Shown one piece after another: positions 1-64,000 of a stretch of DNA of 64,000 nt. Positions within the stretch are counted from its first letter, which is position 1. Every line of letters starts with the position of its first letter. The DNA comes from Lachnospiraceae bacterium (GTDB lineage: Bacteria; Bacillota; Clostridia; Lachnospirales; Lachnospiraceae): assembly GCA_017624855.1 (NCBI GenBank), contig JAGAMF010000007.1:1-64000 (forward strand), given 5' to 3'. The notes beneath the pieces are model-generated. The model was not told the origin of the DNA. It worked only from the letters and a program-made list of their open reading frames with translations, and made no database searches. A program made the position numbers and the translations under genes.

Positions 1-69
1 TCTTAGCTCAGCTGGGAGAGCATCTGCCTTACAAGCAGAGGGTCATAGGTTCGAGCCCTATAGGTTCCA
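1..69 (+). tRNA. tRNA-Val (anticodon TAC), 5' end cut by window edge
   Basis: The D-arm, the anticodon stem-loop with loop CTTACAA (anticodon TAC), the T-arm with TTCGAGC and the 3' acceptor strand AGGTTCC plus discriminator A at 69 are all visible. The first four acceptor bases lie outside the window. First of four clustered tRNA genes. CCA is not encoded. Confidence 0.93.
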
Positions 70-105
70 CTCGTATCGTAAGATACAAACTTAATATTTT
101 ATTAT

Positions 106-187
106 GGGCGGGTTCCCGAGTGGCCAAAGGGGGCAGACTGTAAATCTGTTAGCAACGCTTTCGATGGTTCGAATCCATCTCCGCCCA
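106..187 (+). tRNA. tRNA-Tyr (anticodon GTA)
   Basis: Acceptor GGGCGGG pairs with TCCGCCC. The anticodon loop CTGTAAA gives GTA, and there is a long class II variable arm as expected for bacterial tRNA-Tyr. The T-loop TTCGAAT is intact. Confidence 0.95.
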
Positions 188-262
188 TTCATTTCTTTAA
201 GAGAAATGCTTGTGCAGGGAAGTATCACTACACAAAGTTCAGGTTTATCCAAACCGTATTAA

Positions 263-336
263 CGCGGGGTAGAGCAGTCTGGAAGCTCGTCGGGCTCATA
301 ACCCGGAGGTCGTAGGTTCAAATCCTTCCCCCGCTA
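263..336 (+). tRNA. Initiator tRNA-fMet (anticodon CAT)
   Basis: The gene begins CGCGGGG and the acceptor 3' strand is CCCCGCT, leaving an unpaired C1-U72 end. An unpaired 1-72 position is the hallmark of bacterial initiator tRNA. Three consecutive G-C pairs at the base of the anticodon stem (GGG/CCC) flank the CAT anticodon, which also fits an initiator rather than an elongator. Confidence 0.93.
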
Positions 337-374
337 CTAACTTCTTTATGAAGTGGCATCCAAAGATGCAGATT

Positions 375-447
<73 letters not shown>

Positions 448-493
448 CTTTTAAGTGGAGTTCATTATGAATTCCATTTTTTTTGCCTTAAAC

Positions 494-511
494 TGACCGA
501 ACGGTCGGTCA
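494..511. promoter_or_regulatory. TetR-family operator upstream of RND/TetR operon
   Basis: TGACCGA-N4-TCGGTCA is an 18-bp near-perfect palindrome (16 of 18 positions symmetric). It is the classic half-site arrangement bound by many TetR regulators. It lies about 150 bp upstream of the exporter, whose operon ends with a TetR gene, so autoregulation is likely. A TATACT box at 534-539 could be the -10 of a promoter whose -35 region the operator would cover. That promoter is a weak call. Confidence 0.7.
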
Positions 512-661
512 CAAATTACACACAATTCTCATATATACTTGCAATGATTTATTTTGGTCAAAAGATTGCACTACATATAGTACAAGTATTTTGTGTTTGA
601 TCGGAATCAAATATTTTCATAAAAAAAACATTTATATTTTATCCATAAATCGGAGGTTTCT

Positions 662-3490
662 ATGTTATCTAAATTCAGTGTTAAAAAACCCTATACTGTG
701 TGGGTGTGTGTGGTATTGGTATTGGTTCTTGGTGTTGTATCCGTAATGCGAATGACAACAGATCTTTTACCCAGCATGAGCTTACCTTATGCGCTGGTAA
801 TCACAACCGACCCCGGTGCCAGTCCGGAAGAAATTGAGAAGAGCATTACTGCGCCGATAGAAGCAGCTATGGCGACTACAGCCAATGTAAAAAGTATCAG
901 CTCGGTATCATCTAACAGCTCTTCCATTGTTATTTTGGAATATGAGCAGGAAACCAATATGGATTCCGTAGTTATTGAGATGCAGCAAAAGCTGGATCAG
1001 TTAAAGGGCGGTTGGTCAGATACGGTAAGCGCTCCTATGATTATGCAGTTAGACCCTAACATGTTGCCCATTATGGTTGCGTCTGCGGATGTTGAGGGAA
1101 TGACTCAAATAGAAATTTCCGAATATGTGGAAAATGAATTAAAACCTTCTTTAGAAAGTGTGGAGGGTGTTGCTACCGTTAGTTTGGTAGGTTCTGTGGA
1201 AGAAAAATATGAAGTTGTTATCCGTGAGGATAAGGTAGCGGCTCTGAATGAGAAGGTTATTGCGGAAATTGACGAGAAGTTTTTAGAAGCAAGACAAGAA
1301 CTTGCGGATGCCAAAACAGAGTTGGAAGACGGTAAAAAAGAATTGGAAGAACAGAATCCGGAATTGAATATGGCAGTATTGATGGATCAGGGCGTTTATA
1401 TTGATATGATCGTTGAGTCTGTTATTCAGAATATTTTAGTCGGTGCAATTTTGGCGATTTTTATTTTGATTATCTTCTTAAAAGACTTGCGTTCTACTTT
1501 TGTTATTGCATGTTCCATTCCTATGAGTGTGGTTTTTGCCCTCGTACTCATGTATTTTACAAATATTACATTAAACCTGATATCTTTATCCGGTCTGGCT
1601 CTGGGTATCGGTATGTTGGTGGATAACTCCATCGTAGTAATTGAAAACATCTATCGTTTGAAGAAAGAGGGACTGTCTGCCAAAAAAGCAGCTGTAGAAG
1701 GTGCATCACAGGTAGCCGGTGCGATTGTGGCATCTACATTAACCACAATTTGTGTATTTGCACCCATTATTTTTACAGACGGTATTACAAAGCAGTTATT
1801 CGTAGATATTGCATTAACAATTGCATATACCTTAATTGCCAGCTTGATTGTTGCGTTAACTTTCGTACCTATGATGGCTTCCGGCATGTTAAAAAATGCA
1901 AAAGAACCCAAGACCAAGCTTTATGATAAATTTAGGGATTGGTATGGAAATATTTTACGCTATATTTTAAAATTAAAGCCCCTTGTATTAATTTTATCCT
2001 TGGTGCTTTTGGTATTAAGCACATGGGCAGCATTCTCCAGAGGTTTTACTTTTATGGATATGGAGATGGAGGCTGACCAGATTTCAATGTCGGTAGGACC
2101 TAAGGAAGATGAAATCCTTACCTTCGATGAATTAAAAGCGTTGGCGGATGAGACTACCGCAGCGATTGTTGATATCGAAGGAATTGAAACCATTGGTGCA
2201 ATGGCCGGTGGCGGCGGTACCATGGATATGATGTCATCGGGTGCGGAATCCGTTACTTATTATATTCTTTTGGATCCCGAGAGCGAACGCTCCATGTATG
2301 ATATTATCGATGAAATAAAAGAAAAGACCAAAGACATTGACGGTCTTATCAATATCAGTTCGGAATCTTCCGATATGACAGCCATGTTAGGAAGCGGTCT
2401 CAGCATTCAGATTAAGGGTCGTGATATTGATACTTTGGAAGCTTTGGCCGTAGATATTGCTAAAATTGTGGAAGATACGGAAGGGACCGTGGATGTAAAC
2501 AACGGTTTACAGGATGCTACATCATCCCTTACCATTCATGTGGATAAAGAAAAAGCAGCAAAGTATAAAATGACGGTTGCTCAGGTATTCCAGCTTGTAT
2601 ACGGAGAACTTGCTTCCGATACCGTATCCACACAGGTGTCTACTGACTTAAAAGATTATGATGTTTATGTTATGAGTGAGGAACAGTCCGAAGTAACTCT
2701 TCGCGATATTAAGGCAATTACCTTCCCCTATACCGATAGCGAGGGAGAGGAAAAAGAGATTAAAATTACCGAAATTGCCACATTTGAAGAAGGAATTTCC
2801 ATGAATTCCATTAACCGTTCCGCTCAGACACGCTATATCAGTGTATCTGCAGGTATTGATGCAGACCATAATGTAACTTTGGTAAGTAACGAAATACAGA
2901 AAAAATTGGAAAATTATGAAATGCCGGAAGGATATACCATTGAAATGGCCGGTGAAGATGAAATGATTATGGATGCAATGGGTCAGTTAGGCTTGATGCT
3001 CCTTTTGGCGGTTATTTTTATCTACATGGTAATGGTTGCTCAGTTCCAGTCCCTGTTATCGCCGTTTATCATCATGTTTACCATTCCTTTGGCATTTACA
3101 GGTGGTTTCGGTATTCTGTATTTGTGTGGAATTGAAGTAAGCGTTATTGCCATGATCGGTTTCGTTATGTTGGCAGGTATTATTGTTAATAACGGTATCG
3201 TTATGGTTGACTTTATTAATCAGCTTCGAAGAGAAGGTATGGCGAAAAAAGAGGCAATTGTGGAAGCAGGCAAGGCCCGCCTTCGTCCTATCCTTATGAC
3301 AGCATTGACCACCATTTTGTCCATGATTCCCATGGCGTTTGGTATGGGCGACGGTGCGGAAATGATGCAGCCTATGGCGATTACCATGACAGGTGGTTTG
3401 ATTTACGGTACTCTTTTAACCTTGGTGGTTGTACCTTGTATCTATGATGTATTTAACAAAGACAAGAGCATGGTGGAAGAAGAACTGTAA
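662..3490 (+). CDS. RND-family efflux permease (AcrB/MMPL-like), short first external loop
   Basis: Proton-driven multidrug or lipid exporter of the RND superfamily, in the cytoplasmic membrane. TM1 is at about residues 15-36. The block of TM2-TM6 starts near 257, with the conserved proton-relay region GIGMLVDNSIVVIEN in TM4, and a second TM block starts near 780. The protein has 942 residues, against about 1030 for AcrB and often about 1200 in related clostridial proteins. The first external loop is only about 220 residues, and its second half is a short charged coiled-coil (about 205-232) instead of a full porter/docking region. No membrane-fusion or outer-membrane partner is nearby, as expected for a Gram-positive. 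An AGGTTT-type site (CGGAGG) precedes the ATG. Probably cotranscribed with the TetR gene that follows. Confidence 0.9.
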   Translation: MLSKFSVKKPYTVWVCVVLVLVLGVVSVMRMTTDLLPSMSLPYALVITTDPGASPEEIEKSITAPIEAAMATTANVKSISSVSSNSSSIVILEYEQETNMDSVVIEMQQKLDQLKGGWSDTVSAPMIMQLDPNMLPIMVASADVEGMTQIEISEYVENELKPSLESVEGVATVSLVGSVEEKYEVVIREDKVAALNEKVIAEIDEKFLEARQELADAKTELEDGKKELEEQNPELNMAVLMDQGVYIDMIVESVIQNILVGAILAIFILIIFLKDLRSTFVIACSIPMSVVFALVLMYFTNITLNLISLSGLALGIGMLVDNSIVVIENIYRLKKEGLSAKKAAVEGASQVAGAIVASTLTTICVFAPIIFTDGITKQLFVDIALTIAYTLIASLIVALTFVPMMASGMLKNAKEPKTKLYDKFRDWYGNILRYILKLKPLVLILSLVLLVLSTWAAFSRGFTFMDMEMEADQISMSVGPKEDEILTFDELKALADETTAAIVDIEGIETIGAMAGGGGTMDMMSSGAESVTYYILLDPESERSMYDIIDEIKEKTKDIDGLINISSESSDMTAMLGSGLSIQIKGRDIDTLEALAVDIAKIVEDTEGTVDVNNGLQDATSSLTIHVDKEKAAKYKMTVAQVFQLVYGELASDTVSTQVSTDLKDYDVYVMSEEQSEVTLRDIKAITFPYTDSEGEEKEIKITEIATFEEGISMNSINRSAQTRYISVSAGIDADHNVTLVSNEIQKKLENYEMPEGYTIEMAGEDEMIMDAMGQLGLMLLLAVIFIYMVMVAQFQSLLSPFIIMFTIPLAFTGGFGILYLCGIEVSVIAMIGFVMLAGIIVNNGIVMVDFINQLRREGMAKKEAIVEAGKARLRPILMTALTTILSMIPMAFGMGDGAEMMQPMAITMTGGLIYGTLLTLVVVPCIYDVFNKDKSMVEEEL

Positions 3491-3508
3491 AATTTTTAGA
3501 GGTGTAAA

Positions 3509-4159
3509 ATGAGTTCAAATATAAACAGCAATCCTTTGGATATGTTTGAGGGCATAGCCGAAAAGGAGATGCTTATGTATCAGGCTGTAATTGATATGGT
3601 ACAGGAAGATTACGATATCAACAGCATAAAGGTAAGCGATATAACCGGAAGAGCCGGAATTGGTAAGGGTACGGCTTACGAATATTTTACCAGTAAGGAA
3701 GAAATTATTGTAAAAGCTTTGCTTTACGATACTTATACACATTTAAAGAGAATTGAAGCTATTTTATGTGGAAAAGACGGTTATAAAGATAAATTCTACG
3801 CTTTGATGGATTATTTGGAGAAGAAGCTGCCTCTTACCAAAGGTGTTGGCAGTCTCATGAAGATGCTCTCCGGAACCTACGAAATCAAAGACGATATAAA
3901 AATCGAATTGGATAAATTTCATAATACGGATGCATGTCCCTTAACTTATGTGGAAAATTTAATTGATTATTATATGATGCAGGGCGTGGAAGAGAAAATA
4001 TACACGGAAGCGAATCCCATTCTTCGCAGAAGCGTTTTTGCAACCCAGCTGACAGGCTATATTTACTGTATTATGAATAATTATTATGCAGGAAATTTAG
4101 GCAGAGAAGAAGCCAGAGATTATATTTATAACAGTATGGTAAAATTATTGAACCCGTAA
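3509..4159 (+). CDS. TetR/AcrR family transcriptional regulator
   Basis: The 216-residue protein has an N-terminal helix-turn-helix (about residues 28-62, with SDITGRAGIGKGTAYEYF) typical of TetR repressors, followed by an all-helical ligand domain. The gene starts 18 bp after the exporter with AGAGGTG as ribosome site, so the two form an operon. It most likely represses the operon by binding the palindrome at 494-511 and is released by an exporter substrate. The ligand is unknown. Confidence 0.93.
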   Translation: MSSNINSNPLDMFEGIAEKEMLMYQAVIDMVQEDYDINSIKVSDITGRAGIGKGTAYEYFTSKEEIIVKALLYDTYTHLKRIEAILCGKDGYKDKFYALMDYLEKKLPLTKGVGSLMKMLSGTYEIKDDIKIELDKFHNTDACPLTYVENLIDYYMMQGVEEKIYTEANPILRRSVFATQLTGYIYCIMNNYYAGNLGREEARDYIYNSMVKLLNP

Positions 4160-4272
4160 CTGTTTGCAATTTTTATGAAATAAAAATTTTTCGGCAGAAT
4201 GCTTTTCAAGGCATATTTTATGGAAAGTTCAGACATACTAAATACAAAGATTTGATTGGAGGTATGTTTTGA

Positions 4273-4704
4273 ATGAATTCAGATACAATTGCTCTTTTAA
4301 AAGAATGTGATGCCGGATGCAAGATGGGCGTGGAAAGTATGAAGCAGGTCCGCTCTTATGCAGAAGAAGGCAGACTGATTGCCGTAATCGACAAGTATTT
4401 GGAGCGTCATGACGACTTTGGCGACAAATGTCACCGCATGTTAAACCAAGTAAAAGAGACCACACAGGATCCGCCCAAGATGGCCAGCGCTTTTGCTAAA
4501 ATCAGTACGGACATGAAGCTGATGATGGAGAAGGATTCCCATAAAATTGCGGAAATTCTTATTGATGGTTGCAATATGGGTATAAAATCCACAACGGAGA
4601 ATATCCATAAATATAAAAAAGCAGACGGTGAAGTGATGTCTTTGGCCAAGGAATTGGTGGAGATGGAGCAGAAAATGTCTCAAGATTTGTTGCAGTTTTT
4701 ATAA
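4273..4704 (+). CDS. Hypothetical helical-bundle protein
   Basis: The 143-residue, highly charged protein has no signal peptide or membrane segment and is predicted to be almost all helix, with three or four amphipathic helices (ferritin/DUF2383-like appearance). I do not recognise a specific family. The ribosome site GGAGG lies 10 bp before this ATG. An earlier ATG at 4264 meets a stop after one codon. The gene stands alone and is followed by a clear terminator. Confidence 0.75.
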   Translation: MNSDTIALLKECDAGCKMGVESMKQVRSYAEEGRLIAVIDKYLERHDDFGDKCHRMLNQVKETTQDPPKMASAFAKISTDMKLMMEKDSHKIAEILIDGCNMGIKSTTENIHKYKKADGEVMSLAKELVEMEQKMSQDLLQFL

Positions 4705-4770
4705 GAAATGAGTATAATAAGTTTATAAAAATTTTATAAAAAGAGAATATACTGTAGAAAAGATGTGATA

Positions 4771-4795
4771 AGCCGGAATCAAACTTCCGGCTTTT
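4771..4795 (+). terminator. Intrinsic terminator
   Basis: An 8-bp stem AGCCGGAA/TTCCGGCT with a 6-nt loop, followed by TTT. It ends the transcript of the small helical protein. Confidence 0.75.
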
Positions 4796-4864
4796 AGCAA
4801 AGAATAAAGCAACTTCGTACATATTCAGCAACAAAAAAACAGATAAAAGTAGAGGGTGTAAACT

Positions 4865-5725
4865 ATGGCAAAAGTAAGAATCGTTTCAGACAGTACCTGC
4901 GATTTGTCGCCGGAATTAAAAGAAAAATATGATATTAAGGTGATTCCTTTATGCATCGTTATGGATGATGAAAGCTATTTCGATATGGTGGATGTGACTC
5001 CCCTTGAGATTTTTGAGTGGGCAGATAAAAACAAAACCACACCCAAGACCGCTGCGGCAGGAATCGAGGATGCCATTAACTTCTTAAAACCGTTCCAAGA
5101 GGCCGGTGAGGATGTAATTTATATCGGAATTTCAGAGGATATGAGTACTACCTGTAATGTTCTTCGCCTTGCGGCAAGCGAATTGGAGTATGACCGTGTT
5201 TTTGTGATTAATTCCATGAACTTATCCACAGGGATCGGCTTGCAGGTGTTAAGAGCTGCGGATATGGTAGCAGAAGGCAAGAGTGCTGAGGATATTGTGG
5301 AAGCAATCTCCGGTGCAAGAACTCTGGTTCGTGCCAGCTTCGTTGTGGATAACCTTACTTATCTTGCAAGAGGCGGCCGTTGTACGGCAGCAACCGCTTT
5401 GCTTGCCAATACCTTGCAGTTAAAGCCCCGCATCGATGTTAAAATGGGTAAAATGGGCGTAGGCCAGAAGTACAGAGGAAAGTACGGCAAGGTCATTTTA
5501 AAATATGTAAAAGAAATGGAAGAGCAGCTTCTTCGTGCCGACAAAACCCGTGTTTTTGTAACACATACGGATATGGATCAGGCAATCGTGGAGGAAGTAA
5601 AGGATTACTTAAAGAGCTTGAATTACTTCGATGAAGTATATGAAACAGTGGCCGGCGGCGTAATTTCCAGCCATTGCGGAAGAGGTACGCTGGGCGTATT
5701 ATTCTATGATACGAAAGAAGAATAA
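4865..5725 (+). CDS. DegV family fatty-acid-binding protein
   Basis: The 286-residue protein matches the DegV family. It starts RIVSDSTCDLSPE, has a conserved SEDMSTTCNV segment near residue 95 and a C-terminal GGVISSHCGRGTLGVLF motif. Known family members (FakB type) bind a fatty acid and present it to the kinase FakA for incorporation into phospholipid. No fakA homologue lies next to it here. An AGAGGGTG ribosome site precedes the ATG. Confidence 0.92.
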   Translation: MAKVRIVSDSTCDLSPELKEKYDIKVIPLCIVMDDESYFDMVDVTPLEIFEWADKNKTTPKTAAAGIEDAINFLKPFQEAGEDVIYIGISEDMSTTCNVLRLAASELEYDRVFVINSMNLSTGIGLQVLRAADMVAEGKSAEDIVEAISGARTLVRASFVVDNLTYLARGGRCTAATALLANTLQLKPRIDVKMGKMGVGQKYRGKYGKVILKYVKEMEEQLLRADKTRVFVTHTDMDQAIVEEVKDYLKSLNYFDEVYETVAGGVISSHCGRGTLGVLFYDTKEE

Positions 5726-5748
5726 ATAATGAGTAAAAGAATTTATAG

Positions 5749-5880
5749 AAAAATACCGGTTGTTTAGGCGCTGATACTTTTAGCGAAAATACTGTAACTA
5801 TGCGCTACGCTGTATATAAAGGTGCTACACATGTTGAAGATTATGCTGATTCTGATGCAAGGATAGAGTGGTTGTGTTAA
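5749..5880 (+). pseudogene. Possible C-terminal gene remnant
   Basis: Directly after a TAG at 5746, an open frame of 43 codons runs to TAA at 5878-5880 without a plausible start; an internal ATG at 5800 would give 26 residues. Its composition (ADTFSENTVTMRYAVYKGATH...) looks protein-like, which suggests the tail of a lost gene. The remainder of the 5726-6109 gap holds a terminator and the promoter region of the next gene. Weak call. Confidence 0.25.
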
Positions 5881-5945
5881 TTTATTAAAAAATTAGTCTT
5901 TAAATAAAATATGAAGCAATAAAAGAAATGTAAAAGATGTTTTGT

Positions 5946-5975
5946 AAGCCCTGCAATTTTGCGGGGCTTTTCGTG
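5946..5975 (+). terminator. Intrinsic terminator
   Basis: AAGCCCTGCA pairs with TGCGGGGCTT across a short T-rich loop, followed by a run of T. It separates the degV region from the downstream housekeeping cluster. Confidence 0.75.
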
Positions 5976-6109
5976 TTTTTTAGGGAAGAATGGAAGAAAA
6001 CCCTCAACATTTAAAAAGCCTAGACCATAGACCTAAAATGTGCTATTATTATAAGGTGTAACCTTGTCGCATTATGTTCAGTTTTATAATTAAGAAAAAG
6101 CAGGAAAAC

Positions 6110-7612
6110 ATGCTTATAAAAGAAGCGCAGGACCGATTGTTTGGGCAGGAGGAAAAGGTGGAAAGCATCCTTAAAAAATTACAGAATTTAAGTGAATCGG
6201 ACTTTTATCCTTATCATATGCCCGGCCATAAAAGGCTTGGCAATGAGACCTTTGCGCTGGACATTACGGAGATTGACGATTTTGATAATCTGCACCACGC
6301 TACGGGCATTTTAAAAGAAGCGCAGGAGCGGGCGGCGAAGCTATACGGAGCCGAGGACTCTTACTTTTTGGTAAACGGAAGTACCTGCGGTATCTTGGCG
6401 GCAGTGAGTGCTGCTTTTCACAGAGGCGATCGGGTGATTGTGGCAAGAAACTGCCATAAAGCGGTTTATCATGCTTTGGAATTACGGGGGCTGGAACCGG
6501 TTTATCTCTATCCGGAGCAAATCGCGGAGTATGATATAAATAACAGAATACGCCCTGTGCAGGTAGCAGAGTTGCTGGAACGGGAAGATAAGAAAGCGGC
6601 AGGTATGGTTCTTACTTCGCCCACCTATGAAGGATATGCGTCTGAAATAAGAGAAATTGCTGAAATTCTCCATGAGAGGGACATGATTCTTATTGTGGAT
6701 GAGGCTCACGGCGCACACTTTGGATTTCATGAGGATTTTCCGAAATCTGCGGTTGGACAAGGTGCGGATTTGGTGATACAGAGCCTGCATAAAACCTTAC
6801 CTTCCATGACGCAGACGGCTCTTTTACACCGTTGCGGTCAAAGGGTGGAAAAGGATAGAATACAGAAGTTTCTGGGAGTATATCAGACCAGCAGTCCTTC
6901 TTATGTTTTTATGGCATATATGGATGAGTGTATGAGGCTTTTGGAGCGGGAAGGTCATGAGCTTTTTGCAGAGTTTGCCCTGAAACTTAGGGACTTTTAT
7001 AAAAAGTGCGATTCCTTGCGACACATTCAAATTGTTCGGGATTACAGAAGTGATAAGGTACTTGCGGACCCGGGCAAGGTTGTGATTGGTGCCGGCGAAT
7101 TTATGACCGGGAAAGAACTTTACGATAAACTGCGCTGTGAGTTCGGCTTACAGCTTGAAATGTACGCAGGCAATTATGCCCTTGCCATTATGACGGTTTG
7201 TGATTCCCAGGAGGGGTTTGACCGGTTATACGAAGCATTGTGTAAAATTGACCGGGATTTGGAAGAAATGGGGGCTTGTACACCCCATAAAAGATACGAA
7301 AGAAGCGCAGATACGGACAAGGTACGGGAGGCGTTGGCCTTATTGTATCGTAAACAGCCCACCATGAAATATTTGCCCGGTGAAGTTGAGGATTTGGATC
7401 GGGAAAAAGTGGATTTGGAGGATTGCGCAAACCGAATCAGCGGGGAATACATCTATCTCTATCCACCGGGAATTCCTTTTATCGTACCGGGAGAATGTGT
7501 GGATGAGGAAATGTTGAAGGCCATGATTTCTCTTCGGAATCAGGGATATGAAGTACAGGGCATGGCGGATACGGAAGGCGCAAGCCTGTGGGTAGTCAAA
7601 GAGAACGACTGA
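6110..7612 (+). CDS. PLP-dependent Orn/Lys/Arg decarboxylase family protein
   Basis: Fold-type I PLP enzyme of the ornithine/lysine/arginine decarboxylase family (SpeA/YaaO-like). Early in the protein comes the signature YPYHMPGHKR, then GSTCGILAA for the phosphate-binding region and DEAHGAHF. The PLP-lysine lies in SLHKTLPSMTQT. The C-terminal family domain contains YPPGIPFIVPGE. The first member of the classical decarboxylase-tmk-yaaR-holB-yaaT cluster of Firmicutes. Substrate (arginine or lysine, for polyamine synthesis) cannot be told from sequence. I chose the ATG at 6110 (AGGA just upstream). An in-frame ATG at 6074 would add 12 residues, but it has poorer ribosome-site spacing and lies close to a likely -10 box near 6043. 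Confidence 0.9.
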   Translation: MLIKEAQDRLFGQEEKVESILKKLQNLSESDFYPYHMPGHKRLGNETFALDITEIDDFDNLHHATGILKEAQERAAKLYGAEDSYFLVNGSTCGILAAVSAAFHRGDRVIVARNCHKAVYHALELRGLEPVYLYPEQIAEYDINNRIRPVQVAELLEREDKKAAGMVLTSPTYEGYASEIREIAEILHERDMILIVDEAHGAHFGFHEDFPKSAVGQGADLVIQSLHKTLPSMTQTALLHRCGQRVEKDRIQKFLGVYQTSSPSYVFMAYMDECMRLLEREGHELFAEFALKLRDFYKKCDSLRHIQIVRDYRSDKVLADPGKVVIGAGEFMTGKELYDKLRCEFGLQLEMYAGNYALAIMTVCDSQEGFDRLYEALCKIDRDLEEMGACTPHKRYERSADTDKVREALALLYRKQPTMKYLPGEVEDLDREKVDLEDCANRISGEYIYLYPPGIPFIVPGECVDEEMLKAMISLRNQGYEVQGMADTEGASLWVVKEND

Positions 7613-7669
7613 TAAAATACGCCTAAATAAAAGAGGCGCAGAAATTGTGTAAGAATTTTGGGGGACAAT

Positions 7670-8269
7670 ATGGGAAAAATCTTTTATTTGATGGGCAAAA
7701 GCTCAACCGGAAAAGATACAATATATAAGTTTATTTTAAAAGAAAACAAGTTTAAGTTACGCAAGATTGTGCCGTACACCACCCGCCCCATTCGTGAAGG
7801 GGAGGAAAACGGACGGGAATACAATTTTATCGATGATGCCGAAGTGGAAAGACTGGGAATTGCCGGTAAAATCATTGAACTTCGTGCGTACAATACTTTT
7901 CACGGTACATGGCGTTATATGACGGTGGACGACGGAAGAATCAAGTTGGACAGCCATAACTATATTATTATCGGTACCTTGGAATCTTATAAAAGAACCG
8001 TGGATTATTATGGACAGGAGGCCGTTGTACCCATTATGGTTGAGGTGGACAACGGAGTTCGCCTTCAGCGTGCGTTGAATCGGGAGAGAAATCAGGAGAA
8101 TCCCAAATATCAGGAGATGTGCAGAAGATTTCTTGCGGATGAGGAAGATTTCAGCCCTGAGCGGATGAAAGAAGCCAATATTACCAGAATTTTCGTAAAT
8201 GATAATTTAACCACATGCATTTCGGAAATTGAGGACTATATAGAAGCCAATTTAGAGCCGATAAAATAA
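7670..8269 (+). CDS. Guanylate kinase-like protein
   Basis: The 199-residue P-loop kinase has an atypical Walker A, GKSSTGKDT, at about residues 9-17 and the GMP-binding signature TTRPIREGEENGREYNF at about 39-56, as in guanylate kinases. It probably phosphorylates GMP or a related nucleotide with ATP. In many Firmicutes the equivalent position between the decarboxylase and yaaR holds tmk; here a Gmk-type protein sits in the place of thymidylate kinase. The ATG at 7670 with GGGGGA is preferred over a TTG at 7658. Confidence 0.82.
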   Translation: MGKIFYLMGKSSTGKDTIYKFILKENKFKLRKIVPYTTRPIREGEENGREYNFIDDAEVERLGIAGKIIELRAYNTFHGTWRYMTVDDGRIKLDSHNYIIIGTLESYKRTVDYYGQEAVVPIMVEVDNGVRLQRALNRERNQENPKYQEMCRRFLADEEDFSPERMKEANITRIFVNDNLTTCISEIEDYIEANLEPIK

Positions 8270-8312
8270 AGAGAGGTATCTTTTTATACAGTAGATTGCA
8301 GGAGGTGTGGGT

Positions 8313-8753
8313 ATGGATATAAAAGTGAATAATATACAGCAGGTTACGCAGCCGACCCAGACCAATCAGGTGCAAAGCGGCGATCCGGCTTTTAAGTTTG
8401 CATTGGCAAGCAATATTGCGGAGAATGAATTGCAGACAAAACTTACCCTGATGTTGGAGGATATTACCATGCAGGGCAAGAAAGTAGGCAAGCGCATGGA
8501 TATTCGGGAAATGAAGAAGTATCGCATGCTGATTAAGGATTTTATGAATGAGGTGGTAACCCGCTCCCATGAGTTCTCCCGTGAGAATTATCTGGACCGC
8601 AGAGGAAGACATCGTGTATACGGTATTATCCGTCGCGTAGACGAGTTACTGGATGAGCTGGCTCAGGAACTGGTGAAGGATGAGCAGGACAATTTGGCGA
8701 TTCTCAGCCGAATCGACGAAATCCGCGGCCTATTGCTGGATGTATTCACCTAG
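8313..8753 (+). CDS. yaaR: YaaR family protein (DUF327)
   Basis: The 146-residue soluble helical protein matches YaaR/DUF327 by its conserved core ([22 protein letters not shown], residues about 75-96) and by its position upstream of holB. Its biochemical role is not established. The start at 8313 is favoured by GGAGG 7 bp upstream; a GTG at 8307 lies inside that site. The disordered, Gln-rich N-terminus is typical of the family. Confidence 0.85.
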
Positions 8754-8796
8754 GCGGGACATGAGGAGACAGACCGTCAAGTTTTTAGAAAAGTAA

Positions 8797-8930
8797 GATA
8801 ACAATAAATATAATCAACAAACGGGTGCTGGCGAGCCGTCGGTATTTGGGTTCCGTATTTTGGAACCCTATATACCGCTACGTGCGAAACGCAGCGAGAG
8901 CGTGCCCGTGTTGATATATTTATTGTTATC
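8797..8930. repeat. 134-nt highly palindromic structured element upstream of holB
   Basis: A 5' arm at 8797-8819 pairs with a 3' arm at 8909-8930 (about 22 bp, one bulge). Inside are a closing ACGGG/CCCGT stem, a long hairpin around GGGTTCC...GGAACCC (8841-8876) and a second hairpin CGCT...AGCG with TGCGAAACGCA at its tip. There is no U-tract on either strand, so it is not a simple terminator. It could be a MITE- or ERIC-like palindromic unit or a structured leader RNA of holB. I recognise no known RNA family. Confidence 0.6.
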
Positions 8931-8961
8931 GTAGGTATAAAATAACCGGGGAGGTGTACGA

Positions 8962-9957
8962 ATGGCAGGTTTTAATGATATAGTAGGACAGGACCATTTA
9001 AAAGAACAGTTAAAGAAGTCATTGCAGGAAGGGAATATTTCCCATGCCTATCTTTTAAACGGAGAATTGCGCTCCGGAAAAGAATATATTGCTAAAATTT
9101 TTGCGGCAGCGTTACAGTGTAACCATGAAACCGATAAGCCCTGCCAGAATTGTCCTTCCTGCGCAAAGGCTTTTAGCGGAAATCATCCGGACATTATTTT
9201 TGTAACTCATGAGAAGCCCAACACCATCGGTGTAGAAGATATCCGCAATAAAATCAACAATGATATCGGAATTAAGCCTTATCATGGCCCTTACAAAATT
9301 TATATTATGAACGAAGCGGAGAAGATGACGGTACAGGCGCAGAATGCCCTTCTTAAAACCTTGGAAGAGCCGCCTGCATATGCAGTAATTATTTTGCTTA
9401 CATGCTCCATGGAAGCTTTATTGCCCACGATTATCAGCCGTTGCGTCAATATGTCCATGAAGCCGGTACCCAATGCGGCGTTGAAAAACTTCCTCATGAA
9501 GGAAATGCGCGTTCCCGATTACAAGGCCGATATTGCAGTGGCATTTGCAAGAGGTAATCTGGGACGGGCCAAGATTATGGTGGCTAACGAAGACTTTGAT
9601 AAGATGCGCGATGATGCCGTTTCTTTGATGAAATACATCGATGAAATGGAAATCTCCGAAATCATGGAAGACATCCGCAAAATCAAGGATTACAAGTATG
9701 ATGTAGAGGATTATTTGGATATTATCATGGTGTGGTATCGTGATGTTCTGTTGTTCAAGGCTACAAATGATGTGAATGGCTTGATTTTTAAGAATGAAAT
9801 ACAGTATATTAAAAGGGTGGCTCAAAAGTACTCCTACGAAGGAATCGAAAATATCGTAGAGGCTTTGGAGAAGGCGAAAGCCCGCTTAAAAGCGAACGTA
9901 AATTATGATATGACCATGGAATTGTTGCTTTTAACAATTCAGGAACAATTGCATTAG
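8962..9957 (+). CDS. holB: DNA polymerase III delta' subunit
   Basis: The clamp-loader AAA+ ATPase subunit starts with FNDIVGQDHLKEQL and has the zinc-binding cysteine cluster CNHETDKPCQNCPSC (about residues 53-67). The delta' hallmarks are KMTVQAQNALLKTLEEPP (about 114-131) and the sensor ISRC near 154. The Walker A region GELRSGKE lacks the standard GKT, as usual for the non-hydrolysing delta' subunit. 331 residues is a normal length. A GGGGAGGTG site precedes the ATG. The gene is separated from yaaR by the palindromic element and followed at 15 bp by ricT. Confidence 0.93.
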   Translation: MAGFNDIVGQDHLKEQLKKSLQEGNISHAYLLNGELRSGKEYIAKIFAAALQCNHETDKPCQNCPSCAKAFSGNHPDIIFVTHEKPNTIGVEDIRNKINNDIGIKPYHGPYKIYIMNEAEKMTVQAQNALLKTLEEPPAYAVIILLTCSMEALLPTIISRCVNMSMKPVPNAALKNFLMKEMRVPDYKADIAVAFARGNLGRAKIMVANEDFDKMRDDAVSLMKYIDEMEISEIMEDIRKIKDYKYDVEDYLDIIMVWYRDVLLFKATNDVNGLIFKNEIQYIKRVAQKYSYEGIENIVEALEKAKARLKANVNYDMTMELLLLTIQEQLH

Positions 9958-9972
9958 AAAGGTATTATTTAA

Positions 9973-11241
9973 ATGATAAAAGTAATCAGTGTCCGTTTTC
10001 GTACCGGAGGTAAGGTATATTTCTTTGATCCTCTTGAGTTCGAAATTAAAAAGGGACAGCATGTTATTGTGGAAACTGCCCGTGGCATGGAATACGGCCT
10101 AGTGGTAAGTGATATTCGCGAAGTGGAGGATGAAAGGGTCATTCAGCCCTTAAAACCGGTAATCCGCGTTGCGACTGAGGCAGACGATAAGCAGAATGAA
10201 GAGAATTTGCTTAAAAAGAAAGAAGCTTATGCCATCTGTCTTGAAAAAATTCGTAAGCACGAGCTGGATATGAAGCTGGTGGATGCGGAGTATACATTTG
10301 ATAACAATAAAGTTTTGTTTTATTTTACGGCAGACGGAAGAATCGACTTCCGTGAGCTGGTAAAAGATTTGGCAGCGATTTTTAAAACCCGAATTGAGCT
10401 TCGCCAGATTGGTGTTCGTGACGAAATTAAAATTATGGGCGGTATCGGTGTGTGCGGCCGTGTATTGTGCTGTCACTCTTATCTGTCAGAGTTTGTTCCC
10501 GTGTCCATTAAAATGGCGAAGGAGCAGAATTTGTCATTGAATCCCACTAAGATTTCCGGCGTATGCGGTCGTCTTATGTGTTGTTTGAACAATGAAGAAG
10601 AAATCTACGAGGAATTAAACAGAAAGCTTCCCAATGTAGGAGATACGGTTACCACAGATGACGATTTGCAGGGAGAAGTACACAGTGTAAACGTGCTTCG
10701 CCAGAGAATCAAGGTGTTGATTGAGACCGGCGACGAGAAGGAGCTGAAGGAATACCATGTAGATCAGCTCACTTTTAAAAAGAAATATTTTAACAAAGAT
10801 AAATCCGACTTAAGCCCTGAGGAATTGGCAGAGTTGGAGAAGCTTGAGCGTCAGGACGAGGAAGATGCCAAGAAAGACGGTACAGAGGACAAGCCTCAGC
10901 GTCAGGAGAAAAACTTCCGCAATAATCGTAATAATGACGGACAGCGTAACGAAGGGGAAAATACCAATCATAACGAGCGTCATCGCAATAAAGGCCATCA
11001 TAATGAGCATCGTCATAACGGTGAAAACCGAAACGAGCGCCATCAAAATGAAGGTCATCGCAATAACGAGGGCCGCCGTAACAACGACAATCGCCCGGAA
11101 GTTAAGGCTGAGGAGCATGCAGTAGGTGAGCAGAACGGACAGAATCCGGAAAAGAGCGGAAACAAGCATTATCGTAACCGTAGAAACAAGCATCACCGTC
11201 GTGACCGTCAAGAAGGAAAAAACAGCGAAAATGACAATTAA
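9973..11241 (+). CDS. ricT: PSP1 domain protein RicT (YaaT), with Asn/Arg/His-rich tail
   Basis: The PSP1/YaaT core covers about residues 1-275. It has the cysteine motifs GVCGRVLCCHSYL (about 157-169) and GVCGRLMCCLNNE (about 196-208). In Bacillus, RicT forms the Y-complex with RicA and RicF, carries an Fe-S cluster and guides RNase Y mRNA processing. Beyond residue 300 comes a roughly 110-residue tail dominated by N, R, H, E and G (many NNRN, HRN and ERH repeats) ending in a basic stretch. The tail is not part of the conserved domain and looks disordered and RNA-binding-like. The last 11 bases overlap the next gene. Confidence 0.9.
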   Translation: MIKVISVRFRTGGKVYFFDPLEFEIKKGQHVIVETARGMEYGLVVSDIREVEDERVIQPLKPVIRVATEADDKQNEENLLKKKEAYAICLEKIRKHELDMKLVDAEYTFDNNKVLFYFTADGRIDFRELVKDLAAIFKTRIELRQIGVRDEIKIMGGIGVCGRVLCCHSYLSEFVPVSIKMAKEQNLSLNPTKISGVCGRLMCCLNNEEEIYEELNRKLPNVGDTVTTDDDLQGEVHSVNVLRQRIKVLIETGDEKELKEYHVDQLTFKKKYFNKDKSDLSPEELAELEKLERQDEEDAKKDGTEDKPQRQEKNFRNNRNNDGQRNEGENTNHNERHRNKGHHNEHRHNGENRNERHQNEGHRNNEGRRNNDNRPEVKAEEHAVGEQNGQNPEKSGNKHYRNRRNKHHRRDRQEGKNSENDN

Positions 11242-11977
11242 TCTAAAAGAAAATGAGCGGGTGGATTGTCTGCAACGCAAGGGTTACCGGATTATTCAGA
11301 ATCCGGAGAAGTTCTGCTTTGGCATGGATGCGGTACTTTTATCCGATTTTGCCCATGTAAAAGCAGGTGAAAAAGCCTTGGATATCGGCACCGGAACGGG
11401 AATTATCCCCATTCTTATGGAGGCCAGATACGGCGGCGGACATTTTACCGGTTTGGAAATCCAGGAGGAAAGTGCGGATATGGCTGAAAGAAGCGTGGCA
11501 CTGAACCGGCTGGAGGACAAAATCACAATTGTGACGGGAGATATTAAGGAAGCAGAAGCAATTTTTGAGGCTGCTTCCTTTGATGTTATAACCTGCAATC
11601 CCCCGTATATGATAGGGCAGCATGGACTGACAAACCCGGAAGAGCCCAAGGCCATCGCCAGACATGAAATAAAATGCACATTAGAGGATATCATCGCCAA
11701 AAGTGCAAGGCTTTTGGTGCCCGGCGGCAAGTTTTACATGGTGCACAGACCCTTCCGTCTGGCGGAGATAATGAACTGTATGTCCCGCTATCGCATTGAG
11801 CCGAAGCGAATGCGTCTGGTGTATCCCTATGTGGATAAAGAGCCCAATATGGTGCTTATTGAAGGTGCCAGAGGGGGAAAACCCAGGATGACGGTGGAAA
11901 AGCCCCTGATTGTGTATGAAAAGCATGGTGTCTATACCCAAGAGATATTGGATATTTACGGCGAAACCGATGCATGA
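11231..11977 (+). CDS. tRNA1(Val) (adenine(37)-N6)-methyltransferase TrmN6-like
   Basis: The Rossmann-fold SAM methyltransferase has DIGTGTGIIPILME (motif I, about residues 49-62) and the N6-adenine motif NPPY in ITCNPPYMIG (about 122). It corresponds to YabB in the Bacillus cluster. Start taken as ATG 11231 (MTINLKENERVDCL), which matches the usual N-terminus and overlaps ricT by 11 bp. An upstream in-frame ATG lies within ricT coding sequence and would add an implausible Arg/Thr-rich leader. Confidence 0.88.
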   Translation: MTINLKENERVDCLQRKGYRIIQNPEKFCFGMDAVLLSDFAHVKAGEKALDIGTGTGIIPILMEARYGGGHFTGLEIQEESADMAERSVALNRLEDKITIVTGDIKEAEAIFEAASFDVITCNPPYMIGQHGLTNPEEPKAIARHEIKCTLEDIIAKSARLLVPGGKFYMVHRPFRLAEIMNCMSRYRIEPKRMRLVYPYVDKEPNMVLIEGARGGKPRMTVEKPLIVYEKHGVYTQEILDIYGETDA

Positions 11978-12010
11978 TTTTATAAAATCGCTTTGCGGAA
12001 AGGAGAAGGT

Positions 12011-12853
12011 ATGAGCGGAACTTTATATTTGTGTGCAACACCCATAGGAAATTTGGATGATATGACATTCCGCGTGCTGGATACTTTGCGCAGTGTGGAT
12101 GTAATTGCGGCGGAGGATACCAGAAACAGCATTAAGCTGTTGAATCGCTTTGAAATTAAAACATCCATGACCAGTTATCATGAGTATAACAAGGTGGAAA
12201 AGGCCGAGAAGCTTATTTCCATGATGCAGGAAGGTAAAAACATCGCCTTAATCACGGACGCGGGAACCCCTGCCATATCCGACCCCGGCGAAGTTTTGGT
12301 GCAAATGTGCCATGAGCATAACATTCCCGTTACTTCATTACCCGGCGCATGTGCCTGCATTACCGCATTGACTTTGTCCGGATTATCCACAAGACGCTTT
12401 TGTTTTGAAGCCTTTTTACCGGCAGACAAGAACGAGCGTAAGGAGATTTTGGAGGACTTAAAAGAAGAAAGCAGAACCATCATTCTTTACGAAGCACCTC
12501 ATCATTTAAAAGCAACTCTGGCAGAGTTAATGGATGCCTTGGGAGACCGTAAAATTACCCTGTGCCGTGAACTCACCAAGAAGTTTGAAACCGTCATGCC
12601 TACAACCTTGGCGGATGCCATTTCCTTTTATGAGGAAAATGAGCCCAAAGGGGAATATGTATTGGTGCTGGAAGGAAAAAGTCTGAAGCTTCGCAAAGAA
12701 GAAAAGCAGAAAGAATGGCAGCAGTTGTCCATAGAAGAGCACATGGAATTCTACGAGGAACAGGGTATTGACCATAAAGAGGCCATGAAAAAGGTTGCAA
12801 AAGACCGAGGTATTTCCAAAAGGGATGTTTATCAATATCTGTTAGAAAAGTAG
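12011..12853 (+). CDS. rsmI: 16S rRNA (cytidine(1402)-2'-O)-methyltransferase
   Basis: The tetrapyrrole-methylase-fold enzyme begins LYLCATPIGNLDDMTFR and has ITDAGTPAISDPGE (about residues 81-94) and LPGACACITALTLSG, all diagnostic of RsmI. It modifies C1402 in the ribosomal decoding centre. 280 residues is typical. The ATG at 12011 has AGGAGAAGG immediately upstream. Last gene of the cluster; the acpP promoter begins right at its stop codon. Confidence 0.94.
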   Translation: MSGTLYLCATPIGNLDDMTFRVLDTLRSVDVIAAEDTRNSIKLLNRFEIKTSMTSYHEYNKVEKAEKLISMMQEGKNIALITDAGTPAISDPGEVLVQMCHEHNIPVTSLPGACACITALTLSGLSTRRFCFEAFLPADKNERKEILEDLKEESRTIILYEAPHHLKATLAELMDALGDRKITLCRELTKKFETVMPTTLADAISFYEENEPKGEYVLVLEGKSLKLRKEEKQKEWQQLSIEEHMEFYEEQGIDHKEAMKKVAKDRGISKRDVYQYLLEK

Positions 12854-12882
12854 TTGACAAAGTACAAGGCAGATAATATACT
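12854..12882 (+). promoter_or_regulatory. Sigma-A promoter of acpP
   Basis: TTGACA at 12854-12859, a 17-bp spacer, and TATACT at 12877-12882. The -35 box overlaps the end of rsmI. Predicted start near 12889 gives a leader of about 58 nt before acpP. Confidence 0.85.
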
Positions 12883-12946
12883 CATAGCGTAGTAAGGGAG
12901 TTATACATAGGTGAGTCCCGATATTCCCAAGTAAAGGAGTTTAGAT

Positions 12947-13177
12947 ATGTTAGAAAAGATTTCAGAGATTATTGTGGAGCAGCTCAACATTACAGGAGTG
13001 GAAATTACAGAAGAAACATCTTTAAAAGATGACTTAGGTGCAGACTCTCTTGACTTATTGGAGTTGGTTATGGCTTTTGAATCAGAATACGGTGTGGAAA
13101 TTCCTCCCGAGGATTTGGAAGGCGTAAGTACCGTAGGCGATATTATCGAATACATTTCTAAGAAAGAAGCAGAATAA
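12947..13177 (+). CDS. acpP: Acyl carrier protein
   Basis: The 76-residue acidic protein has the phosphopantetheine site GADSLDLLELV, with the serine near residue 36. Helix-rich fold and length are standard for the fatty-acid synthesis ACP. AAAGGAG lies upstream of the ATG. It is a single-gene transcription unit between a strong promoter and a clear terminator. No fab genes are adjacent. Confidence 0.95.
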   Translation: MLEKISEIIVEQLNITGVEITEETSLKDDLGADSLDLLELVMAFESEYGVEIPPEDLEGVSTVGDIIEYISKKEAE

Positions 13178-13197
13178 TTATAATTTATGCCAAAATA

Positions 13198-13227
13198 AAA
13201 ACACCATCGGCGGATGGTGTTTTTTGT
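13198..13227 (+). terminator. Intrinsic terminator of acpP
   Basis: ACACCATC/GATGGTGT stem followed by six T. It also lies at the 3' end of the convergent AraC gene and has an A-run on the opposite side, so it may work in both directions. Confidence 0.85.
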
Positions 13228-13253
13228 ATTTATTACAACCGTGTTGTTCAAAT

Positions 13254-14036
13254 TTAGAGATTACCGGAATGCTTCTTATTGCTATCCTGGGTAAAATTCT
13301 TACGGAAGTTCTGGTCGCGATAAACCTTGGGCGTACAGCCGGTTTCCTTCTTAAAAATACTGGTAAAGTGGCTCTGAGAAGAAAAACACAGGTGGTTGGA
13401 AATCTCTTCGTAGGAGTATTCCGAGAATTTTAACATATTCTGTGCTGCCTCGATTCGTCTGGAACGGATGTAGGCACTGATAGAGATTCCGGTTTCTTTC
13501 TTAAAAAGCTTTGACAGGTAGGTTTCGCTGATACCTACATTATCCGCAATGGTTTTTACCGTAAGGGGTTTATGCAGGTTGTCGTATATGTAATCAATAA
13601 CTCTTACAATATTTTTGGAGTAAATATTGATTTTCTTCATTTGTTTCATTCGCTTGCAGTAATCTACCGCCATGGTGTACTGAAGATTTTTTAAGCTTTC
13701 CGTTGTGGTACAGTGGTCAGCTTTCTGGATATAATAATCACTGAGAGAATAGGCCATTTCATGGTCCATTCCGCCTTCGATGCAGAAACGGGCAACCATT
13801 GCCGTAGATATGATAAAATGATATAAAAGGTTGCGGACGATGTTGTCCGAGAGCACACCTTTACCCTGTAAAGCTTCCTTCTGGAACTTATTCATTTCAA
13901 TTTCTACGGTTTCCAAATCCCCATTTTTTACCGCATCATAAAAGGACATCTCGTTCTCGAAAGAGCGGTATTCCACGGCGGAATCCCTGGTGAGATATAA
14001 TTTGTGATTGATACTTTTGTCTTCCCTTTTTCCCAT
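13254..14036 (-). CDS. AraC family transcriptional regulator
   Basis: The 260-residue protein carries two helix-turn-helix motifs in the C-terminal 100 residues (TVKTIADNVGISETYLSKLFKKETG and YSYEEISNHLCFSSQSHFTSIFKKETG) followed by the family signature PKVYRDQ. The N-terminal half is helical, without a cupin, and resembles the sensory part of clostridial AraC proteins. Ribosome site GGGGAGG. Divergent from the DUF1846 gene. Target and ligand unknown. Confidence 0.92.
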   Translation of the reverse strand: MGKREDKSINHKLYLTRDSAVEYRSFENEMSFYDAVKNGDLETVEIEMNKFQKEALQGKGVLSDNIVRNLLYHFIISTAMVARFCIEGGMDHEMAYSLSDYYIQKADHCTTTESLKNLQYTMAVDYCKRMKQMKKINIYSKNIVRVIDYIYDNLHKPLTVKTIADNVGISETYLSKLFKKETGISISAYIRSRRIEAAQNMLKFSEYSYEEISNHLCFSSQSHFTSIFKKETGCTPKVYRDQNFRKNFTQDSNKKHSGNL

Positions 14037-14063
14037 TTTGTTGTCCTCCCCATAATTATTCTT

Positions 14064-14091
14064 ATTATAACAGAGCCATAATGAAAAACAA
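14064..14091 (-). promoter_or_regulatory. Promoter of the AraC gene
   Basis: On the minus strand, TTGTTT (14086-14091), a 16-bp spacer and TATAAT (14064-14069) lie about 28 bp upstream of the start codon. Confidence 0.6.
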
Positions 14092-14134
14092 GCAAAAGAG
14101 GATAATTTTTCTGCGAAAAAGTGGACTTGTATTA

Positions 14135-14163
14135 TTGATTTTAGTTCTAAAATTAGGTATGAT
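14135..14163 (+). promoter_or_regulatory. Promoter of the DUF1846 gene
   Basis: TTGATT at 14135-14140, 17-bp spacer, TATGAT at 14158-14163. It is divergent from the AraC promoter and about 40 bp upstream of the start codon. Confidence 0.65.
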
Positions 14164-14200
14164 TAGGTTTGTATTTTATTTATAAAAACGGAGTCGTAAC

Positions 14201-15685
14201 ATGCACAAAATAGGTTTTGACAATGAAAAATATCTTAAAATGCAGTCTGAGCGCATCAAGGAGCGTATCGCAGCTTTCGGAGGTAAATTGTATCTGGAAT
14301 TCGGCGGTAAGCTTTTTGACGATTTTCACGCGTCCAGAGTTTTGCCCGGATTTAAGCCCGACAGTAAAATCGACATGCTGGTACAGTTAAAAGATCAGGC
14401 TGAAATCGTAATTGTAATCAGTGCGGGAGATATTGAGAAAAATAAGGTTCGCTCGGATTTGGGAATTTCCTACGATATGGATGTATTGCGTCTGATTGAT
14501 GCCTTTCGCGGTTACGGCTTATATGTGGGAAGCGTAGTTTTAACCCAGTTTGCAGGGCAGTCCAGCGTAGTGGCGTACCAGAAGAAGTTGGAGTCTTTGG
14601 GTCTTAAAGTATATCGTCATTATCATATTGAGGGCTATCCTTCCAACATCCCTCATATTGTAAGCGAAGAAGGCTACGGTAAGAATGATTATATTGAAAC
14701 CAGCCGTTCCCTTGTGGTGATAACGGCACCCGGACCCGGAAGCGGTAAAATGGCTACCTGCCTTTCACAGATTTATCACGAATATAAAAGAGGAATTAAG
14801 GCAGGCTATGCGAAGTATGAAACCTTCCCTGTGTGGAATCTGCCGTTAAAACACCCCGTGAATCTTGCTTATGAGGCGGCAACCGCGGACTTAAACGATG
14901 TAAATATGATTGACCCCTTCCATCTGGAAGCTTACGGTATTACTACGATAAATTATAACCGTGATGTGGAGATTTTCCCGGTTTTGAATGCCATGTTTGA
15001 AGAGATTATGGGAGAGTCTCCCTATAAATCACCTACGGACATGGGTGTTAATATGGCAGGCTATGCCATTATGGATGACAATATTGTGGGACAGGCTGCG
15101 AAAGAAGAAATTATTCGAAGATATTACAATGCACTCTGTGATAAGAGACAAGGCACAGGGGATCAGGATCAGGTTATGAAAATAGAGCTTCTTATGAAGC
15201 AGGCAGGCATTACGGTGGAAGACCGTCCGGTAATCGGTGCCGCAAATAAGCGTGCCGAAGAAACCGGCGCGCCGGCAGCAGCCTTGGAGTTGCCTGATGG
15301 AGAAATCATTACCGGTAAAACCGGCGAGCTTTTAGGAGCCTCTTCTGCGTTGTTGCTGAATGCATTAAAGAAGTTGGCAGGATTGGAAGAGGAACTTCAT
15401 ATGATTTCTCCCACCATTATTGAGCCGATGCAGGAATTAAAAATCAAGCATTTGGGCAATGCCAATCCCAGACTTCACATGGATGAAACCCTGTTGGCTC
15501 TCTCTATTTGTGCGGTTACCGATGAGAAGGCAAAGCTTGCCATGGACCAGTTGCCCAATCTTCGCGGATGCGAAGTGCATTCCAGCGTTATTTTATCCGG
15601 TGTGGATAAGAATATGTTCCGTAAGCTGGGCATGAATCTTACTTGTGAGCCTGCTTATCAAACCAAAAAGTTATATCATAAATAG
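14201..15685 (+). CDS. DUF1846 family protein
   Basis: The 494-residue cytosolic protein is recognised by the N-terminus (MHKIGFDNEKYLKMQSERI) and the GGKLYLEFGGKLFDDFHASRVLPGF segment. A GPGSGKMATCLSQ loop near residue 180 resembles a nucleotide-binding loop. Structures of family members resemble folds of glycyl-radical or carbohydrate enzymes, but no function is settled. ACGGAG lies upstream of the ATG. Monocistronic, with its own promoter and terminator. Confidence 0.9.
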   Translation: MHKIGFDNEKYLKMQSERIKERIAAFGGKLYLEFGGKLFDDFHASRVLPGFKPDSKIDMLVQLKDQAEIVIVISAGDIEKNKVRSDLGISYDMDVLRLIDAFRGYGLYVGSVVLTQFAGQSSVVAYQKKLESLGLKVYRHYHIEGYPSNIPHIVSEEGYGKNDYIETSRSLVVITAPGPGSGKMATCLSQIYHEYKRGIKAGYAKYETFPVWNLPLKHPVNLAYEAATADLNDVNMIDPFHLEAYGITTINYNRDVEIFPVLNAMFEEIMGESPYKSPTDMGVNMAGYAIMDDNIVGQAAKEEIIRRYYNALCDKRQGTGDQDQVMKIELLMKQAGITVEDRPVIGAANKRAEETGAPAAALELPDGEIITGKTGELLGASSALLLNALKKLAGLEEELHMISPTIIEPMQELKIKHLGNANPRLHMDETLLALSICAVTDEKAKLAMDQLPNLRGCEVHSSVILSGVDKNMFRKLGMNLTCEPAYQTKKLYHK

Positions 15686-15691
15686 TACCCG

Positions 15692-15730
15692 AAAGGACTG
15701 TCTTTGCCAGCCAAAGCCGGTCCTTTTTTA
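15692..15730 (+). terminator. Intrinsic terminator
   Basis: AAAGGAC...GTCCTTT outer stem with an inner CTTTG/CAAAG hairpin, followed by T6. Confidence 0.75.
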
Positions 15731-15885
15731 TTTCATAGGAAGGCCTGTGAAGTAATAAATATTAGATTCTGTACATAAAAATGTAAATGTGAAAGTTGTT
15801 TGATAAAAATATGATGAAATTGTGAGAAAAATGTGATAATATAATAGAAGTAAGTGTATTTTATCTTAAAAGGAGGAATTAAATT

Positions 15886-16563
15886 ATGCAGTTTGAAGTT
15901 AAAGGTACACCGTTTCCCGTTGTTGTTTGTAATTTAGAAGGTGGCGAATCCATGAAGTGCCAGAAGGGTGCTATGACTTGGATGTCTCCCAACATGCAGA
16001 TGGAAACATCAACAGGTGGTATCGGCAAAATGTTCGGTAAGGCTTTCACAGGCGAAGCTCTTACAGAGAATAAGTATACCGCTCAGGGCGGACAGGGAAT
16101 GATCGCTTTCGGTTCAGGCGTTCCCGGAAACATTCTCCCCATTGATTTAAGTGATGGAAAAACCATCGTTGCACAGAAGAGATCTTTCCTTGCATCTGAA
16201 GCAGGTGTTAACATGGAAATTCACTTCCAGAAGAAGGGTGCAGCAGGCTTATTCGGTGGTGAAGGTTTTGTTATGCAGAAGTTCTCAGGTAAGGGATATG
16301 TTTTCCTTGAAGTAGACGGAAGCACTGTAGAATATGATTTACAGCCCGGACAGACCATGATCGTTGATACAGGTAACCTTGCAGTTATGGATTCAACAGT
16401 TAAGATGGATATCCAGATGATTAAGGGTCTTGGAAACATGCTTGGCGGCGGCGAAGGCTTATTCAACACCGTTCTTACAGGTCCCGGACGCGTTTGGTTA
16501 CAGACAATGCCCGTTTCTACTCTTGCAGGAGCTATCTCTCCTTACATTGCAACAGGCAGATAA
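15886..16563 (+). CDS. AIM24 family protein (TIGR00266)
   Basis: The 225-residue beta-rich protein shows the family features: a GGESMKCQKGAMTWMSPN segment (about residues 19-36) and alternating Gly-rich strands (FGSGVPGNILPIDL, GKGYVFLEVDGS). Bacterial members are soluble and of unknown function. Strong AAAGGAGG site 9 bp before the ATG. A TATAAT at 15840-15845 may be its -10 box. Terminated at 16588. Confidence 0.9.
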   Translation: MQFEVKGTPFPVVVCNLEGGESMKCQKGAMTWMSPNMQMETSTGGIGKMFGKAFTGEALTENKYTAQGGQGMIAFGSGVPGNILPIDLSDGKTIVAQKRSFLASEAGVNMEIHFQKKGAAGLFGGEGFVMQKFSGKGYVFLEVDGSTVEYDLQPGQTMIVDTGNLAVMDSTVKMDIQMIKGLGNMLGGGEGLFNTVLTGPGRVWLQTMPVSTLAGAISPYIATGR

Positions 16564-16587
16564 GATTTGTATAATTACATATAAGAG

Positions 16588-16617
16588 ACCATCGGGCTTT
16601 ATGCCCGGTGGTTTTTT
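16588..16617 (+). terminator. Intrinsic terminator
   Basis: ACCATCGGGC/GCCCGGTGGT stem, short loop, then T6. Confidence 0.85.
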
Positions 16618-16738
16618 GTTGTTTATGAGAATATGAAATCCAGGTTAAGGCTTACTTTCTTATTTTCTGCATCTTGTATTAAAAAAAAGAATGCGATACA
16701 ATAAAATTTAAAGTACATTTCGAGAAAGCGAGGCAACT

Positions 16739-18031
16739 ATGGAGAAAAAAGCAAGGAGCAGTATATATAAAACCATTCCCGCCATGGCCATTGTACCCTT
16801 GATGTTATTTGGTATTTTGGTATTGTCCATTTGTTCGGTGCGTTTTAACAAAGTTATGCACGAAAAAGTGGAAGATGAACTGAAAAACATTGCAAGCTCC
16901 GTAGCTGCAACTTACGATACGGTTTTTCCAGGAGAATATCGCTACGAAACCAGCGATAACATTGCCTTTTATTATAAGGGCGATGAAGAAATTACCGGTA
17001 ATTTTACCATTATTGACAGCCAGAAAGAAGCTACCGGCGCTGAAATTTCCATCTTTTATAAGGATGTGAGAATGATTACCACCATAAAAGACAGCGAAGG
17101 GCAGCGTTTAATCGGAAGCGGTGTCAGCACCGTGGTATGTAAGGATGTTTTGGAGCAAAAAACCCCCGGTTTTTATGACAGCGTAGAAATCGGAAACAAT
17201 ACATACTGTGCATATTATATGCCTCTTTTAACAGAAAACGGCGGTTGTATCGGCATGATTGCCGTAGCCAAGCCCGCAGAGGTTATAAAAGATTTGGTAT
17301 TTAAGGCCATTGCTCCCATTATTGCAGTTACCGTTATCGCTATGCTGGTTGCCGGTATTATTTCATTCCGCTATGCCAAGAATTTAGCGGTTGCCATCGG
17401 TAATTTGCAGCAGGCATTGTCCAATGTGGCAAAGGGTGAATTGTCTAAGGAGCCTCACTATACGGTTATGGGCAGAAATGATGAGATTTCGGACATGGGC
17501 CGTTCTGTTGTGGCGATGCAGAAGTCCCTTCATGTATTGATTGAGAGAGATGCTCTTACGGAATTATATAATCGAAGATGCGCAAACCAGCGTTTGAAGA
17601 AAATTATGAAAAAAGCTGAAACCACAGGTACCCGTTTCTGCGTAGGCTTGGGGGATATCGACTTTTTTAAGAAAGTAAACGATACCTACGGGCATGAGAT
17701 GGGTGACAAGGTATTGATTGCCGTGTCCAAAGCCATGAAGGCTTCCATGACGGGCAGCGGTTTTGTAGCACGTTGGGGTGGCGAAGAATTCCTGGTTGTG
17801 TTTGATGAAACCGAATACGATGCAGGTATGGCTAAATTAAAAATTATGCTGGAAAATATCAGAGCGCTTCGGATTCCCGACGAGCGTTTTGAAATGCCCA
17901 TTCAGGTAACCATGACCTTCGGTATTGTGGCAGGCGGCGGTGAGGATGATATGGATCATCTGCTTCGCGCCGCAGACGAAAGATTATATCAGGGTAAATC
18001 CGAAGGAAGAAATCGTATTATTGGAGAATAA
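16739..18031 (+). CDS. Membrane-bound diguanylate cyclase
   Basis: TM1 is at about residues 15-35, an extracellular sensory region follows (about 36-180, Cache-like), then TM2 at about 185-210, a HAMP-like linker to 255, and a GGDEF domain (about 260-430). The active-site loop is GGEEF (about 346-350), so synthesis of c-di-GMP from two GTP is expected. The RxxD inhibitory I-site just before it is not present (a T-G-S-G stretch instead), so product inhibition may be weak. The stop codon overlaps the next ATG by one base. Confidence 0.92.
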   Translation: MEKKARSSIYKTIPAMAIVPLMLFGILVLSICSVRFNKVMHEKVEDELKNIASSVAATYDTVFPGEYRYETSDNIAFYYKGDEEITGNFTIIDSQKEATGAEISIFYKDVRMITTIKDSEGQRLIGSGVSTVVCKDVLEQKTPGFYDSVEIGNNTYCAYYMPLLTENGGCIGMIAVAKPAEVIKDLVFKAIAPIIAVTVIAMLVAGIISFRYAKNLAVAIGNLQQALSNVAKGELSKEPHYTVMGRNDEISDMGRSVVAMQKSLHVLIERDALTELYNRRCANQRLKKIMKKAETTGTRFCVGLGDIDFFKKVNDTYGHEMGDKVLIAVSKAMKASMTGSGFVARWGGEEFLVVFDETEYDAGMAKLKIMLENIRALRIPDERFEMPIQVTMTFGIVAGGGEDDMDHLLRAADERLYQGKSEGRNRIIGE

Positions 18032-19260
18032 TGATGAATAATAAAAGGGTGAACAACGGCCTGACACAATTGATATACGAGGAAGACGCCTACGCGAAAG
18101 TATGCAAAGCCAAAGTGCTGGAATGCAAAGAAGTGCAGCGAAAAACAGAAGATAAAGATGCACTTTTATACGGAATTGTAACGGATTGTACCGTATTTTT
18201 TCCGGAAGGCGGCGGGCAGCCGGCGGATGAAGGAACTTTGGCAGGCGAGAAAGTCGTAGATGTACAGCGTGAGGACGGCAAGGTATACCACTATGTGGCC
18301 AAGGCTTTTACGCCCGGAGAAGAAGTGGAGCTTGCCATTGATTTTGCGGTGCGCTATCGAAGAATGCAGAATCATTCCGGGGAGCACTTATTCTGCGGTT
18401 TGCTTCATAAAATGTACGGATACGAGAATGTAGGTTTTCATATGTCGGGGGACTGCCTTACCGTGGATGTAAACGGAGTCCTGACGGCAGAAGACATGAA
18501 GAAATTAGAGAAGCTGGCAAACGAAGGAGTCTATGCCAATGCCCCGATTACGGCGGTTTATCCCGAAACGCCGGATGAAATGGAGTACCGCAGCAAGCTG
18601 GATTTAAAAGAAGAAATCCGTGTGGTAATCATTGAAAATTACGATGCCTGTGCCTGCTGCGCCCCTCATGTCAGAAGTACGGCAGAAATCGGTCTCATAA
18701 AAGTAATGGATTTTATGAGTCACAGAGGCGGAACCCGTTTCACCTTAAAATGCGGCGGTGATGCGGTGGATGATTACGGGATTTTACATGATGAAATCGG
18801 CCAACTGATGCGTATTTTCTCTTCCAAGCGGGAAGAATGTCATTTGGCGGCGGCAAGGGTAAGCGAGCAGTTAAAAGATCAGCACGAGACCATTACCGCA
18901 TTAAAAAGGCAGATTACGGCCCTGCACATGGATAAAATGCATGAAGATGTGCGAAATCACCCGGATAAGACTGTGCATATGATTTTTGACGAAGCCTTGG
19001 ACGAAGTACAGATGCGTACCCTGATTAATGAGGGCGTTACCATTGTTTCCGGTGTGGTTGCCGGTTTTATGGGAAAGGACGGAGAAGGTTACCGTTACAT
19101 TATCGGTAAAAATGAAGGGGTGGAAAAACCTGATTTACGGGAACTTGCCAAATCTTTGAACGGCGCATTAAGCGGAAGAGGAGGCGGTTCGCCCAAGATG
19201 ATTCAGGGAAGTGTGGCTGCGACCCGCGAAGAAATAGAAGCTTTTATGAGAGGAATATAA
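18031..19260 (+). CDS. Alanyl-tRNA editing protein (AlaX-like, with DHHA1 domain)
   Basis: Free-standing homologue of the AlaRS editing region. The beta-barrel part contains FFPEGGGQPADEG (about residues 53-65), and the zinc/editing motifs are NHSGEHLFCG (about 112) and CACCAPHVRSTAEIG (about 206). The C-terminal third is a DHHA1-type domain ending in the Gly-rich GALSGRGGGSPKMIQGS. It should hydrolyse mischarged Ser- or Gly-tRNA(Ala). Translationally coupled to the cyclase upstream (ATG overlaps its stop) and followed after one base by the hydrolase. A second ATG at 18034 is possible. Confidence 0.9.
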   Translation: MMNNKRVNNGLTQLIYEEDAYAKVCKAKVLECKEVQRKTEDKDALLYGIVTDCTVFFPEGGGQPADEGTLAGEKVVDVQREDGKVYHYVAKAFTPGEEVELAIDFAVRYRRMQNHSGEHLFCGLLHKMYGYENVGFHMSGDCLTVDVNGVLTAEDMKKLEKLANEGVYANAPITAVYPETPDEMEYRSKLDLKEEIRVVIIENYDACACCAPHVRSTAEIGLIKVMDFMSHRGGTRFTLKCGGDAVDDYGILHDEIGQLMRIFSSKREECHLAAARVSEQLKDQHETITALKRQITALHMDKMHEDVRNHPDKTVHMIFDEALDEVQMRTLINEGVTIVSGVVAGFMGKDGEGYRYIIGKNEGVEKPDLRELAKSLNGALSGRGGGSPKMIQGSVAATREEIEAFMRGI

Positions 19261-19261
19261 A

Positions 19262-19996
19262 ATGTTCGGAAACAGAATCTTTCGCATTGTATGTCTGATT
19301 TTATCTTTCGTGTTGTTGTTTTTTATCATAACTTTTGAGTCTATGACCCAGGGGGCTTACCCCGCTGACAAAGTGGCAGTAAAAGCCTTGGAGAGCACCA
19401 AATATGTTACGGTGGAAGAGAAAGCGGCATACATTGCATTTAAGCCTGAGGGCACTTTTTATAATAAGGGCATTATCTTTTATCCGGGAGGAAATGTGGA
19501 GGCTGAGAGTTATGCGCCTCTGATGCATGCCTTGTCGGAAGAAGGGTATCTCTGCGTTGTTGTTAAGATGCCCCTGCATTTGGCGGTTTTGGATATGGAT
19601 AAGGCCGACAGCGTTCGCAAAGCTTATCCGGAAGTGGCGGATTGGTATATGGCAGGCCATTCTTTGGGCGGTGCCATGGCAGCGACTTATACCCATGACA
19701 ATGCCGCGCAGATTAGGGGGTTGATTCTTCTTGCGGCGTATTCCACAGAAGATTTGACTAAGGATAATATACAGGTTCTCAGCATATACGGCACAGCGGA
19801 CGAAGTGCTGAATATGGAAAATTACGAAGAGTATAAAAGCAATCTTCCTTCGGATACCAGAGAAGTAATTTTGGATGGCGGAAATCATGCTTATTACGGT
19901 AATTACGGTGAGCAGTTGGGTGATGGTGCCGCAAGTTGCAGTCCTGACGAGCAGCAGGCAATTGTAGTGGAAGAAATCTGTAATTTTTTACAGTAA
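19262..19996 (+). CDS. Alpha/beta hydrolase, membrane-anchored or exported
   Basis: The N-terminal hydrophobic segment (about residues 8-25) is a signal or anchor. The catalytic region has the nucleophile elbow GHSLGG (about 138), an acid in YGTADEV and a histidine in GGNHAYYG. It matches alpha/beta-hydrolase family 5. Start lies 1 bp after the editing gene, so the two are in one transcript. Substrate unknown. Confidence 0.88.
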   Translation: MFGNRIFRIVCLILSFVLLFFIITFESMTQGAYPADKVAVKALESTKYVTVEEKAAYIAFKPEGTFYNKGIIFYPGGNVEAESYAPLMHALSEEGYLCVVVKMPLHLAVLDMDKADSVRKAYPEVADWYMAGHSLGGAMAATYTHDNAAQIRGLILLAAYSTEDLTKDNIQVLSIYGTADEVLNMENYEEYKSNLPSDTREVILDGGNHAYYGNYGEQLGDGAASCSPDEQQAIVVEEICNFLQ

Positions 19997-20075
19997 AAAT
20001 ATTTTAGACCCGGAACAGTCTTGCCGATATAGGGAAGTGTTCTTGGGATATTCTATGAGAAAGAAGTGAAAACGG

Positions 20076-20927
20076 ATGAAAGACAGACAAAAAGGCATAT
20101 TATGCATCATCGGTTGTGCATTTTGTTTTGCGCTGATGAATTTGTTTGTTAATTTGGCAGGAGACATACCTGTAATACAGAAAGCGTTTTTCAGAAATGC
20201 GGTAGCATTGATTTTTTCCGGAATTGTGCTGTTTCGCAGTACGAAAAAGGAAGACCGAAAAGTAACCAAAGACAATTTTTGGTTACTCTTTTTGCGTTCT
20301 TTTGCAGGTGGTATCGGTTTTGTGTGCAACTTTTATGCTATTGACCACATGAACATATCCGATGCCTCCATGTTAAACAAGCTGGCTCCCTTTTTCGTCA
20401 TAATTTTTTCTGCTGTTTTCTTAAAAGAAAAGGCGAATTGGTTCCAGTGGCTGGCGGTGGTTTTAGCCTTCGGAGGCAGTCTTTTTATCGTAAAACCCAC
20501 CTTTGGCATGGAAGTACTTCCGGCGGCAGCAGGACTTGTGGGCGGCTTGGGCGCAGGCATTGCCTATACCTGCGTGCGTAAGCTGGGGCAAAAAGGCACG
20601 AAGAGCGCTTTTATCGTATTCTTCTTCTCGGCTTTTACCAGTATTATTCTTGCGCCTATCGTATTGCTGAATTATCAGCCCATGGAGCCGAAGCAGTGGC
20701 TGTTTTTGTTATTGACGGGCCTGGCGGCTTCCGGCGGACAGTTTTGTGTAACGGCGGCATACACTTACGCACCGGCAAAGGAAATTTCGGTTTACGATTA
20801 TTCACAGGTAATCTTTGCGGCAATTTTGGGATTTTTCTTCTTAAATCAGGTGCCGGATCTTTTCAGCATCATCGGTTATGCCATCATTATTGTCGTGGCT
20901 ATAGCCATGTACATTAAGCAAAAGTAG
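20076..20927 (+). CDS. EamA/DMT family transporter
   Basis: The 283-residue protein has about ten hydrophobic segments in two EamA repeats. The first repeat carries FRNAVALIFS and the second VYDYSQVIFAAILGFFFLNQ. Drug/metabolite transporter superfamily; the substrate cannot be predicted. No partner genes. Confidence 0.92.
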   Translation: MKDRQKGILCIIGCAFCFALMNLFVNLAGDIPVIQKAFFRNAVALIFSGIVLFRSTKKEDRKVTKDNFWLLFLRSFAGGIGFVCNFYAIDHMNISDASMLNKLAPFFVIIFSAVFLKEKANWFQWLAVVLAFGGSLFIVKPTFGMEVLPAAAGLVGGLGAGIAYTCVRKLGQKGTKSAFIVFFFSAFTSIILAPIVLLNYQPMEPKQWLFLLLTGLAASGGQFCVTAAYTYAPAKEISVYDYSQVIFAAILGFFFLNQVPDLFSIIGYAIIIVVAIAMYIKQK

Positions 20928-21012
20928 CCTCGATGCATGAAATAGCCATAAAATGTCATGAACGAAGATAAAAAGTCCGTTTATAGCTAGTGCAAAAAAG
21001 CTACATATAGGT

Positions 21013-21018
21013 TATAAT
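21013..21018 (+). promoter_or_regulatory. Probable -10 box of the EAL gene
   Basis: TATAAT about 50 bp upstream of the start codon. The candidate -35, GTGCAA at 20990-20995, fits poorly (17-bp spacing). Confidence 0.4.
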
Positions 21019-21068
21019 AAACATATATAAGTGTTTAAAAGGGGTAAACATTTATTAGAGGAGGCCAT

Positions 21069-23027
21069 ATGAATTATATTTATCATTATGATTTGGCGGC
21101 AATTCTCATTTGTATTATTGTAGGGGTTTTGTTTTTCTCCAAGAAACATTTCCCAAGCAGATCCAATCGATTATTCTTAGCAATAGGGGCAATGATTATC
21201 ACTGCTTCTGTTTTTGATGTCATTTCCGTTTATACATTAAATCACACTGATACGGTTCCCTTGTGGTTAAATTATGTGGTAAACGGTCTTTTCTTCTTTT
21301 CTTTTAACTGTACATACATCGTATACTTTGTTTATATTTGTCTGATTACGGAAAGAAGTAAAAGTAAGTATGGTAAAATTATGCAGGGTGTAAGTGTCAT
21401 AGCACTTGCGTATATTGCGTTGGCGGTAATTACTACGCCCTGGCTTAAATTGATCTTTTATTTTGAAGACGGTGTATATAAACACGGTCCTCTGCATGTG
21501 AGTTTTTATGCTGTTGCATTTTTTATGCTGGGCATGTGCATTTTTACGATTATGATTTCCAACCGTAAAATTAACAAAATGCACCTGATTACTACTTGCA
21601 GTATTGCATTGATATCCATAGTAGCAATTATTATTCAGTTTATCTGGAACGAGTTGTTGCTGGTTGATTTCGTGGCGTCGCTGCTGTTCTTTATGTTATT
21701 CCATTCTTTGCAGAATCCGGACGATTATCTGGATAAAGAGCTGAATGTTTTCAACATGAAGGCATTTTTGCAGAAGGTGGTTAATCTATCCGGCAAGAAG
21801 CGCGGCTTTACCGTATTGGCATTCGAGATTGAAGGATTCCAGTTTGTAGATCAGTTCATGGGTGTTGAAAGCGGTAACGATTTATTGGAAGTTGTGGTAA
21901 AAGAGTGCATGAAGGGCAAAAAGAATGATTTATATCATTTGGATGGAACCCGATTTGCTTACATTTTTGATAAAAACAGCAAGGAATTTGACGAATATGC
22001 GGATTGGCTGAAATGGCGTTTTGTATCTGCCTTCCATGTAAACCGTGTAGCGGTAAACTTAACTGCTCGTATGTGCAAGGTAGATTTTCCGGAAGTTGCG
22101 TCTACAAGAGAAGAACTTTTAAATGCCATCGGTTCCGCATTGGATCAGGCAAAGGAAGAGAACAGCTATGATGTTGTGGAAGCCTCCAAGGAATCCATGG
22201 AGAAGCATCAGAGAAGTACCATCATTACACATATATTAAAAAGTGCGGTTAGAAACAAGAGTTTTGAAGTATATTATCAGCCTATTTATTCTATTGATGA
22301 TGGGGCATTTACTGCGGCGGAAGCGCTGGTGCGTTTGAAAGATCCTGAGCTTGGCTTTATTCCTCCCGATGAATTTATCCCGCTTGCGGAACAGAGCGGT
22401 TTGATTCTTGAAGTAGGCGATATTGTATTCCGTAAGGTATGCGAATTCCTGCGCTCCGAAAACGCAAAGGACTTAGGCATTCGTTATGTGGAAGTGAATC
22501 TTTCCATGGTACAGTGTATGCAGGAAGATTTGCACGAGCATTTGAAAGCCACTATGGATCGTTATGAAATTCCTTATCATATGATTGATTTTGAAGTGAC
22601 GGAAACCTTTACCAATTCCGACAACCGTATTCTTATGAACAACATGGTTCGCTTAATCGATTCCGGCTGCAGTTTTGCGGTGGATGATTACGGCACCGGA
22701 TTCTCCAATACGGACTACTTAATCGAGTTCCCGTTTGAATTGGTTAAGCTGGATAAAAGCGTGGTTTGGGCCGCAACCGATAATGACAAGGCATTAAAAA
22801 TATTGGAACATACTGCGGCAATGATTAAGAGCTTAGGGCTTAAAATCGTGGCAGAGGGTGTGGAGACCTTTGACCAGGTGCTTATGCTTCGCAGCATGGG
22901 TTGTGATTTCCTTCAGGGCTATTATTTCTCCAAGCCTATTCCGCCGGAGGAATATGTGGAATTTATGCATAATACCGCTACCTGCATTAAGGAGAAGCTG
23001 ACAGATCGCTTGGCAATGATGTCATAA
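21069..23027 (+). CDS. Membrane GGDEF-EAL protein, c-di-GMP phosphodiesterase
   Basis: About seven TM helices (residues 5-215) form a membrane sensor. A degenerate GGDEF-like domain follows (about 225-375; no GGDEF loop), then a complete EAL domain (about 390-640). The EAL domain keeps the AEALVRL signature (about 415), DDYGTGF (about 538), VKLDKS, AEGVET and LQGYYFSKP, so hydrolysis of c-di-GMP is expected. GAGGAGG lies before the ATG. Monocistronic, with a terminator at 23061. Confidence 0.92.
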   Translation: MNYIYHYDLAAILICIIVGVLFFSKKHFPSRSNRLFLAIGAMIITASVFDVISVYTLNHTDTVPLWLNYVVNGLFFFSFNCTYIVYFVYICLITERSKSKYGKIMQGVSVIALAYIALAVITTPWLKLIFYFEDGVYKHGPLHVSFYAVAFFMLGMCIFTIMISNRKINKMHLITTCSIALISIVAIIIQFIWNELLLVDFVASLLFFMLFHSLQNPDDYLDKELNVFNMKAFLQKVVNLSGKKRGFTVLAFEIEGFQFVDQFMGVESGNDLLEVVVKECMKGKKNDLYHLDGTRFAYIFDKNSKEFDEYADWLKWRFVSAFHVNRVAVNLTARMCKVDFPEVASTREELLNAIGSALDQAKEENSYDVVEASKESMEKHQRSTIITHILKSAVRNKSFEVYYQPIYSIDDGAFTAAEALVRLKDPELGFIPPDEFIPLAEQSGLILEVGDIVFRKVCEFLRSENAKDLGIRYVEVNLSMVQCMQEDLHEHLKATMDRYEIPYHMIDFEVTETFTNSDNRILMNNMVRLIDSGCSFAVDDYGTGFSNTDYLIEFPFELVKLDKSVVWAATDNDKALKILEHTAAMIKSLGLKIVAEGVETFDQVLMLRSMGCDFLQGYYFSKPIPPEEYVEFMHNTATCIKEKLTDRLAMMS

Positions 23028-23060
23028 AAATGTGATAGAAGAATATATGGATTGTAATAT

Positions 23061-23092
23061 AAAACATTTCCGCGGGTCGGGAATGTTTTATG
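23061..23092 (+). terminator. Intrinsic terminator
   Basis: AAAACATTTCC...GGGAATGTTTT stem-loop, T-rich 3' side. Confidence 0.65.
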
Positions 23093-23156
23093 TTCCTTAC
23101 GGGAAAACAGAGTCCATACTTTTATATAAATACTACATAGAATAAAGGATTTTACC

Positions 23157-24593
23157 ATGATCAGAAAATTTGATACGAAAGTACAGCATTTAAAATACAG
23201 GGTTCTTCGGGAAGTGGCCAAAAGAGCCTGGGAAGGTAATTTGGAAGAATCCGCTTTTGAAATTCCCAAGGTGATTGCACCGGGAAGAGAACCGACCATG
23301 CGCTGCTGTGTATACAAAGAGCGTGCGGTTTTGGGTGAAAGCGTAAAAATTGCCATGAATACCACCATGGACGGAAAAGGTTATAAAAGGGTGGTTCAGG
23401 TTATTGATATTGCCTGTGACGAATGTCCGGTGGGCGGTTATCAGGTAACCAATGCCTGCCGTGGCTGTATCGCCCACAGATGCGGAGATGTATGCCCCAG
23501 AGATGCCATTACCTATGACGAGAATCAGAATGCCCATATTGATAAAAGCAAGTGTATCGAGTGCGGTAAATGTGCTCAAGTGTGCCCTTACAGTGCCATT
23601 ACACATAATGTTCGTCCCTGTCAGAATGCCTGCAAGGTAAATGCCATCACCATGGACGAGAATCAGGCGGCCTATATCAATGAAGAGAAATGCATCTCCT
23701 GCGGTGCCTGTGTGTACATGTGTCCCTTCGGTGCCATTACGGATGCATCTTTTATCTTGGATGCCATTGATTTGATTAAAAACAGTAACAACAATAAAAA
23801 TTACAAGGTATACGCACTGGTGGCACCTTCCATTGCCAGCCAGTTTAAATATGCCAAGCTGGGTCAGGTAGTAACCGGATTAAGAGAAATGGGCTTCCAC
23901 AATGTGGTGGAAGTTGCCATGGGCGCCGATATGGTGGCGGATTCGGAAGCGAGAGAATTGGTGGAGAAGGGCTTTCTTACCAGCTCCTGCTGTCCTGCCT
24001 TTGTGCAGTATATAAAAACTCAGTTCCCGGATATGGAAAAGCATATTTCCCATAACGATTCGCCTATGACCACATTAAGTAAGGCATTAAAAGAAAAAGA
24101 TCCGGATTGTAAAATTGTATTTATCGGACCCTGTACCGCTAAAAAAGTTGAATTCCAGCAGGAAAATGTAAGACCTTATGTGGATTGCGTCATCACTTTT
24201 GAAGAGTTGCAGGCCTTGTTTGACAGTAAGGATATCGATATTACCGCATTGGATGAGGGTCATATGTTTTTTGCATCCTACTATGGCAGAATTTTTGCCA
24301 GAAGCGGCGGTTTAACCGAAGCGGTGGAACAGGCTTTAAAAGAGCAGGGTGTTACGGATTTTGAACTTCGTCCCGTGGTTTGTAACGGTATTGCCGAATG
24401 CAAAATGGCACTTTTAAAAGCAAACAAAGGCATAGACATCGGTAATTTTATCGAAGGAATGGCTTGCGTGGGGGGCTGCGTAAACGGCGCGGGATGTCTT
24501 ACTCACAGCGAGCGCAACAAATTGGAAGTGGATAAGAGCGGTAATGAGGCCCTGGGTAAATCCATTGCCAATGTCATTAAAATCTTACAGTAG
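23157..24593 (+). CDS. Monomeric [FeFe] hydrogenase (group B-like)
   Basis: The N-terminal half (about residues 80-200) holds several CxxCxxC ferredoxin-type clusters. The H-cluster domain has L1 TSSCCPAFVQYI (about 274), L2 GPCTAKKVEF (about 324) and L3 MACVGGCVNGAGC (about 435), giving all cysteines needed for the [4Fe-4S]-2Fe H-cluster. The TSSCCPA form of L1 and the cysteine-rich insertion between the clusters are typical of the monomeric clostridial/group B enzymes, whose partners are poorly known. No maturase genes (hydEFG) are present here. AAAGGA ribosome site. Confidence 0.9.
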   Translation: MIRKFDTKVQHLKYRVLREVAKRAWEGNLEESAFEIPKVIAPGREPTMRCCVYKERAVLGESVKIAMNTTMDGKGYKRVVQVIDIACDECPVGGYQVTNACRGCIAHRCGDVCPRDAITYDENQNAHIDKSKCIECGKCAQVCPYSAITHNVRPCQNACKVNAITMDENQAAYINEEKCISCGACVYMCPFGAITDASFILDAIDLIKNSNNNKNYKVYALVAPSIASQFKYAKLGQVVTGLREMGFHNVVEVAMGADMVADSEARELVEKGFLTSSCCPAFVQYIKTQFPDMEKHISHNDSPMTTLSKALKEKDPDCKIVFIGPCTAKKVEFQQENVRPYVDCVITFEELQALFDSKDIDITALDEGHMFFASYYGRIFARSGGLTEAVEQALKEQGVTDFELRPVVCNGIAECKMALLKANKGIDIGNFIEGMACVGGCVNGAGCLTHSERNKLEVDKSGNEALGKSIANVIKILQ

Positions 24594-24774
24594 TGCTTTT
24601 AAGAGGTAAAATTGCCCTCATAGAGGTAAAAAAAGCAATAAATAACAATTTTATAAATTTTTAATATAAAATAGTAAAAGTATAAGGTATAATAGAAAAT
24701 AGGATTTGTCGGAAAATAGGGGAAGGCGGACAAATCTCACAAAGGGAAAAGAAAACATAAAACGGAGGTTACTT

Positions 24775-26277
24775 ATGGCAAGAGCGAAATTGGATTTATC
24801 GGTAAAACAGAATGCAGATATCAGCCGGAATAAAACGGCGTTAATCAGTATGACCATCACAACGGTTATACTGGCAATCGCATATTTTCTGGAAGTGTTA
24901 AAAGATGCAAGAACAGTGGGAGATTATGCAATTCTTGCGGCTACATGTTTGGTGCCGCCTGTTGTTGCATGGGTTTTATACAACCTTAAAAAGGATAATG
25001 TGGCAATTCGCTATATCCTGGGCGTGGGCTTCCTGGTATTTTACACATATCTGATGTTTACAACTACCTCAGTATTGGCATTTTGCTATATTGCGATAGC
25101 ATTTCTCTGCCTGACGGTTTATGTTGATATGAAGTTGTGCATAATTATGGGTGTTTATGCATTTGTTGTGAATGTGGGAGTTATTGTAAAAAATGCATTA
25201 GACGGTGGCTTGTCGGCAGAAGAGCTGGCAAATGCGGAAATCGTTATTGCGTTTGTCATCTTAATGAGTGTGTTTGGTATTATATCTATCAGCAAGGTTG
25301 CTCAGATTGGCAGGGAAACTGCGGCAAAGGCCGATATGCAGAGAGAACAGTCCGAGAGATTATTAGAGACCACTTTGGAAGTTGCAAATAATATTACAGA
25401 CAGTATCGGTATTGCTACAGCAGAAGCAGAAACTCTCGGTAAGGCAATTGAGGCAACCAAGTATGCCATGGAAGATTTGTCCGGCGGTGCGGGAGATACG
25501 GCAGCAGCCATTGCGGAGCAGCAGTGCAGTACTGAAGAAATCGACGGCTACATCAAGGGCGTTGGTTCTTCTACTGAAGAAATTGTTGCAGAAATCGGAA
25601 ATACCGAAGAGAGCATCAGCGTGGCTGACGGCGTAATGAATGAGCTTCTTGAGCAGGTAAAAGTATCCGAAGAGAAGGGTGCTTTGGTAGCTAAGGAAAT
25701 GGATGAATTAAAAGAATATGCCGATAAGATGGTTACCATTGTTAACTTAATCAGCAAAGTGGCAAGACAGACCTCCATGTTGGCATTGAATGCCAGCATT
25801 GAAGCGGCAAGAGCAGGTGAGGCAGGTAAAGGTTTCGCGGTAGTAGCCGGAGAAATTTCCGATTTGGCTTCTCAGACAAATCGTGCTACGGATGACATCA
25901 ACAACTTAATCGGCAATGTAGGTAAGTCTTTGGATGAAGTGGTTGTGGCAGTGGAAGAATTGTTGACAAGCAATCAAAACCAGAATGAATATGTAGGCCA
26001 GACGGCTGAGCACTTCCGTGCAATTGAGAACAGTGCCCGCAAGATTTCCGAGCAGGCGACTCAGTTAAAAGAAGCGGTAGAAGCGGCATCAGCGGCAAAT
26101 TCAGCCGTTGTGGAAAGTATTCAGAATGTGTCTGCGGTAACCGAAGAAGTAAGTGCAAGTGCAATTGCTACTTTGGAAAGTTGCGATCAGAACAGTGAAA
26201 GCATTCGCAAACTTGCAGAAATTATGGAAAGCTTAAGCGAAGAGGCGACAAGATTACAGCAGGAAGATGAAACCTGA
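24775..26277 (+). CDS. Methyl-accepting chemotaxis protein
   Basis: The N-terminal region (about residues 20-190) has about six hydrophobic segments with almost no external loop, so this receptor probably senses from within the membrane. The signalling coiled-coil (about 200-495) has the conserved tip ALNASIEAARAGEAGKGFAVVAGEI (about 337-361) that contacts CheA/CheW. The ATG at 24775 is chosen for its GGAGG; an upstream ATG at 24706 has none. No che genes nearby. A TATAAT at 24688-24693 may be its -10. Confidence 0.92.
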   Translation: MARAKLDLSVKQNADISRNKTALISMTITTVILAIAYFLEVLKDARTVGDYAILAATCLVPPVVAWVLYNLKKDNVAIRYILGVGFLVFYTYLMFTTTSVLAFCYIAIAFLCLTVYVDMKLCIIMGVYAFVVNVGVIVKNALDGGLSAEELANAEIVIAFVILMSVFGIISISKVAQIGRETAAKADMQREQSERLLETTLEVANNITDSIGIATAEAETLGKAIEATKYAMEDLSGGAGDTAAAIAEQQCSTEEIDGYIKGVGSSTEEIVAEIGNTEESISVADGVMNELLEQVKVSEEKGALVAKEMDELKEYADKMVTIVNLISKVARQTSMLALNASIEAARAGEAGKGFAVVAGEISDLASQTNRATDDINNLIGNVGKSLDEVVVAVEELLTSNQNQNEYVGQTAEHFRAIENSARKISEQATQLKEAVEAASAANSAVVESIQNVSAVTEEVSASAIATLESCDQNSESIRKLAEIMESLSEEATRLQQEDET

Positions 26278-26289
26278 TATTTCCAATAG

Positions 26290-26318
26290 TTGCTACCGAA
26301 AAATATTTTGTGTATAAT
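26290..26318 (+). promoter_or_regulatory. Promoter of the sodium symporter gene
   Basis: TTGCTA at 26290-26295, 17-bp spacer, TATAAT at 26313-26318. Predicted start is about 26325, at the edge of the stem-loop at 26322-26356. Confidence 0.65.
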
Positions 26319-26321
26319 AAT

Positions 26322-26356
26322 AGGCGTGTGCATTTATGAAGAATAAGTGCATACGC
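26322..26356 (+). promoter_or_regulatory. 5'-leader stem-loop
   Basis: GGCGTGTGCATTTA pairs with TAAGTGCATACGCC (12 of 14, the rest wobble) at the very start of the predicted symporter mRNA. It is followed by TTGAATTTTT, so it could also act as an early terminator or attenuator, or terminate the chemoreceptor transcript. Confidence 0.5.
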
Positions 26357-26383
26357 CTTGAATTTTTGCGATTGGAGATTTTT

Positions 26384-27750
26384 ATGAAAAGAGAGCGTTT
26401 GGGAAGCCGTTTAGGCTTTATTCTGTTAAGCGCCGGCTGTGCCATTGGTATCGGAAACGTTTGGAAGTTCCCTTACATGGTAGGCCAGAACGGTGGCGGT
26501 GCATTTGTATTGATTTATTTATTTTTCCTTGCAATTATGGGAATTCCCGCATTAACCGTGGAATTTTCTTTGGGCCGCGCCAGCCAGAAAAGTCCGGTTA
26601 AAATTTATAAAGAATTAACCCCGGATAAAAAGGTGTGGAATATTCACGGCTACATGGCCATGGCAGGTAACTATATTCTCATGATGTTTTATACCTGTGT
26701 AACCGGTTGGATGTTGCAGTATTTTGTAAAAACCGCTATGGGCGAGTTTGAAGGCGCGGATGCAGCCGGTGTTTCGGCGATTTTTGATGGGATGTTGGAA
26801 AAGCCCGGAGTAATGGTTATTTCAACTTTTATTGTTATTATTGTGTGTTTTGCCATCAATTCCATCGGTGTGCAAAAAGGCCTTGAAAGAGTAACCAAAT
26901 ACATGATGATTGCCCTTCTTGTAATTATGGTTATCCTTGCAATTAACAGTATTTTCTTAAAAGGCGGCGCAGAAGGATTAAAATTCTATCTGGTGCCTGA
27001 TTTTGGGAGAATGCAGGAAGTAGGCATCGGCAAGGTAATTGTATCTGCCATGACGCAGGCTTTCTTTACATTAAGTCTCGGTATCGGTTCCATGGCGATT
27101 TTCGGAAGCTATTTGGATAAGGAACGCAGCCTTATGGGAGAAGCGATAAATGTAGCGGTTTTGGATACTTTTGTGGCTTTTACATCAGGTCTGATTATGT
27201 TCCCAGCATGTATGGCATATGGCGTAGATGTGAATTCCGGCCCGCCTCTTATCTTTGAAACTCTGCCCAATATTTTTAATCATCTTCCCATGGGAAGACT
27301 GTGGGGTAGCCTTTTCTTTGTGTTTATGAGTTTTGCAGCCTTGTCTACCGTACTTGCCGTATTTGAGAATATTATCTCCTGTACCATGGATGTACCGGTT
27401 GGAGTCGTAAAAAGACCTGTATTATCAATGCAATCGCCATGATGGTGCTGGTACTTCCCTGCATCTTCGGTTACAGTATCTGGTCAGGATTCCATCCTTT
27501 AGGCGGAAGTTCCACAGTACTGGATTTGGAAGACTTTGTGGTAAGCAATATTCTTCTTCCCGTGGGTACCTTAATTTACATTGTATATTCTACCACACGC
27601 TACGGCTGGGGCTGGGACAAGTTCGTGGAAGAGGCCAATGCCGGTAAGGGTATGAAGATTAAGAAGTGGATGCGTCCTTACATGACCTTCGTACTTCCCA
27701 TAATGATATTGATTTTATTCATATTCTCTATGATTGATGTATTTGTGTAA
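26384..27750 (+). pseudogene. Sodium:neurotransmitter symporter family (NSS/SNF) gene, frameshifted
   Basis: The N-terminal part (ATG 26384, GGAG upstream) has the NSS signature GFILLSAGCAIGIGNVWKFPYMVGQNGGG and reads open through TM10 to 27442. The reading frame changes at about 27389-27394. From ACC 27394 the next frame continues naturally (TGWSRKKTCIINAIAMMVL...) to a normal C-terminus at 27750. One missing base near MD(x)TGW explains it. Together the two pieces make a normal 12-TM NSS transporter of about 455 residues, a sodium-driven amino-acid-type importer. It is either a recent inactivating mutation or a sequencing error; no slippery site is visible. Confidence 0.85.
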
Positions 27751-27785
27751 GGTGGTTTATACGGAAGTAACTTAGGAGGGGTGTT

Positions 27786-29171
27786 ATGGAGTCGTTTAAC
27801 AAGAAATATGAATATGAATACGAAACAGCGCATCCGGAGAATGGTCGGGAGATGGAAGAAATGTCCAAGGAAGAACTCTACCGGAGAGTATATCATGACA
27901 CCATTACCGGTCATTATAATTGGAATTACATGTGGAAGCAGCTGGATCGAAGATATATGCCGGCAGAGTTTGAATATTGTTTTGTTCATTTCGACATCAA
28001 AGATTTTAGTGTAATAAATGAAGTATACGGACATTATGTTGGGAACGATCTTTTAAGGATTGTTTGTAGTCGCATGTCTGAGGAGAAGGATTGGATCCAC
28101 TATTCGGTTCGTTGCCATAATGATAATTTTGCCATGATGACCAAGGCTATGGCGCGGGAAGACATTATTGAAAAGCTTGAAAACTTTTTTGAATCCGTTT
28201 CGGTTCTGCCCGGTGATGAAACATTCAAGGTATATTACCGTTGCGGTGTTGTGACGGCGGAAGATTCTCTTTCCAAGGACGATCAGGTGGCAGACTGGGC
28301 TAAATTTGCTCAGAAACTTGGGCAGAAGAGAGATTGTACGGAAATTAATTTCTTTACTACGGAAATGTATAAAAAAATGCAGCAGGATAAATATTATCTC
28401 GCATATTTGGATCAGGCAGTTAAAAACGATGAATTCATAGTATACCTTCAGCCCAAATATGATATTCATACAGAGTGCATTGTGGGTGCAGAAGCTTTGG
28501 TCCGTTGGAATTATAAGCATGAAAAGATGGTTTTTCCGGGAGAATTTATTCCCGTATTTGAAGAAAACGGTGTGATTGGTAAAGTAGATCAGGTTGTTTT
28601 GGAGAAAACCTGTAAATTGTTACACGACATGGAGAAAGAGGGCTTACCGTTATTTCCCATATCCGTAAATCTTTCCAGAAGGCGAATGGAGAATGAGCAT
28701 CTTCTGGATCAATTGGTAAATTGTGTGGATAAGTATGGCGTGTCCCACGATTTAATCGAATTTGAATTAACAGAAAGTTCCGTATATGAGAGCGAGGAAG
28801 AAATGCTTCATCTGCTGGGAGAGTTGCGTAGTCTCGGTTTTAAGATTTCAATGGATGATTTTGGTACAGGTTACTCTTCCCTTAGTCTGCTTCTCAATAT
28901 GCCGCTGGATACACTCAAGATAGATAAATGCTTTGTGGATTGCATTGATGCGGATCATGAAGAGAAGAAGGAATGTATTTTGATTAAGGCAATCATCTCT
29001 CTTGCAAAGGAATTAAAGCTATGCTGTCTTGCGGAAGGCGCGGAAGAGAAGTCCCAAGTAGATTATTTGCGTAAAAACGGTTGCGACAAGGTCCAGGGCT
29101 ATTACTACAGCAGACCGTTGCCTGCACAAGAATATGTGTCCAAAATTCGTGAGATGGGCAACACCGAATAA
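27786..29171 (+). CDS. Cytosolic degenerate GGDEF plus active-type EAL protein
   Basis: The 461-residue protein has no membrane segment. The N-terminal domain (about residues 30-190) is GGDEF-like without the catalytic loop (CHNDNFAMM in its place). The EAL domain (about 205-455) keeps AEALVRW (about 233), FELTES, DDFGTGYSS (about 356), LKIDK and AEGAEEKSQV, so c-di-GMP hydrolysis is likely, though AEGVET is altered to AEGAEE. GGAGGGG upstream of the ATG. Followed at 24 bp by the HAD gene. Confidence 0.9.
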   Translation: MESFNKKYEYEYETAHPENGREMEEMSKEELYRRVYHDTITGHYNWNYMWKQLDRRYMPAEFEYCFVHFDIKDFSVINEVYGHYVGNDLLRIVCSRMSEEKDWIHYSVRCHNDNFAMMTKAMAREDIIEKLENFFESVSVLPGDETFKVYYRCGVVTAEDSLSKDDQVADWAKFAQKLGQKRDCTEINFFTTEMYKKMQQDKYYLAYLDQAVKNDEFIVYLQPKYDIHTECIVGAEALVRWNYKHEKMVFPGEFIPVFEENGVIGKVDQVVLEKTCKLLHDMEKEGLPLFPISVNLSRRRMENEHLLDQLVNCVDKYGVSHDLIEFELTESSVYESEEEMLHLLGELRSLGFKISMDDFGTGYSSLSLLLNMPLDTLKIDKCFVDCIDADHEEKKECILIKAIISLAKELKLCCLAEGAEEKSQVDYLRKNGCDKVQGYYYSRPLPAQEYVSKIREMGNTE

Positions 29172-29195
29172 GTAAAGCAAAAACCGGAGGACATA

Positions 29196-29906
29196 ATGAA
29201 AGCAATTTTATTTGATATGGATAGGACCCTTGTTCCCATGGACGAGGAGCTTTTTATAAAAACATATTTTGGCGGTCTTGCCCGTAAATTATGTCCGGTA
29301 GGAATCGAGAAAGATCCCTTGATTGCGGCTATTTGGAAGGCCACCGGTGCCATGATTAAAAACGACGGAAGCCACACCAATTACGAGGTATTTTGGCAGG
29401 TATTTGCCAATGAAACCGGCAGAGATGCCGCGCCTTATATGGAAGCTTCGGATGCTTTTTATAAGAAGGAATTTTATGAGGTAAAAGCCGTAACCGGCGA
29501 GAATCCTCTTGCTGCGGAAGCCATAAAAGCCGCAAGAGAAGCGGCGGATAAAGTAGTATTGGCTTCTCAGCCCATCTTTCCCATGGCGGCACAGCTTGCA
29601 AGAGCTTCTTTCGTCGGTTTAAAAGAAGCGGATTTTGACTATATAACAGCTTATGAAACCGAAAGTTATGCCAAGCCAAATCCGAAGTATTACGAGGCAA
29701 TTTGCAAGCGTTTGGGCGTAGAACCAAAGGATTGCTTAATGATTGGCAATGACGAAAAGGAAGACATGTATGCGGCGTCAGCAGCAGGACTTCAATGTTA
29801 CCTGGTAACGGATTACATTAATGCAAGAGAAGAGTGTCCCTGGGCAGGCCCTAAGGGAACTTTTGAAGAAATGATTGAGATGTTAAAAGCTCTGAAAGAC
29901 CAATAA
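29196..29906 (+). CDS. HAD family hydrolase
   Basis: The 236-residue protein has motif I FDMDRTL (nucleophile D8, acid D10) and motif IV IGNDEKEDMYAASAAG (about 182). A helical cap lies between. Probably a small-molecule phosphatase; substrate unknown. CGGAGG lies before the ATG. In an operon with the EAL gene by spacing. Confidence 0.88.
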   Translation: MKAILFDMDRTLVPMDEELFIKTYFGGLARKLCPVGIEKDPLIAAIWKATGAMIKNDGSHTNYEVFWQVFANETGRDAAPYMEASDAFYKKEFYEVKAVTGENPLAAEAIKAAREAADKVVLASQPIFPMAAQLARASFVGLKEADFDYITAYETESYAKPNPKYYEAICKRLGVEPKDCLMIGNDEKEDMYAASAAGLQCYLVTDYINAREECPWAGPKGTFEEMIEMLKALKDQ

Positions 29907-29988
29907 AAGCTTAACCGGGCAGAACTGCCCAAAGAGTAAATATTTGAAAAATACACCCGCTATAATAGGGAGAAAAGGAGGTGTTTTC

Positions 29989-31317
29989 ATGAAAATAAAC
30001 ATGCCGGAAGCAGTAAAAGACATTATCCATACATTGCAGAACGAAGGTTATGAAGCCTATGCCGTAGGCGGTTGCGTTCGTGACTCTATTCTCGGCAGAG
30101 AACCCAACGACTGGGACATTACCACCTCAGCTTCTCCCGAAGAAGTGAAGGCACTGTTTCGTCGTACCATTGATACGGGTATCGAACACGGCACCGTAAC
30201 CATTATGGTGGATAAAGAGGGATACGAAGTAACTACCTACCGCATTGACGGTAAGTACGAGGACGGAAGGCATCCTACGGAAGTAACTTTTACAAGAGAA
30301 TTAAAAGAAGACCTGCTTCGCAGGGATTTTACAATAAATGCCATGGCCTATAATGATGAAGAAGGCTTAGTAGACATCTTCGGCGGTGTCGAGGATATCC
30401 GCAATAAGGTAATTCGCTGTGTAGGCGATCCCTTGGCCCGTTTCTCCGAAGATGCACTGCGCCTCATGCGTGCCATTCGTTTTGCGGCACAGTTAGGCTA
30501 TACCATTGAAGAGAACACAAGAGAAGCCATCCGCGTAATCGCCCCCAATTTAGCCAAAATCAGTGCGGAGCGCATTCAGGCGGAATTGATTAAAATTATG
30601 GTTTCTCCCAATCCCGGAATGATGCGGGAAGCCTATAAATTAGGCCTTACGAAGATTTTTATGCCGGAATTTGATTTGGCAATGGAGACGGAGCAGGTGA
30701 ATCCCCACCATCTCTATACGGTGGGCGAGCATTCCATGGTTTCCGTAGAAAAAGTAAAAGCGGACAAGGTACTTCGCCTTGCCATGTTGATGCACGATTT
30801 CGGTAAGCCCCATTGCATAACCACGGATGAAAAAGGCATAAACCATTTTTATGGTCATCCGGAGAAATCGGAAGAGATTGCCGGTGCCATTATGCACCGC
30901 TTAAAATTCGACAATGATACTTTACGCAAGGTATGTATTTTAATCCGTTGTCATGATGAACGCATTGTTCCCGGCGTAAAATACATGCGCCGCGCCGTGG
31001 CCCGTATCGGTGAGGATGCTTTCCCTGCCTTGTTTGATGTGCAGGAAGCGGATATTTTAGCTCAGAGTGAATATAAAAAAGAAGAGAAGCTGGCAGCAGT
31101 AGAAGCAAATCGTCGGGATTACGAAGAAATGATTGCAGAGAAACAGTGTGTAAGCATTGCTGATTTGGCCGTAACCGGCAAGGATTTGATTGCTTGTGGC
31201 ATGAAGCCCGGCAAGGAAATCGGACAGGTGCTCAACGCCATGCTGAAAGATGTAATTGAGGAGCCGGAGCACAATAACAAAGAATATTTATTGAAGAAAT
31301 TCCTTCCCTCTTCCTAA
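29989..31317 (+). CDS. cca: CCA tRNA nucleotidyltransferase with HD domain
   Basis: The class II nucleotidyltransferase has GGCVRDSILG (about residues 27-36), DWDITTSA with the catalytic aspartates (about 41-48), RRDFTINAMAY and the RNA-binding helices to about 230. A C-terminal HD domain (MLMHDFGKPHC, about 267) follows. It adds or repairs CCA at tRNA 3' ends; the tRNA genes in this window do not encode CCA, so the enzyme is needed. AAAGGAGG 8 bp before ATG 29989 decides the start. TATAAT at 29961-29966 is a probable -10. Confidence 0.94.
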   Translation: MKINMPEAVKDIIHTLQNEGYEAYAVGGCVRDSILGREPNDWDITTSASPEEVKALFRRTIDTGIEHGTVTIMVDKEGYEVTTYRIDGKYEDGRHPTEVTFTRELKEDLLRRDFTINAMAYNDEEGLVDIFGGVEDIRNKVIRCVGDPLARFSEDALRLMRAIRFAAQLGYTIEENTREAIRVIAPNLAKISAERIQAELIKIMVSPNPGMMREAYKLGLTKIFMPEFDLAMETEQVNPHHLYTVGEHSMVSVEKVKADKVLRLAMLMHDFGKPHCITTDEKGINHFYGHPEKSEEIAGAIMHRLKFDNDTLRKVCILIRCHDERIVPGVKYMRRAVARIGEDAFPALFDVQEADILAQSEYKKEEKLAAVEANRRDYEEMIAEKQCVSIADLAVTGKDLIACGMKPGKEIGQVLNAMLKDVIEEPEHNNKEYLLKKFLPSS

Positions 31318-31444
31318 CATACTTTTACAACCCGTTTCATACAATAACATAGCGGAAGTAATCAATGCCGGAATCCCTCGGGGAGCCGGATTTGATGGGG
31401 CAGTTTCCGTTGGTATAAGTATGATTGCCGGGGAGGAAAAGAGA

Positions 31445-32443
31445 ATGAATGACAGGGCCGTCAGTATATTGGATAACTATGATTTTACCGTAAGCAGGAC
31501 TTATAAGGTGCGGGGTGCTTTTGTGTGCGAAACCGATTGCGGTTTAAAAATCCTGAAAGAGTATCGGGCACCGGTATCCAAGTTGGGGCTGATGGATGTG
31601 CTGTTAAAAGATTTTCCCTCTACCGCAGGGGTACATGTGGATGCCCTGATTGCAGATAAAGAAGGCAAGTTCATTTCTTACGATCGGGAGGGCATGGGCT
31701 ATGTGGTAAAAAATTACTACGAAGGCAGAGAATGTGAGCCTAAAACCGTGGAGGATTTAAAAGCCGCCATGCGTTCCATGGCATTGCTTCACGAAGCCCT
31801 TGTGTATCCGGAAGAAGATATGCCGGAGGACCTGCGCAGATATGATTTGGAAGAAGATATTGTAAGGCAGAACAAAGGCCTTAAAAAAATCCGCTCTTTT
31901 ATCCGATCGAGAGGTCGTAAAACTGAGTTTGAATTGCAGCTTTTGGATGCATATAACCTGTTTCTTGCGCAGGCAGTGAAAGTGGAGGAGCGAGTTATTC
32001 AAGAGGATTTTACCGCCTTTTATGAGGAAGTTGAGAAGAGGCGGCAGTTTGTCCACGGAGACTTCCAGTACCACAATATTTTATTGGGAAAAGAAAAAGC
32101 GGCAATCATTAATTTTGAGAAATGCCGGTGGGACAGCAGAGTGCGGGATGTGGCCCTTTTTCTGCGTAAGACTTTGGAAAAGGCGGATTGGGACATTGCC
32201 CTGGGAAGTACTTTACTTGCAGAGTATGAGCAGGTGAATCCTTTAACCCAAGCGGAGCGGCAGCAGCTTTTTTATCGCCTTGCTTATCCGGAGAAGTTTC
32301 GTAAAATTGCCAATTTTTATTATAATTCTAATAAAGCGTTTCTATCGGCGCAGTATATGTCAAAATTGCAGAATATTACTCGTCTGGAAACTTATAAAAA
32401 TAAGTTCCTGCGTAAAATATTCGACGATGAAATTGAAACATGA
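31445..32443 (+). CDS. CotS family / aminoglycoside-phosphotransferase-fold protein
   Basis: The 332-residue kinase-fold protein resembles spore-coat protein CotS and YsxE/YutH relatives. The catalytic loop is HGDFQYHNILL (about 206), but the metal-binding DFD is altered to INFEKCRWD (about 223), so activity is uncertain. The C-terminus (NFYYNSNKAFLSAQYMSKL) is CotS-like. The ATG at 31445 with GGGAGG is preferred over the upstream ATG at 31421. The role is probably in the spore coat. Confidence 0.82.
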   Translation: MNDRAVSILDNYDFTVSRTYKVRGAFVCETDCGLKILKEYRAPVSKLGLMDVLLKDFPSTAGVHVDALIADKEGKFISYDREGMGYVVKNYYEGRECEPKTVEDLKAAMRSMALLHEALVYPEEDMPEDLRRYDLEEDIVRQNKGLKKIRSFIRSRGRKTEFELQLLDAYNLFLAQAVKVEERVIQEDFTAFYEEVEKRRQFVHGDFQYHNILLGKEKAAIINFEKCRWDSRVRDVALFLRKTLEKADWDIALGSTLLAEYEQVNPLTQAERQQLFYRLAYPEKFRKIANFYYNSNKAFLSAQYMSKLQNITRLETYKNKFLRKIFDDEIET

Positions 32444-32509
32444 TACAATATTGTCGATAACATAAATAACAGTGTTGTAAAAGGATAAAAAAGCCTATGG
32501 AGGGCTGCT

Positions 32510-33943
32510 ATGAAGAAGTACTTAAGTTTAATCGGTATGATTCTTATGTGCCTCTGTCTGGTATCCTGCAAGGGAGATGAGAGCCCCGGGCAGGAAGAGC
32601 CGACGGAGGAAATCAGTGCAAATTACATATATGACGATACGGCAATCCTTGTAACCATGGATACCGGTGAGGAGACTATTACTTTTCAGAATGTGGAAAC
32701 CGGTTTGCGTTATACCTTAGGTTACGACGGTGTGACGCATTTTAACGATAAGTACGGAAGTGCCATGTCTGCAAAGCAGGTAAAATGCGGCGTTGTGGCA
32801 GATATTACCTTTGATAAAAGTGAGAAAAAGCTTTTATCTTTGAATGTATCTTCCGAGTATTTCGTGTATTCCGACATTGTTTTTGAGGAATTCATTAAGA
32901 AGGATGCCAAAATCCTTCTTTTAAACGAGGAGTACAAGCTGGATGATTTTCTGGTAATCTCCGACGGAAACATGAATATGGACAAGTTGGAGCTGTGCAA
33001 AGGCGACACCATCAGTGTCTGTGGCAAAGACCATACAGTGTACAGCATAACATTGCAGAAAGGCCACGGCTATTTGAGGCTTGAAAACGACGAATATTTT
33101 ATTGGCGGCTGGATTGAAGTGGGCAATAAAATTATCCGCTCCGTAACCGAGGACATGCTCCTTACGGTGCCCGAAGGCTCTTATGAGGTTTTAATCAGCA
33201 ATGAGGGAATTACCGGAATAAAAAGTGTTACCATAGGCCGTAATCAGGAAGTGACCCTGGATTTGGGAGACATTGATGTGGAGAAAAAATACGGCAATGT
33301 GCTTTTTGTATTAAACCCTTCCGATGCGGAACTGTTTGTGGACGGAGCCAAGGTAGATGCAGGGGCTCCCGTTTCCATGGAATACGGTATTCATCAGCTG
33401 ATTTGCAGGGCAGACGGTTACGATACCATGTCCAGCTATATTAAGGTAGGTGAGCCTTCGGCTTCCGTTACCTTAACCCTGACCCAAAGCGAAGATGCAG
33501 AAGACGATGACGAGGATGAAAAGGACGAGGAATCTTCGGAAAAGACCTCGGAAAGTTCTTCCGAAAGCAGTAGTGAAACCTCATCGGAAAGCAGCAGTGA
33601 AAGTTCTTCCGAAAGCAGTAGTCAGACCTCGTCGGAGAATAGCAGCGAAAGCACATCGGAAAACAGCAGCGAATCTTCTTCCGAGACCGGTTCGACCGGC
33701 ACAAGTTCCGGTACTGCAAGTACGGAAGCTAAAGTCTATGTAGACGGCCCGGAAGGTACGGAAATCTATGTGGACGGCAGTTATGTGGGCATTGCCCCCA
33801 TATCCTTTGCAAAACCGGAGGGAAGTATTGTGATTACCTTGCGTAAAACCGGCTTCCAGACCCGTAACTATACCATTCAATTGGAGAATGACAAGAAGGA
33901 TGTGCACTATTCCTTCTCGGATTTGATTGAAATCGGACAGTGA
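32510..33943 (+). CDS. PEGA-domain lipoprotein with Ser/Glu-rich linker
   Basis: A type II signal peptide with lipobox LVSC (cysteine near residue 20) is followed by a beta-rich region. PEGA-type repeats lie near 261-325 (NVLFVLNPSDAELFVDGAKV) and 405-470 (KVYVDGPEGTEIYVDGSYVG). Between them lies a low-complexity linker (about 335-400) made almost only of Ser, Glu and Thr after an acidic D/E stretch. Surface-anchored, probably binding cell-envelope components. Codon repetition makes the linker prone to length change. Confidence 0.88.
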   Translation: MKKYLSLIGMILMCLCLVSCKGDESPGQEEPTEEISANYIYDDTAILVTMDTGEETITFQNVETGLRYTLGYDGVTHFNDKYGSAMSAKQVKCGVVADITFDKSEKKLLSLNVSSEYFVYSDIVFEEFIKKDAKILLLNEEYKLDDFLVISDGNMNMDKLELCKGDTISVCGKDHTVYSITLQKGHGYLRLENDEYFIGGWIEVGNKIIRSVTEDMLLTVPEGSYEVLISNEGITGIKSVTIGRNQEVTLDLGDIDVEKKYGNVLFVLNPSDAELFVDGAKVDAGAPVSMEYGIHQLICRADGYDTMSSYIKVGEPSASVTLTLTQSEDAEDDDEDEKDEESSEKTSESSSESSSETSSESSSESSSESSSQTSSENSSESTSENSSESSSETGSTGTSSGTASTEAKVYVDGPEGTEIYVDGSYVGIAPISFAKPEGSIVITLRKTGFQTRNYTIQLENDKKDVHYSFSDLIEIGQ

Positions 33944-33970
33944 TAAAAGAATTCATAAATATTTTAAAAC

Positions 33971-33998
33971 CATAGGCGGATTATATAATTCGCCTATG
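33971..33998 (+). promoter_or_regulatory. Inverted repeat in front of mazG
   Basis: CATAGGCG and CGCCTATG arms with a 12-nt AT-rich loop containing a TATAAT-like box. No U-tract follows, so operator or leader hairpin rather than terminator. Confidence 0.4.
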
Positions 33999-34030
33999 AT
34001 ACATTAGAGACGCATATAAGGAGAAAAGTT

Positions 34031-34741
34031 ATGATTCACAAAGAAAAATATACTTATCAGGATTTTCTGGAAATCATTAAGGCATTAAGAGCACCGGACG
34101 GATGCCCTTGGGACAGAGAACAGACCCATGACAGCCTTCGCCCCTGTATGCTGGAAGAAGCCTATGAGTTTCTCTCTTCCGTGCGTATCTGGGAGGAAAC
34201 CGGAAGCGCCGATAACATGTGCGAGGAGCTGGGAGACCTGCTTCTCCAGATTGTTATGCACAGCGAGATTGCCGGAGAAGAAGGCCTTTTTACCATGGAG
34301 GATGTTGTAGATGAAATCAGCCGTAAAATGGTGAGAAGACATCCTCATGTATTCGGTACGACAGAAGTATCCGGTGTATCGGATGTGTTAAATAACTGGG
34401 ACGATATTAAGAAAAAAGAGAAAGAAGGCAAGACCTGGATTGAAACACCTCTGCGGGAGATTCCCACGGAGCATCCTTCCCTCACCAGAGCGTCTAAGGT
34501 GCTGAAAAAGGTACACAAAGTCTATGAGCCGATTTTGGATTATGAAGCTTCTTTGGACAAGCTTGGCGAGAGCATAGAAGCCCTGAAGAAACAGGGTAAG
34601 GAGATTTCTCCCGAAGAGTTGGAGAAAGAGATGGGTAAAATGCTGATGGAGTTGTCAGCAATTGCCGCCGAAAAGAAGATATACACGGAGCAATTATTGA
34701 TAGATTGTGTCGAAGAAACCATAAAGAAGTACGAGAGTTAG
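34031..34741 (+). CDS. mazG: Nucleoside triphosphate pyrophosphohydrolase MazG
   Basis: The 236-residue all-alpha NTP pyrophosphatase has CPWDREQTHDSLRPCMLEEAYE at about residues 25-46 and EELGDLLLQIVMH (about 65), the metal-binding EExxE-type set. It cleaves NTPs, including damaged ones, to NMP and PPi. It opens the mazG-hup-rqcP-yabP-yabQ-divIC order known from Firmicutes. Confidence 0.92.
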   Translation: MIHKEKYTYQDFLEIIKALRAPDGCPWDREQTHDSLRPCMLEEAYEFLSSVRIWEETGSADNMCEELGDLLLQIVMHSEIAGEEGLFTMEDVVDEISRKMVRRHPHVFGTTEVSGVSDVLNNWDDIKKKEKEGKTWIETPLREIPTEHPSLTRASKVLKKVHKVYEPILDYEASLDKLGESIEALKKQGKEISPEELEKEMGKMLMELSAIAAEKKIYTEQLLIDCVEETIKKYES

Positions 34742-34790
34742 CTTAAAGTTAAAAAAGTGCCGTAAAATCGCGGTTTTGTCTAAGTTTTTC

Positions 34791-34819
34791 TTGACAAATT
34801 GAGGAAAAACAACTATAAA
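34791..34819 (+). promoter_or_regulatory. Sigma-A promoter of the HU gene
   Basis: TTGACA at 34791-34796, 17-bp spacer, TATAAA at 34814-34819. It precedes a highly translated gene with an AGGAGG site. Confidence 0.75.
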
Positions 34820-34889
34820 TAGTATAGTGGTTGTTTACGCGACCAAGAAACTTAAAACATCCTATAAAAGTAAGAGGAGGAGTTCAATA

Positions 34890-35165
34890 ATGAACAAGAC
34901 AGAATTAATCGCAGCTATGGCTGATCAGGCAGGATTATCTAAGAAAGATGCAGAAAAGGCTTTAAAGGCTTTCACAGACATCGTAGCAGATGAATTAAAG
35001 AAGGGTGAAAAGATCCAGTTAGTTGGTTTCGGTACTTTCGAAGTTGCTGAAAGAGCAGCTAGAGAAGGTAGAAATCCTTTAACAGGCGCTTCTATGAAGA
35101 TTGCAGCTTCTAAGGCTCCTAAGTTCAAAGCTGGTAAGGCTTTAAAGGATATGATCAACGCTTAA
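34890..35165 (+). CDS. hup: HU family DNA-binding protein
   Basis: The 91-residue protein starts MNKTELIAAMA and has the beta-arm signature GFGTFEVAERAAREGRNP (about residues 46-63). It is the main nucleoid-bending protein of Firmicutes. Start fixed by AGGAGGAG at ATG 34890. Codons are visibly biased (GCT, AAG, GAA), as in highly expressed genes. Confidence 0.96.
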   Translation: MNKTELIAAMADQAGLSKKDAEKALKAFTDIVADELKKGEKIQLVGFGTFEVAERAAREGRNPLTGASMKIAASKAPKFKAGKALKDMINA

Positions 35166-35186
35166 TTGCAAGCTGATTATGAATTC

Positions 35187-35216
35187 AAAAGACCGACTTT
35201 TAAGTCGGTCTTTTTT
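35187..35216 (+). terminator. Intrinsic terminator of hup
   Basis: AAAAGACCGACTT/AAGTCGGTCTTTT perfect stem with T-run. It lies just before rqcP, so read-through or a weak promoter must serve that gene. Confidence 0.85.
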
Positions 35217-35230
35217 ATGGAGAAATTATT

Positions 35231-35470
35231 ATGAGACTTGATAAATATTTAAAAGTATCCCGACTGATTAAAAGAAGAACCGTTGCAAACGAAGCCTGCG
35301 ATGCAGGTCGTGTAACCGTAAACGGTAAGGTTGCCAAGGCATCACAGGATGTAAAAATCGGCGATAAAATATCCATTAAATTTGGCGATAAAACCGTGGA
35401 CGCAGAGATTCTTTCCGTACAGGAAACCGTTCGCAAGGAAGAAGCCAAGGATATGTTTAAATACCTGTAA
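35231..35470 (+). CDS. rqcP: RNA-binding S4 domain protein RqcP
   Basis: The 79-residue protein is almost only an S4 domain: MRLDKYLKVSRLIKRRTVANEAC and the VTVNGKVAKAS loop. It corresponds to YabO/RqcP, which cooperates with RqcH in adding alanine tails to stalled nascent chains on 50S subunits. Position between mazG/hup and yabP supports this. Confidence 0.9.
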   Translation: MRLDKYLKVSRLIKRRTVANEACDAGRVTVNGKVAKASQDVKIGDKISIKFGDKTVDAEILSVQETVRKEEAKDMFKYL

Positions 35471-35491
35471 AGGTATGTATAAGTGTATATG

Positions 35492-35550
35492 TATAAGCGG
35501 TAATTCGCCATTGTTTTCAGGGAAACAAAAGTGAATTACCGCTTATTTTT
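35492..35550. terminator. Bidirectional terminator between rqcP and vanZ-like gene
   Basis: ATAAGCGGTAATTC pairs with GAATTACCGCTTAT (14 bp) around a 26-nt loop, followed by T6 on the plus strand. The genes on both sides converge here. Confidence 0.75.
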
Positions 35551-35559
35551 TATATTTAT

Positions 35560-36510
35560 TTATCGTATGGCAGGTGTATAGAGCCTTGTATCTTCGCCGT
35601 CGATATGACATTCCAGGATGTAGATGGGCTGATAAAAGCCCTTGGAATCCACTTCGTAAGAAAGAAAGATATCGTTTACGATGATATTTTCCGGTTCGTA
35701 GGCCGGTTCAAAGCGGAAGAAGCCTTGCGCTATGCGCGTGTAAGCTTCTTCTTCCGTGATAATGGAAACCTCTTTGTAGGGTGTTGCGTCTTTTAAATCG
35801 GTATTTGGGTCGGTAATATCGCCTTTTGTATGACGGGGACTATCTTCCGGTACGGTGTAGATATAGACCATATTGGACTGCGAATCGAATTCCGTGTTAC
35901 AGGTGACGGATTCCGGATGAGCCCGGGTAATATGGTGACAGCTTAAATTGCCAAGTTCTTTTAAACCGTGGATGCTAAAAATCGTAATAAAAGCTATGGT
36001 GGTTATGACCAGAGGAAGCTGGTATAAGAGAACCGGTTTTAAGGGGACGGCCTCTTTTTGTATTCTTTTATGAAGATAATCTGCCAAACGGAAGAAGGCG
36101 TATCCGATTACCGTGCCTAAGGTATTGTTGATTAAATCATCGGTTTCCAGAATCCCTCTTTTTAAGATAAACTGAGTTGCCTCGATGCAGATGATGAAGA
36201 GAAAACCGGCCAGCAGGGTAGGCGCAAAATTGCGGAATTTTTTATGAAGGTAGGGGAGAAGAAGGCCGAAAGGCACCAGCATAAAAATATTTAAGATCAG
36301 GTTGCGCCAGTCTTCATCTTCGTATTGATACCAGGCTTCTATATAGGAGTAGAAGGGCATCAGACGGAAGAGTCCGGTATCGCCGGGACTGCGGTTTAGG
36401 AGAGTTACACCGAAAACCGCAAAAAGATAGCAGGCAAACATGCCTACAAAAGCCACCTTAATCAGTACCTTATTGCTCTGTTCCTTTCCCGTAGAATTCA
36501 AATCCGCCAT
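35560..36510 (-). CDS. VanZ family membrane protein
   Basis: The 316-residue protein has about five TM helices. The VanZ core covers about residues 15-150 (NLILNIFMLVPFGLLLPYL, ATQFILKRGILETDDLINNTLG). A C-terminal extracytoplasmic region of about 130 residues is not part of the VanZ core. VanZ proteins are linked to teicoplanin resistance or envelope functions, but most are uncharacterised. It is the only minus-strand gene in this cluster and splits rqcP from yabP. Confidence 0.88.
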   Translation of the reverse strand: MADLNSTGKEQSNKVLIKVAFVGMFACYLFAVFGVTLLNRSPGDTGLFRLMPFYSYIEAWYQYEDEDWRNLILNIFMLVPFGLLLPYLHKKFRNFAPTLLAGFLFIICIEATQFILKRGILETDDLINNTLGTVIGYAFFRLADYLHKRIQKEAVPLKPVLLYQLPLVITTIAFITIFSIHGLKELGNLSCHHITRAHPESVTCNTEFDSQSNMVYIYTVPEDSPRHTKGDITDPNTDLKDATPYKEVSIITEEEAYTRIAQGFFRFEPAYEPENIIVNDIFLSYEVDSKGFYQPIYILECHIDGEDTRLYTPAIR

Positions 36511-36662
36511 AGCATAATTGCTCCTTGCCTTGTTACATTGCTTTTAGTATACATCATTCTACTCTTTTTATGATGCGGTGACAAGAGTGGAAGTAGAGTC
36601 ATAAGTTGCCCTTATGGGGAATATACTTTACAAGACCGAAGTGTAAAAAGAGGAGGTACCGT

Positions 36663-36959
36663 ATGGAGGATTTGAATCATGCAGGCAAAACCGGAAGGGC
36701 TCACAAAGTAATGCTGCTGGGCCGCAAAACCTGCGGTTTAAACGGTATAGTGGATGTGCTTGCTTTTGATGTAAACGAGATGATTATGGAGACCGAGCAG
36801 GGAATGCTTATGATAAAAGGAAGCGAACTTCATGTGACCCGGTTGTCTTTGGAGAAGGGAGAAGTGGATTTGGAAGGCAGGATCGACAGCCTGGCCTATT
36901 CGGAGGTGTCCACGCCGGCAGCCAAGGCGGAAGGGTTCTTCGGGAAGCTGTTCCGCTGA
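36663..36959 (+). CDS. yabP: Sporulation protein YabP
   Basis: The 98-residue YabP/YqfC family protein carries the HKVMLLGRKTCGLNGIVDVLAFD segment (about residues 12-34). Known to be needed for forespore/cortex stages in Bacillus. AGGAGG before ATG 36663 decides the start over an upstream ATG. Its stop overlaps the yabQ start by one base. Confidence 0.88.
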   Translation: MEDLNHAGKTGRAHKVMLLGRKTCGLNGIVDVLAFDVNEMIMETEQGMLMIKGSELHVTRLSLEKGEVDLEGRIDSLAYSEVSTPAAKAEGFFGKLFR

Positions 36960-37486
36960 TGCATATAAGCGGGGAAATTCTGGAGGAGGTCAGACTGTTT
37001 GCCAATTCTGTGGTGCTCGGAGCGGCTTTGACCTTCATCTATGACGGATGGCTGATTTTGCGCAAGGTTTTTAAACATAATATATTCTGGATATCCGCAG
37101 AAGATTTGTTGTTTTGGTTCGGAGCGGCTTTGACGGTTTTTATGTGCCTGCATGAGCAGACCCAAGGGGTCCTTCGATGGTTCGTGGTGGCGGGAGCCGG
37201 CATAGGAATGTTATTGTATAAAAACTCTGTCAGCCGATTTTATGTAAAGTACATTGGTGATTTGCTACTACATATTGTGGTTTACATAAAAAGATTAGCA
37301 TATTTTGTGTGCAAACCCGTAAAATGGCTCGAAAAGTGCGTAAAATCGGGCTTTTTGGCGGTAAATAGTGGCATAAAAAAAGTTACCATAATATTGAAAA
37401 ATACCTTGACGGCTTACATAAAATGGTTTACAATTGCGTTATGTAAACACAATGGAGAAGATGGTGATTTACATAACGATGAGTAA
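36959..37486 (+). CDS. yabQ: Spore cortex biosynthesis protein YabQ
   Basis: The 175-residue membrane protein has three or four hydrophobic segments (about residues 15-32, 42-62, 65-85) and a basic C-terminal part. Its overlap with yabP (TGATG) and the following divIC match the Bacillus yabPQ-divIC order. In Bacillus it is needed for the spore cortex. Confidence 0.85.
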   Translation: MHISGEILEEVRLFANSVVLGAALTFIYDGWLILRKVFKHNIFWISAEDLLFWFGAALTVFMCLHEQTQGVLRWFVVAGAGIGMLLYKNSVSRFYVKYIGDLLLHIVVYIKRLAYFVCKPVKWLEKCVKSGFLAVNSGIKKVTIILKNTLTAYIKWFTIALCKHNGEDGDLHNDE

Positions 37487-37506
37487 CTGTAGTGGGGGAT
37501 ACGCAA

Positions 37507-37818
37507 ATGGCAAGAAGGCGTAGAAAGGCTGCTTATCTGAAGAATAATCGCAATCGTACGGGTATGATTTTGGTTGGTTCGGTTCTTCTTTTGATTATGC
37601 TTGTGGTAGGTGTTCAGACCTATAACTTGAAACAGCAGCAGCGTGAATATCAGGAACAAGAAGAATATTACCGTGATTTGATTGCGCAGGAAGAAGAAAG
37701 AAGCCTTCAGATTGCGGAGTTCGAGAAGTATACCCACACAACGGCGTATATTGAGCAGATCGCAAAATCGAAATTAGGTCTTGTAAAGGACGGCGAAATC
37801 ATTTTCGTTGCGGAATAA
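37507..37818 (+). CDS. Septum formation initiator (DivIC/FtsB family)
   Basis: The 103-residue bitopic protein has a basic cytoplasmic N-terminus (ARRRRKAAYLKNNRNR), one TM helix (about residues 20-38), a coiled-coil (about 40-75) and the C-terminal motif IEQIAKSKLGLVKDGEIIFV, as in DivIC/FtsB of the divisome. It follows yabQ as in Bacillus. Confidence 0.9.
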   Translation: MARRRRKAAYLKNNRNRTGMILVGSVLLLIMLVVGVQTYNLKQQQREYQEQEEYYRDLIAQEEERSLQIAEFEKYTHTTAYIEQIAKSKLGLVKDGEIIFVAE

Positions 37819-37828
37819 AGTAAGTACA

Positions 37829-37858
37829 GCCCGGCATGATAAGTGCCGGGTTTTTTTA
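37829..37858 (+). terminator. Intrinsic terminator
   Basis: CCCGGCA/TGCCGGG stem followed by T7. It ends the yabP-yabQ-divIC unit. Confidence 0.88.
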
Positions 37859-38031
37859 TTGGGGGAGAAACATTCCTTTTGGCGGAATTGTTTTCTCTGC
37901 GGAAACATGATATAATTTGGCGCAGGACAGAATTAAAAATGTATTGATTCGGTGTAACAGAGTTTTTGTTTTATGTTAGTGTTAGTATAAAGAGAAAGGA
38001 TTAGGTACGCGGTTGCGTTACGGTTCTGATT

Positions 38032-39855
38032 ATGAAAAAAATAAATAAGACATATTTTTATATATTGGCAGGATTCCTGTGTATAATCTTATATTATTTA
38101 CCTTATTTTATTTTAGGGCAAAATGCATCATTCCGTATTACGGATTTTTTGGATGATGAGATTATACAGTATCTTTATAATGGAAAATATTTGTTTGCAT
38201 CTTCCGATACTATTGTAGAAGAATGGTTATCGGGCGCACCCCTGGCAACCATTCAGGCTCCTTGTTTTACCTTGATTTTATTCTTTAAGTTTTTGCCGTT
38301 TTTTGAAGCGGTAATGGCCAGTTGTATTTTTGGAACGGTTTTTGCTTTTTTGGGCATGTTTCTTCTCTGCGATAAGATTTTAAAAGGCGAGAAAAAATAT
38401 GTGACATTGATGACATCCGTATTGTTTTGCATTTTACCGTATTATCCGCCTTACGGCTTATCTTCCGTAGGCATTCCACTGGTTATTTGGGCATGTATTC
38501 GAATGTTTGAAATCGTGCAGGAAGACAAAAGTGTAAAATTCGGAAAACTATTTGTTAAATGCCTGCCTTACATCTTAGTATGTATCTTTTATGCCTTGTC
38601 GTCGTCTTTGATTTGGGCCGGATATTTTGTTGTGGGATTTATGGTGCTTGCCGGTATCATTATGTTGTGTAAAAAGAAAAAAACCGGTTGGTTTCTTCTT
38701 ATTACATCAATGTTTATGACACTTACCTACTGTTTTGTTTTTCGCGAAACACTGATTAGCGTATTGTTTGAAACCTTTGTTTCTCATCGCTCGGATCCCG
38801 ATAAGATTTACAGTGCATCGGATTTTTTAACTTCATTTATTGACATGTTTAAATACGGACAATACCACGCTCCCAGTTTACACACCTATATCATGGCGTT
38901 TTCACTTTTGATGGTTGTGGCCGGTCTGATATTTTATAAGAAGATGGATAAAACTACAAAACATAGAATTATGCTGGCAACAACGGTATGGGCAAGCTTG
39001 TTGTTTATTGCGCTTTTTCACGGATTTTATGTTTGCGAAATAGGATTGGAAGTACGTAAATACCTGGGGCCTTTGGAAAGTTTTCAGTTAAATCGAATTT
39101 ATTGGTTAAATCCTACTCTTTGGTATTTGGAACTTGCCTTATCCGTTATGATATTGTTTGCAATTGTTGAATTCCTTGCTAATTGGTTACTTAAATTTAT
39201 TAACAGTAAAAAGGAAAACATTACCGAAAAAACCAAAAAAGTATTGATGCAGGTTTTTCGTGTGGGATTTGTGGTAGCGTTTGGTCTGTTTTTTGCAAAC
39301 TATATTATTCATCATATATGCAGCGTGGAATATTATACTAATGTTCAGCGCGTTTTTGGAAAAGAGACCGGGCATTGGACATATCACGAATTTTATGATC
39401 ATGAATTATTTGATGAAATCGAAACTTATATCGGAATGGACCAAAGTGAATATCGCATCGGTTGCGTAGGATTTGTACCGGCTATTGCTCAGGCAAACGG
39501 ATTTTATACGGTGGATGCTTATTCGACAAACTATCCTTTGGATTATAAGTATAAGTTCCGAACCGTAATTGAAAAGGAACTGGATAAAAGTGCCACTCTA
39601 ACAAGTTATTATGATCATTGGGGCAGCCGTTGCTATATTTTCTCCGCTGAGTTGGAGACGAAATTCCAAACCGGAAAAGACGAAAATATTGTGTTGGAAA
39701 ATTTTGAAATCAATACAGAGGCTTTAAAAGATTTAGGTTGCGACTATATCTTTTCCGCAGTAAAAATCGGAAATGCCGAGGAGATTCATTTGACGCTTTT
39801 GGATGTGTTTACCACAGAAAGCAGTAAAATCGAAATTTATGTATACGAACTTTAA
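38032..39855 (+). CDS. Large polytopic membrane protein (DUF6044-like)
   Basis: The 607-residue protein has about 10-12 TM helices (from residue 8 to about 430) and a soluble C-terminal domain (about 440-607). The first loop has ITDFLDDEIIQYLYNGKYL, with an Asp pair soon after TM1 as in GT-C glycosyltransferase-like membrane proteins. I place it near the DUF6044 family, function unknown. AT-rich sequence, single gene, followed by a strong terminator. Confidence 0.75.
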   Translation: MKKINKTYFYILAGFLCIILYYLPYFILGQNASFRITDFLDDEIIQYLYNGKYLFASSDTIVEEWLSGAPLATIQAPCFTLILFFKFLPFFEAVMASCIFGTVFAFLGMFLLCDKILKGEKKYVTLMTSVLFCILPYYPPYGLSSVGIPLVIWACIRMFEIVQEDKSVKFGKLFVKCLPYILVCIFYALSSSLIWAGYFVVGFMVLAGIIMLCKKKKTGWFLLITSMFMTLTYCFVFRETLISVLFETFVSHRSDPDKIYSASDFLTSFIDMFKYGQYHAPSLHTYIMAFSLLMVVAGLIFYKKMDKTTKHRIMLATTVWASLLFIALFHGFYVCEIGLEVRKYLGPLESFQLNRIYWLNPTLWYLELALSVMILFAIVEFLANWLLKFINSKKENITEKTKKVLMQVFRVGFVVAFGLFFANYIIHHICSVEYYTNVQRVFGKETGHWTYHEFYDHELFDEIETYIGMDQSEYRIGCVGFVPAIAQANGFYTVDAYSTNYPLDYKYKFRTVIEKELDKSATLTSYYDHWGSRCYIFSAELETKFQTGKDENIVLENFEINTEALKDLGCDYIFSAVKIGNAEEIHLTLLDVFTTESSKIEIYVYEL

Positions 39856-39860
39856 TTAAG

Positions 39861-39920
39861 ATATTGCTTATTCTCATTTTATATTTTTATGTGAATTCGA
39901 GAATGAGCAATATTTTTTTA
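39861..39920 (+). terminator. Intrinsic terminator
   Basis: A 15-bp perfect stem ATATTGCTTATTCTC/GAGAATGAGCAATAT with a 23-nt loop, then T7. Confidence 0.85.
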
Positions 39921-39985
39921 TGGAAAAGAATGTGTGGCTTTTTCGCCCAATTATAGACCGGTTTTTACTTGGAAAGAAAAAACAG

Positions 39986-40014
39986 TTGATTTTTAGATAA
40001 AAATAAGCTAAGCT
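39986..40014 (+). promoter_or_regulatory. Promoter of the Y-family polymerase gene
   Basis: TTGATT at 39986-39991, 17-bp spacer, TAAGCT at 40009-40014. The -10 is poor, as often seen in regulated promoters; the LexA box begins 6 bp downstream. Confidence 0.45.
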
Positions 40015-40020
40015 AAATGC

Positions 40021-40034
40021 AGAACATATGTTCT
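40021..40034. promoter_or_regulatory. LexA (SOS) operator
   Basis: AGAACATATGTTCT is a perfect 14-bp palindrome containing GAACATATGTTC, which matches the Gram-positive LexA/DinR consensus (CGAAC-N4-GTTCG type). It lies 27 bp before the polymerase start codon and just after the promoter, so LexA binding would block transcription until DNA damage. Confidence 0.85.
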
Positions 40035-40060
40035 TGAACTGCAAGGAGGAGGGCGTACCG

Positions 40061-41335
40061 ATGTGTGAAAACCGAAGCTACATGTGCATTGATTTAAAGA
40101 CATTCTATGCTTCGGTAGAGTGTGTGGACAGAGGGCTGAACCCCATGACCACCAACCTGATCGTGGCGGACAAAGAGCGTTCGGATAAAACCATCTGCCT
40201 TGCGGTTTCCCCCGCTATGAAAGCCTTGGGTGTGCGAAACCGATGCCGTGTTTTTGAGATTCCCAAGCACATCGAATACATTACTGCGCCGCCCCGTATG
40301 AAGAAGTATATAGAGGTGTCTGCGGACATCTATGAGATCTATTTGAAGTATATTTCCAAGGATGACATCCATGTGTACTCCATTGATGAGGTTTTTATGG
40401 ATGTGACGGACTATCTGTCCATGTACCGAATGAGCGCCAGGGAATTGGGCGTTACCATTATGAATGATGTATTTGAACAGACCGGAATTCTTGCCACCTG
40501 TGGTATCGGCACTAATCTTTACTTGGCCAAGATTGCTTTGGATATTACGGCGAAGCATTCGGAGGATCGAATCGGCGAATTGACGGAAGAGACATATTGT
40601 GAAACCTTATGGAAGCACAGGCCCCTGACGGATTTTTGGCGGGTGGGCCCCGGTATTGCCAAGCGTTTGGAGAGGTACGGCATCTACACTATGGAAGATG
40701 TGGCCCATGCGGACGAAGAGATTCTTTATCATGATTTGGGTGTGGATGCGGAGCTTTTAATCGATCATGCATGGGGTCGGGAGCCGGTCACCATGGAGGA
40801 TATCAAGAATTACACATCCAGAACCCGTTGTCTTACCAGCGGTCAGGTATTGATGCGTGATTACGAGCACGAGGAAGGCAAATTAATCGTAAAAGAAATG
40901 ATGGACTTATTATGCCTTGATATGGTGGAGAAAGGGCTGGTAACAGGCTCTATAACCCTGCATATGGGTTATTCCAACGAATTAAAAGTGCCGCCGGTTC
41001 ACGGAACCGTATCTTTTACATCGGCAACCAATTCGGCAAGGACAATTTTGCCCCGGATCGAAGATTTATATGACCGGTTAAAAAATCCGTCCATGCCCAT
41101 TCGCAGGGTAAATATCTGCTGTAATCGTGTGGTGGAGGAAGGCTATCGGCAATATGACTTGTTTTCGGATCCCGTGGAGTTGGAGCGGGAGCATAAGATG
41201 CAGGAGGCGGTAATCGGCATTAAGCGAAAGTTTGGCAAGAATGCAATTTTAAAAGGAATGAATTTAGAAGAAGGTGCCATGACCCGGGAGAGAAATCTTC
41301 AGATTGGCGGCCACAGAAGCGGAGAAGAATCATGA
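40061..41335 (+). CDS. Y-family DNA polymerase (DinB/UmuC-like)
   Basis: The 424-residue translesion polymerase has MCIDLKTFYASVECVDRGLNP (catalytic Asp near residue 9, steric gate FYAS), YSIDEVFMDV with the D-E pair (about 107), GIGTNLYLAKIALD and the HhH region WRVGPGIAKRLERYGI. C-terminal little-finger domain present. Members of this UvrX/ImuB-like subgroup often pair with YolD proteins, as here. AAGGAGGAGG fixes ATG 40061. Controlled by the LexA box upstream. Confidence 0.92.
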   Translation: MCENRSYMCIDLKTFYASVECVDRGLNPMTTNLIVADKERSDKTICLAVSPAMKALGVRNRCRVFEIPKHIEYITAPPRMKKYIEVSADIYEIYLKYISKDDIHVYSIDEVFMDVTDYLSMYRMSARELGVTIMNDVFEQTGILATCGIGTNLYLAKIALDITAKHSEDRIGELTEETYCETLWKHRPLTDFWRVGPGIAKRLERYGIYTMEDVAHADEEILYHDLGVDAELLIDHAWGREPVTMEDIKNYTSRTRCLTSGQVLMRDYEHEEGKLIVKEMMDLLCLDMVEKGLVTGSITLHMGYSNELKVPPVHGTVSFTSATNSARTILPRIEDLYDRLKNPSMPIRRVNICCNRVVEEGYRQYDLFSDPVELEREHKMQEAVIGIKRKFGKNAILKGMNLEEGAMTRERNLQIGGHRSGEES

Positions 41336-41523
41336 CTGAGAGACCGAAAATGAGCAGAGAGGAGAGGGCGAAGCAGTTTATGCCTTTTGCAGCCCTGAAA
41401 GGGTATGAAGAGGCATTACGCGAGAAAGAGCGCGAGGTTGCGGAGCGGGAAAAGAAAGAGCAGTTAAGTGACGAAGAAGTATCTTATTGCTTTGGAGACT
41501 TTTTTAATGTAAAATCACAATAG
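41332..41523 (+). CDS. YolD-like small protein
   Basis: The 63-residue charged protein has RAKQFMPFAALKGYEEALREKE, the typical start of small proteins encoded next to Y-family polymerases (YolD-like). Its ATG overlaps the polymerase stop (ATGA), so it is translationally coupled and SOS-controlled. Probably a regulator or partner of the polymerase. Confidence 0.78.
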   Translation: MTERPKMSREERAKQFMPFAALKGYEEALREKEREVAEREKKEQLSDEEVSYCFGDFFNVKSQ

Positions 41524-41554
41524 AATTTGTGTAATTGCGCGGGGGAAAAGTAAA

Positions 41555-42064
41555 ATGCAAAAACCGGCTAAAATTTTATTGTGGATTTCATTGGGAATGG
41601 GGCTTTTATACGCGATTGCAGCGTTTATTGCCATGATACTTGCCAATACTTTAAATACTTTCGGAAAAGCAGAAGGCTCGGCGTATTTGGCATTGATTGT
41701 GATATATGTAGTCAATGTGGGAGTGCCTTTCTTGGTAAAGATTCTTTTTGCCGTGGTCATCTTTTTTGGCTTAAAAGGCAAAAGCGAGAATATTATCATG
41801 GAGATACTTGCCATTATTTCGTTTTCCGGTATTTTTTCGTTGCTGTCCGGAATCGTTAACAGTCTCGCAAGCAATTTCATAGCAATGACCGGCGGTTCAG
41901 AAGCACTTATAACATTTAGCTATATGAATACAGGTATGGCATGGGTAGGGTTCCTGTGCAGTATATCCACGGCACTCTTTATTGTGGCGGCATCCTTTTC
42001 CATTGCTTATAAAAAAATTGAGCTTGCAGACCTTCGTCGGATTTTAGAAGAGGAAGACATATAA
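41555..42064 (+). CDS. Hypothetical four-TM membrane protein
   Basis: The 169-residue protein has four hydrophobic segments (about residues 8-30, 43-68, 75-100, 125-150) and a short charged tail. No recognised family. Ribosome site GCGGGGGA. Last chromosomal gene before the tRNA-Pro that hosts the integrated element. Confidence 0.7.
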   Translation: MQKPAKILLWISLGMGLLYAIAAFIAMILANTLNTFGKAEGSAYLALIVIYVVNVGVPFLVKILFAVVIFFGLKGKSENIIMEILAIISFSGIFSLLSGIVNSLASNFIAMTGGSEALITFSYMNTGMAWVGFLCSISTALFIVAASFSIAYKKIELADLRRILEEEDI

Positions 42065-42133
42065 AATTGTTTGACATCAAACTTAAAATAATGTATCATA
42101 TTCAGAGGTTGCAAGCGCAACCCTGAATATTGA

Positions 42134-42207
42134 CGATGCGTGGCTCAGCTTGGTAGAGCGCTGCGTTCGGGACGCAGAGGTCGCAGGTTCAAATCCTGTC
42201 GCATCGA
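42134..42207 (+). tRNA. tRNA-Pro (anticodon CGG), integration target
   Basis: Acceptor CGATGCG pairs with CGCATCG. The anticodon loop TTCGGGA gives CGG, and the T-loop is TTCAAAT. The 3' half from 42162 is the left copy of the att repeat, so the end of the gene is supplied by the integrated element and the tRNA stays functional. Confidence 0.95.
42162..42200 (+). repeat. attL core, 39-bp direct repeat
   Basis: Runs from the 5' side of the anticodon stem to the 3' end of the T-stem of tRNA-Pro and is identical to 59706-59744. Similarity continues a further 9 bp with two mismatches. Confidence 0.92.
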
Positions 42208-42214
42208 TGAAAAG

Positions 42215-42242
42215 AGAACTCTCAATTTGAGGGTTCTTTTTT
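42215..42242 (+). terminator. Intrinsic terminator after tRNA-Pro
   Basis: AGAACTCTCAA/TTGAGGGTTCT stem (one G-T-type mismatch) followed by T6. It lies on the element side of attL, so the element supplies the terminator of the tRNA transcript. Confidence 0.8.
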
Positions 42243-42337
42243 GTTGCTAAATGCAGTGTTTTCGGGGCTTGCAAGAGATTGCAAAGATTGTGTTCTAGTG
42301 TTGAGTCGGTTGTGCGATGGAAGTAGTTAAAAAGTGC

Positions 42338-42358
42338 AGTTCTAACCGAGTTCTAACC
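42338..42358 (+). repeat. Left pair of putative integrase arm sites
   Basis: AGTTCTAACC occurs at 42338-42347 and again at 42349-42358, phased by 11 bp. The same pair appears near the right end at 59574-59592. About 140 bp inside attL, as expected for arm-type sites. An inverted partner TTAAAAAGTG (42327-42336) matches CACTTTTTAA at 59599-59608. Confidence 0.6.
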
Positions 42359-42415
42359 ATTTTTCTAAAATTTGCAGTTACATTAAAGAAATTTAAATGT
42401 CTAAAATGGAAAGAG

Positions 42416-42437
42416 TAAGTCTATCTAGGTAGACTTA
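42416..42437. repeat. Palindrome TAAGTCTA-N6-TAGACTTA
   Basis: A 22-bp near-perfect palindrome (20 of 22). Its left part, extended to 42413-42431, is identical over 19 bp to 46015-46033. The rest of 42243-42505 shows no gene. Confidence 0.55.
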
Positions 42438-42492
42438 TTATAAGGGGAATAAACGAGAAGTTTATTGACGAAAATAATAATTTTTAATATAA

Positions 42493-42512
42493 TTGCAATA
42501 TATAGATTGCAA
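42493..42512. promoter_or_regulatory. Operator 1: TTGCAA-N8-TTGCAA
   Basis: A 20-bp near-palindrome, 19 of 20 identical to operator 2 at 44080-44099. It lies next to a TATAAT box (42514-42519). Probably bound by the small XRE repressor at 43775-44011. Confidence 0.6.
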
Positions 42513-42808
42513 TTATAATCAATCCAGAAATTACGGATTGCGTAAATAAAAATTATGGACACCGTGAAAATGTATGTGTACTGTATAATGGAAATCCATT
42601 TATAGCCGACGGTGGCGAAGATAAACCGAATACTCTGTATTTAAACATTACAGATTTCTTACTTGCCATAGATAAGTATAAAGATATGGATAAGGTAATG
42701 GAAGTTTTAACCAAAGATTTACCCTTGTTAAAGCCTAACGAAAATGGGGATATTATTTTCCCTAGTGAAGTACAGGCTTGTATTGAACAAGTGGAAATAG
42801 ATTTATAA
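42506..42808 (+). pseudogene. 5'-truncated gene remnant
   Basis: An open frame of 100 codons follows a TAG at 42503 and ends at TAA 42806-42808 but has no ATG, GTG or TTG before codon 59. The encoded sequence (ENVCVLYNGNPFIADGGEDKPN, LPLLKPNENGDIIFPSEVQ in parts) looks genuinely coding. A competing ATG frame (about 42554) stops after 16 codons. Most likely a gene that lost its start by a small deletion or frameshift. Family not recognised. Confidence 0.45.
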
Positions 42809-42872
42809 AAAAAAGAAAGGAAGAAAGTGACGCTCTTGCGAGTGAATACGAGAAAGAAAGGAAGAATTTAAT

Positions 42873-43289
42873 ATGAAAGAAAACGGTTGGGTATGTGAAA
42901 CTTTTGAAGAATTTAAACAGTATTATAAATGCCCTAAAAAATTTATTGAAGAAGAAGGCGAACAATGGGCTGATGAATGGTTACGCTATGAATGGGACAC
43001 AAATCACGATAAGTTAGTGGTTATGGGAAATACTGTATTTCCGTATGCTGATAAGCGTTATTTACAGTTTCGTTCTTATTGTGTGGAACACATAGGCGAC
43101 GACCACTTCTCTTATATTTTTAGGGGCAATTTTAATATGACTGATGATGATAAAAAATCTCTTGTAGAACAGATTAACAGTTTACCCGACGAAATTTATG
43201 ATTTGTTACAGGACATTGGCGATTACTATGACTTTAATCGGGAATTTGTAGAAGGAACTTATGAAATTCCGCAACTTGCAAGAAACTAA
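42873..43289 (+). CDS. Hypothetical protein
   Basis: The 138-residue acidic protein is rich in Tyr, Asp and Glu (ADEWLRYEWDTNHDKLVVMGNT), with no signal peptide or TM and no recognised family. AAGGAAG upstream of the ATG. It lies between the gene remnant and a small coiled-coil gene at the left end of the element. Confidence 0.7.
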   Translation: MKENGWVCETFEEFKQYYKCPKKFIEEEGEQWADEWLRYEWDTNHDKLVVMGNTVFPYADKRYLQFRSYCVEHIGDDHFSYIFRGNFNMTDDDKKSLVEQINSLPDEIYDLLQDIGDYYDFNREFVEGTYEIPQLARN

Positions 43290-43433
43290 ACGCAAAATGG
43301 AAGCCTTGAAATAAGGCTTTCATTTTATGTCTTGTTTAATGCAGAATTTTGTAACGGTTTTATTATTATTTTGTTATATAATAATTATATTATATAAATA
43401 TAAAATTATTTTTTATAAGAAAGGAAAAATGTT

Positions 43434-43739
43434 ATGGCAACAAACACAAACACAGGAACGAATGATGATAAGAAAAACTTATGGCAGGCTTTAAAGGAAC
43501 TTATCGAAGCCTTCCGTAAATTGATTGAGAACAAAGGTAAGATACCCGTTTTGGAACGGGAAATCAGCAATTTGCAACAGACCGTTGAAGATATGAGTTG
43601 GGTTAGCGTAGCCAACTACGACCAACTTGAAGCGTTGACAGAAAAGATTGATGTAATCAGCAAGAAGTTGGCTGTTGCAAATAAGGACTGCATGAAGCAC
43701 TCGATATACATAATAAAACAATATAATCACACAATATAA
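43434..43739 (+). CDS. Hypothetical small helical protein
   Basis: The 101-residue protein has a Thr/Asn-rich N-terminus and then two amphipathic helices (residues about 15-55, 62-85) with coiled-coil character. GAAAGG ribosome site. It converges with the XRE gene across a shared terminator. Function unknown. Confidence 0.65.
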   Translation: MATNTNTGTNDDKKNLWQALKELIEAFRKLIENKGKIPVLEREISNLQQTVEDMSWVSVANYDQLEALTEKIDVISKKLAVANKDCMKHSIYIIKQYNHTI

Positions 43740-43776
43740 AACCACTGCCTAGATTTTATGGCAGTGGTTTGTTTTT
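43740..43776. terminator. Terminator between convergent genes
   Basis: AACCACTGCC/GGCAGTGGTT 10-bp stem with a 10-nt loop, then TTTGTTTTT. Ends the 43434 gene and overlaps the 3' end of the minus-strand regulator. Confidence 0.8.
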
Positions 43777-44011
43777 ATACATCCAGAAAGAAATCGTTGT
43801 ATTCGCAATGAAAGAGTTCTTTCAAAGTTTTTAATTCAGATATCCGGATATTATAGGTTCCGCATTCGATTTGAGAATAGGCACTACGAGATAATTCGCT
43901 ACCATTTAATTGTAGATGGGCGACAACTTGTTCTTGGGTGTATCCGGCATTCTGTCGAAGTAAACGAATGGTATTTCCGATTGAGATATCTTGCTTTATT
44001 TTTTGTGACAT
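43775..44011 (-). CDS. XRE family helix-turn-helix repressor
   Basis: The 78-residue protein is a single Cro/CI-type HTH domain: IRLLRQNAGYTQEQVVAHLQLNGSELSRSAYSQIECG in the family pattern, with the recognition helix near residues 38-48. AAGGGGAT ribosome site. Three copies of a TTGCAA-type operator lie at 44038, 44080 and 42493; the nearest covers a TATACA box suitable as its own -10, so autorepression is likely. Confidence 0.88.
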   Translation of the reverse strand: MSQKIKQDISIGNTIRLLRQNAGYTQEQVVAHLQLNGSELSRSAYSQIECGTYNIRISELKTLKELFHCEYNDFFLDV

Positions 44012-44037
44012 GTTTTATCCCCTTTGCAACAAATAAA

Positions 44038-44057
44038 TTGCATTGTATAGATTGATT
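44038..44057. promoter_or_regulatory. Operator 3 (degenerate) at the XRE promoter
   Basis: Matches operator 1 at 15 of 20 positions (TTGCA..TATAGATTG shared). On the minus strand it contains TATACA, the probable -10 of the XRE gene, 27 bp from its start codon. Confidence 0.5.
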
Positions 44058-44079
44058 TTAGTGATTTTAATAGGCATAA

Positions 44080-44099
44080 TTGCAATATATAAATTGCAA
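44080..44099. promoter_or_regulatory. Operator 2: TTGCAA-N8-TTGCAA
   Basis: 19 of 20 identical to operator 1. It lies in the divergent region between the XRE repressor and the short open frame at 44128. Confidence 0.6.
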
Positions 44100-44127
44100 C
44101 AGAATTTAAGAAAAAAGGGGTTAAAAT

Positions 44128-44175
44128 ATGACAAAAGATGAAAAATTAGATGCACAGTGGTCTTATTTATTCTGA
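44128..44175 (+). other. 15-codon open frame with a strong ribosome site
   Basis: MTKDEKLDAQWSYLF preceded by AAAAAAGGGG at good spacing, directly downstream of operator 2. It may be a leader peptide or the first codons of a gene now truncated. No continuation in other frames was recognised. Confidence 0.35.
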
Positions 44176-44269
44176 CTTGCAAGATACTAAGTCATACTAG
44201 AAGAAATTAGCAAGAATAGGACTCTGACTTATTAGACTGACTAGATTTTGCAAAAATACTGTAAAAACA

Positions 44270-44299
44270 TTGACAAGCAAGTCAGGCTTGCTATATAGT
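44270..44299 (+). promoter_or_regulatory. Promoter with internal palindromic operator for the 44324 gene
   Basis: TTGACA at 44270-44275 and TATAGT at 44294-44299 (18-bp spacer). The spacer is filled by AGCAAG-TCAGG-CTTGCT (44276-44292), a 17-bp inverted repeat ideally placed to block RNA polymerase. Confidence 0.7.
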
Positions 44300-44323
44300 C
44301 ACATTAAACAGGAGGTAAAAGAG

Positions 44324-45277
44324 ATGTCAGCAAAAATAAATAATGCCGAAGCGAAGAAAAATTTTGCCCATGAACTTAACCAAAAATTGAGACGATATGA
44401 TATGTCCGAGTCAAAACTGGCACGAGAAATCAATGTAGCGCAGAAATCAATTAACCGATATTGTAATGCACAGACTTTACCGAGTGAGGATGTGCAGAAG
44501 AAGATAAGAGTATATTTTAATACATTGGAGTTGCAGGAATTGCCTCCGGGAGAAAGACCCATGACGGTGAAAGAAATTGAGGAAATGGAGGAGTACTTCC
44601 GTTGTGAACAAGTGGATGAGTCAGGGGATGATTATTATGAATATTGTATGAAGTGTGGAAGTAAAGTAGCGAATAATCTGGAATACTATAAGCCTGAGGC
44701 ACAGAAATATATTCTAAAATACTTCGATATTTTTCAGTATATGGGTCTTGATGAGATGACATTTATTGAACGTATGCGTAAACTTCCAGAGAGAGAAGAA
44801 GAAATGATAAGAGGTATGATGGAACAAGTGCCGGTTACTATTGAGATGTTTCTTATGGATATAGATGAGGTTTATGCGTCGAGAACCGAATATGAGACTA
44901 TGAAGCGTTATGAAAAACGTCTGCGTTGTATTGACGAAGAGATTAGTGATTTTTTTGCTACTGTTGATCAAAAAACCGGTAAGCCCATAAAAAAGTTGAG
45001 CAAAGAAAACATTGACAAATTTATGGAAGAATGTGACACCTGTTTTTATGCATCCGGCGAGGCTGTGCGAAGTGATTTTTTTGATATTGTTAATAAAACA
45101 ATAGACTATCGCTATACGGATTGGTACTATTTGTTCCTGTTATCCCGTACACGTTTGGCAGACAGAGCAGATTGGCCATGCAAACAATATCATCTGGAAG
45201 ATTTTCCGGAAAAAGCGATGGGCTCGCGCGAGTTTATGTTGTGGGAAAAACTGAATTGGTATTGTAGAAGAGTATAA
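44324..45277 (+). CDS. HTH-containing protein of unknown role
   Basis: The 317-residue protein has an N-terminal XRE-type HTH (MSESKLAREINVAQKSINRYCN, about residues 26-47), a CMKCG half zinc-finger near 108 and a long charged helical C-terminus. It could be the regulator that binds the inverted repeat in its own promoter. The ATG at 44324 follows an AGGAGG. First of three closely spaced genes (to 46020). Family not recognised. Confidence 0.72.
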   Translation: MSAKINNAEAKKNFAHELNQKLRRYDMSESKLAREINVAQKSINRYCNAQTLPSEDVQKKIRVYFNTLELQELPPGERPMTVKEIEEMEEYFRCEQVDESGDDYYEYCMKCGSKVANNLEYYKPEAQKYILKYFDIFQYMGLDEMTFIERMRKLPEREEEMIRGMMEQVPVTIEMFLMDIDEVYASRTEYETMKRYEKRLRCIDEEISDFFATVDQKTGKPIKKLSKENIDKFMEECDTCFYASGEAVRSDFFDIVNKTIDYRYTDWYYLFLLSRTRLADRADWPCKQYHLEDFPEKAMGSREFMLWEKLNWYCRRV

Positions 45278-45311
45278 GAGTATAAGAGACAGTAGGAAAA
45301 GGGATAAAAAG

Positions 45312-45605
45312 ATGGGATGTAGAGTAAAAGAAAAAGCAGGACGATTTGTGGAAGATATGATAGATATCCATTTGCAGGAAATAAAAGAAACGGATGAAGC
45401 ATACAGGGTTGTCTTGCACGATTTGGAAGAGATAGTAAATGGTGTAAAAGCGGTTATGGAGCAGTTGGATAAAACGCAGCGAGAACTTTTAGCAGACTAT
45501 GATGAGCGTAAGCATATTGTAGAACAGGAAAAAGGACGCTGTTTGTATTTAGCCGGCATTAAGGACGGTGTCAGATTGGCAAAGTATTTACAAATCAATG
45601 ATTAG
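45312..45605 (+). CDS. Hypothetical helical protein (DUF6809-like)
   Basis: The 97-residue all-helical protein ends with GRCLYLAGIKDGVRLAKYL, a tail resembling small proteins common on clostridial mobile elements (DUF6809-type). The match is from memory and tentative. 34 bp after the previous gene and 16 bp before the next. Confidence 0.65.
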   Translation: MGCRVKEKAGRFVEDMIDIHLQEIKETDEAYRVVLHDLEEIVNGVKAVMEQLDKTQRELLADYDERKHIVEQEKGRCLYLAGIKDGVRLAKYLQIND

Positions 45606-45621
45606 ATAAGGAAGAGGTAGT

Positions 45622-46020
45622 ATGAGTTTTTATAGAGCGCGTGTAGGTGTTGTTAAGATAAAGCAAGAATTTATTCAGGAAATGGAATATTTGTTTCGTG
45701 AAGAATACGATAAAATTACAGACAAAGAGTTTAAAAAATTTATATCGTATTATAAAAAAGACCTCATTAAAAAACCTATACGAAAATGGACGCACAATAA
45801 TGCTAAAGGAGAGTGGTTGGGTAAATACAAAACTTCCTTTGAAAACGGAATACTTACATTTGGTGTATACTACAATAGTAGCGGTGGAAATATGAAATGG
45901 TATGTAGATGCATTTGAGGACATTGTTTTTGGGTATATTGCAGAAGAAGAATTGGTTGATGAATATTGGGATGAAGATGATTTATGGAAAAAAGATAATA
46001 CATTAAAAAACATTGAGTAA
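45622..46020 (+). CDS. Hypothetical protein
   Basis: The 132-residue protein has a basic N-terminal half (KKFISYYKKDLIKKPIRKW) and a very acidic C-terminus (EEELVDEYWDEDDLW). No TM, no recognised family. GGAAGAGG ribosome site. The last codons overlap the start of a 19-bp repeat shared with 42413-42431. Confidence 0.68.
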   Translation: MSFYRARVGVVKIKQEFIQEMEYLFREEYDKITDKEFKKFISYYKKDLIKKPIRKWTHNNAKGEWLGKYKTSFENGILTFGVYYNSSGGNMKWYVDAFEDIVFGYIAEEELVDEYWDEDDLWKKDNTLKNIE

Positions 46021-46061
46021 GTCTATCTAGGTATACCTAGGTATACCTAGGTATACCTAGG
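46015..46061. repeat. 19-bp repeat copy plus tandem 10-bp palindromic repeats
   Basis: 46015-46033 is identical to 42413-42431. It runs into GTCTATCTAG followed by three exact GTATACCTAG units (46031-46060). Each junction forms the perfect palindrome CTAGGTATACCTAG, so these are stacked binding-site-like palindromes just after a stop codon. Confidence 0.75.
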
Positions 46062-46155
46062 ATTCATATTACATTAACAATTAATTGATAGGAAAATGGT
46101 TATTGTAAAATCAATACAAATAGTGCCGGAAACAGTTTAGAAAGAGAGAAAGGCA

Positions 46156-46428
46156 TTGGCATACATTGCACAAAAAATAACAAAAGAAATTAGGAATGGA
46201 AAGACTTGTAAGGTACACTATTTACTAGCCGTTACCACAAAAGATTTAGAAGAGTGGTTTGGTATATTGGATGAAGAGCATTATGGATTTGTTTGGTTTG
46301 GAAGGCACGAAGTACAGTTTGCAAAACTCTATAATGATTCGGATATTGTTATTGTTCAAACCAAGTTTGAAATAAAGGTTAGATATATTTTAAAGCATTA
46401 TCGTGAGGATATTTTTAGGGGCGTTTAA
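46156..46428 (+). CDS. Hypothetical protein, TTG start
   Basis: The 90-residue basic and aromatic protein (KDLEEWFGILDEEHYGFVWFGRHEVQF) starts with TTG after GAGAGAAAGG. No ATG is available near the N-terminus, so the TTG is preferred. Family not recognised. The stop lies 2 bp before the U-tract end of the predicted minus-strand RNA. Confidence 0.6.
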   Translation: MAYIAQKITKEIRNGKTCKVHYLLAVTTKDLEEWFGILDEEHYGFVWFGRHEVQFAKLYNDSDIVIVQTKFEIKVRYILKHYREDIFRGV

Positions 46429-46429
46429 T

Positions 46430-46508
46430 AAAAAAAGAAGATGTCCTTAGGTCTGGGGTGCATACGGACAATGCCGTAGAGAGCCAGTCCTATCAAGGAA
46501 CATCTTCT
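46430..46508 (-). ncRNA. Predicted ~79-nt hairpin RNA
   Basis: Read on the minus strand: promoter at 46542-46515, predicted start at about 46508, exactly at the base of a long imperfect hairpin. The arms AGAAGATGT...ACATCTTCT, CCTT/AAGG, TAGG/CCTA and CTGG/CCAG stack around an apical TACGG/CCGTA loop. The hairpin is followed directly by seven U (A-run 46430-46436). The whole transcript is one folded unit with its own terminator. It is also antisense to nothing annotated. No Rfam family recognised by eye. Confidence 0.6.
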
Positions 46509-46514
46509 ACTGTT

Positions 46515-46542
46515 AGTCTATCACATTTATTAAAGATTTCAA
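46515..46542 (-). promoter_or_regulatory. Promoter of the predicted hairpin RNA
   Basis: TTGAAA (46542-46537), 16-bp spacer, TAGACT (46520-46515), minus strand. The distance from the -10 to the hairpin base is 7 bp. Confidence 0.55.
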
Positions 46543-46615
46543 TGGTATTATAGTTAAAAAAATTATATGACACTTTGGGACTGTCTTATGATGTTATAGA
46601 AGGGAGCGAGATTTT

Positions 46616-46819
46616 ATGAGTAAAATAATGTATGGCGAAAATGATAATTACCATTATCGTTCTTCAAGCGAAATGTCGTTGACAGAACAATTAAATTCAG
46701 CAAAAGAAGCATTAGATGCTGCTATAAGATTGTCACAAACAAATAAAAGTGATTATTTGGATAATAAAATAATAGAAATAAAAGAAAGAATATTGCAATT
46801 AGAACAAGAAAAAAAATAA
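46616..46819 (+). CDS. Hypothetical small coiled-coil protein
   Basis: 67 residues; the second half is a heptad-like helix (SLTEQLNSAKEALDAAIRL ... ILQLEQEKK). GAAGGGAG upstream of the ATG. Unknown function; start of the unrecognised cargo cluster. Confidence 0.65.
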   Translation: MSKIMYGENDNYHYRSSSEMSLTEQLNSAKEALDAAIRLSQTNKSDYLDNKIIEIKERILQLEQEKK

Positions 46820-46902
46820 CAAATCTTTAAAAAAAACCACTTGATACTTTTGAGAATGCCAAAGGCATTGTTGTTTACGATTATAGGGAAGGATAAAAGA
46901 TT

Positions 46903-47058
46903 ATGGAAAATTATAAACCTACACGGACTTTGACGGAAATGTTTGCCGAAGTTCGTAAAAATTTTGAGAAGGAAAATGGAAGGTTGTTAACCGAGGACGA
47001 AGCGCTTGCCTATACCGAAGAGATTAGAAGAGACATTCAATCGAGAAAAGATAAATAG
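46903..47058 (+). CDS. Hypothetical 51-residue protein
   Basis: The highly charged helical peptide MENYKPTRTLTEMFAEVRKN... ends DIQSRKDK. AGGGAAGGAT ribosome site. It ends 18 bp before the 422-residue gene. The size and charge would suit an antitoxin or small partner of that protein, but this is a guess. Confidence 0.6.
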   Translation: MENYKPTRTLTEMFAEVRKNFEKENGRLLTEDEALAYTEEIRRDIQSRKDK

Positions 47059-47076
47059 AAGGGGGAAAATATTTAA

Positions 47077-48345
47077 ATGAACGCACAAGAGATTTTTCGT
47101 TATATCGATAAGATTCATACAAGAATAGGTTTTGCCGAAAGGATAGGAATGCTGGAAGAAAACTGGAAATTATTTGACGAATTATATGAATTGGCAGCAA
47201 CGGTAGAACCTTATGATAAGTATCGTGATGGAGAGGATAGAATGTTTTGGATACATGCTCCGCGGGGAACGTATGAAGAATTTGCTGAAACATTTCAATT
47301 ACATTTTACAGAGACAACCATTGAAGATTATTTTGCCGGAAAGAAGGGGGTTTTGAATGTTGAAAGAATGAAAAGTCAATGGCCTGTAATGTTTCCGGAT
47401 GAGACTTGTTGGTTTAAATTATATCTTGCAAAACACTGTGATGTTCGTGGGTTGCATATGGAGGGAGACTGGTTGGTAGATACCAGAGACCGTTATAAAG
47501 AGAGAATGGATATGGAACCGCTACTTCAATGGATGATAGATGAAGTCAAAGAATGTATTGAAATGATTAAAGAAGGTACCTATGGGAAGTTTCTGGAAGA
47601 AAATCTTCCCTATAAGCACAGGTCAGGTATTGTGGATAGTCAAATCTTCTGGAAATATGTTCCGGAAGACAGGGATCATACTTTACGCGGTGTTGATCCG
47701 AAAGAGTGGGACGAATTTTTGGCGTGGTTAGATGAGGATGAATTATCTCGCGGATGGACGGAAATGTGTGCCGGGGATTATTTTAAGGCATGTGATCTCC
47801 TATATGATGAATTAGGTCTTAAAGAAAAATTTCCCATTATTATAAGTGATAATCCGACACCACGGGATTTTTATATTGTATATTCCGATGGAAGGGATAT
47901 GGGACCGGATGGAAAGCATTTGCGAGAGATTGATGAAGACTCTGCGGAAGTATTCGCGCGCTGGGTGGAAAAAGGAGCGCTGGAAGAACATGCATGGGAG
48001 ATTTGCCTGACGCCACTTCTTATACTGCGCCCTGAAAAAATGAAAGATAAATACTTTTTATCGCTATATGAACATCATTTGTCAGAATATGGGAGTATCA
48101 TTCATTTACAACTTGCCCTGTTGCGTGCAGGATTTCCGATTCGTAAAACTCAGTGGATTGCGGATAGGCTTATGCAAAATCAAAAGTTTGGTATTCAGCC
48201 GTTAGGAGATGAGTTTGCATGGCGTTATACCTATGAAAACAAAATCGAATTGGAGGATTACAGGAATCTTCCGGAATTGCCAAGTGATGAATTGATTCAG
48301 GCAATAGAGTGGATACCGCTTGGTGAGTGGAAGATGAAAAATTGA
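47077..48345 (+). CDS. Unrecognised 422-residue cargo protein
   Basis: Soluble, acidic and very Trp-rich (WFKLYLAKHC, WDEFLAWLDEDELSRGW, AWEICLTPLL). No TM, no nucleotide-binding motif and no catalytic signature that I can name. The length and globular composition suggest a real enzyme or effector. GAAGGGGG ribosome site. Flanked by the small 46903 gene and the 270-residue 48413 gene on the same strand. Codon use is AT-richer than the chromosome. Confidence 0.75.
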   Translation: MNAQEIFRYIDKIHTRIGFAERIGMLEENWKLFDELYELAATVEPYDKYRDGEDRMFWIHAPRGTYEEFAETFQLHFTETTIEDYFAGKKGVLNVERMKSQWPVMFPDETCWFKLYLAKHCDVRGLHMEGDWLVDTRDRYKERMDMEPLLQWMIDEVKECIEMIKEGTYGKFLEENLPYKHRSGIVDSQIFWKYVPEDRDHTLRGVDPKEWDEFLAWLDEDELSRGWTEMCAGDYFKACDLLYDELGLKEKFPIIISDNPTPRDFYIVYSDGRDMGPDGKHLREIDEDSAEVFARWVEKGALEEHAWEICLTPLLILRPEKMKDKYFLSLYEHHLSEYGSIIHLQLALLRAGFPIRKTQWIADRLMQNQKFGIQPLGDEFAWRYTYENKIELEDYRNLPELPSDELIQAIEWIPLGEWKMKN

Positions 48346-48412
48346 TTTTGAGAAGGCGGTAGAAGAGATAAGGCGTTGCAGGTAGATTGAGGAACCACAA
48401 GGGGTATGATTT

Positions 48413-49225
48413 ATGAGACTTGAAGAAAAACAAATAAAGTGCATAGAAGAAATTTTAAATTCTGAATCGTTTGATGAAGAAACATTGGAAAAATTAACGG
48501 GGAAATTTGAACAAAAAGAAAAAATCAGATACATATACGGTGCCTTAACACAACAATATGCCGAGTTAAATATTGTTAAAATATGTGAAAATAATGATAA
48601 AGACAAAATCATTGATTTCTTAAATCGTCTTATGAAATCGGAATTAGAAGATAAAGAGAGAGATAGATATGCGGTAAGCATTATTACACAGGCGGAACTG
48701 GAAGAGTTTAGAATTTTGGCAGAGGAAACCGATAAAATCAGTAAAGAAGAGTTATCCAAAACAGCACCGGTTCTTACCACAAGAAGTTATATGGATATGT
48801 GTCGAATTGTTTATGATGCAACATCGGAGTGGAAGTATCCCGATGATATTTCAACTGCTTATTTGTATTGTAAGGCTAGACTTACCTGTTTCGGAAGCGA
48901 ATATAAGGAAGGAATTTTTGGAGTTGACTGGGATTCGCCCGAAGAGTTTGTTTATGGGTTTCTGTCATCCTATCATCACGAAGAATTAGAGTTTGGTGGA
49001 TTAACAATGTACATCCACGATGAAAGTGGATATCGGGGTCATAATTTATATGAAAAGCCTGATACATACAGTAGGTGGACAGGACTTATTTGTTGTGATG
49101 TAAGCGTGATTCGTTCTATTCGGATGTTTCTTGCGTTAAGAAAGGCTGAATACCCAGTATACTTTTATGAATATGAAAAGGCATATTTGCAAGCAAAAGA
49201 ATATTGTGCACAGTATTATCGGTAA
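48413..49225 (+). CDS. Unrecognised 270-residue cargo protein
   Basis: The N-terminal 110 residues are charged helices (LEEKQIKCIEEILNSES). The C-terminal part is rich in Tyr and Trp (GVDWDSPEEFVYGFLSSYHHEELEF, RWTGLICCDVSVIRSIRMFL). No family recognised. 67 bp after the 422-residue gene, with a terminator immediately downstream, so it closes the cluster. Confidence 0.7.
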   Translation: MRLEEKQIKCIEEILNSESFDEETLEKLTGKFEQKEKIRYIYGALTQQYAELNIVKICENNDKDKIIDFLNRLMKSELEDKERDRYAVSIITQAELEEFRILAEETDKISKEELSKTAPVLTTRSYMDMCRIVYDATSEWKYPDDISTAYLYCKARLTCFGSEYKEGIFGVDWDSPEEFVYGFLSSYHHEELEFGGLTMYIHDESGYRGHNLYEKPDTYSRWTGLICCDVSVIRSIRMFLALRKAEYPVYFYEYEKAYLQAKEYCAQYYR

Positions 49226-49249
49226 CTTATCTTTAGGATTTATATTGTT

Positions 49250-49276
49250 GAAGACACGATTGTTCGTGTCTTTCTT
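49250..49276 (+). terminator. Intrinsic terminator
   Basis: AAGACACGA/TCGTGTCTT 9-bp stem with a 4-nt loop, followed by T-rich sequence. Confidence 0.75.
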
Positions 49277-49411
49277 CTGACTTGTTTAATACCAAATTTA
49301 ATGTATGTGCTATTAGTATTAAAACTTGCAGATGCAGTTCGTATTTGAGTATATAATTCATATACCAAATGTAACGATGGTCTGTTTTTGTATAGCATAA
49401 GGAGAGATAAA

Positions 49412-50089
49412 ATGGCAATTTACGGATATTGTAGAATAAGTAAAGCAAAGCAATCAATTGAAAGACAGATACGAAATATCAAAGCGGTATATCCGGATGC
49501 AATCATTGTGCAGGAAGTATTCACTAGAACGCGTATGGAACGCAAGGAATGGATGAAACTATACGCAAAGATAAAGTCAGGGGATACGATTGTATTTGAT
49601 AGTGTTAGCCGAATGAGTGGAAATGCCGATGATGGCTTTTCGGCATATGAGGAACTTTTTAACAGGGGTGTGGTTCTTATCTTCTTAAAAGAACCGCATA
49701 TTAATACAGATACATATAAAAAGGCATTGGAGAGTAACATTGACTTAACAGGAACCAATGTAGACTATATTTTGGAAGGTATCAATAAGTATTTGCTGTC
49801 TCTTGCTAAAGAGCAGATTAGGCTTGCATTTGAGCAGTCAGAGAAGGAAGTCGAAGATTTGCATCAAAGAACCAGAGAAGGCATTGAAACGGCTAGATTA
49901 AACGGAAAACAGATTGGACAGCGTAAAGGTGCCAAGTTGAATGTTAGGAAGGCAAATGAATCCAAGGAAGTGATATTAAAACATAGCAAAGATTTTGGTG
50001 GTAGCCTAGACGATCAAGAGGTGATCAAATTGGCAGGGATATCTAGAAATTCGTTTTATAAGTACAAAAGAGAATTAAAAAGTGTATAA
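49412..50089 (+). CDS. Serine recombinase, resolvase/invertase type
   Basis: The 225-residue protein starts AIYGYCRISKAKQSIERQ with the catalytic serine near residue 10. DSVSRMSGNADDGF (about 73) matches the resolvase LDRLGR region, though altered to SRMSG. A long helix precedes the C-terminal HTH (DQEVIKLAGISRNSFYKY). It could resolve dimers or invert a segment. No flanking inverted sites were found by eye. The start with AAGGAGAG is preferred over the ATG 24 bp upstream. Confidence 0.88.
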   Translation: MAIYGYCRISKAKQSIERQIRNIKAVYPDAIIVQEVFTRTRMERKEWMKLYAKIKSGDTIVFDSVSRMSGNADDGFSAYEELFNRGVVLIFLKEPHINTDTYKKALESNIDLTGTNVDYILEGINKYLLSLAKEQIRLAFEQSEKEVEDLHQRTREGIETARLNGKQIGQRKGAKLNVRKANESKEVILKHSKDFGGSLDDQEVIKLAGISRNSFYKYKRELKSV

Positions 50090-50128
50090 TGATAGGAGAA
50101 ACCAAAATTTGAATTTGCTGGAGATATT

Positions 50129-50863
50129 ATGAAAAACATTAAGATAAAAAAGACAGTTTATATTGTATTTGTTATAGTAGGTTTGTTCATTGTTCAAACT
50201 TTTGCAAGCAAGTTAGGTGGTTTCATTGCTGATTTATTTCAATATGCAGTGATTGATAAAGACGGTACATTTATGAGTATCTCTGTGCATCATATTATTC
50301 AGATGATAGTGGCTTTAGTGCTTATTTTTGTTATCAGTAAGAAAAGTGATTTAGAATTTTGGTTAAAGCCGAGGTTAAATAAGAGCGGTATACTATATAC
50401 GACGATTTTTGCTATTGTCATTTTAATATATGTTCTTATTAGTTATGTCGTTGGATATTCACTTAATACAATTGTGCCATACGCATATGAGTTAAATGTA
50501 GCAAATGTATTAGGAACATTAGGGTTTCAACTGTTTTTATCAGGAACATCAGAAGAAATTTTGTTTAGAGCATTTCCGATTACCGTTCTTGGTGGAGTAA
50601 TAGGAAAAGATAATAAAAAAGGTTATGCATTTATTATTGTAATAGCCTCGGTACTATTTTCTGTTGCACATATCCAATGGTCATTGTTTCCTGTTTCATT
50701 AACTTTTTCATGGTTTCAGTTGATTTATGCATTTATATTAGGTATAGCGTATGGATTTACATATGTGAAATCAGAAAGTATTATTTACCCCATGATTATG
50801 CACGGATTGAGCAATTTCTTTATGGTGGGAATTGGGTATATATTTATGGCTGTGATGAGTTGA
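50129..50863 (+). CDS. CPBP family intramembrane protease
   Basis: The 244-residue protein has about seven TM helices. The CPBP/ABI motifs are EEILFR (about residue 140), a histidine in FSVAHIQWS (about 180) and HGLSNF (about 225). Family members include CAAX-protease-like enzymes and bacteriocin self-immunity proteins. Possible envelope defence role within the element. Confidence 0.85.
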   Translation: MKNIKIKKTVYIVFVIVGLFIVQTFASKLGGFIADLFQYAVIDKDGTFMSISVHHIIQMIVALVLIFVISKKSDLEFWLKPRLNKSGILYTTIFAIVILIYVLISYVVGYSLNTIVPYAYELNVANVLGTLGFQLFLSGTSEEILFRAFPITVLGGVIGKDNKKGYAFIIVIASVLFSVAHIQWSLFPVSLTFSWFQLIYAFILGIAYGFTYVKSESIIYPMIMHGLSNFFMVGIGYIFMAVMS

Positions 50864-50923
50864 TATATAGTTAAGAGCATGCCCAAATTTCAGTTTCACG
50901 CAGGGATGATTACAAAAAAAGAT

Positions 50924-50958
50924 ACCCAATTTTACAATAAAATGTTGGGTGTTTTTTT
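50924..50958 (+). terminator. Intrinsic terminator
   Basis: ACCCAA...TTGGGT stem extended by ATTTTA/TAAAAT pairs, followed by T7. The rest of the 50864-51114 gap shows no gene. Confidence 0.75.
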
Positions 50959-51114
50959 GAATAGTTTAACATAATGATATTGGATTATAAGGGTGGTATT
51001 CTTGATGACTATTAGATATTAAAATATTTAGAATGGTCAACATTGGCTATAAACTGCGTTCTTGGGATAAAATTTTAAATTTAACTTTAGAGTGATAAAG
51101 GTGTTCAATCGGCA

Positions 51115-51143
51115 TTGTAATTATTCCTCTAGAGGAATATAAT
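51115..51143 (+). promoter_or_regulatory. Promoter overlapped by a 16-bp perfect palindrome
   Basis: TTGTAA at 51115-51120, 17-bp spacer, TATAAT at 51138-51143. The spacer holds ATTCCTCTAGAGGAAT (51123-51138), a perfect palindrome that should be the operator of the adjacent HTH gene. Confidence 0.7.
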
Positions 51144-51174
51144 ATTGGTATAGAAATTCCGTCGGAGGATTTAA

Positions 51175-51339
51175 ATGAAATATATATCAACAAGCGAAAT
51201 GGCTACGAGGTGGAGTATTTCGCGAAGACGAGTAACTATATTATGTTCGCAAGGACGTATTAAAGGTGCAGTGTTAACAGGAAATACATGGCTAATACCA
51301 GAGAAGGCTGAAAAGCCTAAAGATATGCGAAGGAAATAA
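51175..51339 (+). CDS. Small excisionase/MerR-like helix-turn-helix protein
   Basis: 54 residues: STSEMATRWSISRRRVTILCSQGRIKGAVLTGNTWLIP is the winged-HTH pattern of DNA-binding excisionase-type (HTH_17) proteins. TCGGAGG precedes the ATG. Its stop touches the next start. Likely binds the palindrome in its promoter. Confidence 0.75.
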   Translation: MKYISTSEMATRWSISRRRVTILCSQGRIKGAVLTGNTWLIPEKAEKPKDMRRK

Positions 51340-51579
51340 ATGGAAGATAGTATGAAAATAGGAATTATTGATGCAGACCTTTTAGGTAGAAAAAAGCACC
51401 GATTTCCCAATCTTGTTTGTGAAAAAATATCTGCTTATTGGAAAGAGCATGGCGCAGAAGTGCATTTAAAGTTAGACTATGAAAATTTGTTTTATGACAG
51501 AGAGGTTCATAAAGTAATTAGGGAAATTGAGTCTTGTGTAATGGATAGAAAATTTAGCAAGGAATGGGGTTGGGATTAA
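51340..51579 (+). pseudogene. N-terminal fragment of a radical-SAM/B12-binding-type protein
   Basis: The first 47 residues (MKIGIIDADLLGRKKHRFPNLVCEKISAYWKEHGAEV in pattern) resemble the N-terminus of clostridial radical-SAM proteins of several hundred residues. The sequence then breaks into an unrelated-looking stretch and stops at 79 residues. A further 23-codon GTG frame with a good ribosome site (51601-51672) may be another shred. Most likely the remnant of a larger gene after internal deletion. The family call is from memory. Confidence 0.45.
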
Positions 51580-51708
51580 ATATGACAAGGGGGAGTTTTC
51601 GTGTTTGTAGTTCAAGGATATCGGGGTATAACTCATTCCGGAAGATATAAATTAGAAAATATTAAAGTTTAAATATAATAATACATTCAGTAAAAATAAG
51701 AAGAAAAG

Positions 51709-51755
51709 AATAACCACTACAAAATGATGATTAAAAATCAAGAGTAGTGGTTATT
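51709..51755. terminator. Stem-loop, probable terminator
   Basis: AATAACCACTAC pairs with GTAGTGGTTATT (12 bp) around a 23-nt loop. It lies between the plus-strand genes and the 3' end of the minus-strand primase gene. Confidence 0.55.
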
Positions 51756-51771
51756 ATACTTCTTGCATATA

Positions 51772-51874
51772 CACACCAGGGGTGGGGGGGTCAGCAAAAA
51801 TTTTATCAAAATAATATATTATATAATTTTTATATAAATTTAATATAGGAAATATATTAGATTTATATAAAGAT
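51772..51874. other. G-rich tract plus AT-rich stretch, possible replication origin
   Basis: A run AGGGGTGGGGGGG (about 51778-51790) is followed by about 75 bp of almost pure A/T just beyond the 3' end of the primase-helicase. An AT-rich unwinding region beside an initiator gene is a common origin layout. No iterons are seen here, so the call is weak. Confidence 0.3.
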
Positions 51875-53797
51875 TTATACAATTACTTGACCTTCATACC
51901 CTTCAGGTGTGTTTACAACTTCAAAACTTGTGCTTGATGCTGAAATATTACTAAATACATAGTATTTTTCGCTGTTTTTCTGATCTATACGCATTTCTAA
52001 ACCAGATTCTTTTATATAAGCATAGTATGAGTGAATATTCATTCCAAGTGAGGTTGCGGTACTTGGAATTTCACATCCGATTTCTTTTGACAAATCCAGA
52101 ATTTGTTGACAGCGTAATCGTGAAGTTCCCGTAGATAATGCATGTTTTATAGTTTTCACTAGGTTTTTCTTGATTTCATCACAGGCGGAAGTCGGTCCTA
52201 TCAAGCGAGACCATGTAGTTTCGTTGTACACTAATTCTAAATCTATTGCAGGCACATTTTTTCCAGTTACTGACAATGTGTAGATATCCTTCTTTCTGGT
52301 GTTGTTCAATAGTAATAAAGTGTCAGCAACACCAGAGTGAGCCACTGACCCAAATGTACCGGAGATGGGGTCATTATCTCGTGAACCTTTGGGGGAATGA
52401 TGAACTAATAAAATTGCAACATGATATTTTTGTGCAATTGCTTTTAATAGTGTAAATTCTGTATATACGCCATCATAATTGCTTTTGCTGTTATGAATAG
52501 TACGCAATTGTGCAATCATGTCTATGATAACAAGTTTTATGGAAGGAGTAGCACATAGTGTGGCTTCTAACCTATCTTCAAAACCCTTCCCGAGTTTAGG
52601 GGGATTATCATCTTTATAATACATAAAGGATTCGACATTTGTATCGCTAAATTGCGAATTATTTCTTGCTTGTCGAACGATTTCACCGGCTTCAAAATCA
52701 AAAAATAAAACATCTGTTTTTTGAGTAGGATATCCTAAAAAATCCGTTCCGGTTGCAACTGCATATCCTAATTGAGTGACGAAGAAAGATTTTCCGATTT
52801 TAGGACGCGCAGAAAGAAAAATTAGACCTTCACTAATCAAATTGTCAATAATGAATAATGGTTTTTCTAATTCTGTTTCCATAAATTCTTTCATTGAAAT
52901 TACAGAAAATGCATTTGAGGAGGGGGTGGTCTTATTTGCTACATTATGTGCAGTACAAGAAGAAATTGCTTTTTCAATTGTTCGTTCGATATAATCGTCA
53001 CGATCTAATTTATCGCGATACAAACCGCTTGCTTTCCAAACTTCTTTCATTACAGATGGATCACCACATGAATAGTAGTTTGCCTTTTGCATTAGTGCTA
53101 AATCTGCTTCTGACTGGCTTTTATAGTGTGCTTCCCATTTGCCATTAATTAAATCCACATATTTGGCAGTTCCTTCGGCTTTGATAAGGGATATGATGTT
53201 CGCGCTATTTGCGTGGTGCATAGTACTATTTACAGAGACAGGAGTATTGGTTGACACATTGCATACATTTTCTAAAAACTTGTCGCAAATTAGATCTAAC
53301 TCGGTTTGTTTATCAGAAGGCTCCGTTGCATAGATTGCATTGAAAGTCATAGCGATATAGCGTTTATTATCGTAAACTTCTATTTCCCCTTTTTTAGACA
53401 ACTTCGTATTTTTCTTACCACGAAGAAAAATATGTATACCAGTGCCGGATTGAGATACTTCCATATATGTATCAACGCCAATTATTGATAATACATCTTG
53501 AGCCAAGGGTGTAATTTCGCCAGTTTCATCTATGCAATGATCAAGGTCAATTACAACAATATCATCTTCGCTTGTTATCACAAAGCCTAATCCAACACAA
53601 TGAGGATTGTTATTCAGTGCTGCTATTGCTACATCATAAGTAGCCCAAGTATCTGGATTGCTGACACTGGCTTTGGCAGTGGGTTCATTTGGGTTATAGG
53701 GGACTTTGTTTTCATCCCGAAGAACCCATTGTTTCTTTGTTTTTAATAACTCTGGGGTAAAATTGTTAGTTGTTTGTAAATTTAAATAATTATTCAT
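51875..53797 (-). CDS. Primase-polymerase/helicase replication protein
   Basis: The 640-residue protein has an N-terminal prim-pol domain (about residues 10-190), with the metal site VVIDLDHCID (about 84) and SQSGTGIHIFLRG (about 118). After a linker comes a RepA-type AAA ATPase: Walker A ARPKIGKSF (about 332), Walker B KLVIIDMIAQL (about 420) and HHSPKGSRDNDPISGTFGS. A C-terminal winged-helix-like part follows. This two-activity protein is typical of self-replicating satellites and plasmids. AAAGGA ribosome site. Confidence 0.88.
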   Translation of the reverse strand: MNNYLNLQTTNNFTPELLKTKKQWVLRDENKVPYNPNEPTAKASVSNPDTWATYDVAIAALNNNPHCVGLGFVITSEDDIVVIDLDHCIDETGEITPLAQDVLSIIGVDTYMEVSQSGTGIHIFLRGKKNTKLSKKGEIEVYDNKRYIAMTFNAIYATEPSDKQTELDLICDKFLENVCNVSTNTPVSVNSTMHHANSANIISLIKAEGTAKYVDLINGKWEAHYKSQSEADLALMQKANYYSCGDPSVMKEVWKASGLYRDKLDRDDYIERTIEKAISSCTAHNVANKTTPSSNAFSVISMKEFMETELEKPLFIIDNLISEGLIFLSARPKIGKSFFVTQLGYAVATGTDFLGYPTQKTDVLFFDFEAGEIVRQARNNSQFSDTNVESFMYYKDDNPPKLGKGFEDRLEATLCATPSIKLVIIDMIAQLRTIHNSKSNYDGVYTEFTLLKAIAQKYHVAILLVHHSPKGSRDNDPISGTFGSVAHSGVADTLLLLNNTRKKDIYTLSVTGKNVPAIDLELVYNETTWSRLIGPTSACDEIKKNLVKTIKHALSTGTSRLRCQQILDLSKEIGCEIPSTATSLGMNIHSYYAYIKESGLEMRIDQKNSEKYYVFSNISASSTSFEVVNTPEGYEGQVIV

Positions 53798-53840
53798 AAT
53801 AAAAATTTCCTTTCTATAATAAAATTATTTCTATTTATAT

Positions 53841-53914
53841 AAAGACACAAGCAGAAAAGAGAATGTTCCGATTATTACAAATTGGAAATGCACGGTCTTT
53901 TTACTTGTGTCTTT
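53841..53914. repeat. Inverted repeat between integrase and primase genes
   Basis: AAAGACACAAG (53841-53851) and CTTGTGTCTTT (53904-53914) form an 11-bp perfect stem with a 52-nt loop beyond the 3' end of the integrase. Terminator for the minus-strand integrase or a regulatory hairpin. Confidence 0.5.
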
Positions 53915-53933
53915 ACTTATTTACTTCATTTAC

Positions 53934-55160
53934 TTAAAGTCCAGCATACATCTTGGCTAATTGTTCACCAATTTTCTGCTTTTCCTTTTCGCTCTTGATT
54001 TTGGCATAAATTTTTAAGGTTGTTTCAATGTCTTTGTGACCGACCCAAGCCTGTATTTTCTTTACATCAAAACCGGCGTCAATCAAATTCGACACACAAG
54101 AGTATCTCAAACTGTGAAAATGAACATCTTGAGGTAACTCAGGGTGCTTTTTGATTATTTTTTTGATTAACTTCGACGGATAATCAGGGTAATACATTTT
54201 TCCGTTTTCGTGTTTGAATACATAGTCATTTTCAATGTATGTATTTCCGAAGAACTCACGGAATTTTGTTTGTTTTACCCATTCATTCTTAAATAATTCG
54301 CATAAATCGTCCGTTAACGGATAGGTACGGAAACTCTCATCGGTTTTGGTATCATCCTGCTGGTTGACACGCGTTCCGATAGTAACCGTAGAGGCTACTC
54401 GCAATGTTTTGCGATTTAAGTCTACATTAGACCACTTTAAGCCGATGGCTTCTTCTCTGCGTAAGCCGAAGCGGATAGCAAGAACAAATAGTAGATAGAG
54501 AGGGTGATCTTTTACCAAAGTTAAGAATAATTTGCATTCTTCTTGGTCAAAAAAGTTTGTACCATCAATATTTGTATACTTTTTCTGGCTGATTAATTCC
54601 GCATCGGGTTTTGCTTTTTTTACAACATTTTCACTGACAATGCCATTATCTATGCAGTAATCAAAGATTTGAGAGAATAAAAGCCGAATATCTTTTACAG
54701 TTCTGGCGCTTAATCCTGTTTCAGACCCTTTGCGGACATGAGTAATAGCATTATTACCAGAAGTTAAGAGATAGTTTAGAAAGTTTTCCGCATCTTCTGT
54801 TTTTAATTCATTTATGGAGATATTACCAAAATAATCAGCAATATGTTTACCACGATGAAGGTAAGAAGAATAGGTTGTATTTCTAATTTTTTTCTCTTTA
54901 TTCGCTAAAAAGTGATAGACTGCGTCGCTAATTGCTAGTTGTCCGGAGGATATTTGTTTCCTGCTGTATAAATCAATTAACTTACGATTGCGTAAGTTTT
55001 CTGCTTCATTATAATTTGCAGGAATGTCCGTTAATCCGGTAGCATACCATTTCTTTTGTTGCTTTCGCTGACCGTTAACAATGGTAGAAAAAGAGATAAC
55101 TGCATAGAGTTTCCCTTTTTTTGACTGTATGCCATTGGGTCTTTTTACTTGTCTTTTCAT
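53934..55160 (-). CDS. Tyrosine site-specific integrase
   Basis: The 408-residue phage-type integrase has an N-terminal arm-binding domain (about residues 1-60, KGKLYAVISFSTIVNGQRKQ) and a SAM-like core-binding domain (about 65-165). The catalytic domain has Arg in RFGLRREEAIGLKW (about 231), HSLRYSCVSNL (about 350), VGHKDIETTLKIYAK (His about 375, Tyr about 384). All catalytic residues are present. It should recombine the tRNA-Pro repeats. Lies 11 bp downstream of the excisionase gene. Confidence 0.95.
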   Translation of the reverse strand: MKRQVKRPNGIQSKKGKLYAVISFSTIVNGQRKQQKKWYATGLTDIPANYNEAENLRNRKLIDLYSRKQISSGQLAISDAVYHFLANKEKKIRNTTYSSYLHRGKHIADYFGNISINELKTEDAENFLNYLLTSGNNAITHVRKGSETGLSARTVKDIRLLFSQIFDYCIDNGIVSENVVKKAKPDAELISQKKYTNIDGTNFFDQEECKLFLTLVKDHPLYLLFVLAIRFGLRREEAIGLKWSNVDLNRKTLRVASTVTIGTRVNQQDDTKTDESFRTYPLTDDLCELFKNEWVKQTKFREFFGNTYIENDYVFKHENGKMYYPDYPSKLIKKIIKKHPELPQDVHFHSLRYSCVSNLIDAGFDVKKIQAWVGHKDIETTLKIYAKIKSEKEKQKIGEQLAKMYAGL

Positions 55161-55170
55161 AATGTTTCAA

Positions 55171-55362
55171 TTAACTGAAACTCAAAAGAAATTTAATTAA
55201 AGAATCTTTTGTAATCAAATACTTTTTGCCTAATTTCATTGAGGGAAGCGTTCCGTCTTTGATAAGACCATAAACGGTATTTTTACCCAGCCTTAAGACT
55301 TCACAAACTTCGTCAATGGTTAATACATCATTATAATTGATTAACATTGAGTTTCTGCTCAT
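55171..55362 (-). CDS. Excisionase-like helix-turn-helix protein
   Basis: The 63-residue protein has LTIDEVCEVLRLGKNTVYGLIKDGTLPSMKLGKKYLI, the winged HTH pattern of phage/transposon excisionases. AAAGGAGG lies 6 bp before the ATG. It forms an operon with the integrase under the promoter at 55431-55458. Confidence 0.88.
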   Translation of the reverse strand: MSRNSMLINYNDVLTIDEVCEVLRLGKNTVYGLIKDGTLPSMKLGKKYLITKDSLIKFLLSFS

Positions 55363-55397
55363 AATTATCCTCCTTTCTTTATAAAGCGTTCTTATAA

Positions 55398-55483
55398 GTT
55401 AATGAACATTAACAAATAAGTTATAGTTCTATTATATACGTGTTGCATAAAAAGTCAACACTTTTTTGCGCTCGAACATTAAC
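55398..55483. promoter_or_regulatory. Operator region between excisionase and repressor genes
   Basis: GTTAATG-AA-CATTAAC (55398-55413) is a perfect 16-bp palindrome. Its half GAACATTAAC (55404-55413) recurs at 55474-55483. GTGTTG...CAACAC arms (55440-55461) enclose the -35 of the minus promoter. Typical switch region for a CI-type repressor. Confidence 0.6.
55431..55458 (-). promoter_or_regulatory. Promoter of xis-int
   Basis: Minus strand TTGACT (55458-55453), 16-bp spacer, TATAAT (55436-55431). Confidence 0.75.
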
Positions 55484-55555
55484 TTTTTTGCTTGAAAAAA
55501 GCGAAAGATATGGTAAAATAGAAAATAAGAAGATAAATGAAAGGAAATAAAGAGT

Positions 55556-56161
55556 ATGTCTGTTATATCTAACCCATTAGGGCAAGACTATTTACAGTTT
55601 ATGGAGGATACATCTGCACAAAGAACCGGCAGGCGTATTCAAGCCATTAGACGTGATAAAGGAATATCAACAAGTGAATTGGGTTCCCAAATTAATTTGA
55701 CGGTGGATAGAATACGTCAATATGAAAATGGATATAGAAAACCAAAAACAGAAATGCTGCAACAAATGGCATCTGCATTAGAAGTCAATACGTTGGCATT
55801 GGTAGATTCTGCACCGGTGACCTTCATTAGCACAATGTTTGTCTTTTTTGAGTTGGAACAAAAATATGGATTGAAGCCGGAGATGATAGGGGATAGGCTG
55901 GTATTATCGCTAGATGATAGTAGTTCGGTATTATCTGATTATTTGCAAAGATGGCATGAAAAAATCTGCGATAAGAATACTGAATTGGAGAGTGTATCAG
56001 CAGAGGAAGATAGGGCAACTATTGAGAAGGAGTATCGTATTTGGAAATACACATTTCCAGAGTCAATAGCAATTAATAAAGATAATACTACAAAAAGAGA
56101 TAAATTATTAGAAGATATTAAAAAACTTCAAGAACAATTAAAGCAACTAGAAGATGAGTAG
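55556..56161 (+). CDS. XRE/CI-type repressor of the element
   Basis: The 201-residue protein has an HTH at about residues 23-78 (IQAIRRDKGISTSELGSQINLTVDRIRQYENG) and a helical, coiled-coil C-terminus (KDKLLEDIKKLQEQLKQL-type) suited to dimerisation. No peptidase domain, so it is not a self-cleaving LexA-type repressor. Divergent from xis-int, so it probably controls excision. A TTGCTT/TAAAAT promoter lies about 30 bp upstream. Confidence 0.85.
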   Translation: MSVISNPLGQDYLQFMEDTSAQRTGRRIQAIRRDKGISTSELGSQINLTVDRIRQYENGYRKPKTEMLQQMASALEVNTLALVDSAPVTFISTMFVFFELEQKYGLKPEMIGDRLVLSLDDSSSVLSDYLQRWHEKICDKNTELESVSAEEDRATIEKEYRIWKYTFPESIAINKDNTTKRDKLLEDIKKLQEQLKQLEDE

Positions 56162-56403
56162 TAATAATATAAAAGTTTTAGGTGTGCTAAAAATATTCTT
56201 TGAATAATATAACATCACTAAAAAAGTAGCAAATTAGGTGGGGTAATGATTAACAAAAATTTTGTAGAAGTAAAGAGAAATATTATTGGGAATAGAACTT
56301 AGGTTACGGTATATTATTATGTTTATAAAGTGTAAAGCAAGAAAGTGAAAAGGGAACAGCATAAGAAAAAACTTATAATGTTTGCAGAAGAGGTGAAATA
56401 ATT

Positions 56404-57258
56404 ATGAAAGGTATGTATAATATTTTTGAAGAGAGAAAAGATGACTTGCAGATAGAATTATGGGAAAAAATATTATGTTTGGAACCGCCATATAGACAGA
56501 CCAAAATTGAATATAGTGATTATAAAGATATAGTAAAAACTAAAAAAATATGCATAGATTCATACTGTGAAAAATGTGATGATAAAAAAGTTTTTCTGTG
56601 TAATATTAATAAAGAATTGGAAGAAATGTTAGGGGATTGGTTAAGTGCAAGACCGATGCCGGGTTATGTTAATAACTTATCTGATGAAGATGTGTTTAAA
56701 AATAAGTTATATTTTATAGATTTAGTATTTTCGTGTGCAAAATGCGGTGAGAAACACCACTATTCACTGATGTTTAAGGGTGATATTGTAATTAAAATAG
56801 GGCAGTATCCGTCTTTTGCGAGAGAAGAAGAACAAAAATTATTAAAATATAGGAATTTGATAAGTAAATTTTACATAGAACTTAAACAATCTGTGAGTGC
56901 GTATTCCCAACATATGGGTATAGCCGCATTTGTTTATTTAAGAAGAATTTTTGAATATATTATTGAAAACGAGTATGATAAAATAAATACAGAAATCAGT
57001 GAGAAAAAAGTATCTTTTGATGAAAAGATGAAAGCGGTAGATAAAAAGTGGAATATTATTCCTGATGAACTAGATTCGCAAAAAAGTAAAATCTATCAGG
57101 TACTGAGTAAGGGAATACATGAGTACGAAGAGGAAGAGTGTTACGAATTATACCCCTATATGAAAACGATAATTTTAATTATTTTAGATAAATATTTATA
57201 TGAAAAGGACAAGGCAATTCAACTTAAAGAATTGTCGAAAATGCTTGGGAACATATAA
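56404..57258 (+). CDS. Zinc-ribbon protein with HEPN-like C-terminus
   Basis: 284 residues. Residues about 51-120 contain YCEKCDDKKVFLC and CAKCGEKHHY, a split CxxC...CxxC zinc ribbon. The C-terminal region (about 160-280) is helical, with LRRIFEYIIENEYDKI and LSKGIHEYEEEECYELYPYMKTIILIILDKYL, a pattern of HEPN/DUF4145-like helical domains. Its 3' end is 31 bp before the AlbA_2-ATPase gene, so the two form a pair. Toxin or defence component is possible. A TATAAT at 56374-56379 and AGAGGTG precede it; the 56162-56403 gap otherwise shows no gene. Confidence 0.72.
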   Translation: MKGMYNIFEERKDDLQIELWEKILCLEPPYRQTKIEYSDYKDIVKTKKICIDSYCEKCDDKKVFLCNINKELEEMLGDWLSARPMPGYVNNLSDEDVFKNKLYFIDLVFSCAKCGEKHHYSLMFKGDIVIKIGQYPSFAREEEQKLLKYRNLISKFYIELKQSVSAYSQHMGIAAFVYLRRIFEYIIENEYDKINTEISEKKVSFDEKMKAVDKKWNIIPDELDSQKSKIYQVLSKGIHEYEEEECYELYPYMKTIILIILDKYLYEKDKAIQLKELSKMLGNI

Positions 57259-57289
57259 TTGGGATATTTTAACAGGTATAGGAGTACAT

Positions 57290-58738
57290 ATGGAAAGCAA
57301 TAAAAAATTAGTTCTTGAATTATGTAAGTTACCCGACGAAACCGCGTGGGTAGAATTCAAACATAATAATTATGATCCTAAAATGATAGGTGAAGATATT
57401 AGTGCTCTTGCTAATTCTGCGACTTTACATGAGAAAAATTGTGCATATATGATTTGGGGTGTAGATGATAAAACGCACGAAATAGTGGGAACAAATTATA
57501 ATTTGCAGAATATAAAAAAAGGAGATCAGGAATTAGAGAATTGGCTTCGTTGTTTATTGTCAGATAATGCTGATTTCGAGTTTGAGTCTGTTGAAATTGA
57601 GAATAAAAATGTTGGCATACTCATAATATATAGTGCAGCCTCTTTTCCTGTAAAGTTTGAAAAGACTGACTATATCAGAATAGGAAGTTATACAAAGAAA
57701 TTGAAAGAATATCCAGCAGTCGAATCTCAATTATGGGACAAGATTAAAAATAAAAGATATGAGGAACAATGGGCAAAATTTGATTTATCGTTAAATGATG
57801 CACTGCAATTATTAGATTTTGGTGTATATTTTGATTTGACAAATACCCAGATACCATCAACATCCGAAGGAATAGTTCACTATTTAATCGAAGAAAAGAT
57901 AATTGTTAAACAAGACAATGGTTTATATGCAATTACAAATATGGGAGCACTTTTATTTGCAAAGAGATTAGCAGATTTTGACAAAGTATCTCGTAAGGCA
58001 ATGCGTATTGTTCAATATGATGGAAATAACCGAATGGTAATGTTGAAAGAAAATGTAGAAAAGAAAGGGTATGCGATAGATTTTGAAAATCTCATAAAAT
58101 ATATTGATGCTTTAATTCCTACTCAGGAACTGATTGAAGAAGCGTTAAGGGAAAAAAAGAGTGCATATCCTATTCTTGCAATTCGCGAAGCGGTTGCAAA
58201 TGCTTTGATACATCAAGATTTTTCTATATCCGGAACGGGACCGGTTGTGGAAGTATTTAGTAATAGAATAGAGATAACTAATGCGGGTACACCTTTAGTT
58301 GATGTTTTTCGAATTATTGATAATCCACCTAAATCTAGAAATGAAAAGTTGGCGGAGTTAATGCGCCGATTACGAATGTGTGAAGAGTTGGGAACTGGAT
58401 GGGATAAAATGGCTATGGCGTGTGAATTATCATTGCTTCCTGCGCCTAAAATTGATTTATATCAATCTAATACCAGAGTTACGCTATTTTCGGAAATACC
58501 TTTTACGAGTTTGTCTTCGGATGAAAAATTGTGGGCATGTTATTTACACGCGTGTATCAAGCAGGTGCAGGGTGAACAAATGACTAACAGTTCATTGAGA
58601 GAACGATTTGGACTTAAAGATTCATCCGCAGCAACTGTTTCGCGATTAATAAAAGAAGCGATAGATAAGGAATATATAAAGCCACTGGATCCGGATACCG
58701 CGCCAAGATATATGAGATATATTCCGCGTTGGGCATAA
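57290..58738 (+). CDS. AlbA_2 (Schlafen-like) domain ATP-binding protein
   Basis: The 482-residue protein starts ETAWVEFKHNNYDPKMIGEDISALANSA, the AlbA_2 pattern (about residues 15-130). The middle contains AIREAVANALIHQDFS (about 292) and RIEITNAGTPL (about 326), as in the GHKL-like ATPase of RecG-like predicted helicases. GTGWDKM follows near 370, with a winged helix at the end. Often found on mobile elements as regulators or defence genes. GGAGTAC fixes the ATG at 57290. Second gene of the pair with 56404. Confidence 0.85.
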   Translation: MESNKKLVLELCKLPDETAWVEFKHNNYDPKMIGEDISALANSATLHEKNCAYMIWGVDDKTHEIVGTNYNLQNIKKGDQELENWLRCLLSDNADFEFESVEIENKNVGILIIYSAASFPVKFEKTDYIRIGSYTKKLKEYPAVESQLWDKIKNKRYEEQWAKFDLSLNDALQLLDFGVYFDLTNTQIPSTSEGIVHYLIEEKIIVKQDNGLYAITNMGALLFAKRLADFDKVSRKAMRIVQYDGNNRMVMLKENVEKKGYAIDFENLIKYIDALIPTQELIEEALREKKSAYPILAIREAVANALIHQDFSISGTGPVVEVFSNRIEITNAGTPLVDVFRIIDNPPKSRNEKLAELMRRLRMCEELGTGWDKMAMACELSLLPAPKIDLYQSNTRVTLFSEIPFTSLSSDEKLWACYLHACIKQVQGEQMTNSSLRERFGLKDSSAATVSRLIKEAIDKEYIKPLDPDTAPRYMRYIPRWA

Positions 58739-58740
58739 TT

Positions 58741-59019
58741 TAACTTGCCGGTAACTTGCTGGTAATTTGCAGACAAAAACTAAGAATATAGAGAATGTAT
58801 TTTTGATTGAAACAAACCACAAGATATAGTGTCTGTTTTTCAAAAACAGTAAAATTTTAACTTGCAGACACTTTTCTTGTGGTCAAATTTTTAGAATTCT
58901 AACTTGCTGGTAATTTGCAGAAAAACGCAAAAAAGATTCGTAAAATATGCAAAAAGTTTGGAAAAAAGATGTTTTTAGCCAACTTTTTTGGGATTTTTAA
59001 TTTGCGCGTAATTTGCAAT
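58741..59019 (+). repeat. 11-bp iterons TAA(C/T)TTGCNNN
   Basis: Three head-to-tail copies at 58741-58773, one at 58858-58868, two at 58900-58921 and two at 58998-59019: eight copies of TAACTTGC or TAATTTGC, each adjacent pair spaced exactly 11 bp, so on the same DNA face. This fits binding sites of a replication initiator or a regulator. The region has no gene. Confidence 0.8.
58816..58883. repeat. Nested inverted repeat (cruciform)
   Basis: ACCACAAGA...AGTGTCT (58816-58834) pairs with AGACACT...TCTTGTGGT (58866-58883). Inside it lies CTGTTTTT/AAAAACAG (58833-58849). One iteron (58858-58868) overlaps the structure. Located between two iteron blocks. Confidence 0.7.
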
Positions 59020-59042
59020 ATATGTACATATAAGGGAATGCA

Positions 59043-59531
59043 ATGTCAAAACTTAAGAGAGAAGATTTGAAAATGGGAAGAACTAATATAATTCTAAAAT
59101 CCGATGTTAAAATCGAAATGAAAGTTGAAAGGACAATTAATTGTCAGATTAATATTACTTCTCAATTAGCACGCATGCATTGGTTTATGCATGAACATGA
59201 CAATGATATTAATGATCCGAGTTGTCCACATTGTCATTCGATGGAGGGTAATCACAAATTAGATATATATTCCGGTAACATATATGAATATCCAAAGAAA
59301 AAATATAAGTCTAAATTATCTAAAAAAGAAATGAAAACATTGTGGGAAGAAGAAGGATTTTTAGAATTAGTATTAAAAGAAAGAGAATGGTATAACGAAA
59401 ATTATCATAAAAAAAATCCGAGACGTTATCCTGCATTACCACCCCTGCCAATAACTCAAAAGCATAACAAGTCTATTATACGAGTCACAAGAAGATGGAT
59501 GAGCAGAAATGAAAAAAGAATATGTAAGTAG
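59043..59531 (+). CDS. Hypothetical basic protein with His/Cys cluster
   Basis: 162 residues, strongly basic C-terminus (RRYPALPPLP, RVTRRWMSR). The middle holds HEHDNDINDPSCPHCHSMEGNH (in pieces HEHD and CPHCH), a possible zinc site. No recognised family. Last gene before attR and just downstream of the iterons, so it may act at that site. Confidence 0.65.
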   Translation: MSKLKREDLKMGRTNIILKSDVKIEMKVERTINCQINITSQLARMHWFMHEHDNDINDPSCPHCHSMEGNHKLDIYSGNIYEYPKKKYKSKLSKKEMKTLWEEEGFLELVLKEREWYNENYHKKNPRRYPALPPLPITQKHNKSIIRVTRRWMSRNEKRICK

Positions 59532-59573
59532 GGGTAGATAGTGCTTTGTGTGGCAGGAATCTAAAATAGAAGT

Positions 59574-59592
59574 AGTTCTAACCAAGTTCTAC
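59574..59592 (+). repeat. Right pair of putative integrase arm sites
   Basis: AGTTCTAACC at 59574-59583 and the partial AGTTCTAC at 59585-59592, again phased by 11 bp and same orientation as the left pair. About 115-130 bp inside attR. Confidence 0.6.
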
Positions 59593-59705
59593 TTTTGCCA
59601 CTTTTTAATAGGTTTTTGATAGTTTTGCTTAAAAAATATTTTTAAAGAAATGCCGTAAAACAAGGCATTTCGAGACACTATGAAACACAGAAAAGTGTAC
59701 CGATT

Positions 59706-59744
59706 TGCGTTCGGGACGCAGAGGTCGCAGGTTCAAATCCTGTC
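59706..59744 (+). repeat. attR core, 39-bp direct repeat
   Basis: Identical to 42162-42200. Lacks the 5' half of the tRNA, so it is not a gene. Two differences follow just beyond the core (tcatct instead of gcatcg). Confidence 0.92.
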
Positions 59745-59756
59745 TCATCTATACTT

Positions 59757-60029
59757 TTATTCCATCTTATTTCTTTCTTTCATTTTCAGTACAAATACAA
59801 TAATAACAGCCGTAAGAATAACAGCACCGTATATCAAAAAATCAAATTTTAGTTCTTCCAGCCAAGAAGGGTACGGGGCGCTATACATTGCCGGATGTGC
59901 TTGGTAATCAAAATATATGCGTAAAAATCTGCCGGTAAAAGCTCCGGAAAAAATAAATATAACGCGGGTAAAGTATTTTCTTATTTTTATAAGTGTATTC
60001 ATCTCTCTTTTATTTGTCAGTTCATTCAT
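59757..60029 (-). CDS. Hypothetical small membrane protein
   Basis: 90 residues (start at 60029 with AAAGGAG; a longer reading to 60137 lacks a site). Two hydrophobic segments (about residues 18-35 and 62-82). No recognised family. First chromosomal gene right of attR. Confidence 0.6.
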   Translation of the reverse strand: MNELTNKREMNTLIKIRKYFTRVIFIFSGAFTGRFLRIYFDYQAHPAMYSAPYPSWLEELKFDFLIYGAVILTAVIIVFVLKMKERNKME

Positions 60030-60265
60030 GGTATTAATACTCCTTTGTTTTGTGTTTCTAAATATAAAACACCTAAGGAGTAAAATAGGTTTCAAAAAAA
60101 TAAAAAACAGTAATAATTTAAATAAAATGATACACATTTTCCTAATTGATTTGCGCCGACCCTCATAAATATTTTATTATTAAGGTTAAAAATTCCCATA
60201 CTATTTGTAAATTTAACTTTTATGGGATATATTATGAATATATGCCAAAAAAGGGGGTATTACAT

Positions 60266-61450
60266 ATGGCAGAATTAAAATGTCCTCATTGCGGACAGGC
60301 TTTTACGGTGGATGATACAGAGCTCAGCTCTATTATTAAGCAGATTCGTGACAGTGAATTCGAGAAGGATATTCATGTTCGTTTGGAGCAGGAGAATAAG
60401 CGTCATGAGTTGGAACTGAAAGCGCAGGAAAACGATATTCGCCTTAAAACCAAGGAAGCTTATGACAAAGAAATCGAAAATTTAAAAGAACAGCTCCGCA
60501 AGGCAGAGGATCGCACCAAAGAATTAAAAGCAGAGTTAAACAGTTCGGAAGATAAAAAGAAATTGGCCGTAATGGAAGCGGTAAAGAAAGTAGAAGACGA
60601 GAAGCGTGATTTGGAGAATGATCTTGCCCAGGAGAAGGATATGAATCGTCTCCGTCTTGCCCAGAAGGATGAACAGATTGCTTATTATAAGGATATGAAG
60701 GCTCGTCTGAATACCAAAATGGTGGGCGAAACCTTGGAACAGCACTGTGAGACACAGTTTAATCAGTTGCGTGCCACAGCCTTCCGTAACGCGTATTTTG
60801 AGAAGGATAACGATGCCAGCAGCGGTAGTAAGGGAGACTATATCTATCGTGAATATGATGAAAACGGCATAGAAATTGTTTCCATTATGTTCGATATGAA
60901 GAATGAATCGGATGAAACCAAGACCAAACATAAAAACGAAGATTTCTTCAAGGAACTGGACAAAGACCGTAATGAAAAGAACTGCGAATATGCGGTTTTG
61001 GTATCGCTTCTTGAAAGCGACAGTGAATTATATAATGCCGGAATTGTGGACGTTTCCTATAAATATGATAAAATGTATGTAGTGCGTCCTCAGTGCTTCA
61101 TTCCCATCATTACCTTGCTTCGCAATGCAGCCATGAATGCGTTGACTTATAAGCAGGAATTGGCAGCTGTGCGTAATCAGGATATCGATATTACCAATTT
61201 TGAAGATAACCTGAAAATGTTTAAGGAAGACTTCGGTAGAAATTATACCTTGGCTCACAATCACTTCGATAAGGCAATCGAAGCCATCGATAAGAGCATT
61301 CAGCAGCTGGAAAGGGTGAAGAAAGAGTTACAGGGTTCCGATAATCAGTTGCGCATCGCCAACAATAAGGTGGATGATGTCAGCGTGAAGAAGCTTACCA
61401 AGAACAATCCTACCATGCAGGCGAAGTTCGACGCATTGAAGAAGCAGTAA
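60266..61450 (+). CDS. DUF2130 family protein
   Basis: 394 residues. N-terminal zinc-ribbon-like CPHCGQAF, a long coiled-coil (about residues 25-135), then the DUF2130 domain with GETLEQHCETQFNQLRATAF (about 152) and FDMKNESDETKTKHKNEDFFKELDKDR in pattern (about 210). Family members resemble nuclease-fold cores, possible DNA processing, but function is unknown. Start at 60266 fixed by AAGGGGG. Confidence 0.88.
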   Translation: MAELKCPHCGQAFTVDDTELSSIIKQIRDSEFEKDIHVRLEQENKRHELELKAQENDIRLKTKEAYDKEIENLKEQLRKAEDRTKELKAELNSSEDKKKLAVMEAVKKVEDEKRDLENDLAQEKDMNRLRLAQKDEQIAYYKDMKARLNTKMVGETLEQHCETQFNQLRATAFRNAYFEKDNDASSGSKGDYIYREYDENGIEIVSIMFDMKNESDETKTKHKNEDFFKELDKDRNEKNCEYAVLVSLLESDSELYNAGIVDVSYKYDKMYVVRPQCFIPIITLLRNAAMNALTYKQELAAVRNQDIDITNFEDNLKMFKEDFGRNYTLAHNHFDKAIEAIDKSIQQLERVKKELQGSDNQLRIANNKVDDVSVKKLTKNNPTMQAKFDALKKQ

Positions 61451-61519
61451 TTTTATTTCATTGAAGAGAAAACATTGTATGCATACATGCGAAGGTACGG
61501 TATAAAACGGAGGGAAATC

Positions 61520-62791
61520 ATGCATTTACCCACATTAAGCGAATCGGAAATCATCTATACATTAATTGCGCTGTCTTTATTGCTCATCAGCGCCTACTCC
61601 TGCGGAACGCTTTTTGAGAAGATAAAAGCACCCCGCGTCGTGGGAGAAATCATAGGTGGTATGATTTGGGGCGGAAGTTGTCTGTATCTGTTCTTCCCCA
61701 ATGCGGTAAATACCATATTTGCGGCTTATCCGGAAGAAGGTAAGGTGCTGAATATTTTCTATCAGCTGGGCTTGATTTTTCTCATGTTTTTATCCGGGTA
61801 TAATACCAACATCGAAGTGGATAAAAAGAACGGTAAAATCATCGTTTGTGTATTAATCGGAGCAACGGTGTTACCCATGCTGGGAGCCATTCCTTTTATA
61901 TCCATGTTCAAAGAAGATTATATCGGCGTATTGGGCAATGAAGTGGCCTTTGGAATCGTATTTACCATCGGTGTGGCGATTACATCCATTCCCGTGATTT
62001 CCAAAATATTCTTTGATATGGGAATTATGAACACCACTTTTTCCAATACCATACTTACTGTGGCGACTTTGCAGGATTTGTGCCTGTGGATTCTCTTAAA
62101 TGCGGCTACCAGAATCGCGGCTACCGGCGAAGTAAAGTTTTTGGATATGCTTATTGTGGTTGTAGTAACCTTGGGGCTGTTTGTAGCGGTAAAATTAATT
62201 TCCGACCATACGAAAGTATGGAAGAAGCAAATGAAGGCCATACATTTTTACAGTATCAGCTTTGCCGTGCTTCTTATGGTGTGCGGCCTGTTGTCTCTTT
62301 GTGGCATAAACATCATGTATTCCGCCTTTTTGGTGGGCTATGTGTTAAAAGCCATCGTAGGATACAATGATGAATCCAAGAGCAAAATGGATGCACTGGG
62401 TAATTTTGCATTTTCCTTTTTTATTCCGATTTATTTTGCCTTGGTAGGTATTCAGTTAAATGTAGTGAATGACTTCTCATTCTTAAAATTTGCTGTTTTC
62501 TTTGTGATTGCTTTCGGTTTGGAAGCAGTGGGAACATTGTCCATGCTTCTGTTTACCAATTTAACCACTGCATCAAAAATTAATTTTGCGGTTACCATGA
62601 ATGCCAGAGGCGGCCCGGGCATTGTATTGGCCACTGTGGCATATGCCAACGGCATCATCAGTTTGGAATTTTTTACGGTGTTGATTCTGACCACCATGCT
62701 TTCTTCACTGATTGCAGGATATTGGTTGCGCAGACAGCAGAAGCAAGACGCCAATGTGTTTATGGTTTTAACCAAGCCGGAGAAGAAATAG
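61520..62791 (+). CDS. Cation:proton antiporter (CPA2, NapA/KefB-type)
   Basis: The 423-residue protein has about 12 TM helices. It begins with a CPA2-type RVVGEIIGGMIWGG (about residues 41-54) and has GVAITSIPVISKIFFDMGI, a VATLQDLCLWILL segment with the conserved Asp of TM6, and ARGGPGIVLATVAY. It exchanges Na+ or K+ for protons. No KTN/RCK domain. GGAGGG fixes ATG 61520. Confidence 0.9.
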   Translation: MHLPTLSESEIIYTLIALSLLLISAYSCGTLFEKIKAPRVVGEIIGGMIWGGSCLYLFFPNAVNTIFAAYPEEGKVLNIFYQLGLIFLMFLSGYNTNIEVDKKNGKIIVCVLIGATVLPMLGAIPFISMFKEDYIGVLGNEVAFGIVFTIGVAITSIPVISKIFFDMGIMNTTFSNTILTVATLQDLCLWILLNAATRIAATGEVKFLDMLIVVVVTLGLFVAVKLISDHTKVWKKQMKAIHFYSISFAVLLMVCGLLSLCGINIMYSAFLVGYVLKAIVGYNDESKSKMDALGNFAFSFFIPIYFALVGIQLNVVNDFSFLKFAVFFVIAFGLEAVGTLSMLLFTNLTTASKINFAVTMNARGGPGIVLATVAYANGIISLEFFTVLILTTMLSSLIAGYWLRRQQKQDANVFMVLTKPEKK

Positions 62792-62938
62792 GCAAAACGG
62801 TTTAAGGTCATTTTATAAATAACAATTATAAAATTTATAATGAAAAGGTTTATAAAACCGCTTTTTAAACCGATAAAAGATATGGTGTGGTCGCAAGGTA
62901 TAGAGAATGCGGCGATGTAAGAAAGGAGCTTATAAGCT

Positions 62939-63160
62939 ATGGATAAGATTAAAGAGCAGATTGAAAAAATCGTAGAAAAGATTAAAAAGGATCCTGATTT
63001 CAAGGAAGAATTCATGAAAGATCCTGAGAAAGCCATCGAAAAAGTAACCGGCATTGACATTCCCGACGGAATGGTAGATAAGGTGGTTGACGGTGTTAAG
63101 GCTAAGATTACCGGCGACAAGATTTCAGGAGCTATGGGTTCTTTGAAGAATTTGTTCTAA
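62939..63160 (+). CDS. Small Nif11-like helical protein
   Basis: 73 residues. The segment DPDFKEEFMKDPEKAIEKVTGIDIP is close to the Nif11-type leader fold. The remaining part is amphipathic and ends SGAMGSLKNLF. No modification enzyme genes are adjacent, so a peptide precursor is only one option; such small proteins are common in Lachnospiraceae. AAGGAG ribosome site. Followed by a terminator. Confidence 0.75.
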   Translation: MDKIKEQIEKIVEKIKKDPDFKEEFMKDPEKAIEKVTGIDIPDGMVDKVVDGVKAKITGDKISGAMGSLKNLF

Positions 63161-63177
63161 TTACATAAGTTCATGAG

Positions 63178-63212
63178 AAAAGTGCAGAGGATTATTCCTC
63201 TGCACTTTTTTA
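63178..63212 (+). terminator. Intrinsic terminator
   Basis: AAAGTGCAGAGGA/TCCTCTGCACTTT stem with T6. Lies between the small gene and the convergent response regulator, A-run on the other side, so possibly bidirectional. Confidence 0.85.
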
Positions 63213-63229
63213 TTACTTACTTGAGCGTT

Positions 63230-63937
63230 TTACAGATTTTCTTCGTTCATGCGGTAACCTACGCCAAGCTCATTGATAATATACTGATTATCGCCGGGTT
63301 TAGAACCCAGTTTTTTACGAATATTAGCCATGTTTACCTGAAGCTTTTTGATGCTGCCGTCATCGGAGCAACCCCAGATTTCTTTTATAATGGAGGCATA
63401 GGTCATGACTTTGCCGGTATGATAAGAAAGAAGCGCCAAGATGTTATACTCGGTCTGAGTAAGCTTAATTTCCTCATCTTTCATATATACGATACGACGA
63501 TCATAATCAATGGTTAAATCATATAAGGTAAATTTCTCGCCGGGAAGAGAACCGGAGCCGCTTCCGGGGCGATTGTTTCGCAGTGTGGCACGAACTCTTG
63601 CGAGAAGCTCACCGGTGCCGAACGGTTTGGTTATGTAATCATTGGCGCCTAAATCCAAAGCTTCGATTTTATCCTTTTCGCCGGTTCTTGCGGAGAGAAC
63701 AATAATGGGTGTGGTATCCGTTTGGCGAATATTTTGAATAAATTCAATGCCGTCCCTATCGGGAAGACCTAAGTCCAGCATAACCAAATCCGGAATATGG
63801 GAAGCATACATGAGAAGTCCCTGTTCACAGGTTGAAGCTGAAAGTGTCTGGTAATCGTTGGCACTCAATACGGTTTCAATAAAATTTCGAATATTATTTT
63901 CATCTTCGATTACCAAAATTTTATATTTGTTACTCAT
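63230..63937 (-). CDS. OmpR/KdpE-type response regulator
   Basis: The 235-residue protein has a receiver domain (ILVIEDENNIRNFI, phospho-Asp in VMLDLGLPDRDG near residue 55, switch Lys in ITKPF) and a winged-helix output domain (about 135-230, GVGYRM). LDLGLPD is KdpE-like, but no kdp genes are visible, so the target is open. Its start overlaps the kinase stop by 8 bp. Confidence 0.9.
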   Translation of the reverse strand: MSNKYKILVIEDENNIRNFIETVLSANDYQTLSASTCEQGLLMYASHIPDLVMLDLGLPDRDGIEFIQNIRQTDTTPIIVLSARTGEKDKIEALDLGANDYITKPFGTGELLARVRATLRNNRPGSGSGSLPGEKFTLYDLTIDYDRRIVYMKDEEIKLTQTEYNILALLSYHTGKVMTYASIIKEIWGCSDDGSIKKLQVNMANIRKKLGSKPGDNQYIINELGVGYRMNEENL

Positions 63938-64000
63938 TTTTGTCCTCCATTTTTAACTTAAAATAAAAAATTGCACCGCCTTCTTCGCGGTTTTCTCCGT
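63930..64000 (-). CDS. Sensor histidine kinase, C-terminal end only
   Basis: The last codons (GENREEGGAIFYFKLKMEDKNE) end in TAA at 63932-63930. GGAIFYFKL is the usual C-terminus of a HATPase domain. The rest lies beyond the right edge. It overlaps the response regulator start, so the pair is cotranscribed. Confidence 0.75.
   Translation of the reverse strand, partial: GENREEGGAIFYFKLKMEDKNE

Follow-up and report, generated by a model that had tools for sequence, protein, structure and literature searches.

A hairpin with a promoter-like site at its foot and a U tract at its end: a candidate small RNA of an integrated element at tRNA-Pro in a Lachnospiraceae bacterium

The window, the whole 64,000-nt stretch of Lachnospiraceae DNA that was analysed, contains a 17.5-kb segment (42162-59752) that is an integrated element at a tRNA-Pro gene (42134-42207, plus strand). 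The 3' part of this gene forms the left att repeat (42162-42208, plus strand), and a 47-nt right att repeat (59706-59752, plus strand) is identical to it at 45 of 47 positions. These repeats, together with a tyrosine integrase (53934-55160, minus strand), a 640-aa primase/helicase-like replication protein (AAA_25, NrS-1 HBD; 51875-53797, minus strand) and a serine recombinase gene (49388-50089), identify the segment as an integrated element. A Schlafen/AlbA-type gene is located at 57200-58738, and the remaining cargo includes HTH regulators as well as several proteins assigned to no family. The ORFs taken as genes from 44270 to 48345 lie on the plus strand, and they include a 90-aa ORF (46156-46428), a 67-aa ORF (46616-46819) and a 422-aa ORF without a family (47077-48345). 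The hairpin reported here occupies the 187-bp gap between the first two; the 90-aa ORF stops just before it, and the first paired base is the eighth after the stop codon. The first-pass annotation placed the hairpin in a stretch without genes, which does not agree with the coding-like codon use of these two ORFs: it resembles that of the element's longer genes, with z values of 3.9 (90 aa) and 3.5 (67 aa) against shuffled letters. Among the promoter matches listed between 46062 and 46616, none is on the plus strand.

The proteins encoded around the hairpin were searched for in several genome samples. The 90-aa protein was found in 1 of 299 genomes (its own), the 67-aa protein in 2 of 260 (its own and one weak match inside a 513-aa frame) and the 422-aa protein in 5 of 348 (its own and four distant relatives with 28-33% identity), and at E values up to 1e-60 the 640-aa primase was recovered from 1 of 145 genomes, again its own. 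The six best folds at each of the four loci of the 422-aa relatives were compared with the hairpin by eye, and none resembles it. Viral contigs contained no relative of the 90-aa, 422-aa or 640-aa proteins, plasmids matched neither the 90-aa protein nor the DNA of 44270-48270, and phages gave no match for a 132-aa protein. Nine stretches in the species-genome collection matched the patterns of the 422-aa protein, none of which was confirmed. PADLOC, NCBIfam and PHROGs provided no name for the submitted ORFs of 46156-48345, and Pfam matches to the ORFs of this region were below the cut-off; an NCBIfam match to the 90-aa ORF was discounted (16.7 bits where the cut-off is 137; E 0.006).

A sister genome (G006) shares the attachment site, and its DNA is 91-96% identical over the three ORFs of 44270-46020. 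After about 20 nt it continues into the sequence to the right of the element (window position 60131 onwards), so that only the left part is kept and the hairpin has no counterpart at that locus. A tandem 10-bp palindromic repeat (CCTAGGTATA) at 46018-46062 forms a 16-bp hairpin, and a related copy lies 3.6 kb to the left at 42416-42437. Because DNA similarity to G006 stops at or beside both places, this repeat may be a recombination or operator site. Another repeat of 24 nt (ATAATTGCAATATATARATTGCAA) is present at 42489-42512 and 44076-44099 in copies that are 96% identical and largely palindromic, one immediately upstream of the HTH gene at 43775-44011 and the other 1.3 kb past the end of this gene. 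G006 has a similar stretch in front of its own copy of the HTH gene, and the repeat looks like an operator.

The minus strand of the gap presents a compact order of promoter-like site, hairpin and U tract. Sequence matching identified a -35-like hexamer, TTGAAA (46537-46542), and a -10-like hexamer, TAGACT (46515-46520), which carries a TG extension (extended -10); the spacer between them is 16 nt within 46542-46515. Six nucleotides separate TAGACT from the start of the hairpin, and the predicted +1 at about 46508 is the hairpin foot. By match and position, this promoter-like site is placed to start a transcript there. Folding gives an imperfect hairpin body of 73 nt (46436-46508) with a 9-bp closing stem (AGAAGATGT/ACATCTTCT), four inner helices (CCT/AGG, TAGG/CCTA, CTGG/CCAG and TACGG/CCGTA) and an apical loop that reads CAUUGU on the minus strand and ACAAUG on the plus strand, free on both. 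The body ends in a U7 tract (46430-46436; A7 on the plus strand), whose first U can pair with A46508, leaving six U free. Hairpin 46508-46436 and U7 together make up a predicted intrinsic terminator with the tract as its tail, and the promoter-like site, fold and U tract predict a transcript of about 79 nt (46430-46508). The closing stem beside the U tract is A+U rich, which is weak for an intrinsic terminator, and the hairpin was not listed by terminator scans that allowed only loops of 3-8 nt. Farther upstream on the minus strand, 32 nt from the -10, lies a perfect TATAAT (46552-46547); it hints at a different start, so that the start of the transcript is uncertain. The core observation of the first-pass annotation, a TTGAAA-16-TAGACT site at the base of a long imperfect hairpin ending in U7, is confirmed for the minus strand at 46542-46430.

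The combined layout of arms, T6 and promoter is unlikely to arise by chance, and the position of the promoter-like site at the hairpin foot is its unusual part. By themselves, promoter-like sites are no more frequent than chance predicts (78 in the element, against 81.5 ± 10 in shuffles); the TAGACT site is the only TG-extended one on the element's minus strand. Perfect 9-bp arms 20-70 nt apart and followed by T6 occur once on the minus strand of the window, at 46508-46436, for a shuffled expectation of 0.09 per strand (80 strands). The same search on the plus strand returned a single hairpin at 35493-35546, counted five times through its overlapping arms; it is long and near-perfect, has T6 behind it and lies at the edge of a gap between ORFs. 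When a well-placed promoter was added, defined as a promoter-like site with 3-10 nt between the end of its -10 and the arm, and overlapping arm pairs were counted apart, the full combination was found once, among 116 arm pairs in the window (50 of them in the element), and on 0 of 600 shuffled element strands, figures that somewhat overstate the case as the layout criteria were chosen after the site was seen.

The structure itself does not choose a strand, since the same 25 pairs form on either one, all of them (25/25) Watson-Crick and none G-U. The stretch 46425-46512 folds at -28.9 kcal/mol on the minus strand (z -3.9) and at -33.6 kcal/mol on the plus strand (z -6.4), and shorter stretches of the region have z values of -4.3 and -4.7, respectively. 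In each of these four folds (both strands, both lengths), none of 200 shuffles folded as well. The plus-strand fold ranks 16th among the non-overlapping 90-nt folds of the 64-kb window, which was scanned on both strands in 5-nt steps (0.5th percentile -30.8). The promoter-like site at the foot and the U7 tract point to the minus strand, whereas the better fold and the place behind a stop codon point to the plus strand. Weighing these points, we prefer a minus-strand RNA, with roughly an even chance of being correct, and a minus-strand RNA gene is a fair reading of the layout.

The searches identified the hairpin in its own genome only, where it is present in one copy (the assembly is an estimated 74.5% complete). 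Rfam 15 at the gathering threshold returned only tRNAs in the whole window; at E values up to 10 the hairpin site drew four sub-threshold matches, the best of which (E 1.3) falls outside the hairpin. One of the four, to rliF, spans 46317-46508 and is far too weak (13.4 bits where the threshold is 60; E 8.4). In blastn searches of 61 genomes, its own and 60 relatives, nothing beyond the hairpin itself scored below E 0.0139, and the three best non-self matches consist of A-rich tail sequence of 18-20 nt. The covariance model R1, which was built from one sequence given twice and therefore finds fairly close relatives only, detected no convincing relative in 31 genomes of the genus, 397 of the family and 392 of the order (own genome included in each), with stricter filters in searches over more than 40 genomes (the family and order samples); weak matches with E values of 0.04-0.24 came from G006, G168, G346, G281 and, in the order sample, G563. 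Plasmids and phages contained no match to the hairpin, and an exact 22-mer from it had 0 matches in the species-genome collection. Two hairpin 15-mers match 58 and 35 viral contigs, and R1 found no good match in these 93 loci (best E 1.2). The covariance search proposed by the first-pass annotation thus produced no homologue in the genus, family and order samples, and its suggestion of conserved-type internal structure is unsupported by the Rfam, blastn, R1, plasmid and phage searches. Of the stand-alone RNA gene that it described, what stands is the compact promoter-hairpin-terminator layout, which is hard to obtain by chance.

Four other explanations of the locus were weighed against an antisense RNA. 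The hairpin could belong to the plus-strand message as an intercistronic structure, serving as a 3'-end stabiliser, an RNase III site or a weak terminator, with the minus-strand promoter and U tract coincidental in A+T-rich DNA. This is somewhat unlikely: the better plus-strand fold, which persists within a 351-nt plus-strand fold, the coding-like ORFs on either side and the plus-strand run of presumed genes are all consistent with it, but the plus-strand hairpin is not followed by a U tract, and a minus-strand promoter and U7 at the right places, a combination absent from all the shuffled element strands, would go unexplained. Decidedly improbable, in our view, is a minus-strand intrinsic terminator that only stops stray antisense transcription before the genes of 44270-46428 and involves no dedicated RNA gene. 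The hairpin with U7 and the convergent layout, in which the hairpin end meets the end of the plus-strand ORF, would suit such a role; the promoter-like site at the foot would not, and plain terminators seldom have a long multi-loop stem with an A+U-rich foot like the one found here. Moreover, no clear minus-strand gene was found from 46508 to the primase (51875, 5.4 kb away), where the minus-strand ORFs of at least 80 aa all overlap plus-strand ORFs, so that a pure terminator would have nothing clear to serve.

An inverted repeat acting at the DNA level, either the remnant of a short transposable element or a site for protein binding or strand exchange, would require no RNA function at all. 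Pairing that is Watson-Crick throughout is what a DNA palindrome would give, 9-bp inverted pairs in the window exceed those in shuffles (58 vs 20 per strand), and the element encodes the serine recombinase mentioned above. However, the sequence is single-copy in its own genome and has no convincing match in 30 same-genus genomes, a result that also speaks against the multi-copy MITE that the first-pass annotation had named as a possible refutation, and inspection by eye revealed no target-site duplication beside the arms. We consider a DNA-level repeat improbable. A trans-acting RNA antisense to the host enolase mRNA is scarcely credible, and this mRNA was rejected as a target. It was raised by the R1 match in G006 (22.2 bits, E 0.04), which lies in a gene that translates as enolase by eye and in which 28 of 35 loop-region bases are identical, but the enolase gene of the hairpin's own genome matches at only 23 of 35. 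With 31 genomes searched, about one match at an E value of 0.04 per genome would be expected, which puts the G006 match at about chance level, and three other weak matches in the family do not read as enolase by eye.

Cis-antisense action on the plus-strand operon would be the most economical function for the hairpin RNA. Under this explanation, an orphan, self-terminating minus-strand RNA would regulate the operon in which it is embedded; we regard this as possible and the likeliest of the readings considered, and put it forward tentatively. RNA polymerase would start on the minus strand at about 46508, make one long hairpin and stop at the U tract at about 46430. In the message of a plus-strand operon spanning 46156-48345, the stretch that separates the 90-aa gene from the 67-aa gene would be the exact complement of this RNA, folded into the same hairpin. 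The minus and plus hairpins would then meet loop to loop, after which the duplex might be cut or read-through into the downstream genes blocked. The layout is observed, and from it we infer the minus-strand transcription, the plus-strand read-through and the antisense action. The reading draws on the same pairs, and free loops, on both strands; the complement is perfect by position, and ORFs of a putative plus-strand transcript lie on both sides. Cis-antisense RNAs are described as common on mobile elements (PMC5415839). Weighing against the reading are the better plus-strand fold, the A+U-rich closing stem, the upstream TATAAT, the failure to find a homologue in the samples searched and the lack of a plus-strand site among the promoter matches listed between 46062 and 46616. 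Duplex scores of the RNA with 20 translation starts of the element were not outstanding (best z -1.8 against shuffled RNA) and so give no indication of a trans target inside the element. That the locus represents a new antisense switch of the tRNA-Pro-integrated element, in which kissing minus and plus hairpins set the output of the orphan accessory genes downstream, is rather doubtful. If real, the minus-strand RNA would extend by one small RNA the control layer of this element, most of whose accessory genes have no family match. Such an RNA alone opens no long-standing question; the locus is useful chiefly because it offers a clear candidate for strand-specific RNA testing.

Loop-loop pairing is a feature of counter-transcript pairs, and the hairpin would offer the same pairs and free loops on both strands. 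As characterised in PMC5415839, the plasmid copy-control RNAs of ColE1 and pT181/pIP501 and FinP are short hairpins that reside on mobile elements and are complementary to an opposite transcript, as the minus-strand RNA would be. Unlike these RNAs, the hairpin has no Rfam match, its target transcript is a predicted one, and no replication or transfer gene lies directly beside it, the primase being about 5 kb away. The type I toxin-antitoxin RNAs of Clostridioides difficile prophages offer another likeness, an antisense RNA convergent with a small ORF on a mobile element, and their toxins are reported as 34-47 aa long with a hydrophobic N-terminus and a charged tail (PMC7699646). In contrast to the toxins described there, the convergent ORF, at 90 aa, exceeds this size and does not look like a membrane peptide by eye. 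A type I system was rejected after 12 ORFs of at least 20 aa at 46050-46620 were judged by eye, none of those convergent with the RNA fitting a hydrophobic toxin with a charged tail. Orphan intergenic sRNA candidates come from promoter and terminator scans. The hairpin is backed by the same kind of evidence, to which it adds a positional statistic, and no difference from these candidates can be named; as a new RNA it is unproven, but it makes a plausible candidate of the ordinary kind.

The strongest fold of the window (8821-8910) lies elsewhere, in a dispersed, highly structured and covarying repeat family whose window copy spans 8796-8932 with its core at 8821-8908. The covariance model of this family recovers 8821-8908 (101 bits) and, weakly, 39262-39358 (13.9 bits) in the window, and it misses 46430-46508 at E values up to 10; membership of the hairpin in the family was rejected. 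Rfam has no match for the window copy and gave two matches far below threshold among 19 loci, and one repeat core searched against plasmids and phages had no match. The family has matches in 14 of 31 same-genus genomes (own included), with up to ten in one genome. From 42 matches listed, 30 copies were extracted (L149-L158 and L161-L180) and 26 aligned, leaving out L156 and L158, which have a different apical arm, L170, a near-copy of L169, and L173, which is the L178 locus in a second genome. The aligned copies share a conserved 88-nt core, and 14 of 21 predicted pairs have changed on both sides; the copies are not all independent, as L165 and L178 represent one locus in two genomes. Each copy is enclosed by an outer stem of 21-35 pairs in its flanks, mostly of different sequence from locus to locus. 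Pairing of a copy's own flanks averages -32.0 kcal/mol, compared with -10.7 ± 4.2 for flanks swapped between copies; of 650 swaps, 6 are as strong as the weakest own pairing. Within one genome, L169 and L170 match along 155 bp, roughly the extent of the hairpin, but not outside it, which suggests that the repeat hairpin moves as a unit.
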